Positions 1 to 64,000 of a stretch of DNA of 64,000 nt are shown piece after piece. The stretch is from Burkholderia sp. BCC0322. Its GTDB lineage: Bacteria; Pseudomonadota; Gammaproteobacteria; Burkholderiales; Burkholderiaceae. The stretch is from positions 1,009,927 through 1,073,926 of the forward strand of contig NZ_CADFDU010000001.1 in NCBI RefSeq assembly GCF_902833045.1, given 5' to 3'. Made by a program: the position numbers and the translations under genes. The notes below the pieces were generated by a model that was not told where the DNA came from, did not search any database, and saw only the letters and a program-made list of their open reading frames with translations. Within the stretch, counting starts at the first letter, position 1; each line of letters opens with the position of its first letter.

Positions 1-62
1 TTTGTAATGTTTTGGTGGCAAATCCGAAATGAAAATTTATTAGGGATATACCCTAAAGAAAG

Positions 63-332
63 GTGGCGTGTGTGCCGTTAGCTCGCCTCGGTAACTCACA
101 AAAGCATTACATGGCAGGGATACCTGGCTTGCACGCGGAGGTTCAGTCTTTGAACTACATCTACAACGCAGTGCCAAATCCGGCTGCACTGAACCTGGCC
201 GATATCAGTATTGCGACCATAAAGCTGGGGCGGAGCAGTGCGGCCGGAACTCAAGGAGGCGCGTTCACGGCATGTCGGAATTGTAGTGGGATCATTCCGC
301 CCAATGTTAATGTTATTACCGGGAGGAAATAG
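63..332 (+). pseudogene. YwqJ-like deaminase toxin, C-terminal fragment
   Basis: An 89-residue frame from GTG, overlapping no good ribosome site. It carries the zinc-deaminase signature: a His-Ala-Glu motif (GLHAEVQ, about residues 22-28) and a Cys-x-x-Cys motif (ACRNCSG, about residues 70-76), ending in a VNVITGR tail. This is the layout of YwqJ-type nucleic-acid deaminase toxins found at the C-termini of Rhs, CdiA and LXG polymorphic toxins. No delivery domain is present: an in-frame stop lies at 54-56 and another frame is open at the window edge (1-81). It is therefore a displaced or frameshifted toxin tip, or an orphan cassette. The next gene follows after 2 bp and looks like its immunity partner. 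GC is clearly lower than in flanking core genes. Confidence 0.65.
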
Positions 333-334
333 AA

Positions 335-1213
335 TTGAGCCGGGTAAATATCGAGTTGTTGGAGCGGAAAGGTGGGAGATATTTTCTTTCCGGAAAGGAG
401 TTTTCTGGAGTTGCCTTCGAAATTGGGCAAGAGCAAAGGGTGCGCGCGATAGAACTGGTGGATGGTGTCGAAGTGGGGGGCTACCGTCCAATTTGCGCGA
501 GCCCTGGTGATGGATTCGATCAGGTTGATCTGACCGGAATGTTGTCTGACTATGAGGTGCCGTTGTACCAGGGGCGGCCATTCAGCGGAATCGGATATGA
601 ATTCGATGACGGTGCCTGCACGCGGGAAGTCTTTCTGCGGAACGGCATCGTGTATTCAGAGGCCAGGTGGACCGAGGCCGGAGGGATGGTTTATTTTGAC
701 GTTCCTAATGATGAATTTGGCGAGGTTTACGAGTGGTATTCGTCTGGCGGGTTGAAGGGTGTAGATATAACGACTAATGCCGATTTTTATGGCGGGATGC
801 GTTTTTCTGACGATGGGCGGCTCGTAATATTGAGTGCATGCAATGGCTTTCTTGAAGCTATTCCGCGAATAGTAAGGAGGGCTCGATTTTTTCCCGTTTC
901 TACAGTTCGCGATTTCGAGAGGTTCGAGATAGCAGATGATCTGACTCTCTTTGGAGGAGATGTTGGAGATGATTTCTTTCGATATTTGAGCGATTGCGGG
1001 ATGTTGAGGGATGTTGTAGTGCTCAAATTGGCAAATGTTGGTGTGAAATTCTTGAGTTTGGTGGATCTTCAGCATTTGAGAGAGTTGCACGTCGACGGAT
1101 TCGAGTTAACGGGAATCAAGCACGGAAGTGGCGGGTGCCTTGATCTTGAGTCATTTGTCAAGAGTGGTGGCTCTTCTGTTAAGGTTTTTGTGGGTGGGCG
1201 TGAGGTAACGTGA
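335..1213 (+). CDS. YwqK-like (MORN-type repeat) immunity protein candidate
   Basis: 292 residues from a TTG start, chosen because GGGAGG lies about 9 bp upstream and the gene begins 2 bp after the deaminase fragment. The first half has loosely repeated units of the form G-x-F-S-G-(hydrophobic)-Y/F-E-x, followed by charged residues and a Gly (around residues 18-50, 78-110 and 125-170). These resemble MORN_2 repeats of YwqK-family antitoxins, which pair with YwqJ deaminase toxins. The second half (about 210-265) is leucine-rich. There is no signal peptide, so it should be cytosolic, as expected for an immunity protein. Low GC relative to neighbours suggests horizontal transfer. The function is inferred from repeats and adjacency only. 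Confidence 0.5.
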   Translation: MSRVNIELLERKGGRYFLSGKEFSGVAFEIGQEQRVRAIELVDGVEVGGYRPICASPGDGFDQVDLTGMLSDYEVPLYQGRPFSGIGYEFDDGACTREVFLRNGIVYSEARWTEAGGMVYFDVPNDEFGEVYEWYSSGGLKGVDITTNADFYGGMRFSDDGRLVILSACNGFLEAIPRIVRRARFFPVSTVRDFERFEIADDLTLFGGDVGDDFFRYLSDCGMLRDVVVLKLANVGVKFLSLVDLQHLRELHVDGFELTGIKHGSGGCLDLESFVKSGGSSVKVFVGGREVT

Positions 1214-1716
1214 TTTTAATCGTCGACGTGTCCTACTCCGACGACAGCGCGCTTGCCGCTGGAATGGTGATCGAATCTTGGGAAAGCAGCGTAGCGGTTG
1301 AGAGACTGACGGCCAAAGTCGATGGTCTGGCGAGCTACATCCCCGGAAAATTCTATTTGCGTGAATTACCGTGCATCGTCGAGTTGCTGAAGCATGTCGA
1401 ACATCCGCTTGAATGTATCGTCGTCGATGGCTATGTGACGCTTGGCGCCGACGAATGTCCAGGCCTCGGTATGCGGTTGTGGCAACACCTTGATGGCAAG
1501 GTTCCGGTAGTTGGCGTCGCAAAGACCAAATTCCTGGGAACGCCAAAAAACGCAGAAATCCTGCGCGGAGGCAGTTCGAAGCCGCTGTTTGTTACTGCGG
1601 CCGGTATCGATTTGGAGTTGGCAAAGAGCAATATTGTGAAAATGGTCGGGAAGTTCAGAATTCCGGATCTGATCAAAGCCACTGACCGACTCTCTCGAAA
1701 TCTGGGCGACTCGTGA
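1210..1716 (+). CDS. Endonuclease V-like protein (short form)
   Basis: 168 residues, GTG start overlapping the previous stop by 4 bp, so probably translationally coupled. It matches endonuclease V, which cleaves nucleic acid next to deoxyinosine or inosine. Recognisable elements in order are VDVSY (catalytic Asp6), [11 protein letters not shown] (wedge motif and Glu52), VVDGYV (Asp73) and the GVAKTKF segment (about residues 102-108). The three acidic metal ligands are therefore present. It is shorter than typical Nfi proteins (about 220-230 residues), and the usual His-Gly after VDG is replaced by Tyr-Val. It lies directly downstream of a deaminase toxin fragment and its immunity candidate. 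That context suggests a role in dealing with deaminated nucleic acid rather than general repair. The family call is strong; the role is inference. Confidence 0.75.
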
Positions 1717-1962
1717 TGGCGAGGCTTGACAGTGCCGACCTGTTGCACCAAGCGCCGGCATGCATGGCGTCCTCGATGGTAGGCGCGAGCGCGTAAGCAA
1801 GCTCAACATAGGGTTGCCTCGTCCCGGATAAATTTTCAAAAGAAAGGTAACGAGTCATTTCAAACCACTCGACTTCGCATCGTTTGAATCTGTTAATTAG
1901 CATGCTGATATTTCCGGGCTTGACTATGTTCCGGTTGTCTATAACGGCCATGGTCTGGTTCC
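1717..1962. other. Low-GC stretch without a recognised gene
   Basis: No convincing gene. On the minus strand the frame that runs through the argG-like fragment stays open to about 1673. Its amino-acid sequence is not recognisable past the end of argG homology at 1963. This is most likely junk from the event that placed the argG fragment here. Confidence 0.4.
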
Positions 1963-2200
1963 GCGGCAGCGCCGACGCTTCACCCGGCGTCAGCAGCCCG
2001 ACCTGCGAATACACGCGCGGCTTGTCGCGCGTATCGGTGAAGTCGAGGTTGCGCATCGTCAGCTGGCCGATCCGGTCGCGCGACGAGAGCGTCGACGCAG
2101 CCTTCCGCATAGACAGGCACACCGGCAGGTACGTGAGGTTCGGCGACTTCGTGTACAGAGCCGAGTAGTCGTTGCAACAGTGCGGCTGGGTTTTCACTTG
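1963..2200 (-). pseudogene. Duplicated, degenerate argG 3' segment
   Basis: This 238-bp stretch aligns without gaps to 3046-3283, the C-terminal coding part of argG, on the same strand. Both copies encode, on the minus strand, readable matches such as [19 protein letters not shown] and [16 protein letters not shown], with scattered substitutions. Homology stops abruptly at 1963, about 24 bp short of the argG stop, and at 2200. The copy lacks both the argG start and stop and is a dead fragment. It separates the deaminase/EndoV cluster from the Imm5-like gene, so it marks an insertion or recombination scar at the end of argG. Confidence 0.9.
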
Positions 2201-2325
2201 CGACCGAAGGTAATGAGCCACAGGCGAATCCGAACCATGCATTGATGTGAAATGGATATGTGAGTATTTTTTATCGAACTGACTAGGAAAATCACTCGAA
2301 TTGTCCTTATTGTGAATCTGCGTAG

Positions 2326-2955
2326 ATGACGAATAATCCGAACGAATTGACAACTGTTCTGTCGTTATCGCTTGCAGCGATCACGCCGGACGGAGAGCTT
2401 CAGGCTAATGCGCGACGGGATCTGCTTCGATTGATCGAGGGGTTGTCGGCTGCCGAACATGCCGATGCAGGATACTTGCGGCGTGCGCGGCTTGCGATAC
2501 TGTGCGCCGAAGAGGCGATCGATCGGCTGAGTCCATACGTGAACGTGCTGACGGCGGCGCGGACGATTCTGACGAATGGCGCTGCTGCGCTGGTCGGAAA
2601 ATATGAGCTCGCCCGTCTGGAAAGAGATAACGGCGAGTACCACACCAAGGTCATCGACCTGTTTGAATATGGCGAAGCGGCGTTTGTCCCGGTTTACGCC
2701 GGCATGACTGTTTTTGCGGCGATCAATACGATCTTGTATGACACGAATTTCGACTTGGTCGGCGAAAACGAAAAAAGCGTGCGTCCGGACGATTGGGATG
2801 TCGGTTATTACGGCTCGCTGGCGATTTCGGGCAGTGCGGTTTGGGAGGCCAAGGGGGGTGGTGCAAGCCGCAGGTCGTATTGGCGATGGTATCTGAAAGA
2901 CGCGGTGCCTCGAGCGTGGGATGTCCTCGCGCCGTTGCAGGTCAAGCCGGTGTGA
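2326..2955 (+). CDS. Imm5-like immunity protein (orphan)
   Basis: 209 residues, ATG start, no obvious signal or membrane segment. The C-terminal part holds a Trp/Pro pattern ([17 protein letters not shown], about residues 183-199) and an upstream Pro-Asp-Asp-Trp-Asp (about 155-159). These resemble the Imm5 family of polymorphic-toxin immunity proteins, which are mostly helical and cytosolic. No toxin is adjacent. The gene lies between the argG fragment and argG itself, so it is flanked by direct repeats. The Imm5 assignment is from memory of the family pattern and is moderate; an unrelated helical protein remains possible. Confidence 0.5.
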
Positions 2956-3022
2956 TCGCAAATGAAATCAGCCGCTCATGGGCAGGCCTGGAATTGCGCG
3001 GCCCATGAGCGGAAGAAGCGAC

Positions 3023-4685
<1,663 letters not shown>

Positions 4686-5756
4686 TCAGATGTTCCACGA
4701 CTGCGCGGTGTCGAGCAGCTTCTCGCGCAGTTGATCGACTTCCCCGGCCAGCTTGGCCATGATCGACACGTAGCCGGACAACTGCGGCGGCGGCGCGTCG
4801 TGCGGCGGGTCGGCCGGCCGGCGGCGCGGCGAGAGCCGGCTCGGCGTGCCGAACTTGAGCGCGCGGCTCGCGCCGACCAGCGTGTCGCGGATGCGCCGGT
4901 TCACGCCCTTCATGTCGACGCGCATGTATTCGCGGGCCGCGATGTCGTCGCGGGGCGGCACCGCGCTCGACAGGATCTCCAGGTAGCCGATGCACAGGCG
5001 CAGGCTGCGCTGGATCGCCTCGAGCTGCGCCATCGACGTCTCGCATTCCTTCGACACCGACGGCATCAGCGAACGCAGTTGCACGAGCAGCGCGCTCAGC
5101 GCGGCCATTTCCTTCAAGTGCGCGTCGTCGCTGATCGGGCGGTCGCCGGCGACCCGCGCATGCACGGCCGCGCACGCGCGCAGTGCATCGGCGAGCTTGT
5201 AGCGCCACGAGTAGGTGGCATACAGCGGCAGCGCGAACGAGAACGCCAGCGCGATCGCGATGCCGGTCAGCACGTTCACCGCGCGCCACAGGCCGTCGAC
5301 GATCTCGTTGTCGCCGTGCCCGGCGACGATCACCATCGTGATCGCCGACAGCAGCGCGATATAGCCGGCCTTGCCGATCGCGTGATACGCGCAGATGCCG
5401 CATGCGATCGCCATCAGCAGGTAGATCGCGAGCGGCGCGTGCACGAACGAATACAGCAGGATCAGCCCGAGCCCCGCGAGCGCGCCGATCGACGTGCCGA
5501 GCGCGCGCTCGGCGGCCTTCTTGCGGATGTTGCCGTGATGTTGCAGCCCGCCGACGACGATCAGCACGGTGATCGTCGACCATTCGCCGTGCGGCACGTT
5601 CAGGCCGGTGGACAGCGCGATCGACACGAGAATCGCGAGCGAGACGCGCGCCGCATGGATCAGCTTCGCGTGCCGGTAGCGGCGATACGGGTCGAGCAGC
5701 GGGCGGAGCGCGTTGCGCAGGAGCGGCGGCAGCCGGGTAGGGAGCGGGGTGGTCAT
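4686..5756 (-). CDS. FUSC-family inner-membrane protein
   Basis: 356 residues. About six hydrophobic segments between residues 35 and 215 include the family-typical start of the channel half: HAARVSLAILVSIALSTGL, then HGEWSTITVLIVV. A cytosolic helical region follows (about 220-356) with a proline/arginine-rich linker near 305-325. This fits the fusaric-acid-resistance (FUSC/AaeB/YccS) family of aromatic-acid exporters, at half the length of full AaeB proteins (about 650). No membrane-fusion partner gene is adjacent, so the substrate is unknown. Confidence 0.8.
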   Translation of the reverse strand: MTTPLPTRLPPLLRNALRPLLDPYRRYRHAKLIHAARVSLAILVSIALSTGLNVPHGEWSTITVLIVVGGLQHHGNIRKKAAERALGTSIGALAGLGLILLYSFVHAPLAIYLLMAIACGICAYHAIGKAGYIALLSAITMVIVAGHGDNEIVDGLWRAVNVLTGIAIALAFSFALPLYATYSWRYKLADALRACAAVHARVAGDRPISDDAHLKEMAALSALLVQLRSLMPSVSKECETSMAQLEAIQRSLRLCIGYLEILSSAVPPRDDIAAREYMRVDMKGVNRRIRDTLVGASRALKFGTPSRLSPRRRPADPPHDAPPPQLSGYVSIMAKLAGEVDQLREKLLDTAQSWNI

Positions 5757-5919
5757 GGCGGAGCTGGAGTGGCCGGAATGCGCACGGCGGCCTGCGCGGG
5801 CCGGCGCCGCGCCGCATGCGCAGCAGACGTAACGCTAGCCGAACGCGGGAGGGCTGTCCATGGCGAGGTCAGCCGGCCCGGCCGGCCGCCGCGCGACTTC
5901 ACGTCACGTCATGGCGGCG

Positions 5920-7452
5920 TCATGCGTCGGCGGCGCTCGGCTGCGCCTCCAGCACGCGGTTGCGGCCGCCGGACTTCGCGCGGTACAGCGCCTCGTCGGC
6001 ACGCCGCAGCAGCGTCGCGGCGTTCAGGCGGCCGTTGGCCGAGGTGGCCGCACCGATGCTTGCGGTCACACGCCCGTACGGGCTTTTCGCGTGCTCGATG
6101 CCAAGTGCCGCGATTGCGTGCCGGATGCTCTCGGCGACGGTCACCGCGCCTTGCGCGTCGGTGTCGGGCAGCGTGACGACGAATTCCTCGCCGCCGTAGC
6201 GCGCGACGTGATCGCTGTCGCGGCGCAGGCAGCACGATGCGGTCTGCGCGACGCGCCGCAGCACGTCGTCGCCGGCCGGGTGCCCGTAGTAGTCGTTGAA
6301 CGCCTTGAAGTGATCGACGTCGACGAACAGCACCGACAGCGGGCGGCCGCTGCGCGACGCACGCTGGGCCTCCTTCGCGAGCACCGCGTCGAACGTGCCG
6401 CGGTTGTCAAGGCCCGTCAGCGCATCGGTGTGCGCGAGCCGGTACAGCTTCGATTCGGCGACCTGCCGGCGCTTGAGCTCGCGCGACAGCGCCAGCGAAC
6501 CCCACGCGATGAACCCGGTGAACAGGCACATCAGCACGACGGTCCAGATCGCGCGGTGGTGCCACGACGCGTAGATGTCGATCTCGGCGGGTGCGACGTC
6601 GACGATCAGCGGCAGGCCGGCGAGATGCTTGTATACATAGACGCGCCGGATGCCGTCGATCGCGCCGACCCCGGTCAGCGCGCCGTCGCGGGCGCGCTGC
6701 GAGTCGATGAAGAGCGGCGAGTCGTGCAGGTCGAGGCCGACCACATGCGGGTCGTACGGCAGGCGCGACACGAGCGTGCCGTTGTCCTCGACGATCGCCG
6801 CGCTGCCGTGCTTGCCGACCGCGAGGCCGTCGAGCAGCGCACGGAAATAGTCGATGCTGAGCGTACCGACGACGATGCCGGCGAACGTGCCGTCGGGCCC
6901 GTTGATCCGGCGGCTGAGCGCGATCGTCAATGCGCCGCCGCGTAGCCGGGCGGCATACGGCTTGCTGATGTAGAGGCCCTGCGCGAGCCCGTCGCGATGC
7001 ACGGCGAAATAGTCGCGGTCGGCGAAATTGCCTTGCCGCGCGGGCGACGCGCTCGAATCGATCACGATATTGCCGTGCGCATCCATCACGAAGATCGACC
7101 CGAGATACTCGCCGGTCGCCGCGCGGTCGAACAGCAGCCGGTGGCGCTGGCGCGGCGGCAAGGTCATCAGCTCCGGGTCGGCAATGCCGTCGACGACGTT
7201 CTGCAGCGACAAATCGTAGAGTTCGATATTGCGCGCGATATCGCGTTCGATCAGCAGCATCAGGTTGCGTGCATTTTCGACCGCATGGTCATATGCATCG
7301 CGCCGCGTCTCGATTAAAAGCGACGTGGAAAGCCCCCAGCTGAACATCAGCAGCACGATCCCCGCAACGAGCACGCCGCGGGGCGACAGAATGCGTGCCA
7401 CGATCGACGCGGTATGGCGGCGCAGCGCGGCGGGCAGCGTGATTGACTTCAT
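5920..7452 (-). CDS. Membrane diguanylate cyclase with periplasmic Cache sensor
   Basis: 510 residues. A first membrane helix lies at about 25-48. A periplasmic double-Cache (PDC) sensor domain spans about 50-290, with typical elements such as GNFADRDYF and GLYISKPY. A second helix is at about 300-325, and a GGDEF domain occupies about 345-500. The active-site motif is GGEEF (420-424). An RxxD inhibitory site (RDSD, 411-414) lies exactly five residues before it, so product feedback by c-di-GMP is predicted. It makes c-di-GMP from GTP in response to an extracytoplasmic small molecule. It is a single gene, divergent from the downstream permease. Confidence 0.92.
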   Translation of the reverse strand: MKSITLPAALRRHTASIVARILSPRGVLVAGIVLLMFSWGLSTSLLIETRRDAYDHAVENARNLMLLIERDIARNIELYDLSLQNVVDGIADPELMTLPPRQRHRLLFDRAATGEYLGSIFVMDAHGNIVIDSSASPARQGNFADRDYFAVHRDGLAQGLYISKPYAARLRGGALTIALSRRINGPDGTFAGIVVGTLSIDYFRALLDGLAVGKHGSAAIVEDNGTLVSRLPYDPHVVGLDLHDSPLFIDSQRARDGALTGVGAIDGIRRVYVYKHLAGLPLIVDVAPAEIDIYASWHHRAIWTVVLMCLFTGFIAWGSLALSRELKRRQVAESKLYRLAHTDALTGLDNRGTFDAVLAKEAQRASRSGRPLSVLFVDVDHFKAFNDYYGHPAGDDVLRRVAQTASCCLRRDSDHVARYGGEEFVVTLPDTDAQGAVTVAESIRHAIAALGIEHAKSPYGRVTASIGAATSANGRLNAATLLRRADEALYRAKSGGRNRVLEAQPSAADA

Positions 7453-8052
7453 CCTCGAGGGCGGCGGGCGGCGGATTTTCGCCTTGTTGGCGATTCCGTA
7501 CGCTGTTTATTTTGAATCGGGCCGCATTATCTCGCGAATTCCTGACATTCGCGTGCACATGCAAAACATGCATGCGGGGACGGCGATTCCAGCGTGTTAC
7601 GCATCATTACTGCTTTACGTGCAGATGATTTGATTTGAATCAATCGTCGATATCGATCGTATTGTCTGAATAATCACGTGATAACCCGGCGATTATGAAT
7701 GCTGACGCGGTGTCGGGAGGATGGCGGCGGGACCGTGAAGAACCGCCGGGCGGATCGGCGCACCGGATAACCCGCCGTTGCGCGGGTTTCTTGAGCCGAC
7801 CTGCGACGACGGCCCGGTTCGGCCCGGTTCGGCGCGGCCAACCCCTTGATTCTGCGAAATCTCCACAGCGGCGGCGGGCGGCGGCGCCTGCGCTGTTCCC
7901 ATGACGAATCAGGTAGAATCCGCGCTTCGCCGCAGGCGCCCGCCGCGCAACGCGTATCGGGGCCGCATCGAATGCATCGCAGGACGCGCACCGCGCTCCG
8001 ATTCCGCATGCGCCGGCTACGGATGCCGGCCCGCTCAACGTACGTCTTGTTT
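7453..8052. other. Divergent intergenic region, 600 bp
   Basis: Lies between the diguanylate cyclase and the permease. It holds a GC-rich hairpin with arms 7769-7775 and 7782-7788 followed by a short T stretch, terminator-like, which might end a small RNA or leader. A short tandem duplication of GCCCGGTTCG lies near 7810-7830. No protein-coding gene is supported. Confidence 0.4.
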
Positions 8053-9588
8053 ATGTCCGCCATTCCGAAATCCGACCCACCCGGTTCGCCAGCGAACCCA
8101 CCCAAGCTTCATCGCGCGCTGAAGGCGCGCCACCTGACGATGATCGCCATCGGCGGTTCGATCGGCACGGGCCTGTTCGTCGCGTCCGGCGCGTCGATCT
8201 CGCAGGCCGGCCCCGGCGGCGCGATGGTCGCGTACATGGCGATCGGCCTGATGGTCTATTTCCTGATGACGAGCCTGGGCGAGATGGCCGCGTTCATGCC
8301 GGTGTCGGGCTCGTTCGCGACCTACGGCGCGAAATACGTGGACGAAGGCTTCGGCTTCGCGCTTGGCTGGAACTACTGGTACAACTGGGCCGTGACGATC
8401 GCGGTGGAGCTCGTCGCCGCGCAGCTCGTGATGCATTACTGGTTTCCGGACGTGCCGGGCGTGTGGTGGAGCGCGGCGTTCCTCGGCGTGATGTTCCTGC
8501 TCAACGCGCTGACCGTGCGCGGCTTCGGCGAAGCCGAATACTGGTTCGCGCTGATCAAGGTCGTCACGGTGGTCGCGTTCATCGGCGTCGGCCTGCTGAT
8601 GATCTTCGGCATTCTGAAAGGGGCGCCGAGTAACGGCTGGGGCAACCTGACGATCGGCGACGCGCCGTTCGCGGGCGGCCTGCCGGCGCTGATGGGCGTC
8701 GCGATGATCGCGGGCTTCTCGTTCCAGGGCACCGAGCTGATCGGTGTCGCGGCCGGCGAATCGGAAAACCCGCGCACGACGATCCCGCGTGCGGTGCGCC
8801 AGGTGTTCTGGCGCATCCTGCTGTTCTACGTGTTCGCGATCTTCGTGATCGGCGTGCTGATCCCCTATACCGACCCGAACCTGCTGAAGACGGACGTCAC
8901 CGACATCGGCGTGAGCCCGTTCACGCTGGTGTTCCGCCACGCCGGCCTCGCGTTTGCCGCCGGCGTGATGAACGCGGTGATCCTGACGGCCGTGCTGTCG
9001 GCCGGCAACTCGGGCATGTACGCGTCCACGCGGATGCTCTACAACCTCGCGACCGAAGGCCGCGCGCCGAAGATCTTCGCGAAGCTGTCGCGCGGCGGCG
9101 TGCCGCGCAACGCGCTGTACGCGACGACGGCCGTCGGCGCCCTGTGCTTCTTCACGTCGCTGTACGGCGACAAGACCGTGTACCTGTGGCTGCTGAACAC
9201 GTCGGGGATGACGGGCTTCATCGCGTGGCTCGGCATCGCGGTCAGCCACTACCGGTTCCGCAAGGGCTACGTGAAGCAGGGCTACGCGCTCAACCAGCTG
9301 CCGTACCAGTCGAAGTGGTTCCCGTTCGGCCCGCTGTTCGCGTTCGTGCTGTGCCTCGTGATCGCGCTCGGGCAGGACTTTCAGGCGTTCCTCGCGAACC
9401 GGATCGACTGGGCCGGCGTGGCCGCGACCTATGTTGGCATTCCGCTGTTCCTCGTCGTGTGGCTCGGCTTCCGGCTCCTGAAGAAGAGCCGTTTCGTGCG
9501 CTACGAAGACATGGAAATCGCGCCGTGGATCGCCGCAAGCCGCGGCGCGCAGCGGCAGCCGGTGGCGAACCGCGAAACCGCGGGTTGA
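8053..9588 (+). CDS. AAT-family amino acid permease
   Basis: 511 residues, about 12 membrane helices. The N-terminal motif LKARHLTMIAIGGSIGTGLF (about residues 20-39) is the diagnostic first helix of the APC-superfamily amino acid transporter (AAT/LysP-like) group. A GESENPRTTIPRAV motif near residues 235-248 marks the family's intracellular loop. It imports an amino acid by proton symport; the substrate is not readable from the sequence. The start at 8053 is chosen because the in-frame extension to 7846 is Arg-rich and non-conserved. A strong terminator follows the gene. Confidence 0.9.
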   Translation: MSAIPKSDPPGSPANPPKLHRALKARHLTMIAIGGSIGTGLFVASGASISQAGPGGAMVAYMAIGLMVYFLMTSLGEMAAFMPVSGSFATYGAKYVDEGFGFALGWNYWYNWAVTIAVELVAAQLVMHYWFPDVPGVWWSAAFLGVMFLLNALTVRGFGEAEYWFALIKVVTVVAFIGVGLLMIFGILKGAPSNGWGNLTIGDAPFAGGLPALMGVAMIAGFSFQGTELIGVAAGESENPRTTIPRAVRQVFWRILLFYVFAIFVIGVLIPYTDPNLLKTDVTDIGVSPFTLVFRHAGLAFAAGVMNAVILTAVLSAGNSGMYASTRMLYNLATEGRAPKIFAKLSRGGVPRNALYATTAVGALCFFTSLYGDKTVYLWLLNTSGMTGFIAWLGIAVSHYRFRKGYVKQGYALNQLPYQSKWFPFGPLFAFVLCLVIALGQDFQAFLANRIDWAGVAATYVGIPLFLVVWLGFRLLKKSRFVRYEDMEIAPWIAASRGAQRQPVANRETAG

Positions 9589-9623
9589 CGCGGGCGCGGC
9601 ACCTGGCCGCGTGACCTACGACG

Positions 9624-9656
9624 AAACGGGAAGCCTCGCGCTTCCCGTTTTTTTTG
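9624..9656 (+). terminator. Rho-independent terminator after permease
   Basis: Stem AACGGGAAG / CTTCCCGTT (9625-9633 and 9641-9649) followed by eight or more T. Confidence 0.9.
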
Positions 9657-9852
9657 CCCGGCTTTTGTCTGCACGGGGTCAAAGCCGGTTATATTGCCCG
9701 ACCCTACCGGGCCACGGCCCGGCCGGCGCGAGGTGCGCGGCGCGGATCGGCATCCGGCGCGCGCGGCGTGCGGCGGCCGGCGCGAGGCCCGGCGTTTTCA
9801 TCGTTCCATCCGGGCCGATACGGCCCGCGGAGCGCGCAACCCAGAGGAATCC

Positions 9853-10098
9853 ATGAGCGCATCACCCGCCGAGCGGAAGGCCGAACCCGTTTCCATCGTG
9901 CGACTCGAAGCCGCGATCAACGCGTGGCGCGAAGTGTACCCGCCGGCTCCGGACGGCGAGGATGGCTACGCGCTCGACGCCGGCAGCAATTGCCTCGCCG
10001 AGCTGTACGGCACGATGATCTGCTACAAGCTGCCGGACGTGCCGCTCGACTCGCTGAGCGACGCGCAGCGCGACGCGCTCTATGCGACCGAGGTGTGA
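9853..10098 (+). CDS. DUF3717-like small protein
   Basis: 81 residues. The ATG at 9853 has AGAGGA upstream, and the frame before it is non-conserved. The pattern IVRLEAAINAWREVYP, then a run ending LAELYGTMI, and a C-terminal LSDAQRDALYA segment resemble DUF3717, a small cytosolic family found mainly in Burkholderiales. No function is known. It has its own terminator downstream. Confidence 0.65.
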   Translation: MSASPAERKAEPVSIVRLEAAINAWREVYPPAPDGEDGYALDAGSNCLAELYGTMICYKLPDVPLDSLSDAQRDALYATEV

Positions 10099-10138
10099 CG
10101 GACGGCGCGTTGCGCCGCCGCACCGCGGCGTCGATGAA

Positions 10139-10170
10139 ACAACGGGAAGCTCGCGGGCTTCCCGTTTTGC
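10139..10170 (+). terminator. Rho-independent terminator after DUF3717 gene
   Basis: Stem AACGGGAAG / CTTCCCGTT with loop CTCGCGGG, followed by a short T-rich tail. The stem sequence is the same as in the terminator at 9624. Confidence 0.8.
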
Positions 10171-10279
10171 TTTGGGCGGCGCGTGGCCGCGCGCGTGGCG
10201 GTTTGCGTCGCCTGCGGTATCGTGACGACATCATCCGGCCGGGGTTGCGCGCCGGAGCGCTGTCCGGGAGGCATCGAAC

Positions 10280-11197
10280 ATGGAGTTGAGACACCTCCGC
10301 TACTTCGTCGCGGTCGCCGAAGAGCGGAATTTCACGCGTGCGGCCGAGCGGCTGCATATCGCGCAGCCGCCGCTGAGCCGGCAGATCCAGCAGCTCGAGG
10401 AAGCGCTCGGCGTGCCGCTGTTCGAGCGCAACGCGCGGCCGCTGAAGCTGACCGACGCGGGGCGCTTCTTCTATTCGCACGCGGTGCAGCTGCTCGCGCA
10501 GACGGCCGAGCTCGAATCGATGACGAAGCGGGTCGGCAAGATCGAGCGCAGCATGTCGGTCGGTTTCGTCGGTTCGACGCTGTACGGGATGCTGCCGAAG
10601 ATCATCCGGCGCTTTCGCAGCGAATACCCGGCCGTCGAGCTGAGCCTGCACGAGATGTCGACGATGGACCAGATCAAGGCGCTGAAGGAAGGGCGCATCG
10701 ACGTCGGGTTCGGGCGCATCCGCCACGAGGATCCGAGCGTGCGGCGCGTCGTGCTGCGCGAGGAGCGGATGATCGTCGCGCTGCCGGTCGGCCATGTGCT
10801 CGACAGCGCGAAGCCCGTGCTGTCGCTGCACGATCTCGTGAACGACACGCTGATCATCTTTCCGAAGGCGCCGCGCCCGAGCTATGCGGACCAGGTGCTC
10901 GCGGCCTTTCACGATCGGGCGTTGCAGCCGCGCAAGATCTACGAGACGCGCGAACTGCAGATCGCGCTCGGCCTCGTCGCGATGGGCGAGGGCGTGTCGG
11001 TCGTGCCGCACAGCGTGTACGGCCTGAAGCGCGACGACATCAGCTACAAGCCGCTCGACGATCCGAACCTCGTGTCGCCCATCATCATGAGCATGCGGAT
11101 GCTCGACGAATCGGAGGACATCCGCGCGATGCAGGCGCTGATCTACCGGCTGTACGACGAGGCGCAGATGGAGTATCTGCCGCCGCAACCCGAATGA
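10280..11197 (+). CDS. LysR-type regulator (CatM/BenM-like)
   Basis: 305 residues. An N-terminal winged helix-turn-helix (MELRHLRYFVAVAEERNFTR, then AERLHIAQPPLSRQIQQLEE) is followed by a periplasmic-binding-like effector domain (about 90-295). The ELRHLRYF start and IAQPPLSRQIQ recognition helix are typical of the CatM/BenM/CatR branch that senses aromatic-catabolism intermediates. No catechol or benzoate genes are adjacent. The only same-strand neighbour is the alpha/beta hydrolase 110 bp downstream, so the target is uncertain. Confidence 0.9.
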   Translation: MELRHLRYFVAVAEERNFTRAAERLHIAQPPLSRQIQQLEEALGVPLFERNARPLKLTDAGRFFYSHAVQLLAQTAELESMTKRVGKIERSMSVGFVGSTLYGMLPKIIRRFRSEYPAVELSLHEMSTMDQIKALKEGRIDVGFGRIRHEDPSVRRVVLREERMIVALPVGHVLDSAKPVLSLHDLVNDTLIIFPKAPRPSYADQVLAAFHDRALQPRKIYETRELQIALGLVAMGEGVSVVPHSVYGLKRDDISYKPLDDPNLVSPIIMSMRMLDESEDIRAMQALIYRLYDEAQMEYLPPQPE

Positions 11198-11306
11198 ACG
11201 CACGGGCGGTGGGGGCTTGCTTGACGCCGTGTGCGGGCGCGGGCCAGCATCGCAGGATCCGATACGGCCGCCGAGGGGCGGCCGCTTTCATGCAGGCGAC
11301 AGACCC

Positions 11307-12137
11307 ATGACCGAAATCCTGATCGAGGAGACCACCGTCGAGACGCCGCAAGGGTGCCTCTTCGCGAAACGCTGGCGCGGCGGCCCGGCGCAACGGGCGG
11401 CGGGGGCGGCGAAGCCGTACGCGCCCGAGCCGGCCGCACCGATCGTGCTGCTGCACGATTCGCTGGGCTGCGTCGAACTGTGGCGCGACTTTCCCGCGCA
11501 GCTTGCGAGCGCCACGCAGCGCGACGTGATCGCGTACGATCGCCTCGGCTTCGGTCGTTCCGATCGCCATCCGGGGAAACTCGGCATGACGTTCGTGCGC
11601 GACGAGGCCGATCACGCGTTCGCGGCGCTGCTCGAACAACTGGGCGTCGGCGCGTTCGTCGCGCTCGGGCACAGCGTGGGCGGCGGGATGGCGGTCGGGT
11701 GCGCCGCCGCGCATCCGGCGCGTTGCCGCGCGCTCGTGACGATCGCCGCGCAGGCGTTCGTCGAGGATCGCACGCTGGCCGGCATTCGCGGCGCGGCGCA
11801 GCAGTTCGACGAACCGGGCCAGCTCGACCGGCTCGCGCGCTATCACGGCGACAAGGCCGAATGGGTGCTGCGCGCGTGGGTCGACACGTGGCTGTCGCCG
11901 GCTTTTCGCGACTGGAATCTCGACGACGCATTGCCGCGCGTGCCATGCGCGACGCTCGCGATTCACGGCGCAGACGACGAATACGGGTCCGACGTGCATC
12001 CGAAGCGGATCGCCGCGCGCGTCGCGGGGCCGTCGTCGTATCTGTTGCTCGGCCAGTGCGGGCACATGCCGCACCGTGAGCGAACCGGCGACGTGTTGGC
12101 CGCCGTGACGACGTTCCTGCGCGACACGCTCGCCTGA
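11307..12137 (+). CDS. Alpha/beta hydrolase
   Basis: 276 residues, cytosolic. An HDSLG oxyanion motif (about 50-54), nucleophile elbow GHSVGG (Ser123), acidic residue in HGADDEYG (about 224-231) and catalytic His in CGHMPH near the C-terminus make a complete catalytic triad. The ATG at 11307 fits the family start better than the upstream ATG at 11217, whose extension is low-complexity. It may be co-regulated with the LysR gene 110 bp upstream. The substrate is unknown. Confidence 0.85.
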   Translation: MTEILIEETTVETPQGCLFAKRWRGGPAQRAAGAAKPYAPEPAAPIVLLHDSLGCVELWRDFPAQLASATQRDVIAYDRLGFGRSDRHPGKLGMTFVRDEADHAFAALLEQLGVGAFVALGHSVGGGMAVGCAAAHPARCRALVTIAAQAFVEDRTLAGIRGAAQQFDEPGQLDRLARYHGDKAEWVLRAWVDTWLSPAFRDWNLDDALPRVPCATLAIHGADDEYGSDVHPKRIAARVAGPSSYLLLGQCGHMPHRERTGDVLAAVTTFLRDTLA

Positions 12138-12174
12138 GCGTGGCGGCCGCCGGCGGGCATGCGCCCGCCGGTCA

Positions 12175-12528
12175 TCAGAACGCGAGCTGGATCGCGAGGT
12201 CGATCGCGAGCAGCGCGATCGAGCAGCCGATCCCGAGGACCACGTTCGGCAGCCGGTGCTCGAAGTCGCGATGATCCTTGCGCATCGCGGCGCCGAGCAG
12301 GAAGATCGCCTCGACGACGATCTGCAGCCCGACGAACAGCAGCATCAGCAGATACTCGTAACCCATCTGCTTGAACGCGGCGAATTGCATCCCGTGATCC
12401 CGGATCCATTGGCCGACCCGCAGGAGTTCGTACACGAACAGCAACGCGGGAAACAGGTAGCTGATGAAATAGGTCGGCGCGGTGGCGTGCCGTAGTTCGA
12501 GGTGGAAATGCTGATGCGTGGTGGTCAT
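12175..12528 (-). CDS. Small integral membrane protein
   Basis: 117 residues with three to four hydrophobic helices (about 19-36, 58-80, 95-117) and a His-rich N-terminus. The start at 12528 has a strong AAGGAGGG ribosome site 7 bp upstream, which rules out the longer frame to 12825. Family not recognised. Confidence 0.7.
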   Translation of the reverse strand: MTTTHQHFHLELRHATAPTYFISYLFPALLFVYELLRVGQWIRDHGMQFAAFKQMGYEYLLMLLFVGLQIVVEAIFLLGAAMRKDHRDFEHRLPNVVLGIGCSIALLAIDLAIQLAF

Positions 12529-12834
12529 CACGAATCCCTCCTTGCAACGCATGATTGCGATCGCGACGGCGGTGCGACGACGTGCAAACGAAGGGATTAC
12601 CCGAAGCGTCGTGCGCAGCCGTACGACATCAGCATACTGCCGCAGGGGAAATTTGGCATGCGATGTGTGCGTTCGTCGTAAAAATGCATCTGCGCGGCGC
12701 GATGTATCTATCGCGCCGTATTTGCCGGATTCGTCGCCAGTGGAATGGCGGGCGTCCGCATCGGGCGCTCGCTGCTTGCGGTCGCGCCCGGGCGCTTGCG
12801 GCCCGGTGAACGCGTGAGCGGCCACCGTCGCCGC
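12529..12834. other. Intergenic, no feature seen
   Basis: 306 bp between two minus-strand genes. It presumably contains the promoter of the membrane-protein gene. No clear motif or hairpin was recognised. Confidence 0.4.
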
Positions 12835-13455
12835 TCAGTCTTTCGCTTCCGCGCCTTCGACAAACAGCTTCGCGACCGCCTGGAACTCCCGTTTCAGCGA
12901 CAACCCCAGCACGGTCAGCCAGCGCAGCATCGCCGCGAGATACAGGTGATGGAACCACGTCGCGAGCTGGTCGGCGTGCAGCGCGCGGTTCAGTTCGCCG
13001 GATTGTTGCCCGGCTGCGATCAGTTGCCGCCACACGAGTGCGATATCGCTGCCGTGCTCTCCACCGCTTTCCGGTTCGACCGCGCCGATGCTCAGGAAGC
13101 GATGGCGCAAATACGCGAGCAGGTAGGCGGGATGCTGCTCGCACCACGCAGCCGACGCATCGAGCACGCAGCCGATGCGTGACGCGAAGGTCTTGCGTCG
13201 CGCGACGTCGCGCTGCAGATGCGCGAGGTCGCGTGCGAGTTCACCTTCGAGCCAGTGCGCGAGCACGGCTTCCTTCGTTGCAAAGTGGTTGTACAGCGTG
13301 CGCTTCGCGACATCGGCCTGCGCGGCGATCTGTTCCATCGTGACGGCTTCGTAGCCGTGCGCGTCGAACAGGCGTGCGCCGGTGGCGGCGAGATGCGCGA
13401 GCATCTGGATGCGCTTGCGCGCGCGGCGGCCCGGATCGTCGGTCGAAGTCGGCAT
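12835..13455 (-). CDS. TetR/AcrR-family repressor
   Basis: 206 residues. The N-terminal TetR helix-turn-helix (LAATGARLFDAHGYEAVTME, then QADVAKRTLYNHFATKEAV, about residues 24-65) is followed by a helical ligand domain. It is divergent from the glycosyltransferase gene 94 bp away, with an inverted repeat between them. It therefore most likely represses that gene and itself. Confidence 0.9.
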   Translation of the reverse strand: MPTSTDDPGRRARKRIQMLAHLAATGARLFDAHGYEAVTMEQIAAQADVAKRTLYNHFATKEAVLAHWLEGELARDLAHLQRDVARRKTFASRIGCVLDASAAWCEQHPAYLLAYLRHRFLSIGAVEPESGGEHGSDIALVWRQLIAAGQQSGELNRALHADQLATWFHHLYLAAMLRWLTVLGLSLKREFQAVAKLFVEGAEAKD

Positions 13456-13464
13456 GGCGAGGGA

Positions 13465-13509
13465 TTGACTGAAAGTGCACGAGTTGCATTAGTATACGAC
13501 GTGCACTTT
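13465..13509. promoter_or_regulatory. Putative TetR operator/promoter between divergent genes
   Basis: Inverted repeat AAAGTGCAC (13472-13480) and GTGCACTTT (13501-13509) with 20 bp between. A TTGACT (13465-13470) and a TAGTAT (13490-13495) on the plus strand form a possible promoter with a long 19-bp spacer that this repeat would cover. Confidence 0.5.
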
Positions 13510-13549
13510 TATGAATCCACCCATTGCCGCCGTGCTCGGGGAGTCACGC

Positions 13550-14791
13550 ATGAAGCTCGTCATCGCCACCTACGGCACCGAAGGCGACACGCGCCCGCTC
13601 GCGGCGCTCGGCCGTGCGCTGATCGATGCCGGCCACGAGGTCCGTCTGCTGGCCGATGCGGCGACGCTCGGCGCGGCCGCTGCGCTCGGCGTGCCGTCGG
13701 CGCCGTTGCCCGGTGATATCCGCCGTGCGATCGCACCGGACGGCGCATTGGCGGATGCGGTGCGCGGGCGTGGCGGTTTCAACGATACGTCGAAGGCGCT
13801 CGCGGCGATCGCCAATGCGAACACGGCCGCTTGGATGCGGGAAATCGCGGCCGCGTCGGCAGGCTGCGACGCGATCCTCGTGTCGGGGCTCGCGTCGTTC
13901 GCCGGCTTGTCGGTCGCCGAGTATCGCGGTGTGCCGGCGATCGGCACCGGCATGATCCCGATCACACCCACCGCGGCATTCGCGTCGCCGTTCCTGCCGC
14001 CGGGGACGCTGCCGCGCTGGCTGAACCGCGCGAGCCACCGGCTCGTGAATGCGCTGTTGTGGCAGGCGTTCAGGAAGGCGACGAATGCGGCGCGCGCGAG
14101 CGTGTGCGGGTTGCCGCCGCGCAAGCATGTGTGGACCGATCATCCGATGCTGTACGGCGTGTCGCCGGCGCTGCTTGGCGGCCCTGGCGACTGGCCGTCG
14201 AATGTGCAGGCCTGCGGCCAGTGGCGAATCGATGCGCGTGCATGGGAGCCGCCGCCTGATCTCTCGGCCTTTCTCGACGCGGGCGATCGGCCCGTATACA
14301 TCGGCTTCGGCAGCATGGCCGCCTTCGATCGCGCCGCCATGGTCGATGCGCTTACGCGTGCGCTCGCCGGCCGCCGCGCGCTGTTCTATCCGGGCTGGAG
14401 CGGCATCGATGCATCGATGCTGCCGGCGCACGTTCACGTGATCGGCGAGACACCGCATGACCGGCTGTTCCCGCGCGTCTCGATGGCGCTTCATCACGGC
14501 GGATCGGGCACCACGCATTCGGCGGCGCGGGCCGGCGTTCCGTCGGTCGTCGTGCCGTTCGCGGGCGATCAGTTCTTCTGGGCGAACCGGCTGCAACGGC
14601 TCGGCGTGGCCGCTGCGCCGGTCGCGGGGCGGCGCATGGACGCCGCCGCGCTGGCGCGCGCCATCGCGTTTGCCGAACGGGACGAAACGAAAGCGCGCGC
14701 GCTCGAACTCGGTACGCGCATGGCGCAAGAGGGGGGCTTGAAGCGGGCCGTCAGCGCGATCGAGCGATGGGGGCGGCCAGGCGCGGGGTAA
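13550..14791 (+). CDS. GT1-family (UGT/MGT-like) glycosyltransferase
   Basis: 413 residues with a two-domain GT-B layout. The N-terminal acceptor domain starts MKLVIATYGTEGDTRP with a GHEVRLLAD strand. The C-terminal nucleotide-sugar site HHGGSGTTHSAARAGVPSVV, followed by FAGDQFFWA, is typical of UDP-glucosyl/rhamnosyl transferases acting on hydrophobic acceptors (UGT51, RhlB, macrolide GTs). The start at 13550 is preceded by GGGGAG; the ATG at 13511 lies inside the operator. It is probably controlled by the divergent TetR regulator. The acceptor is unknown. Confidence 0.85.
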   Translation: MKLVIATYGTEGDTRPLAALGRALIDAGHEVRLLADAATLGAAAALGVPSAPLPGDIRRAIAPDGALADAVRGRGGFNDTSKALAAIANANTAAWMREIAAASAGCDAILVSGLASFAGLSVAEYRGVPAIGTGMIPITPTAAFASPFLPPGTLPRWLNRASHRLVNALLWQAFRKATNAARASVCGLPPRKHVWTDHPMLYGVSPALLGGPGDWPSNVQACGQWRIDARAWEPPPDLSAFLDAGDRPVYIGFGSMAAFDRAAMVDALTRALAGRRALFYPGWSGIDASMLPAHVHVIGETPHDRLFPRVSMALHHGGSGTTHSAARAGVPSVVVPFAGDQFFWANRLQRLGVAAAPVAGRRMDAAALARAIAFAERDETKARALELGTRMAQEGGLKRAVSAIERWGRPGAG

Positions 14792-14806
14792 GCCCGCGCA
14801 TCCACG

Positions 14807-15502
14807 TCAGAAATGCCCGGTGAACCGGTAACGGCTGCCCGGATGCCACAGATTGGCGACCGACGCGACCATCCCCTGCGACCACGTGCGCCGATGCAGC
14901 AGCAGGCAGGGTTCGCGGTCGTCCATCGTCAGGTGGCGGCGCGTTTCGGTGTCGGGCATCGCGGCCTCGATCCGGTATTCGACGCGCTGCAGCGGCGCGA
15001 CGCGCGTCAGGTACTGGTTCGGGGTCGTGGTCGTGAAATCCTGCAACGCATACTCGGGCGCGCAGGCCGGATTGACCCAGCGTTCCTCGAGCTGCACGGG
15101 CGTGTCGTTCTCGAAGTGCAGCACGCGCGAATGAAAGATCGGGCTGCCCGCGTCGATCTGCAGCTCGTCGGCGAGCTTCGCATCGGCGACGGCCGCGCCC
15201 ACCTGCAGCACCTGCGCACGATAGCCGTGACCGCGCGCGGCGACTTCGTCCGAGATGCTGCGGATCGCGACGAGCGTCGATTCGTACTTCGGCGATGCGA
15301 CGTACGTGCCGGAGCCGCGCGTGCGCGTGAGCACCTGCTCGGCGGTCAGTTCGCGCAGCGCGCGATTGACGGTCATCCGCGCGACGTTGAATTCGCGCGC
15401 CAGCTCGTTCTCCGACGGCACCTGGTCGCCTTCCGCCCACTCGCCGGCATGAATGCGCGCGAGGATGAAGTCCTTGATTTCCTGATAGATCGGTGTGGTC
15501 AT
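14807..15502 (-). CDS. hutC: HutC-type GntR regulator (histidine-utilisation repressor family)
   Basis: 231 residues. The N-terminal GntR winged helix (PIYQEIKDFILARIHAGEW, then SENELAREFNVARMTVNRAL) is followed by a UTRA ligand domain (about 90-225). The sequence matches HutC, which represses histidine catabolism and responds to urocanate. No hutHUIG genes are next to it; the downstream gene on the opposite strand is the glycosyltransferase. A HutC-like palindrome occurs 10 kb away before an amino-acid ABC importer. The start at 15502 fits the family; upstream in-frame sequence is Arg/Gly/Pro-rich. Confidence 0.8.
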   Translation of the reverse strand: MTTPIYQEIKDFILARIHAGEWAEGDQVPSENELAREFNVARMTVNRALRELTAEQVLTRTRGSGTYVASPKYESTLVAIRSISDEVAARGHGYRAQVLQVGAAVADAKLADELQIDAGSPIFHSRVLHFENDTPVQLEERWVNPACAPEYALQDFTTTTPNQYLTRVAPLQRVEYRIEAAMPDTETRRHLTMDDREPCLLLHRRTWSQGMVASVANLWHPGSRYRFTGHF

Positions 15503-15684
15503 GGGATCACGGTTCCAGAGTCGGCAGCGGCCCGCCGCCGAATGCCGATCCGGTGCGCGCCCGGCGCCGAGTGTACCGGTTTCGCGGGCGCGCGGGCCCG
15601 GATTCCCCGAATGATCCCTGTTCGGCCGGCGCGCGTCCATGCGGGATTGCACAGAGCGGCCGGCCGTCGGCAGCCGGCGTGCGG

Positions 15685-16812
15685 TCAGAACCGGTGCCGG
15701 ATGCCGACCGTCCCGACCACCTGCGTGTTGGTCGACGAAGCCGCGAGCCCCGTGACGTTCGCGAAGCCGAGCGTCGCGCCCGACGGCACGCCGAACTGGT
15801 GCTGGTACACGGTTTCCGCGTACACGTCGGTGCGCTTGCTCAGCGCGTAGTCGGCCATCAGCGTCACCTGATGCCATTTCGGCCGATGGCTGCCGGTCGA
15901 GTCGTCGTAGCGGCCATTGGTGAACGTATAGGCGCCCGCGAACGAGACGGCCGGCGTCAGCGCATAGCGCGCGTTGACCTCGAAGTTGTCGAAGCGCAGC
16001 GCGTTCAGCGCGCCGGGCAGCGACGACGCGGCCGTTTCATCGAACATCGAATGCGTCCACAGCGCGCCGACCGTCAGCCGGTCGAACGCGTAGCTGCCGC
16101 CCGCGCCCATCACGCGCTGGCGCACCGCCGGGAAGTTCGGCCCGTCGTTGTTCGACAGCGCACCGCCGGCCGTCAGCCCGCCGCGGTTGAGCTGCAGGTA
16201 CGCGGCGCCGAGGCTGACCGGCCCGTTCGCGTACGACACGCCCGCACTGTACGCACGGTTGTTCGCGAAGCCGCCGGCCGCGTTGCTGAACCCGTACAGG
16301 CCGCCGAACTGCCAGCCGGCGAGCGTCGGGCTCGTGTATTTCACCGCATTGTCGATGTAGAACGAATCGTCGATGTTGTCGTTGTCGAACGGATGCGACG
16401 CGAGGTTGTTGCCGTCGCCGTTGTTCGCCATCGCGAGCGGGCCGAGATAGTCGACCACGGCGTCGTACTGCCGGCCGAGCGTCAAGGCGCCGTACTGGTC
16501 GCTCTGCAGGCCGACATACGCGCGGCGGCCGAACATCGTGTTCTTGTAGGACTGCGTGCCGTTGTTCAGGTTGAAGCCGTTCTCGAGGCGGAACAGCGCA
16601 TGCAGGCCGCCGCCGAGATCCTCGCTGCCGCTCAGGCCGAAGACCGTGTTCGACAGCAGGCCGCTGCCTTGCTGCCACGCGCTTTTACCCGACTGGTTGT
16701 TCGTATAGACGATACCCGCATCCAGCATCCCGTAGAGCGTGACGCTGCTTTGCGCATGCGCGGCCGCGCTGAGGAATGCGAGGGAGAGGGTACCGACGAC
16801 TGCTTTTTTCAT
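15685..16812 (-). CDS. Outer-membrane trimeric porin (Burkholderia/OmpC-type)
   Basis: 375 residues. The signal peptide MKKAVVGTLSLAFLSAAAHA (1-20) is cleaved before QSSVTLYGMLDAGIVY, the standard first strand of Gram-negative porins in Burkholderiales. Repeated beta-strand patterns follow, and the protein ends in Arg-His-Arg-Phe with terminal Phe, the outer-membrane assembly signal. It forms a general diffusion pore. It lies upstream of the hutC-like gene on the same strand, with a 182-bp gap. Confidence 0.95.
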   Translation of the reverse strand: MKKAVVGTLSLAFLSAAAHAQSSVTLYGMLDAGIVYTNNQSGKSAWQQGSGLLSNTVFGLSGSEDLGGGLHALFRLENGFNLNNGTQSYKNTMFGRRAYVGLQSDQYGALTLGRQYDAVVDYLGPLAMANNGDGNNLASHPFDNDNIDDSFYIDNAVKYTSPTLAGWQFGGLYGFSNAAGGFANNRAYSAGVSYANGPVSLGAAYLQLNRGGLTAGGALSNNDGPNFPAVRQRVMGAGGSYAFDRLTVGALWTHSMFDETAASSLPGALNALRFDNFEVNARYALTPAVSFAGAYTFTNGRYDDSTGSHRPKWHQVTLMADYALSKRTDVYAETVYQHQFGVPSGATLGFANVTGLAASSTNTQVVGTVGIRHRF

Positions 16813-16991
16813 TGTGAATGCTTCCTGGAAAAACCCGTTGCGACGGGAACGACGATCCGGCGCGCGCACCGGTGGCGCGCAGGCGCGGCTCGTGACGAAC
16901 CGCACGCGTTCGCTCCGGAAACGCGCGTTCGAATCGATGAAAGGGGAGCGGGCGCGTGACGCGTGTCACGCGCGGCCGCAACGGACGCCGG

Positions 16992-17306
16992 CTAGTGCTG
17001 CAGCAGGCGGATCGTGCCGAACTCGGCGGCCGGCAGCAGGCGAAGAATCGACAGGATGGCGGGCGAGGCCTGCGACCGCGCCACTTCGAGTTCGATGCAT
17101 GCGCGCCCGGTGCGGTTGTCGATCGCGGCCGTATAGAAATTGAGCGCGGTGCCGACCGCCTGGTGCAGCAGGCGCCGCACGACGGCGAGGTTGTCCGATT
17201 CGACGCGGATCGACAGCAGCACGTGTTCGTCGGCCGGGGACCGGCGCCGCGCACGAACGGGCGGCAGGTCGCGTGAAGCGGCGGTTTCGGTGAAGGTCGG
17301 TTTCAT
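16992..17306 (-). CDS. Small ACT-like domain protein
   Basis: 104 residues. After a basic N-terminus the sequence LLSIRVESDNLAVVRRLLHQ, then IELEVARSQ, suggests an ACT-like beta-alpha-beta fold. The start at 17306 avoids an unlikely upstream extension. Function unknown; a regulatory or amino-acid sensing role is only a guess. Confidence 0.5.
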   Translation of the reverse strand: MKPTFTETAASRDLPPVRARRRSPADEHVLLSIRVESDNLAVVRRLLHQAVGTALNFYTAAIDNRTGRACIELEVARSQASPAILSILRLLPAAEFGTIRLLQH

Positions 17307-17642
17307 GCTGGCACCCCGGGTCGCGTCGTGCTCCGCATCGCGAAGATCTCGTCTTGGACATGCCGCCCATTCTAGGAATCGCGATGACGATACGGTGTAT
17401 AGACTCGACCCGGCCCTGAAAATAACGCATAAAAACGCCATCGCGGCCGGCTTTCGTCTTTACAGCTTTTTTATTCCCTGTAAAGAAATTGAACACCGCT
17501 TTGATACGCGGATTTCTACACTGTCGCATCCCATTTGCCAGATGAGCATGGGGGCGTCACACGGGCCTGCGCCGGCATGGCAAGGTCCGTTGCGCCGACG
17601 ATCGCGCGGCGTTGCCGCGCATATGAAATAAAGGGGAAAGCC
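17307..17642. promoter_or_regulatory. kdp operon upstream region
   Basis: 336 bp upstream of kdpF and divergent from the small ACT-like gene. It must contain the kdp promoter and KdpE site. The AT-rich stretch 17450-17520 is the likely location; I could not assign a specific operator. Confidence 0.4.
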
Positions 17643-17723
17643 ATGTTGTGGATCACCGGCGCGTTGTCGCTCGCGCTCTTTATCTATCTGTTTCATGCAT
17701 TGATCCAACCCGAGCGGTATTGA
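17643..17723 (+). CDS. kdpF: KdpF, small subunit of potassium ATPase
   Basis: 26 residues, one membrane helix (about 3-20), ending Gln-Pro-Glu-Arg-Tyr as in KdpF peptides. A GGGGAAAG ribosome site lies just upstream. KdpF stabilises the KdpABC complex in the inner membrane. It is the first gene of the operon. Confidence 0.9.
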   Translation: MLWITGALSLALFIYLFHALIQPERY

Positions 17724-17765
17724 TCGGCACGATTCAACAGGAATTCGAAAATATCGGTGAATGTC

Positions 17766-17849
17766 ATGAGCGATCTGCTTTTCATTCTGTTCACGCTCGC
17801 GTTCTTTGCCTTGACGGCGGGTTTCACCACCGGCCTTGACCGGATCTGA
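17766..17849 (+). CDS. 27-residue membrane peptide between kdpF and kdpA
   Basis: Frame of 27 residues beginning MSDLLFILFTLAFFALTAGF: a single hydrophobic helix followed by Thr-Thr-Gly-Leu-Asp-Arg-Ile. It is 42 bp after kdpF and 12 bp before kdpA, on the same strand. It resembles short single-helix peptides seen beside kdpF in some other genomes, but I know no assigned function. It could be a second KdpF-like subunit of the complex. Confidence 0.6.
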   Translation: MSDLLFILFTLAFFALTAGFTTGLDRI

Positions 17850-17861
17850 GCGAGCGTCGAC

Positions 17862-19565
17862 ATGTTCAACAATCTCATTCAATTCGCGATCGTTCTCGCG
17901 ATCATGCTGGCGCTGGTGCCCGTCGTCGGGAGATGGCTCGCGCACGCCTTTACGAGCCCGCGCCACGCGTGGGTCGAACGCCGGACCTACGCGCTGCTCG
18001 GCGTGAATCCCGACGAAGCGATGTCGTGGCAACGCTACGGGATGGTGCTGCTGCTCAGCAATGCCGGGATGATGCTGGTCGGCTACCTGCTGCTGCGCAT
18101 CCAGGACGCACTGCCGTTCGACTCGCTGCAGCGCGCCGCGCAAAGTCCCGACCTCGCGTTCAACACGGCCGCGTCGTTCGTCACGAACACGAACTGGCAG
18201 GCGTATGCAGGCGAGAGCAGCCTGTCGAACTTCTCGCAGATGGCCGTCATCACGTTCCTGATGGTGGTCAGCGCGGCGACCGGCGTCGCGGCCGCGGGCG
18301 GCTTCATCCGCGGGCTGAGCCGCAAGAGCGCGGCGGACATCGGCAACTACTGGGTCGACTTCACCCGCGTGACCTATCGCGTGCTGCTGCCGCTCAGCTT
18401 CGTGATGGCGCTCGTGTACGTGTGGCAGGGCATGCCGCAGACGCTCGCGTCCGATGCATGGGCGACCACGCTCGAAGGCGCGCGTCAGCAGATCGTGATG
18501 GGGCCCGTTGCCAGCCTCGAATCGATCAAGCATATCGGCACGAACGGCGGCGGCTTCTTCAGCATGAACGCCGCGCATCCGTTCGAAAACCCGACGCCGC
18601 TCACCAACACGCTGCACATGCTGTCGATGCTGCTGATTCCGTCCGCGCTGACCTACGCGCTCGGCACGATGATCGGCCGGCGCCGCCAGGGCTGGGTGAT
18701 CCTCGGTGCGTTCGTCGTGATGTTCGTGGGCTTCCTGGCCGTGATCTATTCGGCCGAGCAGCACGGCAACCCGCTCGTGGCCGGGCTGGGCGTCGATCAG
18801 CAGATGAGCGCGGCGCAGCCGGGCGGCAACATGGAAGGCAAGGAAATGCGCTTCGGCATCGCGCAGACGAGCCTGTTCGCCACCGTCACGACGGCCGCGA
18901 CCACCGGGTCGGTCGATGCGATGCATGACTCGCTGACACCGCTCGGCGGCCTCGTGCCGATCGCGCAGATGATGCTGAACAACGTGTTCGGCGGCGACGG
19001 CGTCGGGCTGATCAACCTGTTCACGTTCGCGATCCTCACGGTGTTCCTCGTCGGGATGATGATCGGACGCACGCCGGAGTTCCTCGGCAAGAAGATCGAG
19101 GCGCGCGAGATGAAGCTCGTGATGCTCGCGGTGCTCGCGCATCCGTTCAGCATCCTCGGCTTCACCGCCGTGGCGTCGATGCTGCATTCGACGATGGACA
19201 GCCTCGCGAACCTCGGCCCGCACGGCTTCAGCGAAGTGCTGTACGCCTATACGTCGGGCACGGCCAACAACGGCTCCGCGTTCGCGGGCCTGAATGCGAA
19301 CACGCCGTTCTTCAACACGACGATCGGCTTCGCGATGCTGATCGGCCGTTACCTGACGCTGCTGCCGATGCTCGCGGTCGCGGGCAGCCTCGCCGCGAAG
19401 AAGCGCGTGCCGGAAAGCGCGGGCACGCTGTCGACGTCGACGGGCCTGTTCGCCGGCCTGCTGATTTTCGTGATCCTGGTGGTCGGCGGGCTCACGTTCC
19501 TGCCGGCGCTCGCGCTCGGCCCGGTCGTCGAGCATCTGCTGATGTCGGGCGGCCAACTGTTCTGA
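17862..19565 (+). CDS. kdpA: KdpA, potassium-binding channel-like subunit
   Basis: 567 residues, about ten membrane helices, related to four-fold potassium channel subunits. The family motif [20 protein letters not shown] (about residues 225-244) contains one selectivity-filter loop. KdpA selects and passes K+ while KdpB hydrolyses ATP. Unusually, the next gene is kdpC, not kdpB. Confidence 0.97.
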
Positions 19566-19575
19566 GGGAAACATC

Positions 19576-20277
19576 ATGATGCAAGGCAATCGCCAGGCAG
19601 CGGCCGCCGCCGCGCCGGCACCCGGTTCTTCGTTCGGCGCGGCGACGCGCGGCCTCGTGCGGCCCGTGATCGCGTCGTCGGTGCTGTTCATGCTCGTCAC
19701 GGGGATCGCGTATCCGCTGCTCACCACGGGCGTCGCGAACGTGCTGTTCCCGTCGCAGGCGCGCGGCAGTCTCGTGCAGCGCAGCGGCACGACGATCGGC
19801 TCGGCGGTGATCGGGCAGCCATTCACGCATGCGGGCTACTTCCACGGGCGGCCGAGCGCGACGGTCGGCGCCGATCCGGCCGATCCGTCGAAGACGGTCG
19901 ACCAGCCGTACAACGCGGCCGGCAGCGGCGCCAGCAACCAGGGCGCCACCAGCAAGAAGCTGCTCGCGGACATCGCGCAGCGTGTGCGCGCCTACCGGCA
20001 AGAGAACGCGCTCGCCGCCGGCACGCCGGTGCCGGTGGATGCCGTGACCGCGTCGGCGTCGGGGCTCGATCCCGAGATCTCGGTCGCGAACGCGCGGCTG
20101 CAGGCGGCGCGGGTCGCGCGGGCACGCGGTGTCGATGCCGCCCGGGTGGCGGCGCTGGTCGAGCGCATCGCGTTGCCGCGCCAACTCGGCGTGCTCGGCG
20201 AACCGCGCGTGCGCGTGCTCGACCTGAACCTCGCGCTGGACCGAGCATTCGGCCAGGCGGCCGGCGCGAAGCAATAG
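19576..20277 (+). CDS. kdpC: KdpC subunit of potassium ATPase
   Basis: 233 residues. After a disordered Ala-rich N-terminus (1-25), one membrane helix (about 30-55) leads to a periplasmic domain. Recognisable KdpC motifs are [21 protein letters not shown], a Ser-Gly-Ala-Ser-Asn segment and [13 protein letters not shown]. It is longer than E. coli KdpC (190) because of the N-terminus and C-terminus. The start has two consecutive ATGs; the first is used. It lies between kdpA and kdpB, reversing the usual B-C order. Confidence 0.95.
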
Positions 20278-20297
20278 CAGGAACCACGGAGTCACTC

Positions 20298-22382
20298 ATG
20301 TCCCATATCGAAACCCCGATCAATCCGGCGGCGATGCCGGTCGGCGTCGTGCCGCCGATGCGCTGGACGGCCGTGCTGCGCGAGGCATTCCGCAAGCTCG
20401 CGCCGCGCGTCCAGTTGAAGAACCCGGTGATGTTCGTCGTGTATCTCGGCAGCATCGTCACGACCGTGCTGTGGCTGCAGGCGCTGACCGGCACGGGCGA
20501 CGCGCCGGCCGGCTTCATCTTCGCGGTCGCCAGCTGGCTGTGGTTCACCGTGCTGTTCGCGAACGCGGCGGAGGCGCTGGCCGAAGGGCGCGGCAAGGCG
20601 CAGGCCGACGCCCTGCGCGCGGCGCGCAAGCGTGTGTACGCGAAGGTGCTCGACGAGCCGAAGCAATACGGCAGCACCTGCCATCGCGTGCCGAGCGACG
20701 AGCTCGCCGCCGGCAGCATCGTGCTCGTCGAGGCCGGCGACACGATTCCCGCCGATGGCGAAGTGATCGACGGCGTCGCGTCGGTCGACGAGTCGGCGAT
20801 CACCGGCGAATCCGCGCCGGTGATCCGCGAATCGGGCGGCGATTTCTCGTCGGTGACGGGCGGCACGCGCGTGCTGTCCGACTGGATCGTCGTCAGGATC
20901 ACCGCGCAACCGGGCGAAGCGTTCCTCGACCGGATGATCGCGATGGTCGAAGGCGCGAAGCGCGGCAAGACGCCGAATGAAGTCGCACTGACGATCCTGC
21001 TCGTCGCGCTGACGATCATCTTCCTGCTCGTGTGCGTGACGTTGCTGCCGTTCTCGCAGTTCAGCGTGCTGCTGAACGCGTCGGGCACGGCGGTGAGCCT
21101 GACCGTGCTGATCGCGCTGCTGGTCTGCCTGATCCCGACCACGATCGGTGCGCTGCTGTCGGCGATCGGCATCGCGGGGATGAGCCGCATGATGCGCGCG
21201 AACGTGCTCGCGACGTCGGGCCGCGCGATCGAGGCGGCCGGCGACGTCGACGTGCTGCTGCTCGACAAGACCGGCACGATCACGCTCGGCAACCGCGAGG
21301 CCGTGCAGTTCCGTCCGGCGCCGGGCGTGGACGAGCGTGCGCTGGCCGAGGCCGCGCAACTGTCGTCGCTCGCCGACGAAACGCCCGAGGGGCGCTCGAT
21401 CGTCGCGCTCGCGAAGCAGCGCTTCTCGCTGAACCTGGCCGCGACCGCCGGCAGCATCACCGTGCCGTTCAGCGCGCGCACGCGGATGAGCGGCCTCGAC
21501 ATCGGCGAGCGTCAGGTGCGCAAGGGCGCGGCGTCGGCGATTCGCGCACACGTCGATGCGCTGGGCGGTGCGTTTCCGCACGCGGTCGAGACGGCCGTCA
21601 ACGATATCGCGCGGCGCGGCGGCACGCCGCTCGTCGTTGCCGACGGCTCGCGCGTGCTCGGCGCGATCGAGCTGAAGGACATCGTCAAGCACGGGATCGC
21701 CGCGCGCTTCGCCGAGTTGCGCAAGGTTGGCGTGAAGACCGTGATGATCACCGGCGACAACCGGCTCACCGCGGCCGCGATCGCGGCGGAAGCCGGCGTC
21801 GACGACTACCTGGCGGAAGCGACGCCCGAGGACAAGCTGCGGCTGATCCGCGAGCACCAGGCGAAGGGCCATCTCGTCGCGATGACGGGCGACGGCACCA
21901 ACGACGCGCCCGCGCTCGCGCAGGCCGACGTGGCCGTCGCGATGCACAGCGGCACGCAGGCGGCGAAAGAGGCGGCCAACATGGTCGACCTCGACAGTAA
22001 CCCGACCAAGCTGATGCAGGTGGTCGAGGTCGGCAAGCAGATGATCATGACGCGCGGCGCGCTCACCACGTTCAGCGTCGCCAACGATCTCGCGAAGTAT
22101 TTCGCGATCATCCCGGCTGCGTTCGTGGCGACGTATCCGGCGCTCGGCGCGCTGAACGTGATGGGGCTGCACAGCCCGACGTCGGCGATCCTGTCGGCGG
22201 TGATCTTCAATGCGCTGATCATCGTCGCACTGATCCCGCTCGCGCTGAAGGGCGTGAAGTATCGCGCGGAGCCGGCCGAGACGCTGCTGGGGCGCAACCT
22301 GCTGATCTACGGTGTGGGCGGCATCGTCGCACCCTTCATCGGCATCAAGCTGATCGACATGCTGTTGACGCCGTTTATCTGA
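20298..22382 (+). CDS. kdpB: KdpB, P-type ATPase subunit
   Basis: 694 residues. P-type ATPase signatures are the actuator motif TGES (169-172), phosphorylation motif DKTGT with Asp323, nucleotide-domain and hinge motif [10 protein letters not shown] near the C-terminal third, and helices before and after. It powers K+ uptake by the Kdp complex in the inner membrane. It is 20 bp after kdpC and 80 bp before kdpD. Confidence 0.98.
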
Positions 22383-22462
22383 CCGAATGCGCCGTCGCGG
22401 CCCCGTTCACGCCTTCACGGCGTGCGCGGGGCCGTTCGGCGTTTCAATTGCCGGAAGCGATC

Positions 22463-24169
22463 ATGGATGTGAATGTGAACGTGAGCGAAGCGAATCGACG
22501 GGCAACGGGGCCGCGGGACACCGCCGCCCGCCGCGGCGGGGACGGCGCGCGCCGCGATCGCTGGCGAGGCGTGCTGCGCGCGTGCGCGGCGCTCGCCGAC
22601 CGCATCGCGGGGGCGGGGCCGGATACGCGGCCGACGCTGGCCGTGCGCGAAGCGCGGCCGCGCACGCACGCGTGGGTATCGCAGTACGCAATGCCGCTGC
22701 TGCTCGCCACGCTCGTGTGCGCGTTGGCCACGCTGGCGGCGAGCGCGCTGCTGCGCGTGTTCGACCTGTCGAACGTCGTGATGCTGTTCCTGATGACCGT
22801 CGTGCTGATCGCGCTGCGGCTCGGCCGGCTGGCCGGCGCGTGGGCCGCGTTCGTCTGCGTCGGCTGCTTCGACTTCTTCTTCGTCGAGCCGAGGCTGTCG
22901 TTCGCGGTGTCCGATACGCAGTACGTGTTCACGTTCGCGCTGATGCTGGCCGTCGCGCTCGCGATTGGCCAGCTCGCGGCACGCCTGCGCGCGGAGGCGC
23001 GGGCCGCGCGCGCGAACGAGAAACGCTCGGCCGCGCTCGCACGGGTCGCGCACGACCTGTCGGCTGCGATCGAGACCGAGCAGATCGCCTCGATTTGCAC
23101 CGGCACGATCGCGCCGCTGCTCGGCGTGCGTGTCGCGCTCGTGCTGCCGGATGCGGATGACCGTTTGCTGCCGGCGCAGCACGCAGGGTTCGTCGAAGCA
23201 CCGATCGCCCGCTGGGTCTACGAGCATGCACGCGGCGCCGGGTGCGGGCTGCCGCCGTTCGAGCGCGCGGCCGCGCAATACCTGCCGCTGAAGGCGCCGA
23301 TGCGCGTGCGCGGCGTGCTCGTGCTGTTCGGCGACGCGCAGCCGGTGCCCACGGACCCCGACGATCGCCGCCTGATCGATGCGCTGTGCTCGTCGATCGC
23401 GATGGCGCTCGAACGCGTGCACTACGTTGGCGTCGCGCAGCACACGCTCGTGCGGATCGAAGGCGAGCGGCTGCGCAATGCGCTGCTCGCCGCGGTGTCG
23501 CATGACCTGAAGACGCCGCTGACCGCGATCCGCGGGCTCGCCGAGACGCTGGAGCGACCCGAGCGGCTGGCCGACGGCCAGCCGGCCGCGCTCGCGCACG
23601 GCATTCGCAACCAGGCCGAGGCGCTGCACGGACTCGTCGTGAACCTGCTCGATCTCGCGCGCATGCAGAGCGAGGGCGTGCGGCTCAATCGCGAGTGGCA
23701 CATGCTCGACGAGATCGTCGGCAGCGCGCTCGCGCATTCGGCCGGCGTGCTGGCCGGCCGCGACGTGAGCGCCGATTTGCCCGCCGACCTGCCGCTGATC
23801 GACGTCGACGCGCTGCTGATCGAGCGCGTGTTGATGAACCTGCTCGACAACGCGGCGAAATACGCGGGCACGGACGCGGCCGTGGCGGTGCGGGCACGCG
23901 TGTTCGGCGAAACGCTTTACGTATTCGTCGAGGACGACGGGCCCGGCTTCATTGCGCGCAATACCGAGCCGCTGTTCGAGCCGTTCGAGCGCGAACGCAA
24001 GGAATCGTCGATCAGCGGCGTGGGGCTCGGGCTCGCGCTGTGCCGCAGCATCGTCAACGCGCACGGCGGCTCGATCCGCGCGGTGCCGCTCGATCCGCAC
24101 GGCGCGCGGTTCGAGATTCGCCTGCCACTGGGCGCGCCGCCCGACATCGAACACGAGAGCCGGACATGA
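22463..24169 (+). CDS. kdpD: KdpD sensor kinase lacking the N-terminal KdpD/Usp region
   Basis: 568 residues from the ATG with GGAAG upstream; a TTG at 22448 is an alternative. The domain order is a basic, low-complexity N-terminus (1-70), a DUF4118 four-helix membrane region (about 75-175), a GAF-like domain (about 200-320), HisKA with SHDLKTPL (phosphoacceptor His347) and an ATPase domain with DNAAKYA, EDDGPGF and GVGLGLAL. Full KdpD proteins have about 370 further N-terminal residues with a Walker motif and universal-stress domain; these are absent here and I see no trace upstream. It overlaps kdpE by 4 bp. Confidence 0.88.
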   Translation: MDVNVNVSEANRRATGPRDTAARRGGDGARRDRWRGVLRACAALADRIAGAGPDTRPTLAVREARPRTHAWVSQYAMPLLLATLVCALATLAASALLRVFDLSNVVMLFLMTVVLIALRLGRLAGAWAAFVCVGCFDFFFVEPRLSFAVSDTQYVFTFALMLAVALAIGQLAARLRAEARAARANEKRSAALARVAHDLSAAIETEQIASICTGTIAPLLGVRVALVLPDADDRLLPAQHAGFVEAPIARWVYEHARGAGCGLPPFERAAAQYLPLKAPMRVRGVLVLFGDAQPVPTDPDDRRLIDALCSSIAMALERVHYVGVAQHTLVRIEGERLRNALLAAVSHDLKTPLTAIRGLAETLERPERLADGQPAALAHGIRNQAEALHGLVVNLLDLARMQSEGVRLNREWHMLDEIVGSALAHSAGVLAGRDVSADLPADLPLIDVDALLIERVLMNLLDNAAKYAGTDAAVAVRARVFGETLYVFVEDDGPGFIARNTEPLFEPFERERKESSISGVGLGLALCRSIVNAHGGSIRAVPLDPHGARFEIRLPLGAPPDIEHESRT

Positions 24170-24918
24170 TCAGATCGCGCGTACTTATCGTCGAGGACGA
24201 ATCGGACATCCGCCGTTTCGTGCGGATGGCGCTGGAACAGGAGGGGCTCGACACCTGCGAGGCGTCGACGGCACGCGAGGCGCGGATGTATGCGGCGAGC
24301 AGCAAGCCCGATCTCGTGATCGTCGATCTCGGGCTGCCGGACGACGACGGCAAGACGTTCATCCGCGAGCTGCGCGAATGGTCGACGGTGCCGGTGATCG
24401 TGCTGTCGGCACGGCAGCAGGAGGTGGAGAAGGTCGCGGCGCTCGATGCGGGCGCCGACGATTACCTGCCCAAGCCGTTCGGCGTGCCCGAACTGCTCGC
24501 CCGGGCGCGTGCGCAGTTGCGGCGCGCGGCGTTCGTGTCGACCGACGGGCAATCGTCGTCGATCGTGCGGTTCGGCGACGTGACGGTCGATCTCGGCAAG
24601 CACGAAGTCGCGCGTGGCGGCGAGCCCGTCCATCTGACCCGCCTCGAATTCCGGCTGCTCGCCGCGCTGATTCGTGCGCGCGGCGGCGTGATCGCCGCGC
24701 GGCAATTGCTGGCGGAGGTCTGGGGCATCCACGACGCGGACCGCGCGCATTACGTGCGCGTGTACATGACGAACCTGCGGCAGAAGCTCGAGCCGGTGCC
24801 CGCGCGCCCGCGGCACCTGCTGACGGAGCTGCAGTTCGGCTACCGGCTGGTCGGCCTGGAGACGGTCGGCATGGCGGCCGGGCCGCGCGACGCGGCGTTG
24901 CCTGGTCTAGACAAGTGA
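24166..24918 (+). CDS. kdpE: KdpE response regulator
   Basis: 250 residues. The receiver domain has phosphoacceptor Asp54 (VIVDLGLPDDDG) and Lys in LPKPFG. An OmpR-type winged helix follows (about 135-232), ending FGYRLVG. It is translationally coupled to kdpD and should activate the kdp promoter when K+ is low. About 20 extra residues follow the usual C-terminus. Confidence 0.95.
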   Translation: MIRSRVLIVEDESDIRRFVRMALEQEGLDTCEASTAREARMYAASSKPDLVIVDLGLPDDDGKTFIRELREWSTVPVIVLSARQQEVEKVAALDAGADDYLPKPFGVPELLARARAQLRRAAFVSTDGQSSSIVRFGDVTVDLGKHEVARGGEPVHLTRLEFRLLAALIRARGGVIAARQLLAEVWGIHDADRAHYVRVYMTNLRQKLEPVPARPRHLLTELQFGYRLVGLETVGMAAGPRDAALPGLDK

Positions 24919-25078
24919 AAGCCGGCGCCCGGCCGCGCGCCGAGGCGCGGAGAAAGCGGTCGTTTAGCTTGTCGTAATGCTTAATTAATTGAAATATAAG
25001 GAAATTTGCGACCCGCGATCCCATTCCGCCGACAATTAGAGATAAACACGGATTGCTGGCGAGCCTGCGGAAAAGGCA

Positions 25079-25096
25079 AAGTTGTATGTACAACTT
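25079..25096. promoter_or_regulatory. HutC-like operator before the ABC importer
   Basis: Perfect palindrome AAGTTGTA-TG-TACAACTT, 8-bp arms, 2-bp centre. It contains TGTA-N2-TACA, the core reported for HutC binding in pseudomonads. It lies 97 bp before the start of the periplasmic binding protein gene, in an AT-rich promoter-like region. Confidence 0.55.
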
Positions 25097-25192
25097 GGAG
25101 TGTCGCCGGAAGGGACGATCTCCGGGTTGGAAGGGTTCACGGCGGCGCTGCCCGGCGGGACCCTTGCCCCGCTCGCCTCTGACAGGAACGCC

Positions 25193-25966
25193 ATGAAGAA
25201 ACTCGCGCTCAGTATTGCCCTCGCCTGCATCGCGGTCGGTGCCCACGCCAAGGATTGGTCGACGATCCGGTTCGGCGTCGACGCCAGCTATCCGCCGTTC
25301 GAATCGAAGGACGCAAGCGGCAAGGTCGTCGGCTTCGACGTCGATCTCGGCAACGAGATCTGCGCCCGGCTGAAGGCGAAATGCGTGTGGATCGAGAACG
25401 ACTTCGACGGGATGATTCCCGCGCTGAAGGCGAAGAAGTTCGACGGCGTGCTGTCGTCGATGTCGATGACGCCGGCGCGTGCCGAGCAGATCGCGTTCTC
25501 CGACAAGCTGTTCAACACGCCGACCCGCCTCGTCGCGAAGAAGGGCGCGAACCTGCAGCCGACGGCCGACTCGCTGAAGGGCAAGTCGGTGGGCGTCGAG
25601 CAGGGCACCATCCAGGAAACCTACGCGAAGGCGTACTGGGCGCCGAAGGGCGTGCAGGTCGTGCCTTACCAGAACCAGGACGGCGTCTACCAGGACCTGA
25701 TGTCGGGCCGCCTCGACGCGGCGCTGCAGGACGCGGTACAGGCCGACATCGGCTTCCTGAAGACGCCGCGCGGCGCGAACTTCGCATTCGCCGGCAACGA
25801 CATCGACGATCCGAAGACGCTCGGCAACGGCGCCGGCATCGGGCTGCGCAAGGACGACGCCGACCTGAAGGCGAAGATCGACCACGCGATCGCCGACATC
25901 ATCAAGGACGGCACGTACAAGAAGCTCGAGAAGAAGTACTTCGCGTTCGACGTCTACGGCGGCTGA
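25193..25966 (+). CDS. hisJ: Periplasmic basic amino acid binding protein (HisJ/ArgT-like)
   Basis: 257 residues. The signal peptide MKKLALSIALACIAVGAHA (1-19) is followed by the SBP_bac_3 fold: IRFGVDASYPPFESKD, GFDVDLGNEIC, CVWIENDFDGMIPALKAKKFD and MSMTPARAEQI. This matches LAO/histidine-binding proteins. It delivers histidine, lysine, arginine or ornithine to the permeases downstream. The start at 25193 has an AGGA box and removes 37 non-signal residues. The HutC-like palindrome upstream favours histidine. Confidence 0.92.
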   Translation: MKKLALSIALACIAVGAHAKDWSTIRFGVDASYPPFESKDASGKVVGFDVDLGNEICARLKAKCVWIENDFDGMIPALKAKKFDGVLSSMSMTPARAEQIAFSDKLFNTPTRLVAKKGANLQPTADSLKGKSVGVEQGTIQETYAKAYWAPKGVQVVPYQNQDGVYQDLMSGRLDAALQDAVQADIGFLKTPRGANFAFAGNDIDDPKTLGNGAGIGLRKDDADLKAKIDHAIADIIKDGTYKKLEKKYFAFDVYGG

Positions 25967-26098
25967 CCTTCAATGCGGCGCGCACCGGCGGTGGCGCGCG
26001 CCGCGTCTGTCGCGGGTGCAACCCGCTTCGCGTGATGCGTCCGACTTGATGAGCAGGGTGCATCAGGTAGTGCGCAGATATCGTTTGATGCGCGGCTA

Positions 26099-26830
26099 AT
26101 GGCTATCGACAATCCAGCCACCTCGCTCTGGATCCCTCATATGATCTTCCAAGGATTTGGCCCGCTGCTGTGGGCCGGCACGGTGGAAACCGTGAAGCTC
26201 GCGGTGCTGTCGCTTGCCGCGTCGCTCGCGCTGGGCCTCGTCGGCGCGAGCGCGAAACTGTCGACGAACCGCGTGCTCAAGTCGATCGGCACCTTCTACA
26301 CGACGCTGATCCGCGCGGTGCCGGACCTCGTGCTGATGCTGTTGCTGTTCTACGGGATCCAGATCCTGCTGAACAACTTCACCGACATGCTCGGCTGGGA
26401 CCAGATCGACATCGACCCGTTCGTGGCGGGCGTCATCACGCTCGGCTTCATCTACGGCGCGTACTTCACCGAGACGTTCCGCGGCGCGTTCCTCGCGGTG
26501 CCGCGCGGCCAGCTCGAAGCGGGCTTCGCGTACGGGATGAGCGGGTGGCGCGTGTTTCGCCGCATCCTGTTTCCGCAGATGATGCGCTTCGCGCTGCCCG
26601 GCATCGGCAACAACTGGCAGGTGCTCGTGAAGGCCACCGCGCTGGTATCGATCATCGGCCTCGCCGACGTCGTCAAGGCGTCGCAGGACGCGGGCAAGAG
26701 CACGCTCGATTTCTTCTTCTTCACGCTGGCTGCGGGCGCGATCTACCTCGCGATCACGACGGTGTCCAACGTCGTGCTGCATCACCTCGAGAAGCGTTAT
26801 TCCGTCGGCGTCCGGAGGCTCGCACTGTGA
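26099..26830 (+). CDS. hisQ: Amino acid ABC importer permease (HisQ-like)
   Basis: 243 residues, about five membrane helices. It carries the EAA loop typical of polar amino acid permeases (RGQLEAGFAYGMSGWRVF, about residues 138-155), where the ATPase docks. An internal ATG at 26141 is an alternative start. It overlaps hisM by 4 bp and pairs with it to form the inner-membrane channel. Confidence 0.92.
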   Translation: MAIDNPATSLWIPHMIFQGFGPLLWAGTVETVKLAVLSLAASLALGLVGASAKLSTNRVLKSIGTFYTTLIRAVPDLVLMLLLFYGIQILLNNFTDMLGWDQIDIDPFVAGVITLGFIYGAYFTETFRGAFLAVPRGQLEAGFAYGMSGWRVFRRILFPQMMRFALPGIGNNWQVLVKATALVSIIGLADVVKASQDAGKSTLDFFFFTLAAGAIYLAITTVSNVVLHHLEKRYSVGVRRLAL

Positions 26831-27540
26831 TCGCACTCGTCAGCCAGTACTGGCAAAGCTATCTCTACACCGACGGCTACCGCTTCAGCGGCCTCGCGGT
26901 CACGCTGTGGCTGCTGGTGGTGTCGATCGCGCTGGGCTTCGCGCTCGCCGTGCCGCTCGCGATCGCGCGCGCGTCGTCGAACCGCTGGATCTCGGGCCCG
27001 GTGTGGCTCTATACCTACGTGTTCCGCGGCACGCCGCTCTACGTGCAGCTGCTGATGTGCTACACGGGCATCTACAGCCTGCAGGTCGTGCACAACCACG
27101 TGCTGCTCGACACGTTCTTCCGCAACGCGATGAACTGCACGCTGCTCGCGTTCGTGCTGAACGAATGCGCGTATGCGACCGAGATCTTCGCGGGCGCGAT
27201 CAAGGCGACGTCGGCCGGCGAGATCGAGGCCGGCATGGCCTACGGGATGTCGCGCTTCAAGCTCTATACGCGGATCATCCTGCCTTCCGCGCTGCGCCGC
27301 TCGCTGCCGAGCTACAGCAACGAAGTGATCCTGATGCTGCACGCGACGACGCTCGCGTTCACCGCGACCGTGCCCGACATCCTGAAGGTCACGCGCGACG
27401 TCAATTCGGCGACGTACATGTCGTTCCAGGCCTATGGGATCGCGGCCGTGCTGTACGCCATCGTCGTGTTCACGCTCATCTGGGCGTTCCGCAAGCTCGA
27501 GACGCGCTGGCTCGCGTACCTCTCGCCGCGCGGCCATTAA
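26827..27540 (+). CDS. hisM: Amino acid ABC importer permease (HisM-like)
   Basis: 237 residues, GTG start overlapping the hisQ stop, so translationally coupled. Membrane helices plus an EAA loop (SAGEIEAGMAYGMSRF, about residues 130-145) mark the second channel half. The opening and the FRGTPLYVQLLMCYTG stretch are typical of HisM/ArtM. Confidence 0.92.
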   Translation: MIALVSQYWQSYLYTDGYRFSGLAVTLWLLVVSIALGFALAVPLAIARASSNRWISGPVWLYTYVFRGTPLYVQLLMCYTGIYSLQVVHNHVLLDTFFRNAMNCTLLAFVLNECAYATEIFAGAIKATSAGEIEAGMAYGMSRFKLYTRIILPSALRRSLPSYSNEVILMLHATTLAFTATVPDILKVTRDVNSATYMSFQAYGIAAVLYAIVVFTLIWAFRKLETRWLAYLSPRGH

Positions 27541-27573
27541 CGCTTTCGCAAGATTCGCAAGGAAGGACCCAGC

Positions 27574-28341
27574 ATGTACAAGCTCACCGTTGACAACCTG
27601 CACAAGAAGTTCGGCGACAACGAGGTGTTGAAGGGCGTGTCGATGAAGGCGAAGGCCGGCGACGTGATCAGCATCATCGGCTCGAGCGGCTCCGGCAAGA
27701 GCACGTTCCTGCGCTGCATCAACTTCCTCGAGCAGCCGTGCTCCGGGCAGATCACGATCGGCAGCGAGCCGATCCAGACCACGCGCGACCGCAACGGCTC
27801 GCTGCGCGTGGCCGACCCGAAGCAGCTGCAGCGGATGCGCACCAAGCTGTCGATGGTGTTCCAGCACTTCAACCTGTGGGCCCACATGACGGTGCTCGAG
27901 AACATCATCGAAGCGCCGATGGCGGTGCTCGGGGTCGGCAAGGACGAAGCGATCGCGCGGGCGCGCAAGTACCTGGAGAAGGTCGGCCTCGCGCCGCGCG
28001 TCGAGGGCATGTATCCGTCGCACCTGTCGGGCGGCCAGCAGCAGCGGGTGGCGATTGCCCGCGCGCTCGCGATGGAGCCGGAAGTGATGCTGTTCGACGA
28101 GCCGACGTCGGCGCTCGATCCGGAGCTGGTGGGCGAAGTGCTGAAGGTGATGCAGAAGCTCGCCGAGGAAGGCCGCACGATGGTCGTCGTCACGCACGAG
28201 ATGGGCTTCGCGCGCAACGTGTCGAATCACGTGATCTTCCTGCATCAGGGGAAGATCGAGGAGGAAGGCAATCCGCAGGAGATTCTCGTGAACCCGAAGA
28301 GCGAACGGCTCGGGCAGTTCCTGTCGGGGCGGTTGAAGTAA
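27574..28341 (+). CDS. hisP: Amino acid ABC importer ATPase (HisP-like)
   Basis: 255 residues, cytosolic. It has Walker [10 protein letters not shown] (about 36-44), the HisP-type insert with [11 protein letters not shown], signature LSGGQQQR, Walker [13 protein letters not shown] and a switch His ([10 protein letters not shown]). It energises uptake with HisQM. It is the last gene of the importer operon, 33 bp after hisM. Confidence 0.95.
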
Positions 28342-28403
28342 CGTCGTACGCTGGAACGCAAAATGCTTGTCATGCGTGATCCTTTCGATGAAGGAGCACC
28401 GCG

Positions 28404-28838
28404 ATGAGCACACCGACCCCCACCGCCTTTTCCCATGTGAAGCCGCAGGACACCGCCTTTGTCGGCGAGGGCCTGCGCGACTTCTTCCTGTATCGCGATC
28501 TCGGCATCGCGGCCGCGACGAACGGCAAGGTTCTCGCGCAACTCGTCAGGGCGAATCATGCACCGGAGGCGGGCACCGGCTGGCACCGTCACGAGGCCGA
28601 GTTCCATATCGTGATCATGCTGAAGGGCTGGGCGCGCTTCATGTACGGCGAACGGGAGACGCTGGTGGCGGCCGGCGATTGCGTGCACCAGGCGCCGGGG
28701 ATCGTCCACTACCTGTTCGACTACTCGCCGGACATGGAATACCTGGAGATCGTCGGGCCCGCCGATTTCAAGTCGATCGATGTGGAGGGGCCGTGCGCGG
28801 TGCCGCCGCCGACGCCGTGGGGAGAGGCGGGGGCGTAG
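28404..28838 (+). CDS. Cupin-domain protein
   Basis: 144 residues, single cupin barrel. The first metal motif GTGWHRHEAEFHIVIMLKGW contains the two His and one Glu ligands. The second motif centres on CVHQAPGIVHYL. It lies 62 bp after hisP on the same strand, with a good terminator 45 bp after it. The substrate is unknown. Confidence 0.85.
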   Translation: MSTPTPTAFSHVKPQDTAFVGEGLRDFFLYRDLGIAAATNGKVLAQLVRANHAPEAGTGWHRHEAEFHIVIMLKGWARFMYGERETLVAAGDCVHQAPGIVHYLFDYSPDMEYLEIVGPADFKSIDVEGPCAVPPPTPWGEAGA

Positions 28839-28882
28839 CCGCGCGGCGTTTCGGCACGCATCATCCGCACGCGTGTTGGTGA

Positions 28883-28908
28883 CAAACCGCCCTCGGGCGG
28901 TTTTTTTG
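28883..28908 (+). terminator. Rho-independent terminator after cupin gene
   Basis: Stem AACCGCC / GGCGGTT with loop CTCG, followed by seven T. Confidence 0.9.
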
Positions 28909-29151
28909 TTGCGCTTTCGACGGATGTTTCCGTGCGATCCGCATCCCGTTCTTCACATTCTTTCGAGTTCCGAACGGTTTCGACGCTGAAGATCCGGAAA
29001 GAAAAGAAAGACATTCGTCAGCTTCGAAGCGTCGACGGCGCTGCGATGTCAAAGATCGTCAATTGCGCATGGGTGCGGTGCACGGCTTGTCGACGACCGG
29101 CGTTAAGGAGGTACCAGCCGGAGCACCGGTTGACCTACCCGGGAGAGTTTC

Positions 29152-29292
29152 ATGAAGCGCATCGCAAAGATCCTGACGGCTAGCGCAGTGGCCTGTGCCG
29201 TTCTCGTTCCGGCACTTGCCGAAGCCCATTCGCACCGTGTGTGCCACTTCGATCACCACCACCACCATCGCGTCTGCCGCTGGGTGCGGTAA
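29152..29292 (+). CDS. 46-residue exported His-rich peptide
   Basis: Begins MKRIAKILTASAVACAVLVP, a clear signal peptide ending near Ala-Glu-Ala (about residue 25). The mature part is only about 21 residues, with two Cys and five consecutive His, ending VCRWVR. A GGGAGAG ribosome site sits 6 bp upstream. The His run and Cys pair suggest metal binding in the periplasm, but that is inference. A related exported protein follows 61 bp later. Confidence 0.75.
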   Translation: MKRIAKILTASAVACAVLVPALAEAHSHRVCHFDHHHHHRVCRWVR

Positions 29293-29353
29293 CAGCGACT
29301 TTCCCGGGAATAACCGGGACGCATTCTTCATTCAGGCAAATCAGGAGAGGACC

Positions 29354-29821
29354 ATGAAAAAGACGATGTTGATCGCCGCGCTGGTCGCCGGCATGGGTAT
29401 GTCGATCGGTGCGTTCGCGCAGGTTCCGGCCAGCGCGCCGGCCGGCACGACCGGTCTGTGCAAGGACGGCTCGTTCTACTCGGGCGCGTCGAAGAAGGGC
29501 GCATGTGCGGGCCACAAGGGCGTGAAGACCTGGTACGGCGCATCGTCGGCGGCCGCCGCGAGCGCACCGGCCGCCGCGCCGGCCATGGCAGCCTCCGCAG
29601 CCCCTGCATCGGGCACCGCGCCGGCGAAGAGCGCGGCGGCGACGACCGCTGCGGCAGCGCCGGGCGGCGGCCCGGGCAAGGTGTGGGCCAACGACAGCAC
29701 GAAGGTCTACCACTGCTCGACCGACAAGTACTACGGCAAGACGAAGCACGGCAGCTACATGTCGGAAGCGGATGCGAAGGCGAAGGGCTACCACGCATCG
29801 CACGGCAAGGCCTGCTCGTAA
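29354..29821 (+). CDS. Exported DUF3761-type protein
   Basis: 155 residues. Signal peptide MKKTMLIAALVAGMGMSIGA (cleavage near AFA-Q). Residues about 33-60 (LCKDGSFYSGASKKGACAGH) match DUF3761. An Ala/Pro/Ser-rich linker (65-110) follows, then a second small Cys-containing module near the C-terminus. It has an AGGAGAGG ribosome site. Function unknown; likely periplasmic. Confidence 0.8.
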   Translation: MKKTMLIAALVAGMGMSIGAFAQVPASAPAGTTGLCKDGSFYSGASKKGACAGHKGVKTWYGASSAAAASAPAAAPAMAASAAPASGTAPAKSAAATTAAAAPGGGPGKVWANDSTKVYHCSTDKYYGKTKHGSYMSEADAKAKGYHASHGKACS

Positions 29822-29879
29822 CGCAGGCTGACGCGCGAGGCCGCTTCCTCGCGCGTCGTCCGCACGCGGCGGCAATGCA

Positions 29880-29906
29880 CGCCCCGCCATCGATGGCGGG
29901 GCGTTT
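29880..29906. terminator. Bidirectional terminator between convergent genes
   Basis: Perfect inverted repeat GCCCCGCCATC/GATGGCGGGGC (29881-29902) with T-rich flank on the plus side. It separates the DUF3761 gene from the convergent phaZ. Confidence 0.8.
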
Positions 29907-29927
29907 CATTTTCAGCGTCGCATGCGT

Positions 29928-31283
29928 TCAGTGGGCCTGGGGCGACGGCGTATCGGTCGCCGCATCGTGCGCGGTTGCGCGGGCATCGAGCAGCGCGCGC
30001 AGCGTCACGTAGTGCGTGCCGTCCGCGTTGCCTTGCGCATCCGCGGTGCGATCGTAAGGCTCGTTGTCGTGGATCGTCGCGCGCACGATCGGATAGATCT
30101 GCGTTTCCCAGCGGCTGCCGTTGAACACGCCGTAATGGCCCGCGCCCGTCTGCACGTGGTGCGTCTTCAGGTAAGGCGGCAACCCGGAGCACAGCTCCTG
30201 CGCGGCCACCGTCTGGCCGACCGCGCAGATATCGTCCTTCTCGCCTTCGATCGTCAACAGCGCGGTGCGATGAATCGCCGCCGGTTCGACGAGCCGATCG
30301 CCGACCGTCAGCTCGCCGCGCGCGAGCGCATATTGCTGGAACACCTTCTCGACCGTTTCCAGATAGAACTCCGCGGTGAGATCGGCGGTGGCGAAGTATT
30401 CGTCGTAGAAGTGCCGCAGCGTGTCGGCTTTCGCCGGGTCGCCTTTCGCGCGCTCGTAATACAGGTCGGCGAACGACGCCGCATGGCGATCGGGATTCAT
30501 CGACATGAACGCGCCCACCTGCACGAAACCCGGATACACGCAGCGTTGCGCACCGACGAAGCCCGCCGGCACGACGCTGATCAGGTTGCGCGCGAACCAT
30601 TCGATCGGCCGGCTCGTCGCGAGCGCGTTGACCTTCGTCGGATTCACGCGGCAGTCGATCGGCCCTGCCATCAGCGTCAGGCTCGCGGGCTGCGCGGGAT
30701 CGCCGCCGGCGGCCATCAACGCGACCGCCGCGAGCGCGGCGACGGTCGGCTGGCAGATCGCGAGCACATGCGCGTCCGGGCCGATCTGGCGGATGAAGTC
30801 GATCACGTGCGCGACGTATTCGTCGAAGCCGAATCGTCCGGCCGTCAGCGGGATGTCGCGCGGGTTGTGCCAATCGGTGATGTACACGTCGTGGTCGGCC
30901 AGCATCGTATGCACGGTGCCGCGCAACAGCGTCGCGAAATGCCCGGACATCGGCGCGACGATCAGCACGCGCGGCTGGCGCGCCACCGGCAGCGCCTTGC
31001 GGAAATGCAGCAGCGTGCCGAACGGCGTCGCCGCGGCGGCTTCCTCGACGATCGGCACCGTCTCGCCGTCGACGGCGATCGACGCGATGCCGAACGGCGG
31101 ACGCCGATGCGAGAACGCGCAGCATTCGAGCAGTTCGCACAGCGCGTCGAGCATGCGGCCGGTCGGCGTCGAGGTGGCGGGCGGCCACAGCGACATCGTC
31201 GCGCGGGCGGCGGCGGCCCATGCGCGCGCCGGGCGCGTGCATTCTGCAGACCATTGGTAGAACGGATAGGCAAGCAGATTCAT
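29928..31283 (-). CDS. phaZ: Intracellular polyhydroxyalkanoate depolymerase
   Basis: 451 residues, cytosolic, beginning MNLLAYPFYQWSAE, the standard start of PHB_depo_C proteins. The lipase-box variant AICQPT carries a nucleophile Cys (Cys177), as in PhaZ of Cupriavidus. The C-terminal domain has GEKDDICAVGQT (acidic residue) and GAGHYGVFNGSRW (His). It degrades stored native PHB granules to 3-hydroxybutyrate oligomers. Confidence 0.95.
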   Translation of the reverse strand: MNLLAYPFYQWSAECTRPARAWAAAARATMSLWPPATSTPTGRMLDALCELLECCAFSHRRPPFGIASIAVDGETVPIVEEAAAATPFGTLLHFRKALPVARQPRVLIVAPMSGHFATLLRGTVHTMLADHDVYITDWHNPRDIPLTAGRFGFDEYVAHVIDFIRQIGPDAHVLAICQPTVAALAAVALMAAGGDPAQPASLTLMAGPIDCRVNPTKVNALATSRPIEWFARNLISVVPAGFVGAQRCVYPGFVQVGAFMSMNPDRHAASFADLYYERAKGDPAKADTLRHFYDEYFATADLTAEFYLETVEKVFQQYALARGELTVGDRLVEPAAIHRTALLTIEGEKDDICAVGQTVAAQELCSGLPPYLKTHHVQTGAGHYGVFNGSRWETQIYPIVRATIHDNEPYDRTADAQGNADGTHYVTLRALLDARATAHDAATDTPSPQAH

Positions 31284-31571
31284 GGCTGTCGCTCGTTGTG
31301 CCGCATTGCATGGTACGAGGCAAGCGATGTGCCAGCCCGCGGCTGGCACGCGCGTTGCACGCGGTTCGGGAGCGCGGCAACGCAGGTGGCACGCCACACA
31401 CGGCAACCGCGCGCGATGCGTTACCCGGCCGGCCTGGCGTGCGGCACGTGCCGCGACAGCGTGCGGTGCTGCGCCAGTTCGGCGAATGCGCCGCACAGGC
31501 ATGGTGCGGGTGATGCCGCGTGGCGTCCGATTCGGTGCAGGGGCACGAACGGCTTTGAACAGGGGAGCGAC

Positions 31572-32234
31572 ATGGAAGTCACCGGACAGACGACGCTGAC
31601 CATCAGCAGCCGCAATTACTCGTCGTGGTCGATGCGCGGCTGGCTGCTCGCGAAGCTGAGCGGGCTCACGTTCGAGACGGTCAGCGTGCCGATCGATGCC
31701 GCGTCGCGCGCGGAGCTGCTGCTGCTGTCGCCGTCGATTCTCGTGCCGTGCCTGACGCACGACGGCAACACGGTGTGGGACACGCTCGCGATCGCCGAAT
31801 ACCTGAACGAAATCCGGCCGCAGGCGCGGCTGCTGCCAGAAGACCGGAAAGCACGCGCGCATTGCCGGTCGATCTGCGGCGAGATGCATTCCGGTTTCAG
31901 CGCGTTGCGATCCGCGTTGCCGATGAACCTGCGCGCGCATTTCCCCGGCTTCCGGATCTGGTCGCGCGCGCAGCACGACATCCAGCGGATCGTGACGATC
32001 TGGCGCGAGTGCCTCGCCGCATACGGCGGCCCCTGGCTGTTCGGCGCGGAGATCGGCATTGCCGACGCGATGTATGCGCCGGTCGTCACGCGCTTCCTGA
32101 CCTACGACGTGAAGCTGGAGCCCGATATCGCCGAGTACTGCATGCAGGTGCTCGCGCAGCCGTTCGTCGCGGAATGGATCGCTGCGGCGAAGGCGGAGCA
32201 CGAAGACATCGACGAACTCGACATGGAGTTCTGA
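31572..32234 (+). CDS. Glutathione S-transferase family protein
   Basis: 220 residues. The N-terminal thioredoxin-like domain has ISSRNYSSWSMRGWLLAKLS and the cis-proline region ILVPCLTHDG, then WDTLAIAEYLNE (glutathione gamma-Glu site). A helical C-terminal domain follows. An AGGGGAG ribosome site is 7 bp before ATG. It is divergent from phaZ across 288 bp. Confidence 0.9.
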   Translation: MEVTGQTTLTISSRNYSSWSMRGWLLAKLSGLTFETVSVPIDAASRAELLLLSPSILVPCLTHDGNTVWDTLAIAEYLNEIRPQARLLPEDRKARAHCRSICGEMHSGFSALRSALPMNLRAHFPGFRIWSRAQHDIQRIVTIWRECLAAYGGPWLFGAEIGIADAMYAPVVTRFLTYDVKLEPDIAEYCMQVLAQPFVAEWIAAAKAEHEDIDELDMEF

Positions 32235-32331
32235 CGCGCCGGATCACGTGCGGCGCACGCGCTGTATCGCATGACGCGCCGAAATATCGGATGAATGGCG
32301 TCTGACCAAAGCGCGCTTAAATCGGACGAAT

Positions 32332-32360
32332 CGCCGCACGGCGTGAGGCCCCGTGCGGCG
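32332..32360. terminator. GC-rich hairpin after the GST gene
   Basis: Perfect 10-bp arms CGCCGCACGG and CCGTGCGGCG around a 9-base loop. There is no T tract, so it is a weak terminator candidate. It lies just upstream of the sigma-28 promoter. Confidence 0.45.
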
Positions 32361-32380
32361 GGCCTCGCATTTCGTCGGGG

Positions 32381-32407
32381 TAAACATCGCGGGAACGGTG
32401 CCGATAA
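32381..32407 (+). promoter_or_regulatory. Sigma-28 (FliA) promoter
   Basis: TAAA (32381-32384), exactly 15 bp, then GCCGATAA (32400-32407). This is the full enterobacterial FliA consensus TAAA-N15-GCCGATAA. The -10 ends 29 bp before the lipoprotein ATG. It puts the following operon in the late flagellar/chemotaxis regulon. Confidence 0.8.
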
Positions 32408-32436
32408 CGCAGGTCCAGTGACCGCAAGAGAAACAC

Positions 32437-32823
32437 GTGAAACCGTTCGTCATGATTGTCTTTGCCACTGCGCTCGTCATGTCAGCCGGCTGCGCCCAAC
32501 TTCAACCCGGACGCCAGGACGCGAATGCGCACACCGACCCACCTGCCGCGTCGACATCGCTCGTCGATTTCGTCATACCAGCCGATGCGCTCGGCGCGCG
32601 CGATCCTCAACTGACCGCGTTGCTCGCGAAAGTCGGTGCGCTGGCATCGAAGCAATCGCAACCGATGACGATTCGCGTGGCCGCGCTGCCGCAGGATTTC
32701 GGCTACCTGAACCAGTCGATCCGGCGCGGCATCACGACGCCGCGTGCTGCGTCGGTGCGCGTCGAGAACGTCGCGGCCGGCAGTTGCCGCCCGTACAGCG
32801 TCCAGGTCGGACCGACCCAGTAA
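32437..32823 (+). CDS. Small lipoprotein, first gene of the sigma-28 operon
   Basis: 128 residues. Lipoprotein signal MKPFVMIVFATALVMSAGC with lipobox Cys19. The mature protein has no family I recognise; a hydrophobic-charged central part (about 45-100) suggests a small folded domain. It lies 14 bp before the next exported protein and shares its sigma-28 promoter. Role inferred only from context: envelope accessory of the motility-linked cluster. Confidence 0.7.
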   Translation: MKPFVMIVFATALVMSAGCAQLQPGRQDANAHTDPPAASTSLVDFVIPADALGARDPQLTALLAKVGALASKQSQPMTIRVAALPQDFGYLNQSIRRGITTPRAASVRVENVAAGSCRPYSVQVGPTQ

Positions 32824-32837
32824 CAGGAGATCCCGCG

Positions 32838-33221
32838 ATGCTACGACTGTCGATCTGTGCCGCCATGCTCGTGTGCGGCACCGCCTTTGCGACACCGCCG
32901 GGCGACGGCGCGCCGTTTGCCCCTGCCGCCTCCAATCAGGTGTTTCCGCCGCTGCCGCCATTCGCGTCGCTGCCGCCGGGCGCGGGCGGCGACGATGACG
33001 TGCAGGCGCCCGCGCCGGCGGGCAGCCGTCATGCGAAGAAGCTGCGCCACGCATCACCCGCGAAGAAGGCCCCGGAATTCCAGGTGCGACTCGTCGTGAC
33101 CGACGAGTCGCGCGCGGCGCTCGCGGCCGAGGACAAGAAGCTCGACGACGCGCTGGCGAAGAGCACGCACGAGCGACGCACGACGGGGGCCGGTGCAGCT
33201 GCGCTGGCGATGACGCCATGA
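32838..33221 (+). CDS. Exported Pro/Ala-rich protein
   Basis: 127 residues. Signal peptide MLRLSICAAMLVCGTAFA, then a proline-rich stretch (about 20-60, PLPPFASLPPG), a basic patch and a helical charged C-terminus. AGGAG lies upstream. It overlaps the transglycosylase gene by 4 bp, so the two are coupled. Family not recognised. Confidence 0.65.
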   Translation: MLRLSICAAMLVCGTAFATPPGDGAPFAPAASNQVFPPLPPFASLPPGAGGDDDVQAPAPAGSRHAKKLRHASPAKKAPEFQVRLVVTDESRAALAAEDKKLDDALAKSTHERRTTGAGAAALAMTP

Positions 33222-33742
33222 ACCTGCGGAATCGAAGCGGCGGATACGTGACGGCCCGCACCCGGATGGTCGCGATGCGGCCCGGCTTCATGCCGTGGCT
33301 GGGGTTCGCGATGGTGTTGCTGAGCGCACTCGTCGTCACCCCGGTGCGTGCGGACGACGCCGTGCCCGACGGCGAATGCTTCGAACGCGCAGCCGGCTAT
33401 CAGGGCGTCAACCCGCAGATCCTGCGCGCGATCGCCTGGTATGAATCGAAGGGCAACCCCAGCGCCGTGCATCGCAACGCGGACGGCAGCATCGACGTCG
33501 GCCAGACCCAGATCAACTCGGTGCACTTCGGCGAACTGCGCCGCAACGGCGTACCGCCGGGCGCGCTGAAGGACGCGTGCGTGAACCTCTACGTCGCGGC
33601 GTGGATGCTCAAACGCAAGATGGTCCGCTACGGGAACACCTGGCAGGCGATCGGCGCGTATCACTCGGAAACGCCGCGCTATCGGGACGAATACGCGCGA
33701 AACATCCACGCGGTGCTCGTGTCGTGGGGCTTGCACGAGTGA
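33218..33742 (+). CDS. Lytic transglycosylase (SLT, IagB/VirB1-like)
   Basis: 174 residues, N-terminal membrane anchor or signal (about 25-46). The SLT domain includes catalytic Glu76 in AIAWYESKGNPSAVHRN, the DVGQTQINSVHF motif and the GAYHSETPRYRDEYA motif. Small specialised transglycosylases of this kind open peptidoglycan for trans-envelope machines such as secretion systems, pili and flagella. Here it precedes stator-like genes. Confidence 0.9.
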   Translation: MNLRNRSGGYVTARTRMVAMRPGFMPWLGFAMVLLSALVVTPVRADDAVPDGECFERAAGYQGVNPQILRAIAWYESKGNPSAVHRNADGSIDVGQTQINSVHFGELRRNGVPPGALKDACVNLYVAAWMLKRKMVRYGNTWQAIGAYHSETPRYRDEYARNIHAVLVSWGLHE

Positions 33743-33968
33743 GCCGCGTGCTCGTGTGCGTATGCGTGTGTGTTGAAGGCCGGAAGTAAGGATCGCGGCG
33801 GGCCTGGCCGATCCGGGGAACGTGCGGTGTCTCGTCGTTTTCCCGGATGCATCGTGCCGTATCCGCAGCGCAAACGATTTGCATCAAGTTTTGCTCGGGG
33901 CATCCCTGTGATGACGTTAAAGAACCCTACCGCGTGTGTCGTAAACGGGAGCACGGGGAACGGCGGCG

Positions 33969-35273
33969 ATGATCGCGCATGAAGCGCGACGCGCAGCCGC
34001 ACAAGTAAGTCAGCGCAGCAGGGGAATCGACTTGAATCGTCAGCAATCGTGGACGCGTACGGCGGCGCCAGGGGAAATCATTTACTCCGAGGGCTTTGCA
34101 GGTGAGCCCGTCATCTTTCTGATCACCGAAGGCAAGGTCGAGCTGTCCACGCGATGCGACGACAAGCGCGTCGTCGTCGCGACACTCGGCCGCGGCGAGT
34201 TCTTCGGGGAATCGGCGTTGCTCGCGGCCGAGCCGCGTGCCCATACCGCGAAGGCCCTTTCATTCTGTCAGCTCACGGTCGTGCCGGCCGGCATGCTCGA
34301 TGAAGAAATCGAGCGCGTGTCGGCGCTGCTGCGTCATATCGTGCGGACGATGATTCGCCGCGTGAAGCGCAAGGACGACCAGCTCGCCACCTACACGCAC
34401 GCCGATTTCATGCCGGGCGTGCTGTCGTATGCGCATGTGCTGTCGCTGATGGCGGGCGCCGATGCGCGCGATGGCGGCGACGCCTGGACGCGCCGGCCGA
34501 TGCAGGTGCATGCGGCCGAAACCTCGGTGCCGCTCGCCGAAGTGATCCGCAAATGCCGCGCGATCGCCGGCCATTCGCGGCCGCACGTGCTCGCGATGCT
34601 GCGACGCATGGAGAAGCTCAATCTCGTCACGATCGAGGCCGCGCAGACGGACCTCTCCGGTGGCGCAACCGACTATGCGGCGTCGTCGGACGCGCGCCAG
34701 GTCGTCACGTTCGACGCCGCGCGCGTGATCGATCGCGCGCAGCAGGTGGCCGATCACGATCTCGACCTGTCGATCAACAGCGAACTCGAACTCATCGAGC
34801 TGGCCGATCTCGAATCGCTGATCGGCGTCGAGAAGACGATCCTCCTCAACAAGCTGTCGAACGGCGAGATCGCCGACGAAGTGTTCGCGTTCCGCAAATC
34901 GAAGGTGCTCAGCTACGTCGAGCAGAAGGGTGTCGCGTACTTCGCGCGGCGCAATGCGCGTCGTGGCGAGGTGCGCTCGCTGGAGGATCTCGTGTCGATC
35001 GACCAGCGCACGCTGTTCGACGTCATCAGCGCATTCGATACCTACGATCTCGCGAAGCTCATCGCGAATCTCGACGATCGCGCGGTGGCCGACAAGCTGT
35101 TCTCCGTGATGACCGAGGCGCGGCGCAACGAGGTGTCGTGGGTGATGCGTCGCGAGCTCAAGCTCGATCCGGTCGAGATCGAGGACATCGAGCGGCGCGT
35201 GCTGGATGCCGTTCGCTCGGCGAAGGCGCCGGCGGCGGCCATCGCGGCGGTCGCGTCGGCATCGGATGCATGA
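33969..35273 (+). CDS. Cyclic-nucleotide-binding / FliG C-terminal domain fusion protein
   Basis: 434 residues, cytosolic. Residues about 30-108 form a cNMP-binding domain. Its phosphate-binding cassette GEFFGESALLAAEPRAHTAK (76-95) is close to the protein kinase A/CRP cassette, with the conserved Glu81 and Arg90. Residues about 140-225 look like a CRP-type winged helix (VPLAEVIRKCRAIAGHSRPH, then VLAMLRRMEKLNLV). Residues about 270-418 match FliG middle/C-terminal helices: SLEDLVSIDQRTLFDVISAF, DLAKLIANLDDRAVADKLFS and the LDPVEIEDIERRVLDAV tail. FliG-C is the rotor face touched by stators. The next two genes are MotA and MotB paralogues, so this is probably a nucleotide-responsive rotor-like or adaptor protein. 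Confidence 0.8.
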   Translation: MIAHEARRAAAQVSQRSRGIDLNRQQSWTRTAAPGEIIYSEGFAGEPVIFLITEGKVELSTRCDDKRVVVATLGRGEFFGESALLAAEPRAHTAKALSFCQLTVVPAGMLDEEIERVSALLRHIVRTMIRRVKRKDDQLATYTHADFMPGVLSYAHVLSLMAGADARDGGDAWTRRPMQVHAAETSVPLAEVIRKCRAIAGHSRPHVLAMLRRMEKLNLVTIEAAQTDLSGGATDYAASSDARQVVTFDAARVIDRAQQVADHDLDLSINSELELIELADLESLIGVEKTILLNKLSNGEIADEVFAFRKSKVLSYVEQKGVAYFARRNARRGEVRSLEDLVSIDQRTLFDVISAFDTYDLAKLIANLDDRAVADKLFSVMTEARRNEVSWVMRRELKLDPVEIEDIERRVLDAVRSAKAPAAAIAAVASASDA

Positions 35274-35286
35274 CGAGGGGGCGCGT

Positions 35287-36051
35287 ATGGACCTGTTGAC
35301 CCTGGCCGGTGTGGTGCTCGGTGGCGCGGCGATCGTGTTTGGTTTCGCGCTGGAAGGCGGGCATTTCTCGATGCTGTTCCAGTTCGAGGCGCTCGTGATC
35401 GTGCTCGGTGGCACGCTCGGCGCGGTGATGATCCAGAACACCTGGGCGCGCTTCTTCGACGCGGTGAAACAGCTGCGGCTCGCGTTCGTCCGTGCGCGCG
35501 AGGTCGATCGCCAGAACCTGTCCGACCTGCTCGAATGGGGCGACCGCGCGAAGCTCGACGGGCTGCTCGCGTTCGAATCGATGGACGTGAGCGGCATCCA
35601 TCCGTTCGCGCGCCGCGGGCTCGAACTGCTGGCCAACGGCGTGTCGACCGCCGTGCTCGAGGACGCGTTGCAGCGCGAACTCGATGCCTACGAACGCAGC
35701 CGCCTCGCCGCCGCGCGCGTGTGGCAGCAGGCCGGCGGGTATGCGCCGACGTTCGGCATTCTCGGCTCGGTGCTCGGGCTCGTGCAGGTGACGAGCCATA
35801 TTCTCGAACCGGCGCAGCTCGGGCCGGGCATCGCGGTCGCGTTCATCGCGACGCTGTACGGGCTGGCGTTCGCCAACCTCGTGTTCCTGCCGCTGTACGG
35901 CAAGCTGCGTGCGCAGATCGACAGCGAGCTGCGGTTTCGCAAGCTGTATCTCGACGGATTGCTGGCGATCTCGCGCAAGGAATCGCCGCATACGATCGAG
36001 ACGCGCCTGACCGGCGACGTGCGCGGGCGCGCGGTCGAATCGCTCGCATGA
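35287..36051 (+). CDS. MotA-family stator subunit
   Basis: 254 residues, four membrane helices. Family signatures are EALVIVLGGTLGAVMIQ (about 34-50), the cytoplasmic loop RAKLDGLLAFESMD, then HPFARRGLELLANGV with conserved Arg and Glu for rotor contact, APTFGILGSVLGLV and GPGIAVAFIATLYGLAFANLVFLP with both essential prolines. It starts 13 bp after the cNMP-FliG gene, so the two are co-transcribed. A second (non-housekeeping) stator is likely because no flagellar operon is adjacent. Confidence 0.9.
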   Translation: MDLLTLAGVVLGGAAIVFGFALEGGHFSMLFQFEALVIVLGGTLGAVMIQNTWARFFDAVKQLRLAFVRAREVDRQNLSDLLEWGDRAKLDGLLAFESMDVSGIHPFARRGLELLANGVSTAVLEDALQRELDAYERSRLAAARVWQQAGGYAPTFGILGSVLGLVQVTSHILEPAQLGPGIAVAFIATLYGLAFANLVFLPLYGKLRAQIDSELRFRKLYLDGLLAISRKESPHTIETRLTGDVRGRAVESLA

Positions 36052-36090
36052 TGCGCGGGTGTTGTACGACGAACCCGGAATTCCAACCGC

Positions 36091-36765
36091 ATGACTGCTC
36101 GAACTGACGGTGCATCCGCCGCCGATCGCGACGACGACGAACACGAAGGCGCGCAATCCGGCCGCTGGCTGATTTCATACGCGGATCTCATCACGACGCT
36201 GATGGTGCTGTTTCTCGCGTTGTACGTGCTTCAGCTCGCGAAATACAACGCGCTTGATGCGCGGTACCAGACGCTCGCGCGGCATGCCGAAAGCGCAGCG
36301 GGTGCATCCCCATCCGCTGCCGTGACGCCCGAGCACTCGCCGCCGTGGCTCGCGTTGCTCGATTCGTTGAAGTCGAACGGCCGGATCTCGCTCGTGAAAG
36401 CGCCGCATGGCGTCGAGATCGGCATCGACGCGAAGATCCTGTTCAATGTTGGCGATGCGCGCCTGCTGCCCGATTCGTCGCCCGTGCTGAACCAGATCGC
36501 GCAGGCGCTGAGCGATCACGCGACCGGCGACATTCTCGTCGAAGGGCACACCGACAGCGTGCCGATCGCGAACGCGAAATACGAATCGAACTGGGAGCTG
36601 TCGTCGGCGCGCGCGGGGAGCGTCGTGCGCTACCTGACCGAGCGCGGCGTCGCACCGCATCGGCTCGCGGCCATCGGGCGGGCCGATACGCAGCCGCTCG
36701 TCGCGGGGGACGATGCGGCCGCGCGGGCGCGGAACCGTCGTGTCACGATCTTCGTGGCGTATTGA
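36091..36765 (+). CDS. MotB-family stator subunit with OmpA domain
   Basis: 224 residues. The single helix starts WLISYADLITTLMVLFLALY, with the proton-carrying Asp32. A linker (about 60-85) leads to an OmpA/MotB peptidoglycan-binding domain with VEGHTDSVPIANAKYESNWE and LSSARAGSVVRYL, ending RNRRVTIFV. It anchors the MotA-like channel to the cell wall. It lies 39 bp downstream of the motA-like gene. Confidence 0.92.
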   Translation: MTARTDGASAADRDDDEHEGAQSGRWLISYADLITTLMVLFLALYVLQLAKYNALDARYQTLARHAESAAGASPSAAVTPEHSPPWLALLDSLKSNGRISLVKAPHGVEIGIDAKILFNVGDARLLPDSSPVLNQIAQALSDHATGDILVEGHTDSVPIANAKYESNWELSSARAGSVVRYLTERGVAPHRLAAIGRADTQPLVAGDDAAARARNRRVTIFVAY

Positions 36766-36886
36766 TTCACGCTGGATTTTCGTTGATCGCGCATCCATAG
36801 GCGGCTGCATATGCCCGCCTGACAACACCATAACGAATCTCGCATGATGAACATCTGAAATCAGCGATGCGGTTCTGCGCGTGCAT

Positions 36887-36894
36887 GCCGATAA
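36887..36894 (+). promoter_or_regulatory. Candidate sigma-28 -10 element before the chemoreceptor
   Basis: Exact GCCGATAA octamer ending 40 bp before the MCP start. No TAAA is present at the expected 15-bp spacing, so this is only a partial promoter match. Confidence 0.35.
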
Positions 36895-36934
36895 CCCAAA
36901 CTGGCTCAGACCGAGCGGTTATCGAGGGTTCCCC

Positions 36935-38797
36935 ATGCATTTCTGGCGCAAGCTTTCCATTCAGAACAAGCTGATTCTCAGCATGACGAGTTGCCTGCTC
37001 GTGTTCGTCGCGATCTCGAGCGGGCTCAGCATCCGTCTGATCGGCAACGCGGTGCGCGATCGCGTCGTGCGCGAAGAGCTGCCGACGGCCGTGAACGGCA
37101 TCCGCGCCGACGTGCAGCGGCAGATGGCCGGGCCGATCGCCGCGTCGCGGATTCTCGCGCGCGATGCGTTCCTGCTGCAATGGGAAGCCGACGGCGAACC
37201 CGACGCCGGCACGCGCAACTGGATCCAGCTCGCGAAGAACGTGAAGGACGAGCAGAAGGCCGCGTCGGTGCAGTGGGTGTCCGTGAAGAGCGGCAACTAC
37301 TACAACGAATCCGGCTTGCAGCGGAAGGTGACCGACAAGGATCAGTGGCTGACCGGCTTCCTGTCGTCCGGCAAGGCGTTCGACGTGAACATGGACCGCG
37401 AGGTGACGGTCGGCGGCTACATGATGTTCATCAACAGCCGCGTCGAGCTCGACGGCGTGCCGATCGGCGCGGCCTGCATGAGCCTGTCCGTCGATGCGCT
37501 CGCGAAGGGCATCGCTGCTTACCGGATCGGCGAGACCGGGTTCGCGTATCTCGTGCGTCCCGACGGCGCGATCATGATGCATCGCGATTCGTCGCTGATC
37601 GACGGCAAGCATTTCATGAAGGATCAACCGGGGTTGCCCGGCGATGCGTCGTCGACGCTGCTGGCCGGCCAGCCGTATGCGTACCTGAGCTACAACGGCG
37701 ACGGCGGCGCGCGCTTCATCGCGACGTCGTTCATTCCGGAGTTGAACGCGTATGTCGTCGTCGAGGTGCCGCAGGCCGAACTGCTCGGGCCGGTGACGCG
37801 CGCGATCCGCAGCGCCGCGCTGGTGGCGGCGGTGGTGGCCCTCGGCGTCGCGTTGCTCGTGATCTGGCTGGTGGGCCGCGCGATCGCCGCGCCGATCCGC
37901 CGCGCGGCGACGCTGCTGTCGGAGATCGCCAGCGGCCAGGGCGACCTGACGCGCCGGATGACGGTCGAGAGCCAGGACGAGATCGGGCAGTTGTCGGATG
38001 CGTTCAACCGGTTCGTGTCGTCGCTGTCGACGCTGGTGCATAGCATTCGCGCGGCGTCCTCGTCGATTGCGACCGGGTCGGCGCAGATTGCGACCGGGAA
38101 TGCCGATCTCAGCGAACGCACCGAAGGGCAGTCGAGCAACCTGGAGCGCACGGCTTCGTCGATGGAGGAGATCACGGCCGTGGTGCGCAACAACACCGAA
38201 ACGGCGACGACGGCCGCGAAGATGATCAACGGCGCTTCCGATGCGGCGGCGCGCGGCGGGCAGGTGGTGGGTGAGGTCGTGACCACGATGCAGGAGATCA
38301 GCGACGCGTCGCAGCGGATCTCCGAGATCATCGTGATGATCGACAGCATCTCGTTCCAGACGAATATTCTTGCGTTGAACGCGGCGGTGGAAGCGGCGCG
38401 GGCCGGGGAGCAGGGGCGCGGGTTTGCGGTGGTGGCTTCGGAAGTGCGGAATCTCGCGCAGCGCAGCGCGCAGGCGGCGAAGGAGATCAAGGGGCTGATC
38501 GAGCATAGCGCGGGCACGGTGAATACCGGGTCGCGGCTGGTGAGCGAGGCCGGGAAAGTGATGCGCGATGTCGTGTCGCAAGTGCAGGGCGTGAGCGCGA
38601 TGATGAACGAGATTGCCGAGGCGAGCCTGGAGCAGAGTGCCGGGATCGATCAGATCGGGGAGGCGGTGCAGTCGCTCGATCAGATGACGCAACAGAATGC
38701 GGCGCTGGTGGAAGAAAGCGCGGCGGCGGCGGCGAGCTTGAAGCAGCAGGCGGCGGAATTGACCCGGCTGGTGTCGGCTTTCAAGGTGGATGAATAA
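36935..38797 (+). CDS. Methyl-accepting chemotaxis protein
   Basis: 620 residues. First helix about 12-32, periplasmic Cache-type sensor region about 35-285 (with [15 protein letters not shown] and [11 protein letters not shown]), second helix about 290-315, HAMP (about 315-370), then the signalling domain. The signalling tip [21 protein letters not shown] is followed by the absolutely conserved [16 protein letters not shown]. It feeds ligand information to CheA. The start at 36935 has GAGGG upstream and leaves the GCCGATAA element non-coding. It is 169 bp from motB. Confidence 0.93.
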
Positions 38798-38835
38798 AGT
38801 CTGATTCGCGATTTAGAATAGGGCGTTTCTGAGGG

Positions 38836-38864
38836 ACGGCTGCCGTGGGCTCACGGCAGCCGTT
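38836..38864 (+). terminator. Terminator after the chemoreceptor
   Basis: Stem ACGGCTGCCGTG / CACGGCAGCCGT around GGCT, followed by TTTT. Confidence 0.85.
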
Positions 38865-38901
38865 TTGCATATCGGCGCGGAATTCGGTGACGGTTATAAA
38901 A

Positions 38902-39690
38902 ATGAAACGCATTTCCAGGTGGAAGATCGGGGTGGGGGCGGTGGTGCTCGCCGCGGTGGTGGCTGCGGTGGGCGCGAAGGTGATTGCGTCGCCTACCGAT
39001 TCTTATCTTGCCTATCGGAAGAAAGCCGTCGACGCGGTTACGGCGGCGCGGGTGGAAGATCAGGCGGATCTGGACAAGAAATACACGGCCGAGGTGAATG
39101 CGCGGCTGGTTAAGCTTGTCGGGACGGTCAGGGCGAAAGGGTTTTCCGGGAAGGCGGGGAGTACCGTGGACACCCTCTACATCGACAACGGAATGACGCC
39201 CGGGCCGGATGGACTGCGCTTGAAGTCGAATGACGGAAAGGTGAATCTCGTCGTGACGACGGTTCCGCTTTTGAAGGCCTGGGTGGCGACGGCGGATGCG
39301 GGGATCAAGTCGGCGGATGACACGGCGGCCATTTTCGACAACGAGACGTTTTACACCGACGTGCTCGGTGGCGACGCTGCGGAGTATCGGTTTGCCGAAT
39401 TGCCGGTGAAACGGAAACCGGCCGATGCGGTGGTGAAGGCGTTGCTGTTGGGTGACAGTCAGGACGGGATGCCGGATGGGCCGAACACGTTGATGGTTTC
39501 GATCAAGCAGGGCGCCCGGGTTTATATCCTGTGGCGGGATGCGACGTTGCCGACGATTGTCGCCTGCAGCGCGGAGCACGTGGCCGAGGAACAGCGTCCA
39601 GCCTGTTTCTCGCAGCAATTGCCCAAACAGAGGCGCTATTCGCGGTTTGTGTCCGATGCACAGGCGATGGTCGATGCGGTTGTTCAATAG
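38902..39690 (+). CDS. Signal-anchored protein of unknown function
   Basis: 262 residues. A basic N-terminus and one hydrophobic helix (about 9-28) anchor or export it; the rest is soluble and mixed alpha/beta. The start at 38902 precedes a normal signal-anchor pattern. Family not recognised. It has its own transcription unit after the MCP terminator. Confidence 0.65.
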   Translation: MKRISRWKIGVGAVVLAAVVAAVGAKVIASPTDSYLAYRKKAVDAVTAARVEDQADLDKKYTAEVNARLVKLVGTVRAKGFSGKAGSTVDTLYIDNGMTPGPDGLRLKSNDGKVNLVVTTVPLLKAWVATADAGIKSADDTAAIFDNETFYTDVLGGDAAEYRFAELPVKRKPADAVVKALLLGDSQDGMPDGPNTLMVSIKQGARVYILWRDATLPTIVACSAEHVAEEQRPACFSQQLPKQRRYSRFVSDAQAMVDAVVQ

Positions 39691-39881
39691 GATGCAATTG
39701 TTTTGGTGGTCGTTAAGTCGGGTGATATCGCGGGGCGATCGGATTCGCCCGGGTTTTGAAAGATTCGACAGTGCCGGGGACTTCGCTGACAATCAGCTGC
39801 TGGAAACCGGACAGCCATCGATGTCGAGCACGGCTGCGTCGTCGGGTACTTCAATTTCCCTTTTATCCAGCTTCGTCTGCC

Positions 39882-40337
39882 ATGACTATCGCTTTCGAGT
39901 CTCCCGACCAACCCGACGTAATTGCCCTTATCGCCGATCTGGATGCGTACCAGGACACCTTGTACCCGCCTGAGAGTCGGCACGCGCTGGATATCGCGTC
40001 GCTGAAGCAATCCAATGTGCTGTTCGCCGTTGCGCGGGACAGTGAGGGGCAGGCAATCGGGTGCGGGGCGATTGTCCTCAACCCGGAATTCGGCGAATTG
40101 AAGCGGATGTATGTCAGTCCGCGCGGGCGTGGGCAGGGTGTGGCGAGGGAGATTATGACGATGCTTGAGTCACGGGCAGTCGGATCGGGTTGCAAGGTGA
40201 TCAGGCTTGAGACTGGACCCTATCAGCCTGAGGCGCTGGCTTTGTATGCGTCTGCCGGATATCAGCGGCGAGGACCGTTTGGTGATTACGCGGACGATCC
40301 GTTGAGTGTTTTCATGCAGAAACACATCGCGAGGTGA
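39882..40337 (+). CDS. GNAT-family N-acetyltransferase
   Basis: 151 residues, single GNAT domain. Acetyl-CoA binding motif YVSPRGRGQGVAREIM (about 85-100, the R/Q-x-x-G-x-G/A loop) and a C-terminal ALYASAGYQRRGPFGDY. It resembles the YsnE/PA4866-like group acting on small molecules or amino acids. Last gene before the island. Confidence 0.88.
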   Translation: MTIAFESPDQPDVIALIADLDAYQDTLYPPESRHALDIASLKQSNVLFAVARDSEGQAIGCGAIVLNPEFGELKRMYVSPRGRGQGVAREIMTMLESRAVGSGCKVIRLETGPYQPEALALYASAGYQRRGPFGDYADDPLSVFMQKHIAR

Positions 40338-40539
40338 GGGGTAGGCTCGGGTGGACGCGAGATAGCATCTGGTGATGTCCTGTTAGTGGTCCGGGTTCGC
40401 CAGAATGAGACAGTGAGCGCCTCAATCACACCGCCCGAAAGCTGACGCTAGATGGTCGCCAGCATGACACGTTGACGTGGGTCAATCCTCTGCAGGCAGG
40501 CGCAGGCTACAGCAACGGCCGGCGTCATGCATTTTGCTA

Positions 40540-40856
40540 TAGGCGGTCAAGCGGGCTTGTCGTACGACGAGCCGTTTGGTCAACGTGGGTATAGATCATC
40601 GTTGTCTTCAAGCTGTGGCGCCCAAGCAATAACTGGATAGTTAAACTAAACGTTCCTTACGCTAGCAGGTGTGTGCGAAAGAATGTCGCAGTGTATGGAC
40701 GCGGGCGTGCTTGCGGACATTGGTTTGCTCCACCGCCAGCTTGAACGCCCTCTGGATCGCGGTGTTAGACGCATTCCAGCGTGGTAGTCGCCCAGTCTTA
40801 GAGCAAGTTGTTTCAGAATCACGGGCTTGCGTTACACTTGGTCGCATTTCGTGCAA
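40540..40856 (-). pseudogene. Tyrosine recombinase (integrase) C-terminal remnant
   Basis: On the minus strand the frame from 40856 contains AFKLAVEQTNV, then VHTLRHSFAHTC, the box around the catalytic His-x-x-Arg. After a disrupted stretch another frame near 40640-40540 gives LGRHSLKTTMIYTHVDQTAR, then SPLDRL, which holds the final His and nucleophile Tyr region. The N-terminal half is missing and the frame is broken, so it is dead. It resembles integron/phage-type integrases and marks the left side of the accessory island. Confidence 0.8.
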
Positions 40857-40934
40857 GATGTATAGCTGGACCCATGGGGCAGTGTATTCAGTAGTTAGAT
40901 AAATTAACTTACTTGGTATTTTTGAGATAGAGAT

Positions 40935-41306
40935 ATGAAGTCAGAGAGAGAGCCGACTATCTATCGGATACCTGAGGGGCGTGAGCCCTCGTTGTTCGAT
41001 TACATTGTACAAAAAATCATCCCTGGAATATTTAAATTTACAGAGTATCTAACGCTTAGTGGGTTTATTTATTTTCTCGCTTTAAAAACAAAAAATTATT
41101 TGCTGTCAGTGTTTGCCTGCATCTTATATGGTTGCATTATGTGGTACGTAATGGACAAACATATAGCGTTCGTAAAGAAATTGGAGTTTCGTAATGTGTG
41201 GGTGATGCGGGCGACGAGCTGGGTGCTTGTAGTCATCGGAATGCTCCTGTTGCTCGGCGCGCTGGCACTGGTGTCTCAAATAGCCACGGCCCAATTGGGT
41301 AAGTAG
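40935..41306 (+). CDS. Small three-helix membrane protein
   Basis: 123 residues, ATG, low GC. Hydrophobic helices at about 38-55, 58-75 and 90-115; basic loops suggest a cytosolic N-terminus. Family not recognised. Its stop codon lies inside the left 116-bp direct repeat. Island location suggests an accessory role, possibly in defence, but nothing in the sequence proves it. Confidence 0.5.
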   Translation: MKSEREPTIYRIPEGREPSLFDYIVQKIIPGIFKFTEYLTLSGFIYFLALKTKNYLLSVFACILYGCIMWYVMDKHIAFVKKLEFRNVWVMRATSWVLVVIGMLLLLGALALVSQIATAQLGK

Positions 41307-41418
41307 CGCAGCAATCTAACTATTTGTTCAAGGTGGCGGCTACGTCGCCGCTTAACTCGACCATCGGTGATCACCCTTCCTGAAAGCTGATAGTCGCCAG
41401 TGACAGTAATGGGTTGCC
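41303..41418 (+). repeat. Direct repeat flanking the defence segment, left copy
   Basis: About 116 bp, nearly 90% identical and in the same orientation to 45802-45918. Shared landmarks are CAATCTAACTATTTG, GGCTACGTCGCCGCTTAA and GTGACAGTAATGGGTTGCC. Confidence 0.9.
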
Positions 41419-41640
41419 ATCTTCCAGCATTCGCTTCGACAGCCAGTCGGACACTTAACTGGCAGCTACGCACCAGTCGCAGTTGGTCGTCCGGCGTCCA
41501 CGTGAGATGAGTTGTCAGCTAGGGCTAGAGAGCGAGCAAAGTTCAAGCCGGCCGGCGTGTCCTCATCATACGTTGGCTGGACGGTCAGACTTTGCTAGAA
41601 GGGCGTTGGCTCATCGAGGGGGCATGTCAGTCGCTTTTCA

Positions 41641-42494
41641 TCACCAGAGGAGGTCTAGCATGACGCCCACGCCAGGGAAGAGATCGAGCTTCAATGTCCG
41701 GAGCAGGGGGGGCTTAGTGAGTTGTCGCCTTCCCGTGACGAAGCAGCGGGACAAGTCGTGAGCGAAGACGTAGCGCGCGCTCATGTGTAGGGTATGCAGG
41801 TTGATAAATTGCATGGCTGCCGGGCCGACCAGATCGAGATCCGAGTTGGCCACTAAGGCCATGGTTGGCGTGAGGGGAATGCAAAATGCCACGGGCCTGT
41901 CTGGGACAAGAAATTCGCCAGCGTCCGGGGTAGCCCGGCAGAGCGTCCACTTAAGGTTGGTGAGTTCCGTCTGCCGCTGGTCGATGTTGAACTGAATTCG
42001 CATCCCGGTCATTTGTCTGCTTGGCCAGGTGCTGCCGTTGTCCACATACGACACGTGTGCCTTTTCGAGGCGCTCCTTAAAGTCCTTGGTCATGTCCGAG
42101 GACGGAGTGACACCCTTGAGTATGGGGGGTTCAGCGCATAGTGTGCACGCTGCTCCCAGAGGGCGTAGAAACGAGTAATGGTGGGTTGCATGGGGGCGAG
42201 CCACCGCAGATCGCCGGCGATGAGTCGTCGCGCTAGAAACTGGAACTCGCTCTCGATGCCCACCATGTACCCGGATTCGGCGCGCTGATCCCAGACGCGG
42301 TTAGCGCAGAACAATTTGTTATCTGCGCGCAGATTCGAGATGCGCTGGCCGCGGTCGAGGAGAATGGCGGTAATGCCTTTCTCTGCATGCTCGAACCGTG
42401 TAATGCTCGCGTCCGGAAAAATGTGCTGGTTCTTCGTTAACTGATGCGGATTGCCCGGCTGGGTCGGTTCGGGCTTGTGCTTGGCGTATTTCAC
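41641..42494 (-). pseudogene. DUF4238-like gene with a frameshift in a poly-C run
   Basis: Two overlapping minus-strand frames together read as one DUF4238-like protein. The upstream frame gives HQLTKNQHIFPDASITRF, then IESEFQFLARRLIAG. The downstream frame gives PPILKGVTPSSDMTKDF and FLVPDRPVAFCIPLTPTMAL, then a conserved Asn-Leu-His segment. The two join cleanly at a run of six C on the coding strand (42124-42129), where one base gained or lost restores the frame. The N-terminus is uncertain: a GTG at 42494 is possible, and the frame is open to 42674. This is either a decayed gene, a phase-variable gene or a sequencing slip. Confidence 0.65.
41802..41830. other. Conserved Asn-Leu-His segment of the DUF4238-like frame
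   Basis: Local landmark in the downstream frame (minus strand) encoding MQFINLHTLHMSA. It corresponds to the C-terminal Asn-rich conserved part of DUF4238 proteins and supports the family call for the broken gene. Confidence 0.35.
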
Positions 42495-42674
42495 GTTGGA
42501 TCCGGTTTCAAGATCGCTGAGAAATGAATGATGACGTAGGGTGTGAGCCAGCGACGAAGAGCGTCCGTAAACCCAATAGAGGCGCATCATGTCAAATTTG
42601 CTAGCATCGTCGATCAATCCCGTCTGGGTGTGGAGCACACGATATGCAATTTGCGTCCGACAACACCCGGCCAC

Positions 42675-43060
42675 GAGGCGACACTCGTCGAGGAGCTAGC
42701 GCGAACGTTCGAACCTCGAGCTGTCACCGGACAGCAGTCCTTTGCGTGCTGATTGCTGACTCCATGTCGGGCCTGGAATGTTTGTATTAGAGTCTAGGAG
42801 TTAGCGTGTTAGCATCAATGTCAAACACATTCAGTTCATAGTATCCACTGTGGTGAAGATACTACGATGGCCCTCGGAGGAACGTTCGATGCAATTTTTT
42901 GTCTTTCGTGTGTCGGGCAGTCCTCCTGCCGTTCTGTAAGCCAATTGTCGATCAGGAAACGAAGTATCTAGTCATTCCGGCTGAGTCAGCCATCTGCAGT
43001 TGAGAAGAGCGCCTCATTGCGATTTGGTTACCTTTCTTGTTTGGCACTGGAGGGGGCAGT
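42675..43060. other. Intergenic region before the DAC-like gene
   Basis: 386 bp without a supported gene, AT-richer than the core. It must contain the promoter of the DAC-like gene. A GGAGGGGG ribosome site lies at 43049-43056. No operator was recognised. Confidence 0.45.
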
Positions 43061-44356
43061 ATGCGCTTTTATACCGGCGTCCGACTTCGACTACCCAAAT
43101 TTGGGCTAGAGCCTGCCGACGTGAGATTGGTACTCGCACGACTTGAGACAGCGGTTCCGCATCTCGAGTTCGACCCGTGGCGCATTACTGACCACTACTG
43201 CGATAGTCCTGAGGGCGAGGTGGCGCGCCAGAATGGAAACAAGGCCCTCGAAATACGATTAAATCTTGATCAAAATTTGCGCCTCACCTGCCACGCAAAG
43301 CGTCGAGCAGGCCAAATTAGCTCCGACGACTACAAGTTCTTGCTGTACCTCGCAAGGGAAGCCGCAATACTCATCCAGTCCCGTCTTGGCGGTGCGTTGT
43401 CGCTATTCGATTTTGGCACGCTAGCTGTAGCTGACGTAATTAAGGGCGACACCGGTTTCGACGGCGATATTCTTTCTATACTGCGTTTTGTGCGAGCACT
43501 GACCCAAGAAACCTACGAAAGCCAACGGCTCGCATATGGTGTGGTTGTCAGTTCTAAACTGACGGGCAGTGAGCCAATCTTGCAGTCGTTCGACAGTAAG
43601 CGTTTAAAGTGTTTGACCGATGGTTTTTCGACAGCTCTTTTGTTGGACGGACATGGAAAAATCGCAGGTTACGCCGCCCTGCATGTTCCCTCGAAAGAAG
43701 CGCTTAGTCTGAGTAGACGCCCATGGTGGGTCGCAGGCCTCGCCGAACGAGCAGCAGATCTACAAGGGGTCGGTATAGCGCTTGGACGTAGCGGCGAAAT
43801 GACAATCGTATCGCGGAGGCGACTGTGGTTCAGTCATCGCACCGGACGATGGCAAATTTGGAATCACCCAGAAATAATAGAGCGTTTAAGGTCAGAGTGG
43901 CGCGGCCGAGGAAAGCGTGGTCGAGTCGATGACGTATTACGTTGCCTATATCATTTAGCTTTGGATATGTCGTTTCGAAGATCTGGTTGTCTACTAATTG
44001 TGCTTTGTTCTTCTAAATATCTCGGTGATTTGCTGGTTAGCATGACAGATGCGGTTGGGTCTCGGGGGCGGCGCTCTATTGAGCGTGCGCTCGACACCGA
44101 GCTTGGACGTAAAGCTGTGCAAAATACTGACCGCCGGATTCTTGCCGACATTGCATCACTTGATGGAGCCGTGATCGTTGACCGCAACGGTTCAGTTCTC
44201 GCTTACGGCGCGATGACGAAACCTGCGAGCGGTACCAATCAAGGCGCTCGCACACGAGCGGCGGTCGCGGCGAGCAAACTCGCTCTGGTCATTAAGGTCA
44301 GTTCAGATGGTCAAATTGCAATGTATTCGAATCGTCGCTGTTTTTTGGAACTGTAG
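43061..44356 (+). CDS. Diadenylate-cyclase (DisA_N/DAC)-like nucleotide signalling protein
   Basis: 431 residues from ATG with a perfect GGAGGGGG box; an upstream TTG at 43037 lacks one. Residues 1-150 are an unrecognised N-terminal region. Residues about 180-275 have STALLLDGHGKIAGYAALH, then GVGIALGRSGEMTIVSRRRL and a Phe-Ser-His-Arg-Thr-Gly-Arg-Trp end, like the sensor-type domains found N-terminal to DAC. Residues about 300-425 resemble a DAC domain: SLDGAVIVDRNGSVLAYGAM with the DGA motif at 368-370, GARTRAAVAAS with Arg397-Thr-Arg399 in the place of the usual Arg-His-Arg, then a VIKVSSDGQIAMY strand. DAC enzymes make c-di-AMP from ATP. The Thr substitution may alter or abolish that. The patatin gene follows 146 bp downstream. 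Confidence 0.7.
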   Translation: MRFYTGVRLRLPKFGLEPADVRLVLARLETAVPHLEFDPWRITDHYCDSPEGEVARQNGNKALEIRLNLDQNLRLTCHAKRRAGQISSDDYKFLLYLAREAAILIQSRLGGALSLFDFGTLAVADVIKGDTGFDGDILSILRFVRALTQETYESQRLAYGVVVSSKLTGSEPILQSFDSKRLKCLTDGFSTALLLDGHGKIAGYAALHVPSKEALSLSRRPWWVAGLAERAADLQGVGIALGRSGEMTIVSRRRLWFSHRTGRWQIWNHPEIIERLRSEWRGRGKRGRVDDVLRCLYHLALDMSFRRSGCLLIVLCSSKYLGDLLVSMTDAVGSRGRRSIERALDTELGRKAVQNTDRRILADIASLDGAVIVDRNGSVLAYGAMTKPASGTNQGARTRAAVAASKLALVIKVSSDGQIAMYSNRRCFLEL

Positions 44357-44502
44357 CACGTTGCGCTGCGGGATCCGATCCTAGACTGCGCAATCTCTGC
44401 AGGAGCGCACATCGCTCCCTGACCGTGCGTTACGGATGCCTGTATTGGTGATCCCAGTCATGCGGGGACGATACACAGATCAAGAGCTAAGCCGGAGGGC
44501 GC

Positions 44503-45426
44503 ATGGTAGAAAAACAATTTCGCATCCTAGCTTTGGATGGCGGTGGCTCCAAGGGATTTTATACACTGGGAGTTCTTCATGAGCTTGAAGCGATGCTTGG
44601 CGCGCGGCTGCACGAGCGCTTTGATCTAATCTATGGTACGAGCACCGGATCAATCATCGGAGCGTTACTGGCACTTGGTCACTCGGTAGACCAGATACAC
44701 GCACTGTACAAAAAGCATGTGCCAGCAATTATGGGAGCGTGGTTCCCCCGCACAAAAACCGCTGCACTTAAGAAACTTTCCGAGGATGTGTTCGGCGAGT
44801 ACAAGTTTGAGGATATGAAAACGCCAATCGGTATTGTGGCGACACGCTGGTTGACAGAACTCCCGATGATCTTCAAGAGTGACCCTAGACAAGCATTCGG
44901 GCGGAAGGCTACTTTTATCCCGGGATTTGGGGTTCCTCTCCAGGATGCCGTGCAAGCTTCTTGCTCCGCATATCCTTTCTTCAATCGCAAGGTGGTAAAG
45001 ACCTTCCTGGGAGAAGAGGTGGAATTGTTTGACGGCGGATTTTGTGCCAATAACCCAACACTGTACGCGATTGCTGATGCAGTTGGGGCTATGGGAAACG
45101 AGCGCCGCGCAATACAGGTCATCAACGTCGGAGTAGGTAACTTTCCGACAAAACCCACAAATCGGCTAATCCGACTACGTAACAAGGCCATCTTGACCAT
45201 TGAGCTCTCGCAAAAAATCCTTGAAGTCAATACCAAATCTATGGAGGAGTTGCGCGGGCTGCTTTTTGCTGACGTGCGGACGCTTCGGATCAGCGACATG
45301 TTCGATGTGCCTGAGCTTGCGACTGACTTCTTGGAGCATGACCTCAAGAAATTGGATTTGATTTGGCAGCGCGGGAGGGAGTCCTTCGCTCGTAAGGAAA
45401 AGGTGCTTACTGAAGTGCTCAAGTGA
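44503..45426 (+). CDS. Patatin-like phospholipase (CapV-type effector candidate)
   Basis: 307 residues. The oxyanion motif DGGGSKG (12-18), nucleophile GTSTG (Ser47) and catalytic Asp in FDGGF (Asp177) form a complete patatin Ser/Asp dyad. Oxyanion position 17 is Lys where Arg is usual. There is no signal peptide, so it acts in the cytosol or on the inner membrane face. Nucleotide-activated patatins (CapV) degrade membrane lipids in CBASS anti-phage systems. Here the upstream gene is a DAC-like nucleotide cyclase. It has its own GGAGGG ribosome site. Low GC and island position fit a defence gene. Confidence 0.85.
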   Translation: MVEKQFRILALDGGGSKGFYTLGVLHELEAMLGARLHERFDLIYGTSTGSIIGALLALGHSVDQIHALYKKHVPAIMGAWFPRTKTAALKKLSEDVFGEYKFEDMKTPIGIVATRWLTELPMIFKSDPRQAFGRKATFIPGFGVPLQDAVQASCSAYPFFNRKVVKTFLGEEVELFDGGFCANNPTLYAIADAVGAMGNERRAIQVINVGVGNFPTKPTNRLIRLRNKAILTIELSQKILEVNTKSMEELRGLLFADVRTLRISDMFDVPELATDFLEHDLKKLDLIWQRGRESFARKEKVLTEVLK

Positions 45427-45706
45427 CGGGGAATGTTATGGGAATCCCAGAGTCGCTACTGCAAACTTGGGCGAAACAGGTCACAGCAGCCCTGCGATCA
45501 GGCGCGGTGAGGTTGCGGCCGTCCCCGATGCGAACGAAACTCGTGCTCATTGGCGCGCCAAGTCGATCCCAATCGATTAGATCGGTCAGGCAAACCAACG
45601 GATGCTTCAAGTTGATCTGCTCGCGCAGCGGCTGGCGGAAGAAATCTCCCTCTGTCACCGGCGTCTTCGGACCCATCCTAACCTCGTCAAAATTTGCAGG
45701 AATCAC
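45419..45706 (-). pseudogene. IS5-type transposase N-terminal remnant
   Basis: The minus frame contains GDFFRQPLREQINLKHPLVC, then LTDLIDWDRLGAPMS, the N-terminus of an IS5-group transposase. The rest decays (DRRAAVTCFAQVCSSD) and stops at the patatin end. No catalytic DDE part is present, so it is inactive. It sits just inside the right direct repeat. Confidence 0.8.
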
Positions 45707-45801
45707 GCGTCAATATGCCTGCTCTTTGCAAATCTCACAATACCGTTTCAGCTCACGATTCTTGTGTCACAAGCCTTTGCGAATTGTTCAGGGCCGACTG
45801 A

Positions 45802-45918
45802 GTAGCGTAGCAATCTAACTATTTGCTCAAGGTGGACGGCTACGTCGCCGCTTAATTCCACCGTTGGCGATCAGCCTTCCTGAAAGCTGACAGTCGCCAG
45901 TGACAGTAATGGGTTGCC
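45802..45918 (+). repeat. Direct repeat flanking the defence segment, right copy
   Basis: Partner of 41303-41418, same orientation, with one single-base insertion and scattered substitutions. Confidence 0.9.
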
Positions 45919-46197
45919 GAGGCCGCCGCTCGATTTCGCCCGCAAGCGCATCGTCCGACGCGCGCCACGGACAGGGGCGCACCGCTAGACGCAAGAGTCG
46001 AACTCCGGCTCCGCTCGAACCAGCGGCCGTCTAACCGTGGAGTAGTATTCCCCCATGTCCAGGTTATTGCCCGGCCTATACGGCGCACAGCCGACCCATC
46101 CGTGACGACGGCGGCAAGCTCGTTGAGAGTTTGGAAACTGCTTCAACGATACGTGTGGTGGTGCCGGCCGTGGCGATGACATTGATGGGAAAGCATC

Positions 46198-46611
46198 ATG
46201 TCAACCGAGTGGAAGCAACGCGTCAGACTGTTTGTCCAGCGCTTCTGGCAGCCGACCAGTGCGTGCATGACCTGCATGCCGGGGAGCTGGGGAAATATCA
46301 TGAGCGTTGCTCACTGGACTATCGCAATTCATACGGGTCTGCTTACTGGACTCCTGGCCGTACTGTTGACTTTCACGCCTGTGCGGAAACTCTACGCGCA
46401 TCGATACGGCAATGCGCTGATCGTTGGCATCCTGACAACGTTGGGCGACGTCTACTCGCACACGAGTCACTACCGTATCCCCTATGTCGAGCACATCGTG
46501 ACGGGGGCAATTTCAGGTCTCTTGACGCTTGCGGCCTCATATCTCTTCGAAGACCGCGCGCGACGTCTTAGGGCGGCGTGGGCTCGGGTTTCCGGACAGC
46601 TTATCCGCTGA
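46198..46611 (+). CDS. Small membrane protein of unknown family
   Basis: 137 residues, ATG after a GGGAAAG box. A Cys-containing N-terminal region (about 18-30) is followed by three hydrophobic segments (about 38-60, 72-85, 98-118) and a basic amphipathic C-terminus. Family not recognised. Average GC is closer to the core than in the island genes to its left. Confidence 0.5.
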   Translation: MSTEWKQRVRLFVQRFWQPTSACMTCMPGSWGNIMSVAHWTIAIHTGLLTGLLAVLLTFTPVRKLYAHRYGNALIVGILTTLGDVYSHTSHYRIPYVEHIVTGAISGLLTLAASYLFEDRARRLRAAWARVSGQLIR

Positions 46612-46776
46612 CTTTTCGAGCCCGCCGGGCCGAACGGAAAGAGGCCTCCGGCGAGGCTACGCTACATGACCGGAGGCTGCGCGCAGACATCCGGAACGCG
46701 CGATGGTCAGGAGCAGGCGTGCGACTTAGCAGGATGGACCGTCACCGATCGCGGATCATTCAAGAAAGTGCGAACC

Positions 46777-47007
46777 ATGATCTTTCGCTCATTGTTTCGA
46801 TCATCCAGCTCGAAGCAAGCAGCGGAGCTGTCAAACGATCCGGCGCATGGAGCCGTCAATTGCAAACGGTTCGACCATCCGGAGTTTCAGATTCAGGATT
46901 CCGATCAAACGATTCGTGTGATGGATCCTGGCGGCGGAATTCGACTGGCGCCCGGATCGTATCTCGAAGCGTTGAATACGCTCCGGCTGCAGCGTGTCGA
47001 CAAGTGA
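46777..47007 (+). CDS. Hypothetical small protein
   Basis: 76 residues starting MIFRSLFRSSSSKQAAEL; an upstream ATG at 46666 would add 37 residues with no ribosome site. The C-terminal IRVMDPGGGIRLAPGSYLEA suggests a small beta-rich fold. Not recognised. Confidence 0.4.
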   Translation: MIFRSLFRSSSSKQAAELSNDPAHGAVNCKRFDHPEFQIQDSDQTIRVMDPGGGIRLAPGSYLEALNTLRLQRVDK

Positions 47008-47324
47008 CCGTTTTTGAGTACCCGCGCCTTTGGTGCTCACGTCTTGTTCTATGCACAACCCCTCTACCTAACGGCCAATCCCCCTAAATCCCCCATTTCT
47101 GAGACACCAGCACGACTACACTGGTCATGAAGCCTTGCTTCTCGCCATCGGAGATTGAACGCGGTCCCCTTCGCGCCGATGGTCGACCGTAAGCCGTCTT
47201 GCCAACAAGACGCAGCGAAGGGGGAGAAAGAAGGGGAAACCCAAGGCATCAAAGAAGCGCGGGCCGCATGGGCGGCAACCCATACGACCCGCTGACCACC
47301 ACCAACTCGCACAAGGAGTCGGCA
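47008..47324. other. Intergenic before SymE-like gene
   Basis: 317 bp with no supported gene. If the downstream gene is a true SymE, an antisense RNA could be encoded here or over its 5' end, but I see no convincing promoter or terminator for one. Confidence 0.35.
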
Positions 47325-47612
47325 ATGGCTAACGCCTATAGTAAGTCACGTCCCAAGAAGCGCAAACAGTATCCCGAGGTTGAGCTGATCCTCGACAACA
47401 AGCCTGACCTTCCGCAGGAGGGCAAGCCGTACATGCCATGGATGCGTGCGATCGACGCGCATTTCGAGATGTTCGGATTCCTACCAGGTGATCGCGTATA
47501 TCTCGAGTTCAATTTCGATCTTCGGTTCGTCACCATCAAACCTGATCGTAGCGCGCTGAACTGGCGAGAGCAGCCTTACGGTGCGGCAGCCCAGGAAGAG
47601 GAACAGGCATAA
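47325..47612 (+). CDS. SymE-like toxin of type I toxin-antitoxin class
   Basis: 95 residues with AAGGAG 6 bp before ATG. The core MPWMRAIDAHFEMFGFLPGD, then RVYLEFNFDLRFVTIKPD, resembles the SymE fold (AbrB-like, G-F-x-x-G-x-x-V/I-x-V). SymE proteins are SOS-induced and act on RNA or the nucleoid. The basic N-terminus (SKSRPKKRKQ) fits nucleic-acid binding. A hairpin terminator follows. Confidence is moderate because the family is short and divergent. Confidence 0.6.
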   Translation: MANAYSKSRPKKRKQYPEVELILDNKPDLPQEGKPYMPWMRAIDAHFEMFGFLPGDRVYLEFNFDLRFVTIKPDRSALNWREQPYGAAAQEEEQA

Positions 47613-47615
47613 GCG

Positions 47616-47642
47616 GCAAGGGCCGCTTCGCGCGGCCCTTGC
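47616..47642 (+). terminator. GC-rich hairpin after SymE-like gene
   Basis: Stem GCAAGGGCCG / CGGCCCTTGC; no T tract follows. Confidence 0.6.
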
Positions 47643-47779
47643 TGCTGGATTGCTGTTTCCGCGCGAACTCAACCGACGGCCGGTAGGCGCTTGCGAGCGC
47701 CGCGTCCGTGTTGATGCTTACCTTTAACGATTGTTACGACCGCTGTACACGGAGAGATCCGCGCAAACGCGAGCCAACC

Positions 47780-49015
47780 CTAACTCGCGCGCGCTTTCAC
47801 GATCTTCCCGCGCTGCAATACATATTCGACGCGCTCGCCCTGGCCAGCCACCACGCCGATATCCTCGAGCGGATTCCCGTCCAGCACGACCAGATCCGCG
47901 ATTGCGCCCGCCGCGACCACCCCGAGTTGCCCCGGCATGTTGACGATCTCTGCCGCAACGGTCGTCGCCGACCTGAGCGCTTCCAGATTCCCCAGCACCT
48001 CGGCCCGGATCCGAAACTCTCCGCACTGAAATGCGTGCATTTCCCCAAGCAGGTCCGACCCGAACCCCATCTTCACGCCGGCGTTCGCATAGATCTCCAG
48101 CGATTCGCGCCCCTTCTGCTGAACGGAAGCCACCTTTGCCACCGATTCGGGCGGCATCCCGAACTCCGCGCCGTGTTTGGCAAGCGCGTCGTAAGTGACG
48201 AGCGTGGGCACCACAAACGCGCCATGCTCGTGCATCAGTTTCGCCGCCGCCTCGTCCACGAGGTTGCCGTGCTCGATCGTCCTTACCCCGCACCGCACGG
48301 CCCGCGCAATCGCCCGCCCCGTGTACGCATGCGCCATCACATACGTATTCGCGGCCTCGGCTTCGTCCACGATGGCCCGAATCTCGTCCTCGGCGTACTG
48401 CGTGTTCGCAATCGGATCGGTCGGCGAAGCCACGCCCCCTGACGCCATGATCTTGATCTGCGTCGCGCCTTTCTGAATTTCTTCACGTACCGCAAGCCGC
48501 ACACCTTCGACCCCGTCCACCACCCGAGCAATCGCGCCCGTCCTGAAACAGCACGAGCATGGCTCCAGCAAGTCCCCGCGCGGCCGAAAATCCCCATGCC
48601 CGCCGGTCTGCGACAACGCCTTTCCCGACGGAAAAATCCGCGGCCCCGACACCAGCCCGGTTTCGACTGCCTGCATCAAGCTCCAGTCCGCGCCGCCTGC
48701 ATCGCGCACGCTGGTGAACCCGCGCGACAACATCGCATCGAGAATCGGCAACGAGCGAATCGCCGCGAGAATGTTCGGCTGCGTCGCATTCGCGCCGAGA
48801 TTCGCATTCGACGCCAGCACATGCACATGGCAATCGATGAACCCCGGCATCACGGTCTTGCCGCGCACGTCGATCACCTGCGCATTCGGCAAATCCACCG
48901 GCCGATCGGTGACTTCGACAATCCGTTCGCCGTCGATCACCACATGATGATGTTCGAGCAACACGCCTCGTTCGAGGTCCAGAACGTTGCCGCCCTGAAG
49001 CACGGTAATGGTCAT
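47780..49015 (-). CDS. Amidohydrolase (prolidase/imidazolonepropionase-like)
   Basis: 411 residues. A metal-dependent TIM barrel with GFIDCHVHVL (first metal pair, about residues 58-67), carboxylated Lys candidate in IKIMASGG, His in MAHAYTG and EHGNL, and Asp in GFGSDLLGE. This fits the Sgx9260b/Xaa-Pro dipeptidase group that hydrolyses N-acyl or dipeptide substrates. It is 12 bp downstream of the MFS transporter on the same strand, so it probably acts on what that transporter imports. Confidence 0.88.
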   Translation of the reverse strand: MTITVLQGGNVLDLERGVLLEHHHVVIDGERIVEVTDRPVDLPNAQVIDVRGKTVMPGFIDCHVHVLASNANLGANATQPNILAAIRSLPILDAMLSRGFTSVRDAGGADWSLMQAVETGLVSGPRIFPSGKALSQTGGHGDFRPRGDLLEPCSCCFRTGAIARVVDGVEGVRLAVREEIQKGATQIKIMASGGVASPTDPIANTQYAEDEIRAIVDEAEAANTYVMAHAYTGRAIARAVRCGVRTIEHGNLVDEAAAKLMHEHGAFVVPTLVTYDALAKHGAEFGMPPESVAKVASVQQKGRESLEIYANAGVKMGFGSDLLGEMHAFQCGEFRIRAEVLGNLEALRSATTVAAEIVNMPGQLGVVAAGAIADLVVLDGNPLEDIGVVAGQGERVEYVLQRGKIVKARAS

Positions 49016-49027
49016 GAGGAAATATCC

Positions 49028-50344
49028 TTATCGAGTCGTGGAGGCAGCCCGCTTCGCGTCCTTCACGAAGCGCGTTCCGATGAAGCTGACGGCCGCCGCG
49101 AGGGTCACGTAGAAGGCCGGCGCCATGTTGCTGCCGGTGCGGGCGATGAGCCACGTGATCAGGAACGGCGCGAAGCCGCCGAAGATCGTGACCGCGAAGT
49201 TGTACGCGACGGAAAGCCCGGTCGACAGCACCTTGGTCGGGAACAGTTCGGCGAACGCCGCGAGGATCGGCCCCGTGTAGGTCGCGATCAGCACGCCGAA
49301 CACGGCCTGGAACACGATCAGCGACGTGAACCCGGGCGCATGGTTGATCCACGCGAACATCGGCCACGCGAGCACGAGGATGGCCAGCGCCGATCCGGAC
49401 AGGAACACGCGCCGTCCCCACACGTCGGCGAGCCGGCCGACGATCGGCGAGCAGCACATGATCATCAGCCCGCCGACCATGCCGGCCGCGAGACCGGTCG
49501 ATTGCGGCAGGTGCAGCGTGCGCACGGAATACGTCGGCATGTAGAACAGCAGCACGTAGGTGCAGACGGTCCACAGAATGACCATCGAAAAGCTCGCGAA
49601 CGTTTCGCGCGGGTAGGTGGACAGCACCTCCTTCAGCGGCGAGCTTTCTTTCGCCTGCGCTTCGACGGCGCTGAACGCGGGCGTCTCGTCGATGTGACTG
49701 CGGATGAAGTAGCCGACGGGCCCGACGATGATCCCGAGCAGGAATGGCAGCCGCCAGCCCCAGCTATGCAGCGCCTGCGCGTCGAGCGACGTCGTGACGA
49801 AGGTGCCGGTCGCGGCGCCGAGGAGCACCGCGAAGCCGATGCTCGACTGGATCCAGCTCGAGTAGTACGCGCGCTTCTCCGGCGGCGCGTATTCGGTGAG
49901 GAACGCGGTGGCACCGCCCATCTCGCCGCCGGCCGAGAAACCTTGCAGCAGCCGCGCGACGACGATCAGCAGCGGCGCGGCGATGCCGGCCTGTTCGTAG
50001 GTCGGCGCGAGCCCGATGAGCGCGGTGCCGGCGGCCATCATCAGGATGGTGAGCGACAGCGCGGCCTTGCGCCCGACCTTGTCGGCGTAGACGCCGAGCA
50101 CGATGCCGCCGACGGGCCGCATGAAGAAGCCGACGCCGAACGTCGCGACGGTCAGCAGCACGGACGTCAGTTCGTTGCCGGTCGGAAAGAACAGTTTCGC
50201 GATGATGACCGCGAAGAAGCTGTAGACGGTGAAATCGAACCATTCGAGACCGTTGCCGATCACGGTCGCGACGATGGCGCGGCGGCGCTGCTGCACAGCC
50301 GCATCGACGGCAGGCGCGGCGCGCGGGGAAAGCGTTCCTTGCAT
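49028..50344 (-). CDS. MFS transporter, metabolite:H+ symporter family
   Basis: 438 residues, 12 helices. The start ATVIGNGLEWFDFTVYSFFA is the MHS-family first helix (KgtP/ShiA/ProP-like). The loop motifs GVYADKVGRKAAL (about 93-105) and GRLADVWGRRVFL (about 300-312) are MFS signatures. It imports an organic acid or zwitterion. It shares an operon with the amidohydrolase; the LysR gene lies upstream on the same strand. Confidence 0.92.
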   Translation of the reverse strand: MQGTLSPRAAPAVDAAVQQRRRAIVATVIGNGLEWFDFTVYSFFAVIIAKLFFPTGNELTSVLLTVATFGVGFFMRPVGGIVLGVYADKVGRKAALSLTILMMAAGTALIGLAPTYEQAGIAAPLLIVVARLLQGFSAGGEMGGATAFLTEYAPPEKRAYYSSWIQSSIGFAVLLGAATGTFVTTSLDAQALHSWGWRLPFLLGIIVGPVGYFIRSHIDETPAFSAVEAQAKESSPLKEVLSTYPRETFASFSMVILWTVCTYVLLFYMPTYSVRTLHLPQSTGLAAGMVGGLMIMCCSPIVGRLADVWGRRVFLSGSALAILVLAWPMFAWINHAPGFTSLIVFQAVFGVLIATYTGPILAAFAELFPTKVLSTGLSVAYNFAVTIFGGFAPFLITWLIARTGSNMAPAFYVTLAAAVSFIGTRFVKDAKRAASTTR

Positions 50345-50477
50345 GGTCTCTTCCTTGGTCAGAAGCCGGGACGGGCGCCCCGCGTGAACCCCATGCTAAG
50401 GACAGCGCGATTTTTTTCTGAAACGAAAGATTCGCATGCACGCATGCGCTGGACGCATGCGTCGCGTGCGGGATGGG

Positions 50478-51389
50478 TCAGGGCGCGGTCTGCCGCTCCG
50501 CCTGTTCGAACAGCCAGCGTGTGAACAGGCGTGCGGCGTGGTTCTGCGCGCGGTCGTTGGGCGAGATCACGTAGTAGCCGCCACCGTGGCTCGCGGATGC
50601 CTCGGTCACGCGCACGAGCAGCCCGGCCTCGATGCACGCGTCGATCATGTAGCGCCAGCCGAGCGACACGCCCTGGCCGAGAATCGTCATCTGCACGATC
50701 TGCGGATACGAGTTGATCGTGATGTCCTGCGGCTGTGCCTTCTGCCGGTCGATGTCGTTCTGGTCGAACCATTCGGACCACGACATCCACTGACGCTGCC
50801 CGTCCTCGAGGCGCAGCAGCGTCTCGTTCGCGAGATCGGCCGCGCTGAGCGTGCGGCCGGCCAGGTAACCCGGTGCGCAGACGGGAAACACTTCCTCGTC
50901 GAACAGGCGGCGCGCGGTGTATTCGGCGGGCGCCTGCTGGCGCACGTAGTAGACGCCCACGTCGAATTCTGCCGGCGACATCGACGCAAGCCCGTCGCGC
51001 ACGATCAGCCGCAGCTTGATGTCCGGATATGCGGCGCGAAACCCGGGCAGGCGCGGCGTGAGCCACAGCAGCGCCACACCGGACGAGCACGCGATCGTCA
51101 GTTCGAGATCGCCGTAGGGCTTCATCACGTCGTGCGTGGCTTCCGCGCATTGCGTGAGGAGACGGTGCACCTGCGCCGCGTATTGCTCGCCGGCCATCGT
51201 CAGCCGCAGCGAACGATGTTCGCGCACGAACAGCGAGCGGCCGAGGAATGCCTCGAGCTGCTGGATCTGCCGGCTGATCGCGCTTTGGGTCAGGTGCAGT
51301 TCGGCGGCCGCGCGCGTGAAGCTCGCATGCCGCACGGCGGCTTCGAACGCGATGAGGCACTGAAGGGGCGGCAGGGGCGTGATGCGCAT
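50478..51389 (-). CDS. LysR-type regulator (GcvA-like)
   Basis: 303 residues. The start LPPLQCLIAFEAAVRHASFT, then AAELHLTQSAISRQIQQLE, is the GcvA-type LysR helix-turn-helix, followed by an effector domain. Start 51389 fits the family; the in-frame extension to 51524 does not. The transporter-amidohydrolase pair is 133 bp downstream on the same strand, so it is the likely target. Confidence 0.92.
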   Translation of the reverse strand: MRITPLPPLQCLIAFEAAVRHASFTRAAAELHLTQSAISRQIQQLEAFLGRSLFVREHRSLRLTMAGEQYAAQVHRLLTQCAEATHDVMKPYGDLELTIACSSGVALLWLTPRLPGFRAAYPDIKLRLIVRDGLASMSPAEFDVGVYYVRQQAPAEYTARRLFDEEVFPVCAPGYLAGRTLSAADLANETLLRLEDGQRQWMSWSEWFDQNDIDRQKAQPQDITINSYPQIVQMTILGQGVSLGWRYMIDACIEAGLLVRVTEASASHGGGYYVISPNDRAQNHAARLFTRWLFEQAERQTAP

Positions 51390-51595
51390 GGCGGGTGTGA
51401 AGGTCTCGTGGCTCGCGACATCATAAACACGGATCGAAAGGAAATTACAAGCTGGCACATGGGGGAAAGCCCGAACGCCTGGCACGTAATACAGATTTAC
51501 AAAGTGTGGGCGATGCGGCGTCAACAGGGGGCCGGGACGCGGCGTTCTCTATTGCAGCAACAATCCCTTTCACAACAAGACGGAGAACTGCACTC

Positions 51596-51856
51596 ATGAA
51601 ACTCAAATCCATCCCCGTGATTCTGTGCGCCGCTTTGCTGGCGAATGCCGCGTTCGCCGACGAGCTTCACAACAAGGCGATGGCCGCCACGCACGACCTT
51701 CAGCGGTCCATCGACGAAATGCACCTCATCCAGCAGGAACATGGCGGCGAGTTCGGCGGCCATATGCAGCGTGCGGAGCAACTGGCCCGGCAAGCCGAGC
51801 AGGAGCGTGCCGCTGCGCTCGAGTACTACCGCGCGCGACATCCCGGCTGGCAGTAA
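51596..51856 (+). CDS. Small periplasmic helical protein
   Basis: 86 residues. Signal peptide MKLKSIPVILCAALLANAAFA, mature part one long charged helix (HDLQRSIDEMHLIQQEHGGE, then AEQLARQAEQERAAALEYY). No family recognised. It lies 40 bp before a small lipoprotein gene. Confidence 0.7.
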   Translation: MKLKSIPVILCAALLANAAFADELHNKAMAATHDLQRSIDEMHLIQQEHGGEFGGHMQRAEQLARQAEQERAAALEYYRARHPGWQ

Positions 51857-51896
51857 CCCCTGTCCGCCTCACATGGCCACGACGTTCGGTTGATCA

Positions 51897-52127
51897 ATGA
51901 TGAAAACGAAATCCTGTTACACCCTGGTCGCGTCGCTGCTGTTGGGCGCGTCGCTGTCCGGCTGCGTGGTGGCCCCGGCTGAACCGCCGGCAGTGGCCCC
52001 CGCTGGCGTCGTCTACGTTGCGCCGGTCGGCGTGATGCCGGCTCCCGGCTATTCGTGGCGCTATCACCCGCACTATGGGTGGGGATGGTGGCATCCGCAC
52101 TACGGCTGGCACCGAGGCTGGCGCTAA
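51897..52127 (+). CDS. Small lipoprotein with Trp/His-rich repeats
   Basis: 76 residues. Lipobox LSGC with Cys23, then a Pro/Ala/Val linker and a C-terminus with the duplicated unit HPHYGW (positions about 57-62 and 66-71), rich in Trp, His and Gly. Envelope protein of unknown role. A terminator follows 50 bp downstream. Confidence 0.7.
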   Translation: MMKTKSCYTLVASLLLGASLSGCVVAPAEPPAVAPAGVVYVAPVGVMPAPGYSWRYHPHYGWGWWHPHYGWHRGWR

Positions 52128-52178
52128 AGTGTGACCGCGCGGGAATGTCTGCGCGAAGAATGTGGACGTAGCAGCAAC

Positions 52179-52209
52179 GCACGGGGAGATTTCCCCGTGC
52201 TTTTTTTGC
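52179..52209 (+). terminator. Rho-independent terminator
   Basis: Stem GCACGGGGA / TCCCCGTGC followed by seven T. Confidence 0.9.
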
Positions 52210-52237
52210 GCCACGTTATGACGACAGTCGCGGATCG

Positions 52238-52254
52238 CATTCATGCGAAGATTG
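52238..52254 (+). repeat. 17-bp direct repeat, left copy
   Basis: CATTCATGCGAAGATTG, repeated exactly at 52667-52683, flanking the truncated LysR gene. Confidence 0.85.
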
Positions 52255-52316
52255 CCGCGGTGCGCGCGTGACGGCGTTCGCCGGCCTCCATTCCCCTTTC
52301 ACCCTGCCCAGGCACC

Positions 52317-52499
52317 ATGGACCGCTTCGAAAGCATGTCGGTGTTCGTCGAGATCGTCAGCACCGGCAGCCTGACCGCCGCGGCCGAGCGGCTCGGCCTG
52401 TCGCCGAGCATGGTCGGCAAGCACCTGAACGCGCTCGAACAATGCGAGACCACGTGCATAGGTGTCGTCGCGGGGAAGAAGGGGCTGCGTCATCGTTGA
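52317..52499 (+). pseudogene. Truncated LysR-type regulator
   Basis: 60 residues. Only the first helix-turn-helix portion MDRFESMSVFVEIVSTGSLT, then AAERLGLSPSMVGKHLNALE, is present. After about residue 42 the sequence loses LysR similarity and stops. The effector domain is absent downstream. It is flanked by exact 17-bp direct repeats, so it is a relic. Confidence 0.85.
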
Positions 52500-52666
52500 C
52501 CTCGTCGGGAAACGCCGAAATGCCGGCGGACCAACGCAGTGTGGGGCGACACGGCGCGTTGAAAAACGCCTGTCCGGTTGGATCATTTCCCACCGGGAGT
52601 GGGCAATGCGTGAGGGGCGCGCATGCATGCCGTGTCGCGATGCCGGTGACCCTCGTCGCCGTGCAT

Positions 52667-52683
52667 CATTCATGCGAAGATTG
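52667..52683 (+). repeat. 17-bp direct repeat, right copy
   Basis: Exact copy of 52238-52254, ending 29 bp before the hydrolase start. Confidence 0.85.
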
Positions 52684-52712
52684 ACCGCACATCACACTCG
52701 CCCGAGAACGAC

Positions 52713-53174
52713 GTGAGCCCATTCAACCCTGAGAGCAAACCGGACGCCGCCCATCCGCCGTGGATGCCCGTCGCGATGGCCGAACTCGGCATCCGCCGCC
52801 ACCCGCCCGGCAGCATCAACCCGCGCATCGTCGAATACAACAACCAGACGAACCTGGTCGGCTACGACGACAAGATTTCCTGGTGTTCTTCCTTCGTCAA
52901 CTGGTGCGTGACGCACGTCGGCATTCGCGGCACGGGCTCCGCGCTCGCGCGTTCGTGGCTCGAATGGGGGCGGCCGCTGGAACGCCCGGTCTACGGTTGC
53001 ATCGCCGTCCTGACGCGTGACGATCCCACTAGCTGGAAAGGGCATGTCGGGTTCTACCTGCGTCACGACGACGAACAGGTGTATCTCTTCGGCGGCAATC
53101 AACTGGAAGAAGTGCGCGAACTTGCGTACCCGTTGAACGAAGTGATCGGCTACCGCTGGCCGGACGCCGCATGA
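52713..53174 (+). CDS. CHAP/NlpC-like peptidoglycan amidase (TIGR02594 type)
   Basis: 153 residues, GTG start, no signal peptide. The papain-like motif KISWCSSFVNWCVTHVGI places the nucleophile at Cys58. GTGSALARSWLEWG follows, and the catalytic His is in KGHVGFYL (His111). This matches the TIGR02594 group of small cell-wall hydrolases seen in phages and effector loci. Lack of a signal suggests release by lysis or another secretion route. Confidence 0.8.
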   Translation: MSPFNPESKPDAAHPPWMPVAMAELGIRRHPPGSINPRIVEYNNQTNLVGYDDKISWCSSFVNWCVTHVGIRGTGSALARSWLEWGRPLERPVYGCIAVLTRDDPTSWKGHVGFYLRHDDEQVYLFGGNQLEEVRELAYPLNEVIGYRWPDAA

Positions 53175-53317
53175 TCATGTAGCACCGGCACACACAAAAC
53201 CACGAACATCACGAAACCAGCCGCTGCTAATCTGTCAAACCACCGTATCGACTCACCCGGAGCCCGTCGGCGCATCAACCAGCCGCCGCGAGCATCCGTA
53301 CCCACAAGGAGCCAGCA

Positions 53318-53950
53318 GTGCAAACCGGTCATCTCCGTCTTTACGCGGATACGCAATACACGAGCCCTTACGCGATGTCGGTCTTCGTCGCGCTCGAGGA
53401 AAAATCGCTGCCTTACGAACTGGTGACCGTCGATCTCGGCAACCGCGCGCATTTCGCGCCCGACTACGCGGCGACGTCGCTGACGCAACGCGTGCCGACG
53501 CTCGTGCACGACGATTTCGCGCTGTCGGAATCGTCGGCGATTACCGAGTATCTCGACGAGATCTTCCCGGGCACGCGGCTCTATCCGGTCGAGCCGCGCC
53601 AGCGTGCGCGGGCGCGACAGGTGCAGGCGTGGCTGCGCAGCGACCTGATGCCGGTGCGTACTGAGCGGTCGACCGAAGTGCTGTTCTACGGGCCGTCGAG
53701 CGAACCGCTGTCGAGCCTGGCGCAGGCCGCCGCGCAGAAGCTGTTCGCGGCCGCCGACAAGTTGCTCGCGCCGGGCGCGGCAAACCTGTTCGGCGAGTGG
53801 AGCATTGCCGATGTCGACCTGGCGGTGATGCTGAACCGTCTGGTGCTGAACGATGATCCGGTGCCGCAGCGCCTCGCCGACTATGCGCGTGCGCAGTGGG
53901 AACGGCCGTCGGTGCAGCGCTGGGTGAAGCTGAAGCGGCCGCCGCAGTGA
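53318..53950 (+). CDS. yfcF: Glutathione S-transferase (YfcF-like)
   Basis: 210 residues, GTG start with AAGGAG upstream. N-terminal thioredoxin fold: YTSPYAMSVFVALEEKSLPY (active-site Ser in SPYAMS), RVPTLVHDDFALSESSAI (cis-Pro and glutathione-binding Glu-Ser). The C-terminal helical domain ends RPSVQRWVKLKRP. Close in pattern to E. coli YfcF, which has peroxidase and glutathionylation activity. Confidence 0.88.
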   Translation: MQTGHLRLYADTQYTSPYAMSVFVALEEKSLPYELVTVDLGNRAHFAPDYAATSLTQRVPTLVHDDFALSESSAITEYLDEIFPGTRLYPVEPRQRARARQVQAWLRSDLMPVRTERSTEVLFYGPSSEPLSSLAQAAAQKLFAAADKLLAPGAANLFGEWSIADVDLAVMLNRLVLNDDPVPQRLADYARAQWERPSVQRWVKLKRPPQ

Positions 53951-54098
53951 TTTGCGGGTGCGAGGGGCGGGGCGGCGGCGCGGGCGTCCACGCCGCACGC
54001 CGATGCGTTGTCGTTCAGTCGGTCCCGCACGCATCGAGAAGCGGTATGTCAGCGCGACTTCATGTCACCCTGCCGAATCGGCGTGAGAACGCATATCG

Positions 54099-54605
54099 AT
54101 GAAGAAGATCGGTTTGTTGGTCGCGATCATGGCCGTGTCCGGTATCGGGTGGGCCGCCCCTCCCGGCGACGGGCTGGTGAAAAGCTGCCTGATGGCGCAG
54201 TCCGTCTCGCCGTCGATTGCGATCCAGGGCATCAATACGCACGAGGTGTCGCAAGAGGGCGACTACGCGGACGGGTTCAACGCCAGCTACGTCGTCAAAC
54301 ATGAGGGTGCCGACGTCGGCTACGCCGAAGGAAAGTCGACGCAGGCGCTGATCTACGCGGGCAAGCTCTACCGATTGTCTGCGGCGATACCCGTTGGAAA
54401 TAACGGTGGAATCAAGCCGACGGCATTCAATCCCGCGCTGGCCGAGTGGAGCATGGCAACGGTCGGCCGTCAGCGCTATCTCTGCGTGAGCTTCAATTTC
54501 GACGGACTCGGGCGAAGCGGGTCGTATCAGAATGTTCGCGGCGGATACTTGCTGAACGCGAAAACCAAAGACCTGTACTTTGTTGTACGCGACGTCAGGA
54601 AGTGA
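54099..54605 (+). CDS. Exported protein of unknown function
   Basis: 168 residues. Signal peptide MKKIGLLVAIMAVSGIGWAA. The mature protein has two Cys (Cys30 and one near 126) and a mixed beta pattern. Not recognised. It stands alone between the GST gene and an IS remnant. Confidence 0.65.
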   Translation: MKKIGLLVAIMAVSGIGWAAPPGDGLVKSCLMAQSVSPSIAIQGINTHEVSQEGDYADGFNASYVVKHEGADVGYAEGKSTQALIYAGKLYRLSAAIPVGNNGGIKPTAFNPALAEWSMATVGRQRYLCVSFNFDGLGRSGSYQNVRGGYLLNAKTKDLYFVVRDVRK

Positions 54606-54707
54606 GGGGCCTTTTCTTGCGCGGTGTCGCATCGTGCAGGGTAGGGGTGCCATTCAGTGCGCACCCCGGTGATCAGTTGAATAAGTCTGGACTCGGGCGT
54701 GTTCACG

Positions 54708-54990
54708 CTAGCGAAGGGCTTCGACGATCAGGGCAAAGTCTATAAAGGCCGTGAGCATCAAATCGAGTGTGTCAAAGCGCGAGAAGATGCGGCGGAAGCC
54801 CTTCAATCGACGGCACAGTCGCTCGACCTCATTGCGACGCTTGTACATTTCCCGGTCGTACTCCCAAGGCTCGACGCGCGTACTCAACGGCGGAACGACC
54901 GGGATGAAACCGGGATCGAGCGCGAGTTGTCGGGCTTCGTTTCCTTCGTACGCCTTGTCCATCAGCAGGTGCAGTGGCCGATGCTGCGCA
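54708..54990 (-). pseudogene. IS5/IS427-group transposase C-terminal remnant
   Basis: Minus frame with HLLMDKAYEGNEARQLALDP, then PWEYDREMYKRRNEVERLCR, RLKGFRRIFSRFDTLDLM and a hydrophobic end. These are the second Asp and the catalytic Glu regions of IS427-type DDE transposases. Upstream the frame breaks (near 55000) and no N-terminal domain is recognisable. Dead element. Confidence 0.85.
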
Positions 54991-55501
54991 TAGAGGCGAC
55001 GATCTGCTCACCCGGTCCGGACGCGGCGTGGGGTAGGCGTTGCTCCGATTTGATCGCCGTCAAATATCCGCACCACGGCAAATGAACTTCAGCCAGGTGA
55101 CGCGAGGCCATCACGGCGTTTGTCGAGCAATTGGATGACGTTGGTATCGGCGGCCAACTGATTCGTGATTCGAATGCGCGCGATTGTACCGATCTGCTAC
55201 GGTGCCGGATTTTGCGTTTGACACGCAGGGCGGGGCTGATGTGCCGGTCCCGCACGCGTCGAATCGACAGTCGACGATGATGCAAAACGCGCGACAGAGA
55301 ACACCTCGCTGCGTTGCGCACCTGTCCGATTTTTGAACACCTTCCGTGTTGCATTGTTTCGAGGTGAAACAGCGTGGCAGGCGCAACCGGCACGCATTCC
55401 CCTGAAAATCCTCGCTTCGATCCATTGGTACGGTTCATGCATGAGCTTATGCGGGTGTGCATGGCAAACCCACATAAGCAACCCACATCACTGGAGACAA
55501 A
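54991..55501. other. Intergenic, decayed sequence
   Basis: 511 bp. The left part may continue the IS remnant out of frame; a short minus frame near 55100-55200 (QLAADTNVIQLLDKR) looks like the tail of a lost gene I cannot name. The right part must hold the promoter of the alcohol dehydrogenase gene. Confidence 0.4.
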
Positions 55502-56674
55502 ATGAGCTACCTGAGCATCGCCGACCGTACCGACAGCTTCTTCATCCCCTGTGTGACCCTCATCGGGCCGGGCTGTGCGCGCGAGACGGGCGCACGAGCC
55601 AAATCGCTGGGCGCGAAAAAGGCGCTCATCGTCACCGATGCCGGCCTGCACAAGATGGGGGTGTCCGGCATCATCGCCGGCTACATCCGCGAGGCGGGGC
55701 TCGAGGCGGTCATCTTCTCGGGCGCCGAGCCGAACCCCACCGACATCAATGTCCACGATGGCGTCAAGCTCTACCAGCAAGAGGGCTGCGACTTCATCGT
55801 TTCGCTGGGCGGCGGTTCTTCGCATGACTGTGCCAAAGGCATCGGGCTGGTCACGGCGGGCGGCGGGCATATTCGTGACTATGAGGGCATCGACAAGTCG
55901 AGCGTGCCGATGACGCCTTTGATCTCGATCAACACGACGGCGGGTACGGCGGCGGAGATGACGCGTTTCTGCATCATCACCAACTCCAGCAATCACGTGA
56001 AGATGGCCATCGTCGACTGGCGCTGCACGCCGCTCATCGCGATCGACGATCCGCGCCTGATGGTGGCCATGCCGCCGGCGCTCACGGCCGCCACCGGCAT
56101 GGACGCGTTGACCCACGCCGTGGAAGCGTACGTGTCCACCGCGGCGACGCCGATTACGGACGCCTGTGCGGAAAAGGCGATTGCGCTGATCGGGGAATGG
56201 CTGCCGAAGGCCGTCGCGAACGGCGAATCCATGGAGGCACGCGCGGCGATGTGCTACGCGCAGTACCTCGCGGGCATGGCGTTCAACAACGCATCGCTCG
56301 GCTATGTGCATGCGATGGCCCATCAGCTCGGCGGCTTCTACAACCTGCCGCACGGCGTGTGCAACGCGATCCTGCTGCCGCACGTGTGCGAGTTCAACCT
56401 CATCGCCGCGCCCGAGCGCTTCGCCCGGATTGCCGCGCTTCTGGGGGCGAACACGGCGGGTCTGAGCATGGCCGACGCTGCCGGCGCCTCGGTTACCGCC
56501 ATCCGGCGCCTGTCTGCATCGGTGGGGATTCCGTCGGGTCTTGCAGGTCTCGGCGTAAAAGCAGAGGATCACGAAGTGATGGGTCACAACGCACAGAAGG
56601 ACGCCTGCATGCTGACGAATCCGCGCAAGGCGACGCTGGCCCAGGTCATCGCGATCTTCGAAGCGGCCATGTAA
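55502..56674 (+). CDS. Iron-containing alcohol dehydrogenase
   Basis: 390 residues, group III. N-terminal NAD-binding half with IVSLGGGSSHDCAKGIGLV (about 100-118) and INTTAGTAAEMTRFCII. Metal-binding half with MDALTHAVEAYVS, YVHAMAHQLGGFYNLPHG (two His) and NAQKDACMLTNPRK. It oxidises short alcohols or diols with NAD; relatives include propanediol oxidoreductase and NAD-methanol dehydrogenase of Cupriavidus. Substrate not determined. Confidence 0.92.
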   Translation: MSYLSIADRTDSFFIPCVTLIGPGCARETGARAKSLGAKKALIVTDAGLHKMGVSGIIAGYIREAGLEAVIFSGAEPNPTDINVHDGVKLYQQEGCDFIVSLGGGSSHDCAKGIGLVTAGGGHIRDYEGIDKSSVPMTPLISINTTAGTAAEMTRFCIITNSSNHVKMAIVDWRCTPLIAIDDPRLMVAMPPALTAATGMDALTHAVEAYVSTAATPITDACAEKAIALIGEWLPKAVANGESMEARAAMCYAQYLAGMAFNNASLGYVHAMAHQLGGFYNLPHGVCNAILLPHVCEFNLIAAPERFARIAALLGANTAGLSMADAAGASVTAIRRLSASVGIPSGLAGLGVKAEDHEVMGHNAQKDACMLTNPRKATLAQVIAIFEAAM

Positions 56675-56840
56675 GCGTGCCAGCCCCCTTCGCCGGTGGC
56701 GTCGCGAGGGGGCGGCATCCATGCAGGAGATACTAGGCCAGGCAGACAGTGTTAGATTGCGTGACTCAGTGCGGTCAATGCGGCCGTTCGACACGAAGCC
56801 CGGAATCATCGACAATCACCGAGACCGCACGTTAAAGCTT

Positions 56841-57128
56841 ATGCACTGCCCATACTGTTCCGCCGAACTCGTTGAAACGACCAGTGGAGAGCTCCGGTGT
56901 TCCTCGTCGGGGGCGCTTTTTAGCGCCGCTGTTCGGGAGCAATTCGAGACGCTTGCGCTGAAAGGCCCTTCTTCAACTTGCAAGTTGGCGCAGTTCAGGC
57001 TGGGACGGTGGTTTTGCCCTTCCTGCGGCAAGGAAACCGACAACGGAGTTTGCGGCAAATGCGGCCTGATGATCACCGGTCGGCTAGCACGACAACTGCT
57101 GGAATTGAATCCACACGAGCGCAACTGA
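56841..57128 (+). CDS. Small zinc-ribbon protein
   Basis: 95 residues starting MHCPYCSAEL. Two Cys-x-x-Cys knuckles (Cys3/Cys6 and CPSCGKETDNGVCGKCG) with a third CSSSG element suggest two zinc ribbons. No other domain. The start at 56841 makes the first ribbon begin at the N-terminus; the upstream extension is non-conserved. Function unknown. Confidence 0.65.
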   Translation: MHCPYCSAELVETTSGELRCSSSGALFSAAVREQFETLALKGPSSTCKLAQFRLGRWFCPSCGKETDNGVCGKCGLMITGRLARQLLELNPHERN

Positions 57129-57575
57129 ATGTATCGTCAAAATGAGGGCAGGCAGGCGAAGGGCAGTAGCCAGACGGCTCAATGAGCGTCCGCGAAAGAC
57201 TCTAAACTTCGATACACCGGCTGAACGATTTCATCAAATCGTTGCATCGACGGGTTGAATCCGCAGCCAATGAGCGTCATTCGCACATAGCTCGACCCGG
57301 CGCACCCGACGTCGGCTTTTCGTCTATTTTCGGCCGGTCACAACCCAGACGCAGACAGAGCGATCTATCTTCTCCGCCAGTAAAGGCGTAACCGATCTTT
57401 GTCCGGAGATGTGGGGATCTACGTTGCTTTCGCGACTGCGCCGCTCCCGTTCACGAAGCATGGGTGAGAGAACGCACCGATTATGTTTTCGGATCAGTCA
57501 ACGTATTGATCTCGGAGCAATGCGAGGTGGCGGTACAACCGTTCGTGGGGCCAATTCAAAGTCTCGCCGCAGACT
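57129..57575. other. Intergenic, no gene supported
   Basis: 447 bp with lower coding bias. No intact family match, hairpin or repeat was recognised on either strand. Confidence 0.45.
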
Positions 57576-58919
57576 TTATTCGGTCGTCGCGAAATCCTCT
57601 TCTCTTGAATTCAGGATTCCGCTCAGTGTGAGCAGACCCGCGTCGAGCTCGTCCATGGTCGGTGCAGCAAGCGCAAGCCTGACGGCGTTCGGCGCATGAC
57701 CCGGCGAGGCTGCGAAGGTGGTCGACGGCGTCAATGCGATGTCTCGTCGGGCTGCGGCTGCGACTAACGCCTGCGAGCGCCAATGGGCTGGAAGCGTCAA
57801 CCACAGATGAAAGCATTTTCCGTTCGTCTGAATGTTGAATTCCGACAGGCGGTCGGCAGCCAGCTTCTGACGGGCCACGGCGTCGAGGCGTTTCAGTCGT
57901 GCGAGTTCGGCAACCGTACCGTCGCTCATCAAGCGTTGCGCGGCCGCAAAGGCAAATCCCGACGCCGTCCATCCGCCCGAGCGCACCGACGCCATCATGG
58001 TCTCACGCAACTTACGCGGCGCCACGACGAATCCCAGCGTCAACCCCGGCGCTACCTTCTTCGAAAGGCTGTCGATCACAACGCAATGGTCCGGTGAGAG
58101 CGCCGCAAGCGGCGGCTCGTCGTCGAGGAAACCGTACACATTGTCCTCGATGACGGGAATGCCGAGCTTTTCTACGACACGCAAAAGATCCTCCCGCCGC
58201 GCAGCATTCATCGTCATGCCCAACGGGTTCTGGATTGCGGGCTGAATGTAGATCGCCGAAAGATTCGCCTCCCGGTGCGCTTTGAGTACAGCGTCGGGGC
58301 GCACGCCGCCTTCGTCCATCGCGAGTGGAACCAGTGTGATACCGAGCCGAACAGCGATACCTTTGATAAACGGGTAGGTCAAGGATTCGACACCGCAGCG
58401 CCCGCCCGTCGGAACAATGGCGCCGACCGCGGCGGCAATGCTTTGTCGTCCGTTCCCCGTGAAGACCAATTGCTCGGGAGAAGGCGCCCAACCGTCGCGC
58501 GCCAGGCATGCGGCGGAGACGTTCCTCAGAGCAGGCGTTCCACTGCTTGTTGCCTGGCTCAGGGCGCTCGCGAGCTCGGTAGCGCTTTCGAGCCCGCTCA
58601 GGCTCCTCGCGATGAGTGTCGTTTGGTCGGGAAGTATCGGGTAATTGAACTCCAGATCGATCCGGACGTCCCGCGGTTCGCTTGGCGCCGCTGCTCCGCG
58701 CCTTGCGTTACCCGAAACGAACGTTCCTCTCCCTACCTCGCCGACGACGAGCCCTCGTCGCAACAACTCTGCATAGACCCTGCTGGCCGTCGACACGGCG
58801 ATCTTTCGCTGATCCGCGAAATTCCGCTGCGGAGGAAGCTGGTCGCCCGGCCTGAGCGTTCCGTCAGCAATGTCCGCGGCGATCATGTCGGCCAACTTCA
58901 GGTATTCCGACTTTGACAT
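57576..58919 (-). CDS. MocR-family regulator (GntR helix-turn-helix plus aminotransferase fold)
   Basis: 447 residues. N-terminal GntR winged helix (LADMIAADIADGTLRPGDQL, then VSTASRVYAELLRRGLV, about residues 7-60), then a fold-type I aminotransferase domain (about 90-440). PLP-site elements are FTGNGRQSIAAAVGAIVPTG, VIEDNVYGFLDDE and the Lys in IDSLSKKVAPGLTLGF. MocR proteins use PLP as effector. It is divergent from the TauE gene and three direct repeats sit right at its start, so it likely controls itself and tauE. Confidence 0.92.
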   Translation of the reverse strand: MSKSEYLKLADMIAADIADGTLRPGDQLPPQRNFADQRKIAVSTASRVYAELLRRGLVVGEVGRGTFVSGNARRGAAAPSEPRDVRIDLEFNYPILPDQTTLIARSLSGLESATELASALSQATSSGTPALRNVSAACLARDGWAPSPEQLVFTGNGRQSIAAAVGAIVPTGGRCGVESLTYPFIKGIAVRLGITLVPLAMDEGGVRPDAVLKAHREANLSAIYIQPAIQNPLGMTMNAARREDLLRVVEKLGIPVIEDNVYGFLDDEPPLAALSPDHCVVIDSLSKKVAPGLTLGFVVAPRKLRETMMASVRSGGWTASGFAFAAAQRLMSDGTVAELARLKRLDAVARQKLAADRLSEFNIQTNGKCFHLWLTLPAHWRSQALVAAAARRDIALTPSTTFAASPGHAPNAVRLALAAPTMDELDAGLLTLSGILNSREEDFATTE

Positions 58920-58923
58920 TCAA

Positions 58924-58976
58924 TGTACCGAGTTCAATATATATTGCACTGAGGTCAATGTATTTATTGCACCGAG
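58924..58976. promoter_or_regulatory. Three direct-repeat operators between mocR and tauE
   Basis: Three 9-bp units TGTACCGAG (58924-58932), TGCACTGAG (58945-58953) and TGCACCGAG (58968-58976), centres 21 and 23 bp apart, each preceded by AAT or ATT. Direct repeats about two helical turns apart are the usual MocR binding pattern. Confidence 0.65.
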
Positions 58977-59222
58977 TGATGGGGCGGTGCATTCTGTCTT
59001 CACCGCCCGATTGTACCGGGATTGCAGCGCTTCTACGGCCAATGTGCACGCGCCTCGTTTCGACGGAATCCGCGCAGGCATCGCATTGACCTCGGAGCAT
59101 TCATGGAGACGCAATATGCCGTGCACTTCTTCGATTGCCGCCCGCCCCGCGTATGCGGGAAGGACGACGGGATCGTCATGCCTGCTGGGCGGGTGTGACG
59201 TCGACCGCGCGAGGTCATCAGG

Positions 59223-60005
59223 ATGATTTCGTCGACCGGAATGGATTTGCAACTGACCTTCATCACGATACTGATCACCTTTGCGGGTGTGTTCGTGATC
59301 TCGTTCATGAAAGGGGCCTTCGGCGGCGGCTTTTCGATCGTCGGTATTCCGCTTCTGTCGTTGGTGATGGATCCGGTTACCGCGGGCGGAATGCTCGCAC
59401 CGCTGTTCATCGCAATGGATCTGTTCGCGTTGCGCTACTGGAAGCCTTCGACCTGGTCGAAGCCGGACCTGGTGTTGCTTTTGCCGGGACTCGTGACCGG
59501 CATCGGCGTCGGCTATCTGACCTTCCGAGTCCTCGATCACCGCGCGATCGCGATCGTGATGGCGGTGATTACGCTGATCTTCGTCGGACTATGGTTGGTC
59601 GGAGGCACAGCGTTGGCGGTCCGTCCGCGTTCCAGGCCAAAGGCAATCACAGCGGGTTTCGCCTCGGGCGTAACCACGATGGTCGCGCACTCGGGTGGCC
59701 CGCCGCTCGCAATGTATCTGCTGTCTCTTGGCCTCAGCAAGGAAGTGTATGCGGGGACGACGAGCCTGTTCTTTACGGTGGGGAACGCGACCAAGGCAGT
59801 GCCATGGCTGCTTCTGGCCAGGCCGACGGGCAATGTCTGGATCGTGATGGCGGCCTGCCTCTGTGCAATTCCTGCTGGTGTCGTGACCGGTTGGCGACTT
59901 CACGCGAAGCTGGATCAACGCCAGGTTTATCGAGCCTGCTACGGACTGCTGGTGGTGGCCGCGGTGAAACTGCTTTGGGATGGCGTAACGGGGTATCTCG
60001 CGTAA
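59223..60005 (+). CDS. TauE/SafE-family anion exporter
   Basis: 260 residues, about seven to eight helices. The FVISFMKGAFGGGFSIVGIP start and the second-half motif ITAGFASGVTTMVAHSGGPP are the duplicated TauE/SafE signatures. The family exports sulfite, sulfoacetate or related organosulfonates. The divergent MocR regulator suggests control by an amino compound such as taurine, which is inference. Confidence 0.9.
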   Translation: MISSTGMDLQLTFITILITFAGVFVISFMKGAFGGGFSIVGIPLLSLVMDPVTAGGMLAPLFIAMDLFALRYWKPSTWSKPDLVLLLPGLVTGIGVGYLTFRVLDHRAIAIVMAVITLIFVGLWLVGGTALAVRPRSRPKAITAGFASGVTTMVAHSGGPPLAMYLLSLGLSKEVYAGTTSLFFTVGNATKAVPWLLLARPTGNVWIVMAACLCAIPAGVVTGWRLHAKLDQRQVYRACYGLLVVAAVKLLWDGVTGYLA

Positions 60006-60131
60006 GCGTAGCAAACGGGTCTGTATTGTTCATTCACATAAATAAGCAATACAGATGTAAAAGGCAATCGATAGACGCACTCGTCGTATTGGTTGATTCG
60101 CCGACTTTCTGTACTGCGAACTGGAGTTTGT

Positions 60132-61457
60132 ATGTCAATGGATGTTTCTCCGACGGCCACATCGCGCCGTCATTTCATGGGCGTCGCAGTGGCAGCTGCT
60201 GTGGCGGGTTCGTTCAATGCGGCCACCTTCGCCGGCGCGGACAGGCCTGTCGGCGACATCGCCACTTCGGCCGGCGGCGACGAAACCGCGATCCGGCCGT
60301 TGCACGTGCATGCGCCGGAGTCGCAGCTCGTCGAATTACGGCGACGCATCAAGGCAACACGGTGGCCCGAGCGCGAGACGGTGCACGATACTTCGCAGGG
60401 TGTGCAGCTTGCGACGATGCAAAAGCTCGCCGACTACTGGGCGACGAGATACGACTGGCGCAAGGTCGAGGCAAGGCTCAACGCGTTGCCACAATTTGTG
60501 ACCGAAATCGATGGGCTCGACATTCACTTCATTCATGTGCGGTCGAAACATCAAAACGCGTTACCGATCATTGTCACGCACGGCTGGCCGGGTTCGATCG
60601 TCGAACAGCTGAAAATTATCGATCCACTCACCAATCCGACAGCGCATGGCGGGTCGCCGTCTGATGCTTTCGACGTCGTGATTCCCTCGTTGCCCGGGTA
60701 CGGTTTCTCGGGCAAACCAACGACGACTGGCTGGGATCCACAACGCATCGCTCGCGCGTGGGTCGCGCTGATGCGACGTCTCGGGTACGAGCGATACGTC
60801 GCGCAAGGCGGTGATTGGGGAAATGCGGTCACGGAGCAAATGGCCCTGTTGAAGCCGCCGGGGCTGCTCGGCATTCACACCAACATGCCGGCAACCGTGC
60901 CGGACAACATCGCGACGGCACTGAAATTCGGCGAACCAGCACCGTCCGGACTCTCATCGGATGAAAAACACGCGTTCGACCAACTCGATTTCTTCTACAA
61001 GCACGGGCTCGGTTATGCGCAGGAAATGGCAAACCGACCGCAGACGTTATATGCGATCGAAGATTCGCCCATCGGCCTCGCAGCGTGGATGCTGGACCAC
61101 GACGCCTCGGGCCTCGCACTCATTGCACGCGTCTTCAATGGCGAGTCTGAAGGACTGACGCGAGACGACGTTCTCGACAACGTCACGTTGTACTGGCTGA
61201 CGAACACGGCTGTCTCATCGGCGCGACTGTACTGGGAGAGCAAGCTGAGCTTCTTTGCCCCGAAACATGTTGTGATTCCGGTGGCCGTCAGCGTTTTTCC
61301 TGACGAAATCTATGCTGCTCCGAAGAGTTGGGCGGAAGCCGCCTATCCCAGGCTGGTTCACTTCAATCGTTTGTCGAAAGGTGGGCACTTTGCAGCGTGG
61401 GAGCAGCCTCGAGCGCTAGCGGAAGAGCTTCGCGTGAGTTTCCGAACGCTGCGCTGA
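60132..61457 (+). CDS. Tat-exported epoxide hydrolase
   Basis: 441 residues. The N-terminus has a twin-arginine signal SRRHFMGVAVAAAVAGSF (about 11-28), so it is exported folded. The EHN domain (about 53-160) precedes the alpha/beta hydrolase domain: HGWPGS oxyanion loop (150-155), nucleophile Asp228 in GGDWGN, and catalytic His in GGHFAAWE near the C-terminus. It adds water to epoxides. Related to the juvenile-hormone epoxide hydrolase type common in bacteria. Confidence 0.9.
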   Translation: MSMDVSPTATSRRHFMGVAVAAAVAGSFNAATFAGADRPVGDIATSAGGDETAIRPLHVHAPESQLVELRRRIKATRWPERETVHDTSQGVQLATMQKLADYWATRYDWRKVEARLNALPQFVTEIDGLDIHFIHVRSKHQNALPIIVTHGWPGSIVEQLKIIDPLTNPTAHGGSPSDAFDVVIPSLPGYGFSGKPTTTGWDPQRIARAWVALMRRLGYERYVAQGGDWGNAVTEQMALLKPPGLLGIHTNMPATVPDNIATALKFGEPAPSGLSSDEKHAFDQLDFFYKHGLGYAQEMANRPQTLYAIEDSPIGLAAWMLDHDASGLALIARVFNGESEGLTRDDVLDNVTLYWLTNTAVSSARLYWESKLSFFAPKHVVIPVAVSVFPDEIYAAPKSWAEAAYPRLVHFNRLSKGGHFAAWEQPRALAEELRVSFRTLR

Positions 61458-61672
61458 CCGCAGTGAATGACGCAGCACGACGCGCTGACGCCCAAGCCTG
61501 GGGGCATCTGTGACCGACGGCCGGTGCTCTCTTGAGAGCGGCCGTTGAGGTGGCGACTGATCGATGGTCGGCAACGGGCCGACTACGGTCGACCGCATCA
61601 GGCAGTAGCCGGCCAGCAAGAGACATTCGCCCGCGTGGCGAAAATCGTTGCGATTAGTAGAGGAGGAACAGC

Positions 61673-62248
61673 TTACTCTGCAGCACTCCATTCGCAGAAT
61701 CGATTGAATAATCGGAATCCAACATAGTCAGCTTCCCGCTTGTATAGCCAATGATAGTAGCAATCCCAGTAGCTAATCATTCGATCGCGAGTTCTTTGGA
61801 AAAATAGCGAATTCTCTCGGAAAAACGCCCCGTAGATACGTTGATCCATGGAGGACAAGTACGCTTCGACGGTATCGAGAATCTCAATGACATATTCGCC
61901 GCAGAGCTGCACAACGAATGGTGCAACCCAAGGTTCAGGAGACGCTATTACCCGTTCGATCAAGCGCTGGCGCACATGGCCATCATGATGTCTCGTTAGC
62001 AAGCACGCGTATACGGTGGCTTGAATTTTATTCAGACATGAGAACAAGGTTTCGTCGGGATCGTCGTAAATCCGATATGGTATGCAGAGCGATTCGCCTC
62101 GAACAACGACCTGCAATCCATCATCGGTTGCGTTGCCACGTCCAATCAAATCCGCGACGACACTCACATCCGAGCGCAACGCCTTCGGAAAAGCCGCTAT
62201 GAATGAACTGAATAGGGTCGCGTTTGCAGTTGGTTGAATGAGAGTCAT
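61673..62248 (-). CDS. Protein of unknown function
   Basis: 191 residues, no signal. Residues about 140-180 have the aromatic-rich pattern FFRENSLFFQRTRDRMISYW, then DCYYHWLYKREADYVGFRLF, which looks conserved but unknown to me. GC is lower than in its neighbours. Upstream (62249-62447) there is no gene. Confidence 0.6.
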   Translation of the reverse strand: MTLIQPTANATLFSSFIAAFPKALRSDVSVVADLIGRGNATDDGLQVVVRGESLCIPYRIYDDPDETLFSCLNKIQATVYACLLTRHHDGHVRQRLIERVIASPEPWVAPFVVQLCGEYVIEILDTVEAYLSSMDQRIYGAFFRENSLFFQRTRDRMISYWDCYYHWLYKREADYVGFRLFNRFCEWSAAE

Positions 62249-62447
62249 ACATCGTCGCGGGTAGTACGAGGTGTTGCCATTGTGGCATGGGAGCCTCAGA
62301 GACCATCAATATTCCTCCCGAATGTCCGTTTCCGGTAACCTCGACTGTCCCCTTCGGGTCGATCACTGCCCTTGATGAGGTGACATCCAGGCAAGCTCAG
62401 AGCTAATCCGGCGCTGACTGAAAGGGCAGTGTCCAGACTTACACGAC

Positions 62448-63887
62448 TCAGTTGTTCTTCGCCACCGCCTCCACCTCCGGCCCACCCGCCGCATCATTCC
62501 TGCTCCACCCACCCCCAAGCGACCGATACAGCGCCACCGCCGCCAGCGCGTGTTCGCGCTTGACCTGATTGAGCGAATCCGAATCCCGCAGATAGACCTC
62601 CTGCGCGGACAGCACATCCAGAAAATCCGTCGCGCCACCTTTATAGAGCTGATTCGCCAACCCAAGCGCTTTATCCGAAGCAGCAAGCGCACTATCAAGC
62701 CTGCGCGTCGTCTCATCGGAACTGACGAGATTCGCCCGCGCATCCTCGACTTCCCGCAACGCCTGCAGCATCGTCTGCCGTAACCCGAGTTCCGACTCGC
62801 GCATCCGGCTTTCGCTCTGCGCGATATCGGCGGTAATCCGCCCCGCATTGAAGATCGGGCTCGTCGCACTCAACGCGGCACTGAACAGGTTATCGGTCAA
62901 CGTCGGCAACCCGAGATAGGAAGCGGCCAGAATCCCGTCCGTAAGGTTCAACGAAAACTTCGGATACCGTTCGGCCTTCGCCACGCCGACTTGCGCCGCC
63001 CGTCGCTCGACCTGCGCATACGCCGTCAGCACATCCGGCCGCCGCAGCAACGCTTGCGAAGGCAACGTCCCCGGCGCGCCCACCGGCGGCGCCGGAATCT
63101 CCCCAGCCTGCGCGAGCACGAGCCGATCGACCGATTCCGGCGTGCGCCCCGAATACACCGCAATCAGATTGAGCTGATGCGCAATCTGCGCCTGCGTCGG
63201 CGGAATCCGCGCTTCGAGCGCGTCGAGCTGGTTCTGCGCACGCGTGACGTCGAGCTCCGTCGACAGCCCGAACGCCTGTCGCTTGCGCGTGAGTTCGAGC
63301 GCATGCTGCCGGATCTTCGCGTTGTCCTGCAGGATCTTCAATTCCTGCTGCGCCCAGCGCAGATCGACATACGCGGAAGCCGCATCGGCCGCGAGCGCGA
63401 GCCGCATCGCATCCTCCGCATGCTTCTGCCCGACCAGCTCGGCTTGCGCGGCAAGCAGGTCGAGCCGTTCGCCGCCGAACACGTCGGGTGACCAGCTCAG
63501 CGCGAGCCCCGCGCCGGCCTGTCGCACATAGCCGAGCGGCGGCGGCGTGTTCTGGCGGGCGTCGGCCGCATGCGCGGTCGCGTCGAGTTCGGGCAGCAGC
63601 ACCGCGCGCTTCTGCACGGTCAGCGCCTGCGCCTGCTTCACGCGTTCGGCGGCCGCCTGCAGATCGAGGTTGCCGTCGAGCACGGTGGCGATCAGCCGGT
63701 CGAGCACGGGATCGTGGAATTGCGCCCACCACGCGGCGGCGTCGATGTCCGCGCGCGGCACATCGGTATCCCAACCATCCGGCGCGAGCGTTCGAACCGA
63801 ATCCTGAAGCGCCGGATGCTGCGCGGGCTGCACCGCACATCCTGCGGCGAGTGCGCTGACGGCGAGGGCGACGAGAAGTTTTTTCAT
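62448..63887 (-). CDS. NodT-family outer-membrane efflux lipoprotein
   Basis: 479 residues. Lipoprotein signal with Cys17 (SALAAGC). Two OEP repeats of TolC type: WWAQFHDPVLDRLIATVLDG and a long helical hairpin region, then SQALLRRPDVLTAYAQVERR. It is the outer-membrane tunnel of a tripartite efflux pump (RND or MFS type). The upstream gene on the same strand ends 20 bp before its start, so they form an operon. Confidence 0.95.
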   Translation of the reverse strand: MKKLLVALAVSALAAGCAVQPAQHPALQDSVRTLAPDGWDTDVPRADIDAAAWWAQFHDPVLDRLIATVLDGNLDLQAAAERVKQAQALTVQKRAVLLPELDATAHAADARQNTPPPLGYVRQAGAGLALSWSPDVFGGERLDLLAAQAELVGQKHAEDAMRLALAADAASAYVDLRWAQQELKILQDNAKIRQHALELTRKRQAFGLSTELDVTRAQNQLDALEARIPPTQAQIAHQLNLIAVYSGRTPESVDRLVLAQAGEIPAPPVGAPGTLPSQALLRRPDVLTAYAQVERRAAQVGVAKAERYPKFSLNLTDGILAASYLGLPTLTDNLFSAALSATSPIFNAGRITADIAQSESRMRESELGLRQTMLQALREVEDARANLVSSDETTRRLDSALAASDKALGLANQLYKGGATDFLDVLSAQEVYLRDSDSLNQVKREHALAAVALYRSLGGGWSRNDAAGGPEVEAVAKNN

Positions 63888-63906
63888 GATGGTGATGACC
63901 TCAACC

Positions 63907-64000
63907 TCAGTGCGCGTCCGGCGGCGGCGCGTTCAGGGAAATGGGTTTGGAGAAGACGACCGCGATCAGCGCGACGACGAAGCACAGCGACAGCGCGTAG
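63907..64000 (-). CDS. 3' end of a membrane transporter gene (cut by window edge)
   Basis: Only the last 30 codons are in the window: a hydrophobic helix YALSLCFVVALIAVVF followed by SKPISLNAPPPDAH and stop. Its position directly before a NodT outer-membrane factor suggests an efflux permease of the MFS (DHA2/EmrB) type, but the family cannot be proved from this part. Confidence 0.6.
   Translation of the reverse strand, partial: YALSLCFVVALIAVVFSKPISLNAPPPDAH

Follow-up and report, generated by a model that had tools for sequence, protein, structure and literature searches.

A Crp-like protein with a FliG_C-like tail encoded beside its own MotA/MotB stator in Burkholderia

The sequence at 33969..36765 of a 64,000-nt stretch of Burkholderia sp. 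BCC0322 DNA (NZ_CADFDU010000001.1; the window) is a cassette of three predicted genes, which encode a Crp-like protein fused to a FliG_C domain and a private MotA and MotB. FliG_C is the part of the flagellar rotor on which stators push. We consider it slightly better than an even bet (probability of roughly 0.52) that this cassette would supply the flagellar motor with an accessory stator module under cyclic-nucleotide control, working as a clutch or a brake. The fusion gene is separated from motA by 13 bp and motA from motB by 39 bp. The architecture appears undescribed: none of the literature matches listed, judged by title and the opening of the abstract, concerns a cyclic nucleotide (cNMP) receptor joined to FliG_C beside motAB, in keeping with the initial annotation, which had known of no such system.

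Table 1. Features of the cassette and its upstream region in the window
Feature	Position	Strand	Notes
Sigma-28 (FliA)-like element TAAAG-N15-GTCGTAAA	33918..33945	+	114 bp ahead of likely start codon
Shine-Dalgarno-like AGGGGAA	34020..34026	+	before likely TTG start
Crp-like/FliG_C fusion protein, likely 413 aa	34032..35273	+	from TTG 34032; 434 aa if from ATG 33969
Cyclic-nucleotide-binding domain	34056..34313	+	PF00027, residues 30-115 of 434
Crp/Fnr-type winged-helix-like segment	34521..34643	+	about residues 185-225; profile alignment
Linker, candidate second HTH_17-like helix-turn-helix	34770..34982	+	residues 268-338; weak
FliG_C-like domain	34977..35222	+	residues 337-418
MotA (MotC-type) stator subunit, 254 aa	35287..36051	+	Pfam, PRK09109, invariant residues
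MotB (MotD-like) stator subunit, 224 aa	36091..36765	+	Asp32, OmpA-type peptidoglycan-binding domain

The open reading frame (ORF) of the fusion spans 33969-35273 and could encode the 434 residues originally assigned to it, but translation more likely begins at the downstream TTG, because an AGGGGAA motif lies ahead of it, a TTG, GTG, or ATG codon occupies its place in 70/72 loci, and in 6/71 loci an in-frame stop separates this position from the upstream start. The Pfam search places the cyclic-nucleotide-binding domain with E = 2.1e-17, and Glu81 and Arg90 of the phosphate-binding cassette are invariant in 28/28 Burkholderiaceae members and in 13/13 sequences of an alignment that includes distant members. 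The fusion thus has the cNMP-binding domain with an intact phosphate-binding cassette that is found in the Crp/Fnr family, and Crp/Fnr proteins align collinearly with it through the winged helix (hhalign, E = 1.9e-25). The middle of the fusion alone scores 25.9 against Crp/Fnr, versus at most 16.8 for 60 shuffles. Both the CRP/PKA-type receptor and the winged-helix-like middle of the initial annotation are thereby supported, and by its sequence the fusion resembles a Crp protein extended by a FliG_C tail.

Signs of DNA binding in this protein are mixed. Gly201-His-Ser-Arg204 and Val207 are invariant in 28/28 Burkholderiaceae fusions, and the Ser-Arg pair, at the place of the recognition helix, is lost in the distant members aligned. 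No Pfam helix-turn-helix family reaches its cut-off on the fusion. The linker may hold a second, HTH_17-like helix-turn-helix, a weak assignment based on matches (E = 0.02 and 0.062) in 2/8 members scanned, with the window protein giving no match. Upstream of the gene in 16 loci, no site has fewer than 3/10 mismatches to the Crp consensus, which is that of E. coli, and an autoregulating transcription factor is accordingly disfavored. A search for other palindromes, confined to the window, showed one perfect short one in the intergenic stretch.

The C-terminal tail matches PF01706 (FliG_C) with E = 1.7e-5 and 25.5 bits against a cut-off of 23.3, so that PF01706 and PF00027 occur together in the 434-aa ORF, as the initial annotation had expected; FliG_N, FliG_M, and PilZ give no Pfam match on the fusion at E up to 10. 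When 13 fusions were aligned by hhalign with 15 canonical FliGs, a single alignment resulted; it covers FliG columns 222-327 with probability 87.9, E = 3.2e-6, and a score of 47.3, against 20.9 for the highest of 60 column shuffles. Profiles built from Burkholderiaceae fusions only match FliG with a probability of 3-4% and elsewhere than FliG_C. A canonical FliG HMM that we built did not tell the fusions from shuffles, which scored equally high. The proposed homology therefore depends on Pfam and the distant members, and the FliG-type C-terminal part stands as a divergent one. A PDB search with the single sequence returned T. maritima FliG (E = 0.017), and searches with C-terminal and middle profiles returned nothing under E = 0.25. 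In a weak alignment (A9), 4/6 divergent members have Arg at the place of torque-helix residue R281 of E. coli FliG; L128 has His there and L151 Ala, and the seven Burkholderiaceae cassette members have Ala, Val, or Thr. The other rotor-side charges of E. coli FliG mostly differ in the Burkholderiaceae fusions of this alignment.

The stator subunit MotA is of the MotC type (PRK09109, 250.9 bits; cut-off 237), and the MotA_ExbB, MotA_N, MotB plug, and OmpA domains are all present. MotB Asp32 and MotA Pro154 and Pro202 are invariant in 16/16 aligned cassettes, confirming the paralogues with key residues proposed at the outset. The MotA interface residues Lys89 and Glu97 are likewise invariant in 16/16; at the places of two PomA charges (Lys89, Glu97), cassette MotA has Leu and an invariant Ser98. 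The rotor-facing stator interface thus appears partly retained. In a MotA tree, 14 Burkholderiaceae cassette MotAs form one clade (99/100) and three distant ones another (96/99), and the two clades are not joined, in a tree with long branches and open forks.

We surveyed gene neighborhoods, as the initial annotation had proposed, and found the fusion, motA, and motB together in 72/72 Burkholderia and Paraburkholderia loci. This set comprises L021-L091 (L079 being the cassette of Paraburkholderia xenovorans LB400), which come from a list of 74 loci, and the window, and leaves out L094 (nucleotide-binding domain only) as well as L092 and L093, contig-edge pieces of one genome, of which L092 is a partial copy with a motA fragment and no motB and L093 has both stator genes. 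Loci L001-L020, outside the set, have MotA and MotB matches in 20/20 cases. The surroundings vary: no flanking gene recurs in more than 24/72 loci, as counted from 15 query loci over ORFs of 130 aa or longer, other-frame ORFs that overlap the cassette being passed over. An MCP, a lytic transglycosylase, and ORF 38845 were dropped as candidate cassette parts because they do not recur with it. None of the window ORFs scanned near the cassette is a flagellar gene, and none of the 31 window ORFs scanned encodes a cyclase of the cAMP/cGMP kind. Phage origin was also considered; phage records gave no match to the C-terminal part of the fusion. Of eight matching records in a plasmid collection, one names the gene, as "cyclic nucleotide-binding domain-containing protein".

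Across the family, 58/249 sampled genomes have cassette matches, among them G840 (L151), whose match is weak and partial. Single stop codons interrupt 2/29 and 4/58 matches, and every part of the cassette is under purifying selection (dN/dS 0.03-0.36, six pairs). The same fusion architecture occurs at 25-27% identity in five distant genomes from other families of the class; in three of the five it lies beside a motAB pair of another stator lineage, and in at least two of the five (G177 and G801) a class III cyclase is encoded near it. Divergent homologues L111, L128, and L151 have no adjoining motAB. The initial annotation had tied its motor interpretation to homologues being accompanied by motAB; these three count against it, while the 72/72 loci and three of the five distant genomes do not. 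Fusions lacking neighboring motAB could act on other stators. Taken together, the three-gene unit in 72/72 loci, the second stator lineage, and the nearby cyclases (at least 2/5) support the proposal of a putative FliG_C adaptor that responds to nucleotide and has a stator of its own. The original alternatives were a flagellar brake or booster and a separate envelope motor, and we favor the former.

Several lines of evidence appear to tie the cassette to the flagellum. The upstream element resembles E. coli FliA sites (excerpts of PMC4183435), and the consensus is that of E. coli rather than Burkholderia; the literature matches listed include no Burkholderia FliA consensus. TAAAG is found at -125 to -100 in 59/72 loci, one of which, L086, lacks the rest of the element. 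The strict pattern TAAA-N15/16-G[CT]CG[AT][AT]A, chosen after viewing the sequences, precedes the gene in 39/72 loci related by kinship, compared with a mean of 0.17 and at most 2/72 in 200 draws of random 70-nt slots from the same loci. A looser pattern, found in 58/72 loci, lacks its own control and does not enter the evidence. The element is absent in 14/72 loci and from the 350 bp ahead of each of the five distant fusions, and it also precedes the divergent orphan L151. FliG_M is present in 57/58 carrier genomes, carriers and FliG-positive genomes being related by descent. The only carrier without FliG_M and FliM, G1015, has a broken cassette, a single case that could reflect sequencing errors. 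Strain lig30 has a full FliG paralogue immediately behind the cassette.

In the proposed mechanism, the receptor part of the fusion would bind cAMP or cGMP, and the FliG_C tail would dock on the cytoplasmic face of the partner MotA pentamer, a face that otherwise grips the rotor. By exposing or hiding the tail, nucleotide binding would either keep the accessory stator away from the rotor or let it engage. Such clutch or brake action would resemble that of YcgR with c-di-GMP, except that a rotor mimic would do the gripping and that the private stator would be the first target. Either braking or boosting by the nucleotide would be compatible with the sequence. Docking on MotA is something we infer; against it, the rotor-side charges mostly differ in the Burkholderiaceae members and two PomA charges are replaced.

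A different possibility is that the cassette forms a separate, non-flagellar envelope motor, in which MotAB would rotate against peptidoglycan and either turn the fusion or be held by it, as in Tol-Pal, Exb, and Zorya-type 5:2 motors. This would fit a cassette that has a full stator of its own and no flagellar gene among its scanned neighbors in the window. A search of the three cassette proteins against PADLOC matched MotB to ZorB models (E = 5.5e-22), a result that would be expected of MotB proteins generally, but gave no PADLOC model for MotA at E up to 0.01 and only AbiEi (E = 0.001) for the fusion; the ZorA-ZorB pair of Zorya is thus absent. No further gene recurs in all loci. We consider this reading unlikely, given the sigma-28-like element, the broken cassette in G1015, and the presence of FliG_M in 57/58 carriers. 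It is similarly improbable that the protein is a motor-reading transcription factor whose Crp-like part binds DNA and cNMP while stators sequester its FliG_C tail, stator occupancy or load thereby setting expression. The collinear Crp/Fnr match, the invariant residues around Gly201, and the possible HTH_17-like segment would favor it, but the loss of Ser-Arg in distant members, the lack of a good E. coli-type Crp site in 16 loci, and the missing Pfam helix-turn-helix argue otherwise.

The tail could instead be a mere helical bundle of the FliG/MgtE_N superfamily, serving oligomerization or contact with a membrane protein, with motAB adjacent for reasons unrelated to the rotor. MgtE_N does match L109 (E = 0.56), L111 (E = 0.0018), and L128 (E = 0.026), and the sequence match to FliG_C is weak; yet FliG_C outscores MgtE_N in all three, the wider-family profile match falls on FliG_C, and a motAB pair accompanies the fusion in two lineages, making this explanation doubtful as well. 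A more elaborate reading, which we consider rather improbable, is that a Crp-type transcription factor captured the rotor's stator-gripping domain and, carried by the private stator, would sense cyclic nucleotide as well as the engagement of that stator under load, translate the mechanical state of the motor into gene expression, and also brake the motor. Least probable is a genuine second kind of rotor subunit, standing in for FliG or working alongside it in part of the C-ring. FliG_C homology and the lig30 FliG paralogue would suit such a subunit, but the torque-helix charge pattern appears not to be retained, and the fusion should not be a structural part of the C-ring because it lacks the FliF- and FliM-binding domains and hence the known contacts.

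Comparison with known systems places the proposed accessory stator module near YcgR, a soluble second-messenger receptor at the MotA-FliG interface whose C-terminal helix binds those residues of MotA that the FliG torque helix touches (PMC12713396). The fusion would act in a similar position, but YcgR pairs PilZ with c-di-GMP, whereas the cassette combines a Crp-like cNMP domain, a FliG_C-like tail, and a co-encoded stator. MotL of Shewanella putrefaciens is likewise a small second-messenger receptor, specific to one of several motors, but is PilZ-only and responds to c-di-GMP (PMC8203827). The tail is related to the stator-binding part of FliG (PMC11087270), from which the fusion differs in lacking FliG_N and FliG_M, in being joined to a Crp-like receptor, and in having no flagellar gene among the scanned window ORFs. 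Pseudomonas, a flagellate with MotAB/MotCD dual stators, also has MotC/MotD-like stator genes (PMC9765564), whereas the cassette stator is accompanied by a nucleotide receptor bearing a rotor mimic. The cNMP-binding domain, connecting helix, and winged-helix-like segment follow the order of the Crp/Fnr family, from which the cassette is set apart by its tail, weak winged helix, and co-encoded stator.

The second-messenger motor regulators YcgR and MotL use c-di-GMP and PilZ (PMC12713396, PMC8203827). If our reading holds, a cNMP receptor that carries a relative of the rotor's stator-binding domain and is encoded alongside a private stator would have solved the problem a second time, independently of c-di-GMP and PilZ, and the cassette would provide a natural tool for asking what FliG_C alone does to a stator.

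The initial annotation had described one protein joining a nucleotide-binding domain to a FliG-type C-terminus, and a Pfam scan of ORF 33969-35273 bears this out. PF00027, the cNMP-binding domain, matches residues 30-115 (E 2.1e-17) and PF01706, FliG_C, matches residues 337-418 (E 1.7e-5), the latter over its curated cut-off. Because no third Pfam family matched at E up to 10, FliG_N, FliG_M, and PilZ were not found in the fusion. In the phosphate-binding cassette, Glu81 and Arg90 (numbered from the upstream ATG at 33969) are unvaried in all 28 fusions aligned and in a 13-member set that includes four distant members; their equivalents in such domains bind ribose and phosphate. The winged-helix-like middle proposed earlier also stands. 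A profile of 14 fusions aligned with one of 12 Crp/Fnr regulators over 180 columns, winged helix included (E 1.9e-25), and the middle segment alone scored 25.9 against a maximum of 16.8 in 60 shuffles. No Pfam HTH family lies above cut-off in the middle, and the segment directly ahead of FliG_C is HTH_17-like in two of eight members scanned (E 0.02 and 0.062).

Across 72 loci (71 plus the window), the codon that precedes the first conserved residue is TTG in 61, GTG in 8, AAT in 2, and ATG in 1. A GGGG run lies shortly 5' of it in all 15 rows shown, and an in-frame stop separates it from the upstream start in 6/71 loci. Its equivalent in the window, TTG 34032, gives a 413-aa product.

The dedicated stator pair was correctly recognized: MotA starts 13 bp after the fusion and MotB 39 bp after MotA. 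MotA exceeds the cut-off of NCBIfam model PRK09109; the top NCBIfam model for MotB, MotD, falls under its cut-off. Lys89 and Glu97 of MotA, unvaried in 16/16 cassettes, align with PomA Arg88 and Glu96, and PomA Lys89 and Glu97 have no charged counterparts in the alignment. The three genes have a third-position G+C of 0.80-0.88, inside the range of the window's other candidate genes, and purifying selection acts on every part of the cassette (six pairs).

We built a family profile from 13 members (seven Burkholderiaceae cassette fusions, the divergent L151, and five distant fusions) and compared it by hhalign with 15 canonical FliGs. It aligns on FliG columns 222-327 with a probability of 87.9, E 3.2e-6, and a score of 47.3; the best of 60 column shuffles scored 20.9. 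Searched against the phylum (398 genomes), the profile matched two Burkholderia fusions and four ORFs of 337-342 aa (E 1.1e-4 to 5.6e-4) that correspond to canonical FliG over almost the full length, at 29-30% identity. Profiles from Burkholderiaceae members only did not reach FliG_C, the fusions scored no better than shuffles with a home-made canonical FliG HMM, and L151 has no Pfam FliG_C match. By sequence comparison, the tail is likely homologous to FliG_C, though divergent.

Counterparts of fusion, MotA, and MotB each occur in 72/72 loci. In this comparison, which took ORFs of 130 aa or longer and used 15 of the loci as queries, the commonest flanking ORF outside the cassette is a chemoreceptor (24/72). 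Within the nearest genus, 29 of 37 genomes have a full-length fusion; in the family sample, a fusion is present in 58 of 249 genomes and 5 of 25 genera. One stop codon lies inside the match in 2/29 and 4/58, respectively. In 24 genomes from other families of the order, we found a nucleotide-binding domain match only, or none. Eight records of a plasmid collection carry the fusion, two from Caballeronia; phage records do not.

A class-wide search of 369 genomes returned four matching genomes outside the genus, and an order-level search (3/4 genomes matched) added a fifth. PF00027 and PF01706 are above cut-off in all five distant members, FliG_C at 27.5 to 38.3 bits (cut-off 23.3). The expectation that the fusion always travels with motAB holds for the 72 loci and for G177, G165, and G293, but not for G294 and G801, where no motAB adjoins it. 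The gene immediately preceding the fusion in G177 encodes a class III cyclase, and in G801 a CHASE2-cyclase lies 2.4 kb downstream. Among the flanking ORFs scanned, this makes at least two of five distant genomes with a nearby cyclase. MotA of the three distant cassettes forms its own clade, apart from Burkholderiaceae cassette MotA; with its long branches, open forks, and inclusion of one 57-aa fragment, this tree does not prove separate origins. G294 also has two more large FliG_C-bearing ORFs (L116 3143-4747 and L117 3-2864), one with two FliG_C matches; that lineage may have put FliG_C to new use on more than one occasion.

Upstream of the fusion start, TAAAG occurs at 100-125 bp in 59/72 loci. 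A sigma-28-like pattern is found in 39/72, against at most 2/72 in 200 draws of random slots; the pattern was devised after viewing the sequences, most control slots fell in coding sequence, and the loci compared are related. L151 has TAAA-N15-GCCGTTA at -113. The element is missing in fourteen loci (L049-L056, L058-L062, and L086) and was not found upstream of the five distant fusions. FliG_M is present in 57/58 fusion carriers versus 191/249 genomes overall, a comparison confounded by shared descent. The sole carrier without it, G1015, also lacks FliM and has a broken cassette, in which assembly errors may play a part. Canonical FliG occurs in 36/37 first-sample genomes of the genus (the exception, G032, is 82% complete) and in the four distant genomes tested, with FliM in G801. 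FliG is found in all eight first-sample genomes that lack a full-length fusion; a flagellar rotor thus does not require the cassette. In one of 71 loci, that of Burkholderia sp. lig30 (L091), a FliG follows ~0.65 kb after motB (TIGR00207, 338 bits; 66% identical to FliG of G001).

Pfam was run on 31 window ORFs. The matching ones belong to metabolism, transport, regulation, or signalling or are the chemoreceptor, and none outside the cassette is flagellar. An exact sigma-28-type consensus, TAAA-N15-GCCGATAA, stands at 32381-32407, ahead of the lipoprotein-like ORF. The chemoreceptor probably starts at ATG 36935, and GCCGATAA is kept upstream of it in 23 of 24 Burkholderia loci having one. The KdpA-containing stretch is probably a potassium-uptake (kdp) cluster.

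Features at the window and at compared loci
Feature	Sequence	Coordinates	Strand	Remark
dCache-GGDEF diguanylate cyclase	window	5920-7452	-	
KdpA, P-type ATPase, DUF4118 histidine kinase	window	17862-24169		KdpA at 17862
Lipoprotein-like small ORF	window	32437-32823		no Pfam match
IagB-like lytic transglycosylase	window	33218-33742	same as lipoprotein-like ORF	just before cassette
dCache chemoreceptor	window	36881-38797		
CNBD-only protein	L110 (G293)	5849-6322		between fusion and motA
Second full-length FliG	L148 (Burkholderia sp. lig30)	10132-11160		directly after cassette
Broken cassette	L150 (G1015)	6325-9169		fusion split between two frames and MotB among three; MotA frame open

Among the matches listed in the literature covered, which takes in little of the subscription literature, we found no description of a CNBD-FliG_C fusion or its cassette. 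The FliG torque helix is the part that binds MotA (PMC11087270), and the YcgR C-terminal helix binds the MotA residues that contact that helix (PMC12713396). A receptor with a FliG_C-like end next to its own stator would therefore, most simply, act as a nucleotide-controlled clutch or brake, whose contact, ligand, and sign of effect are all inferred.
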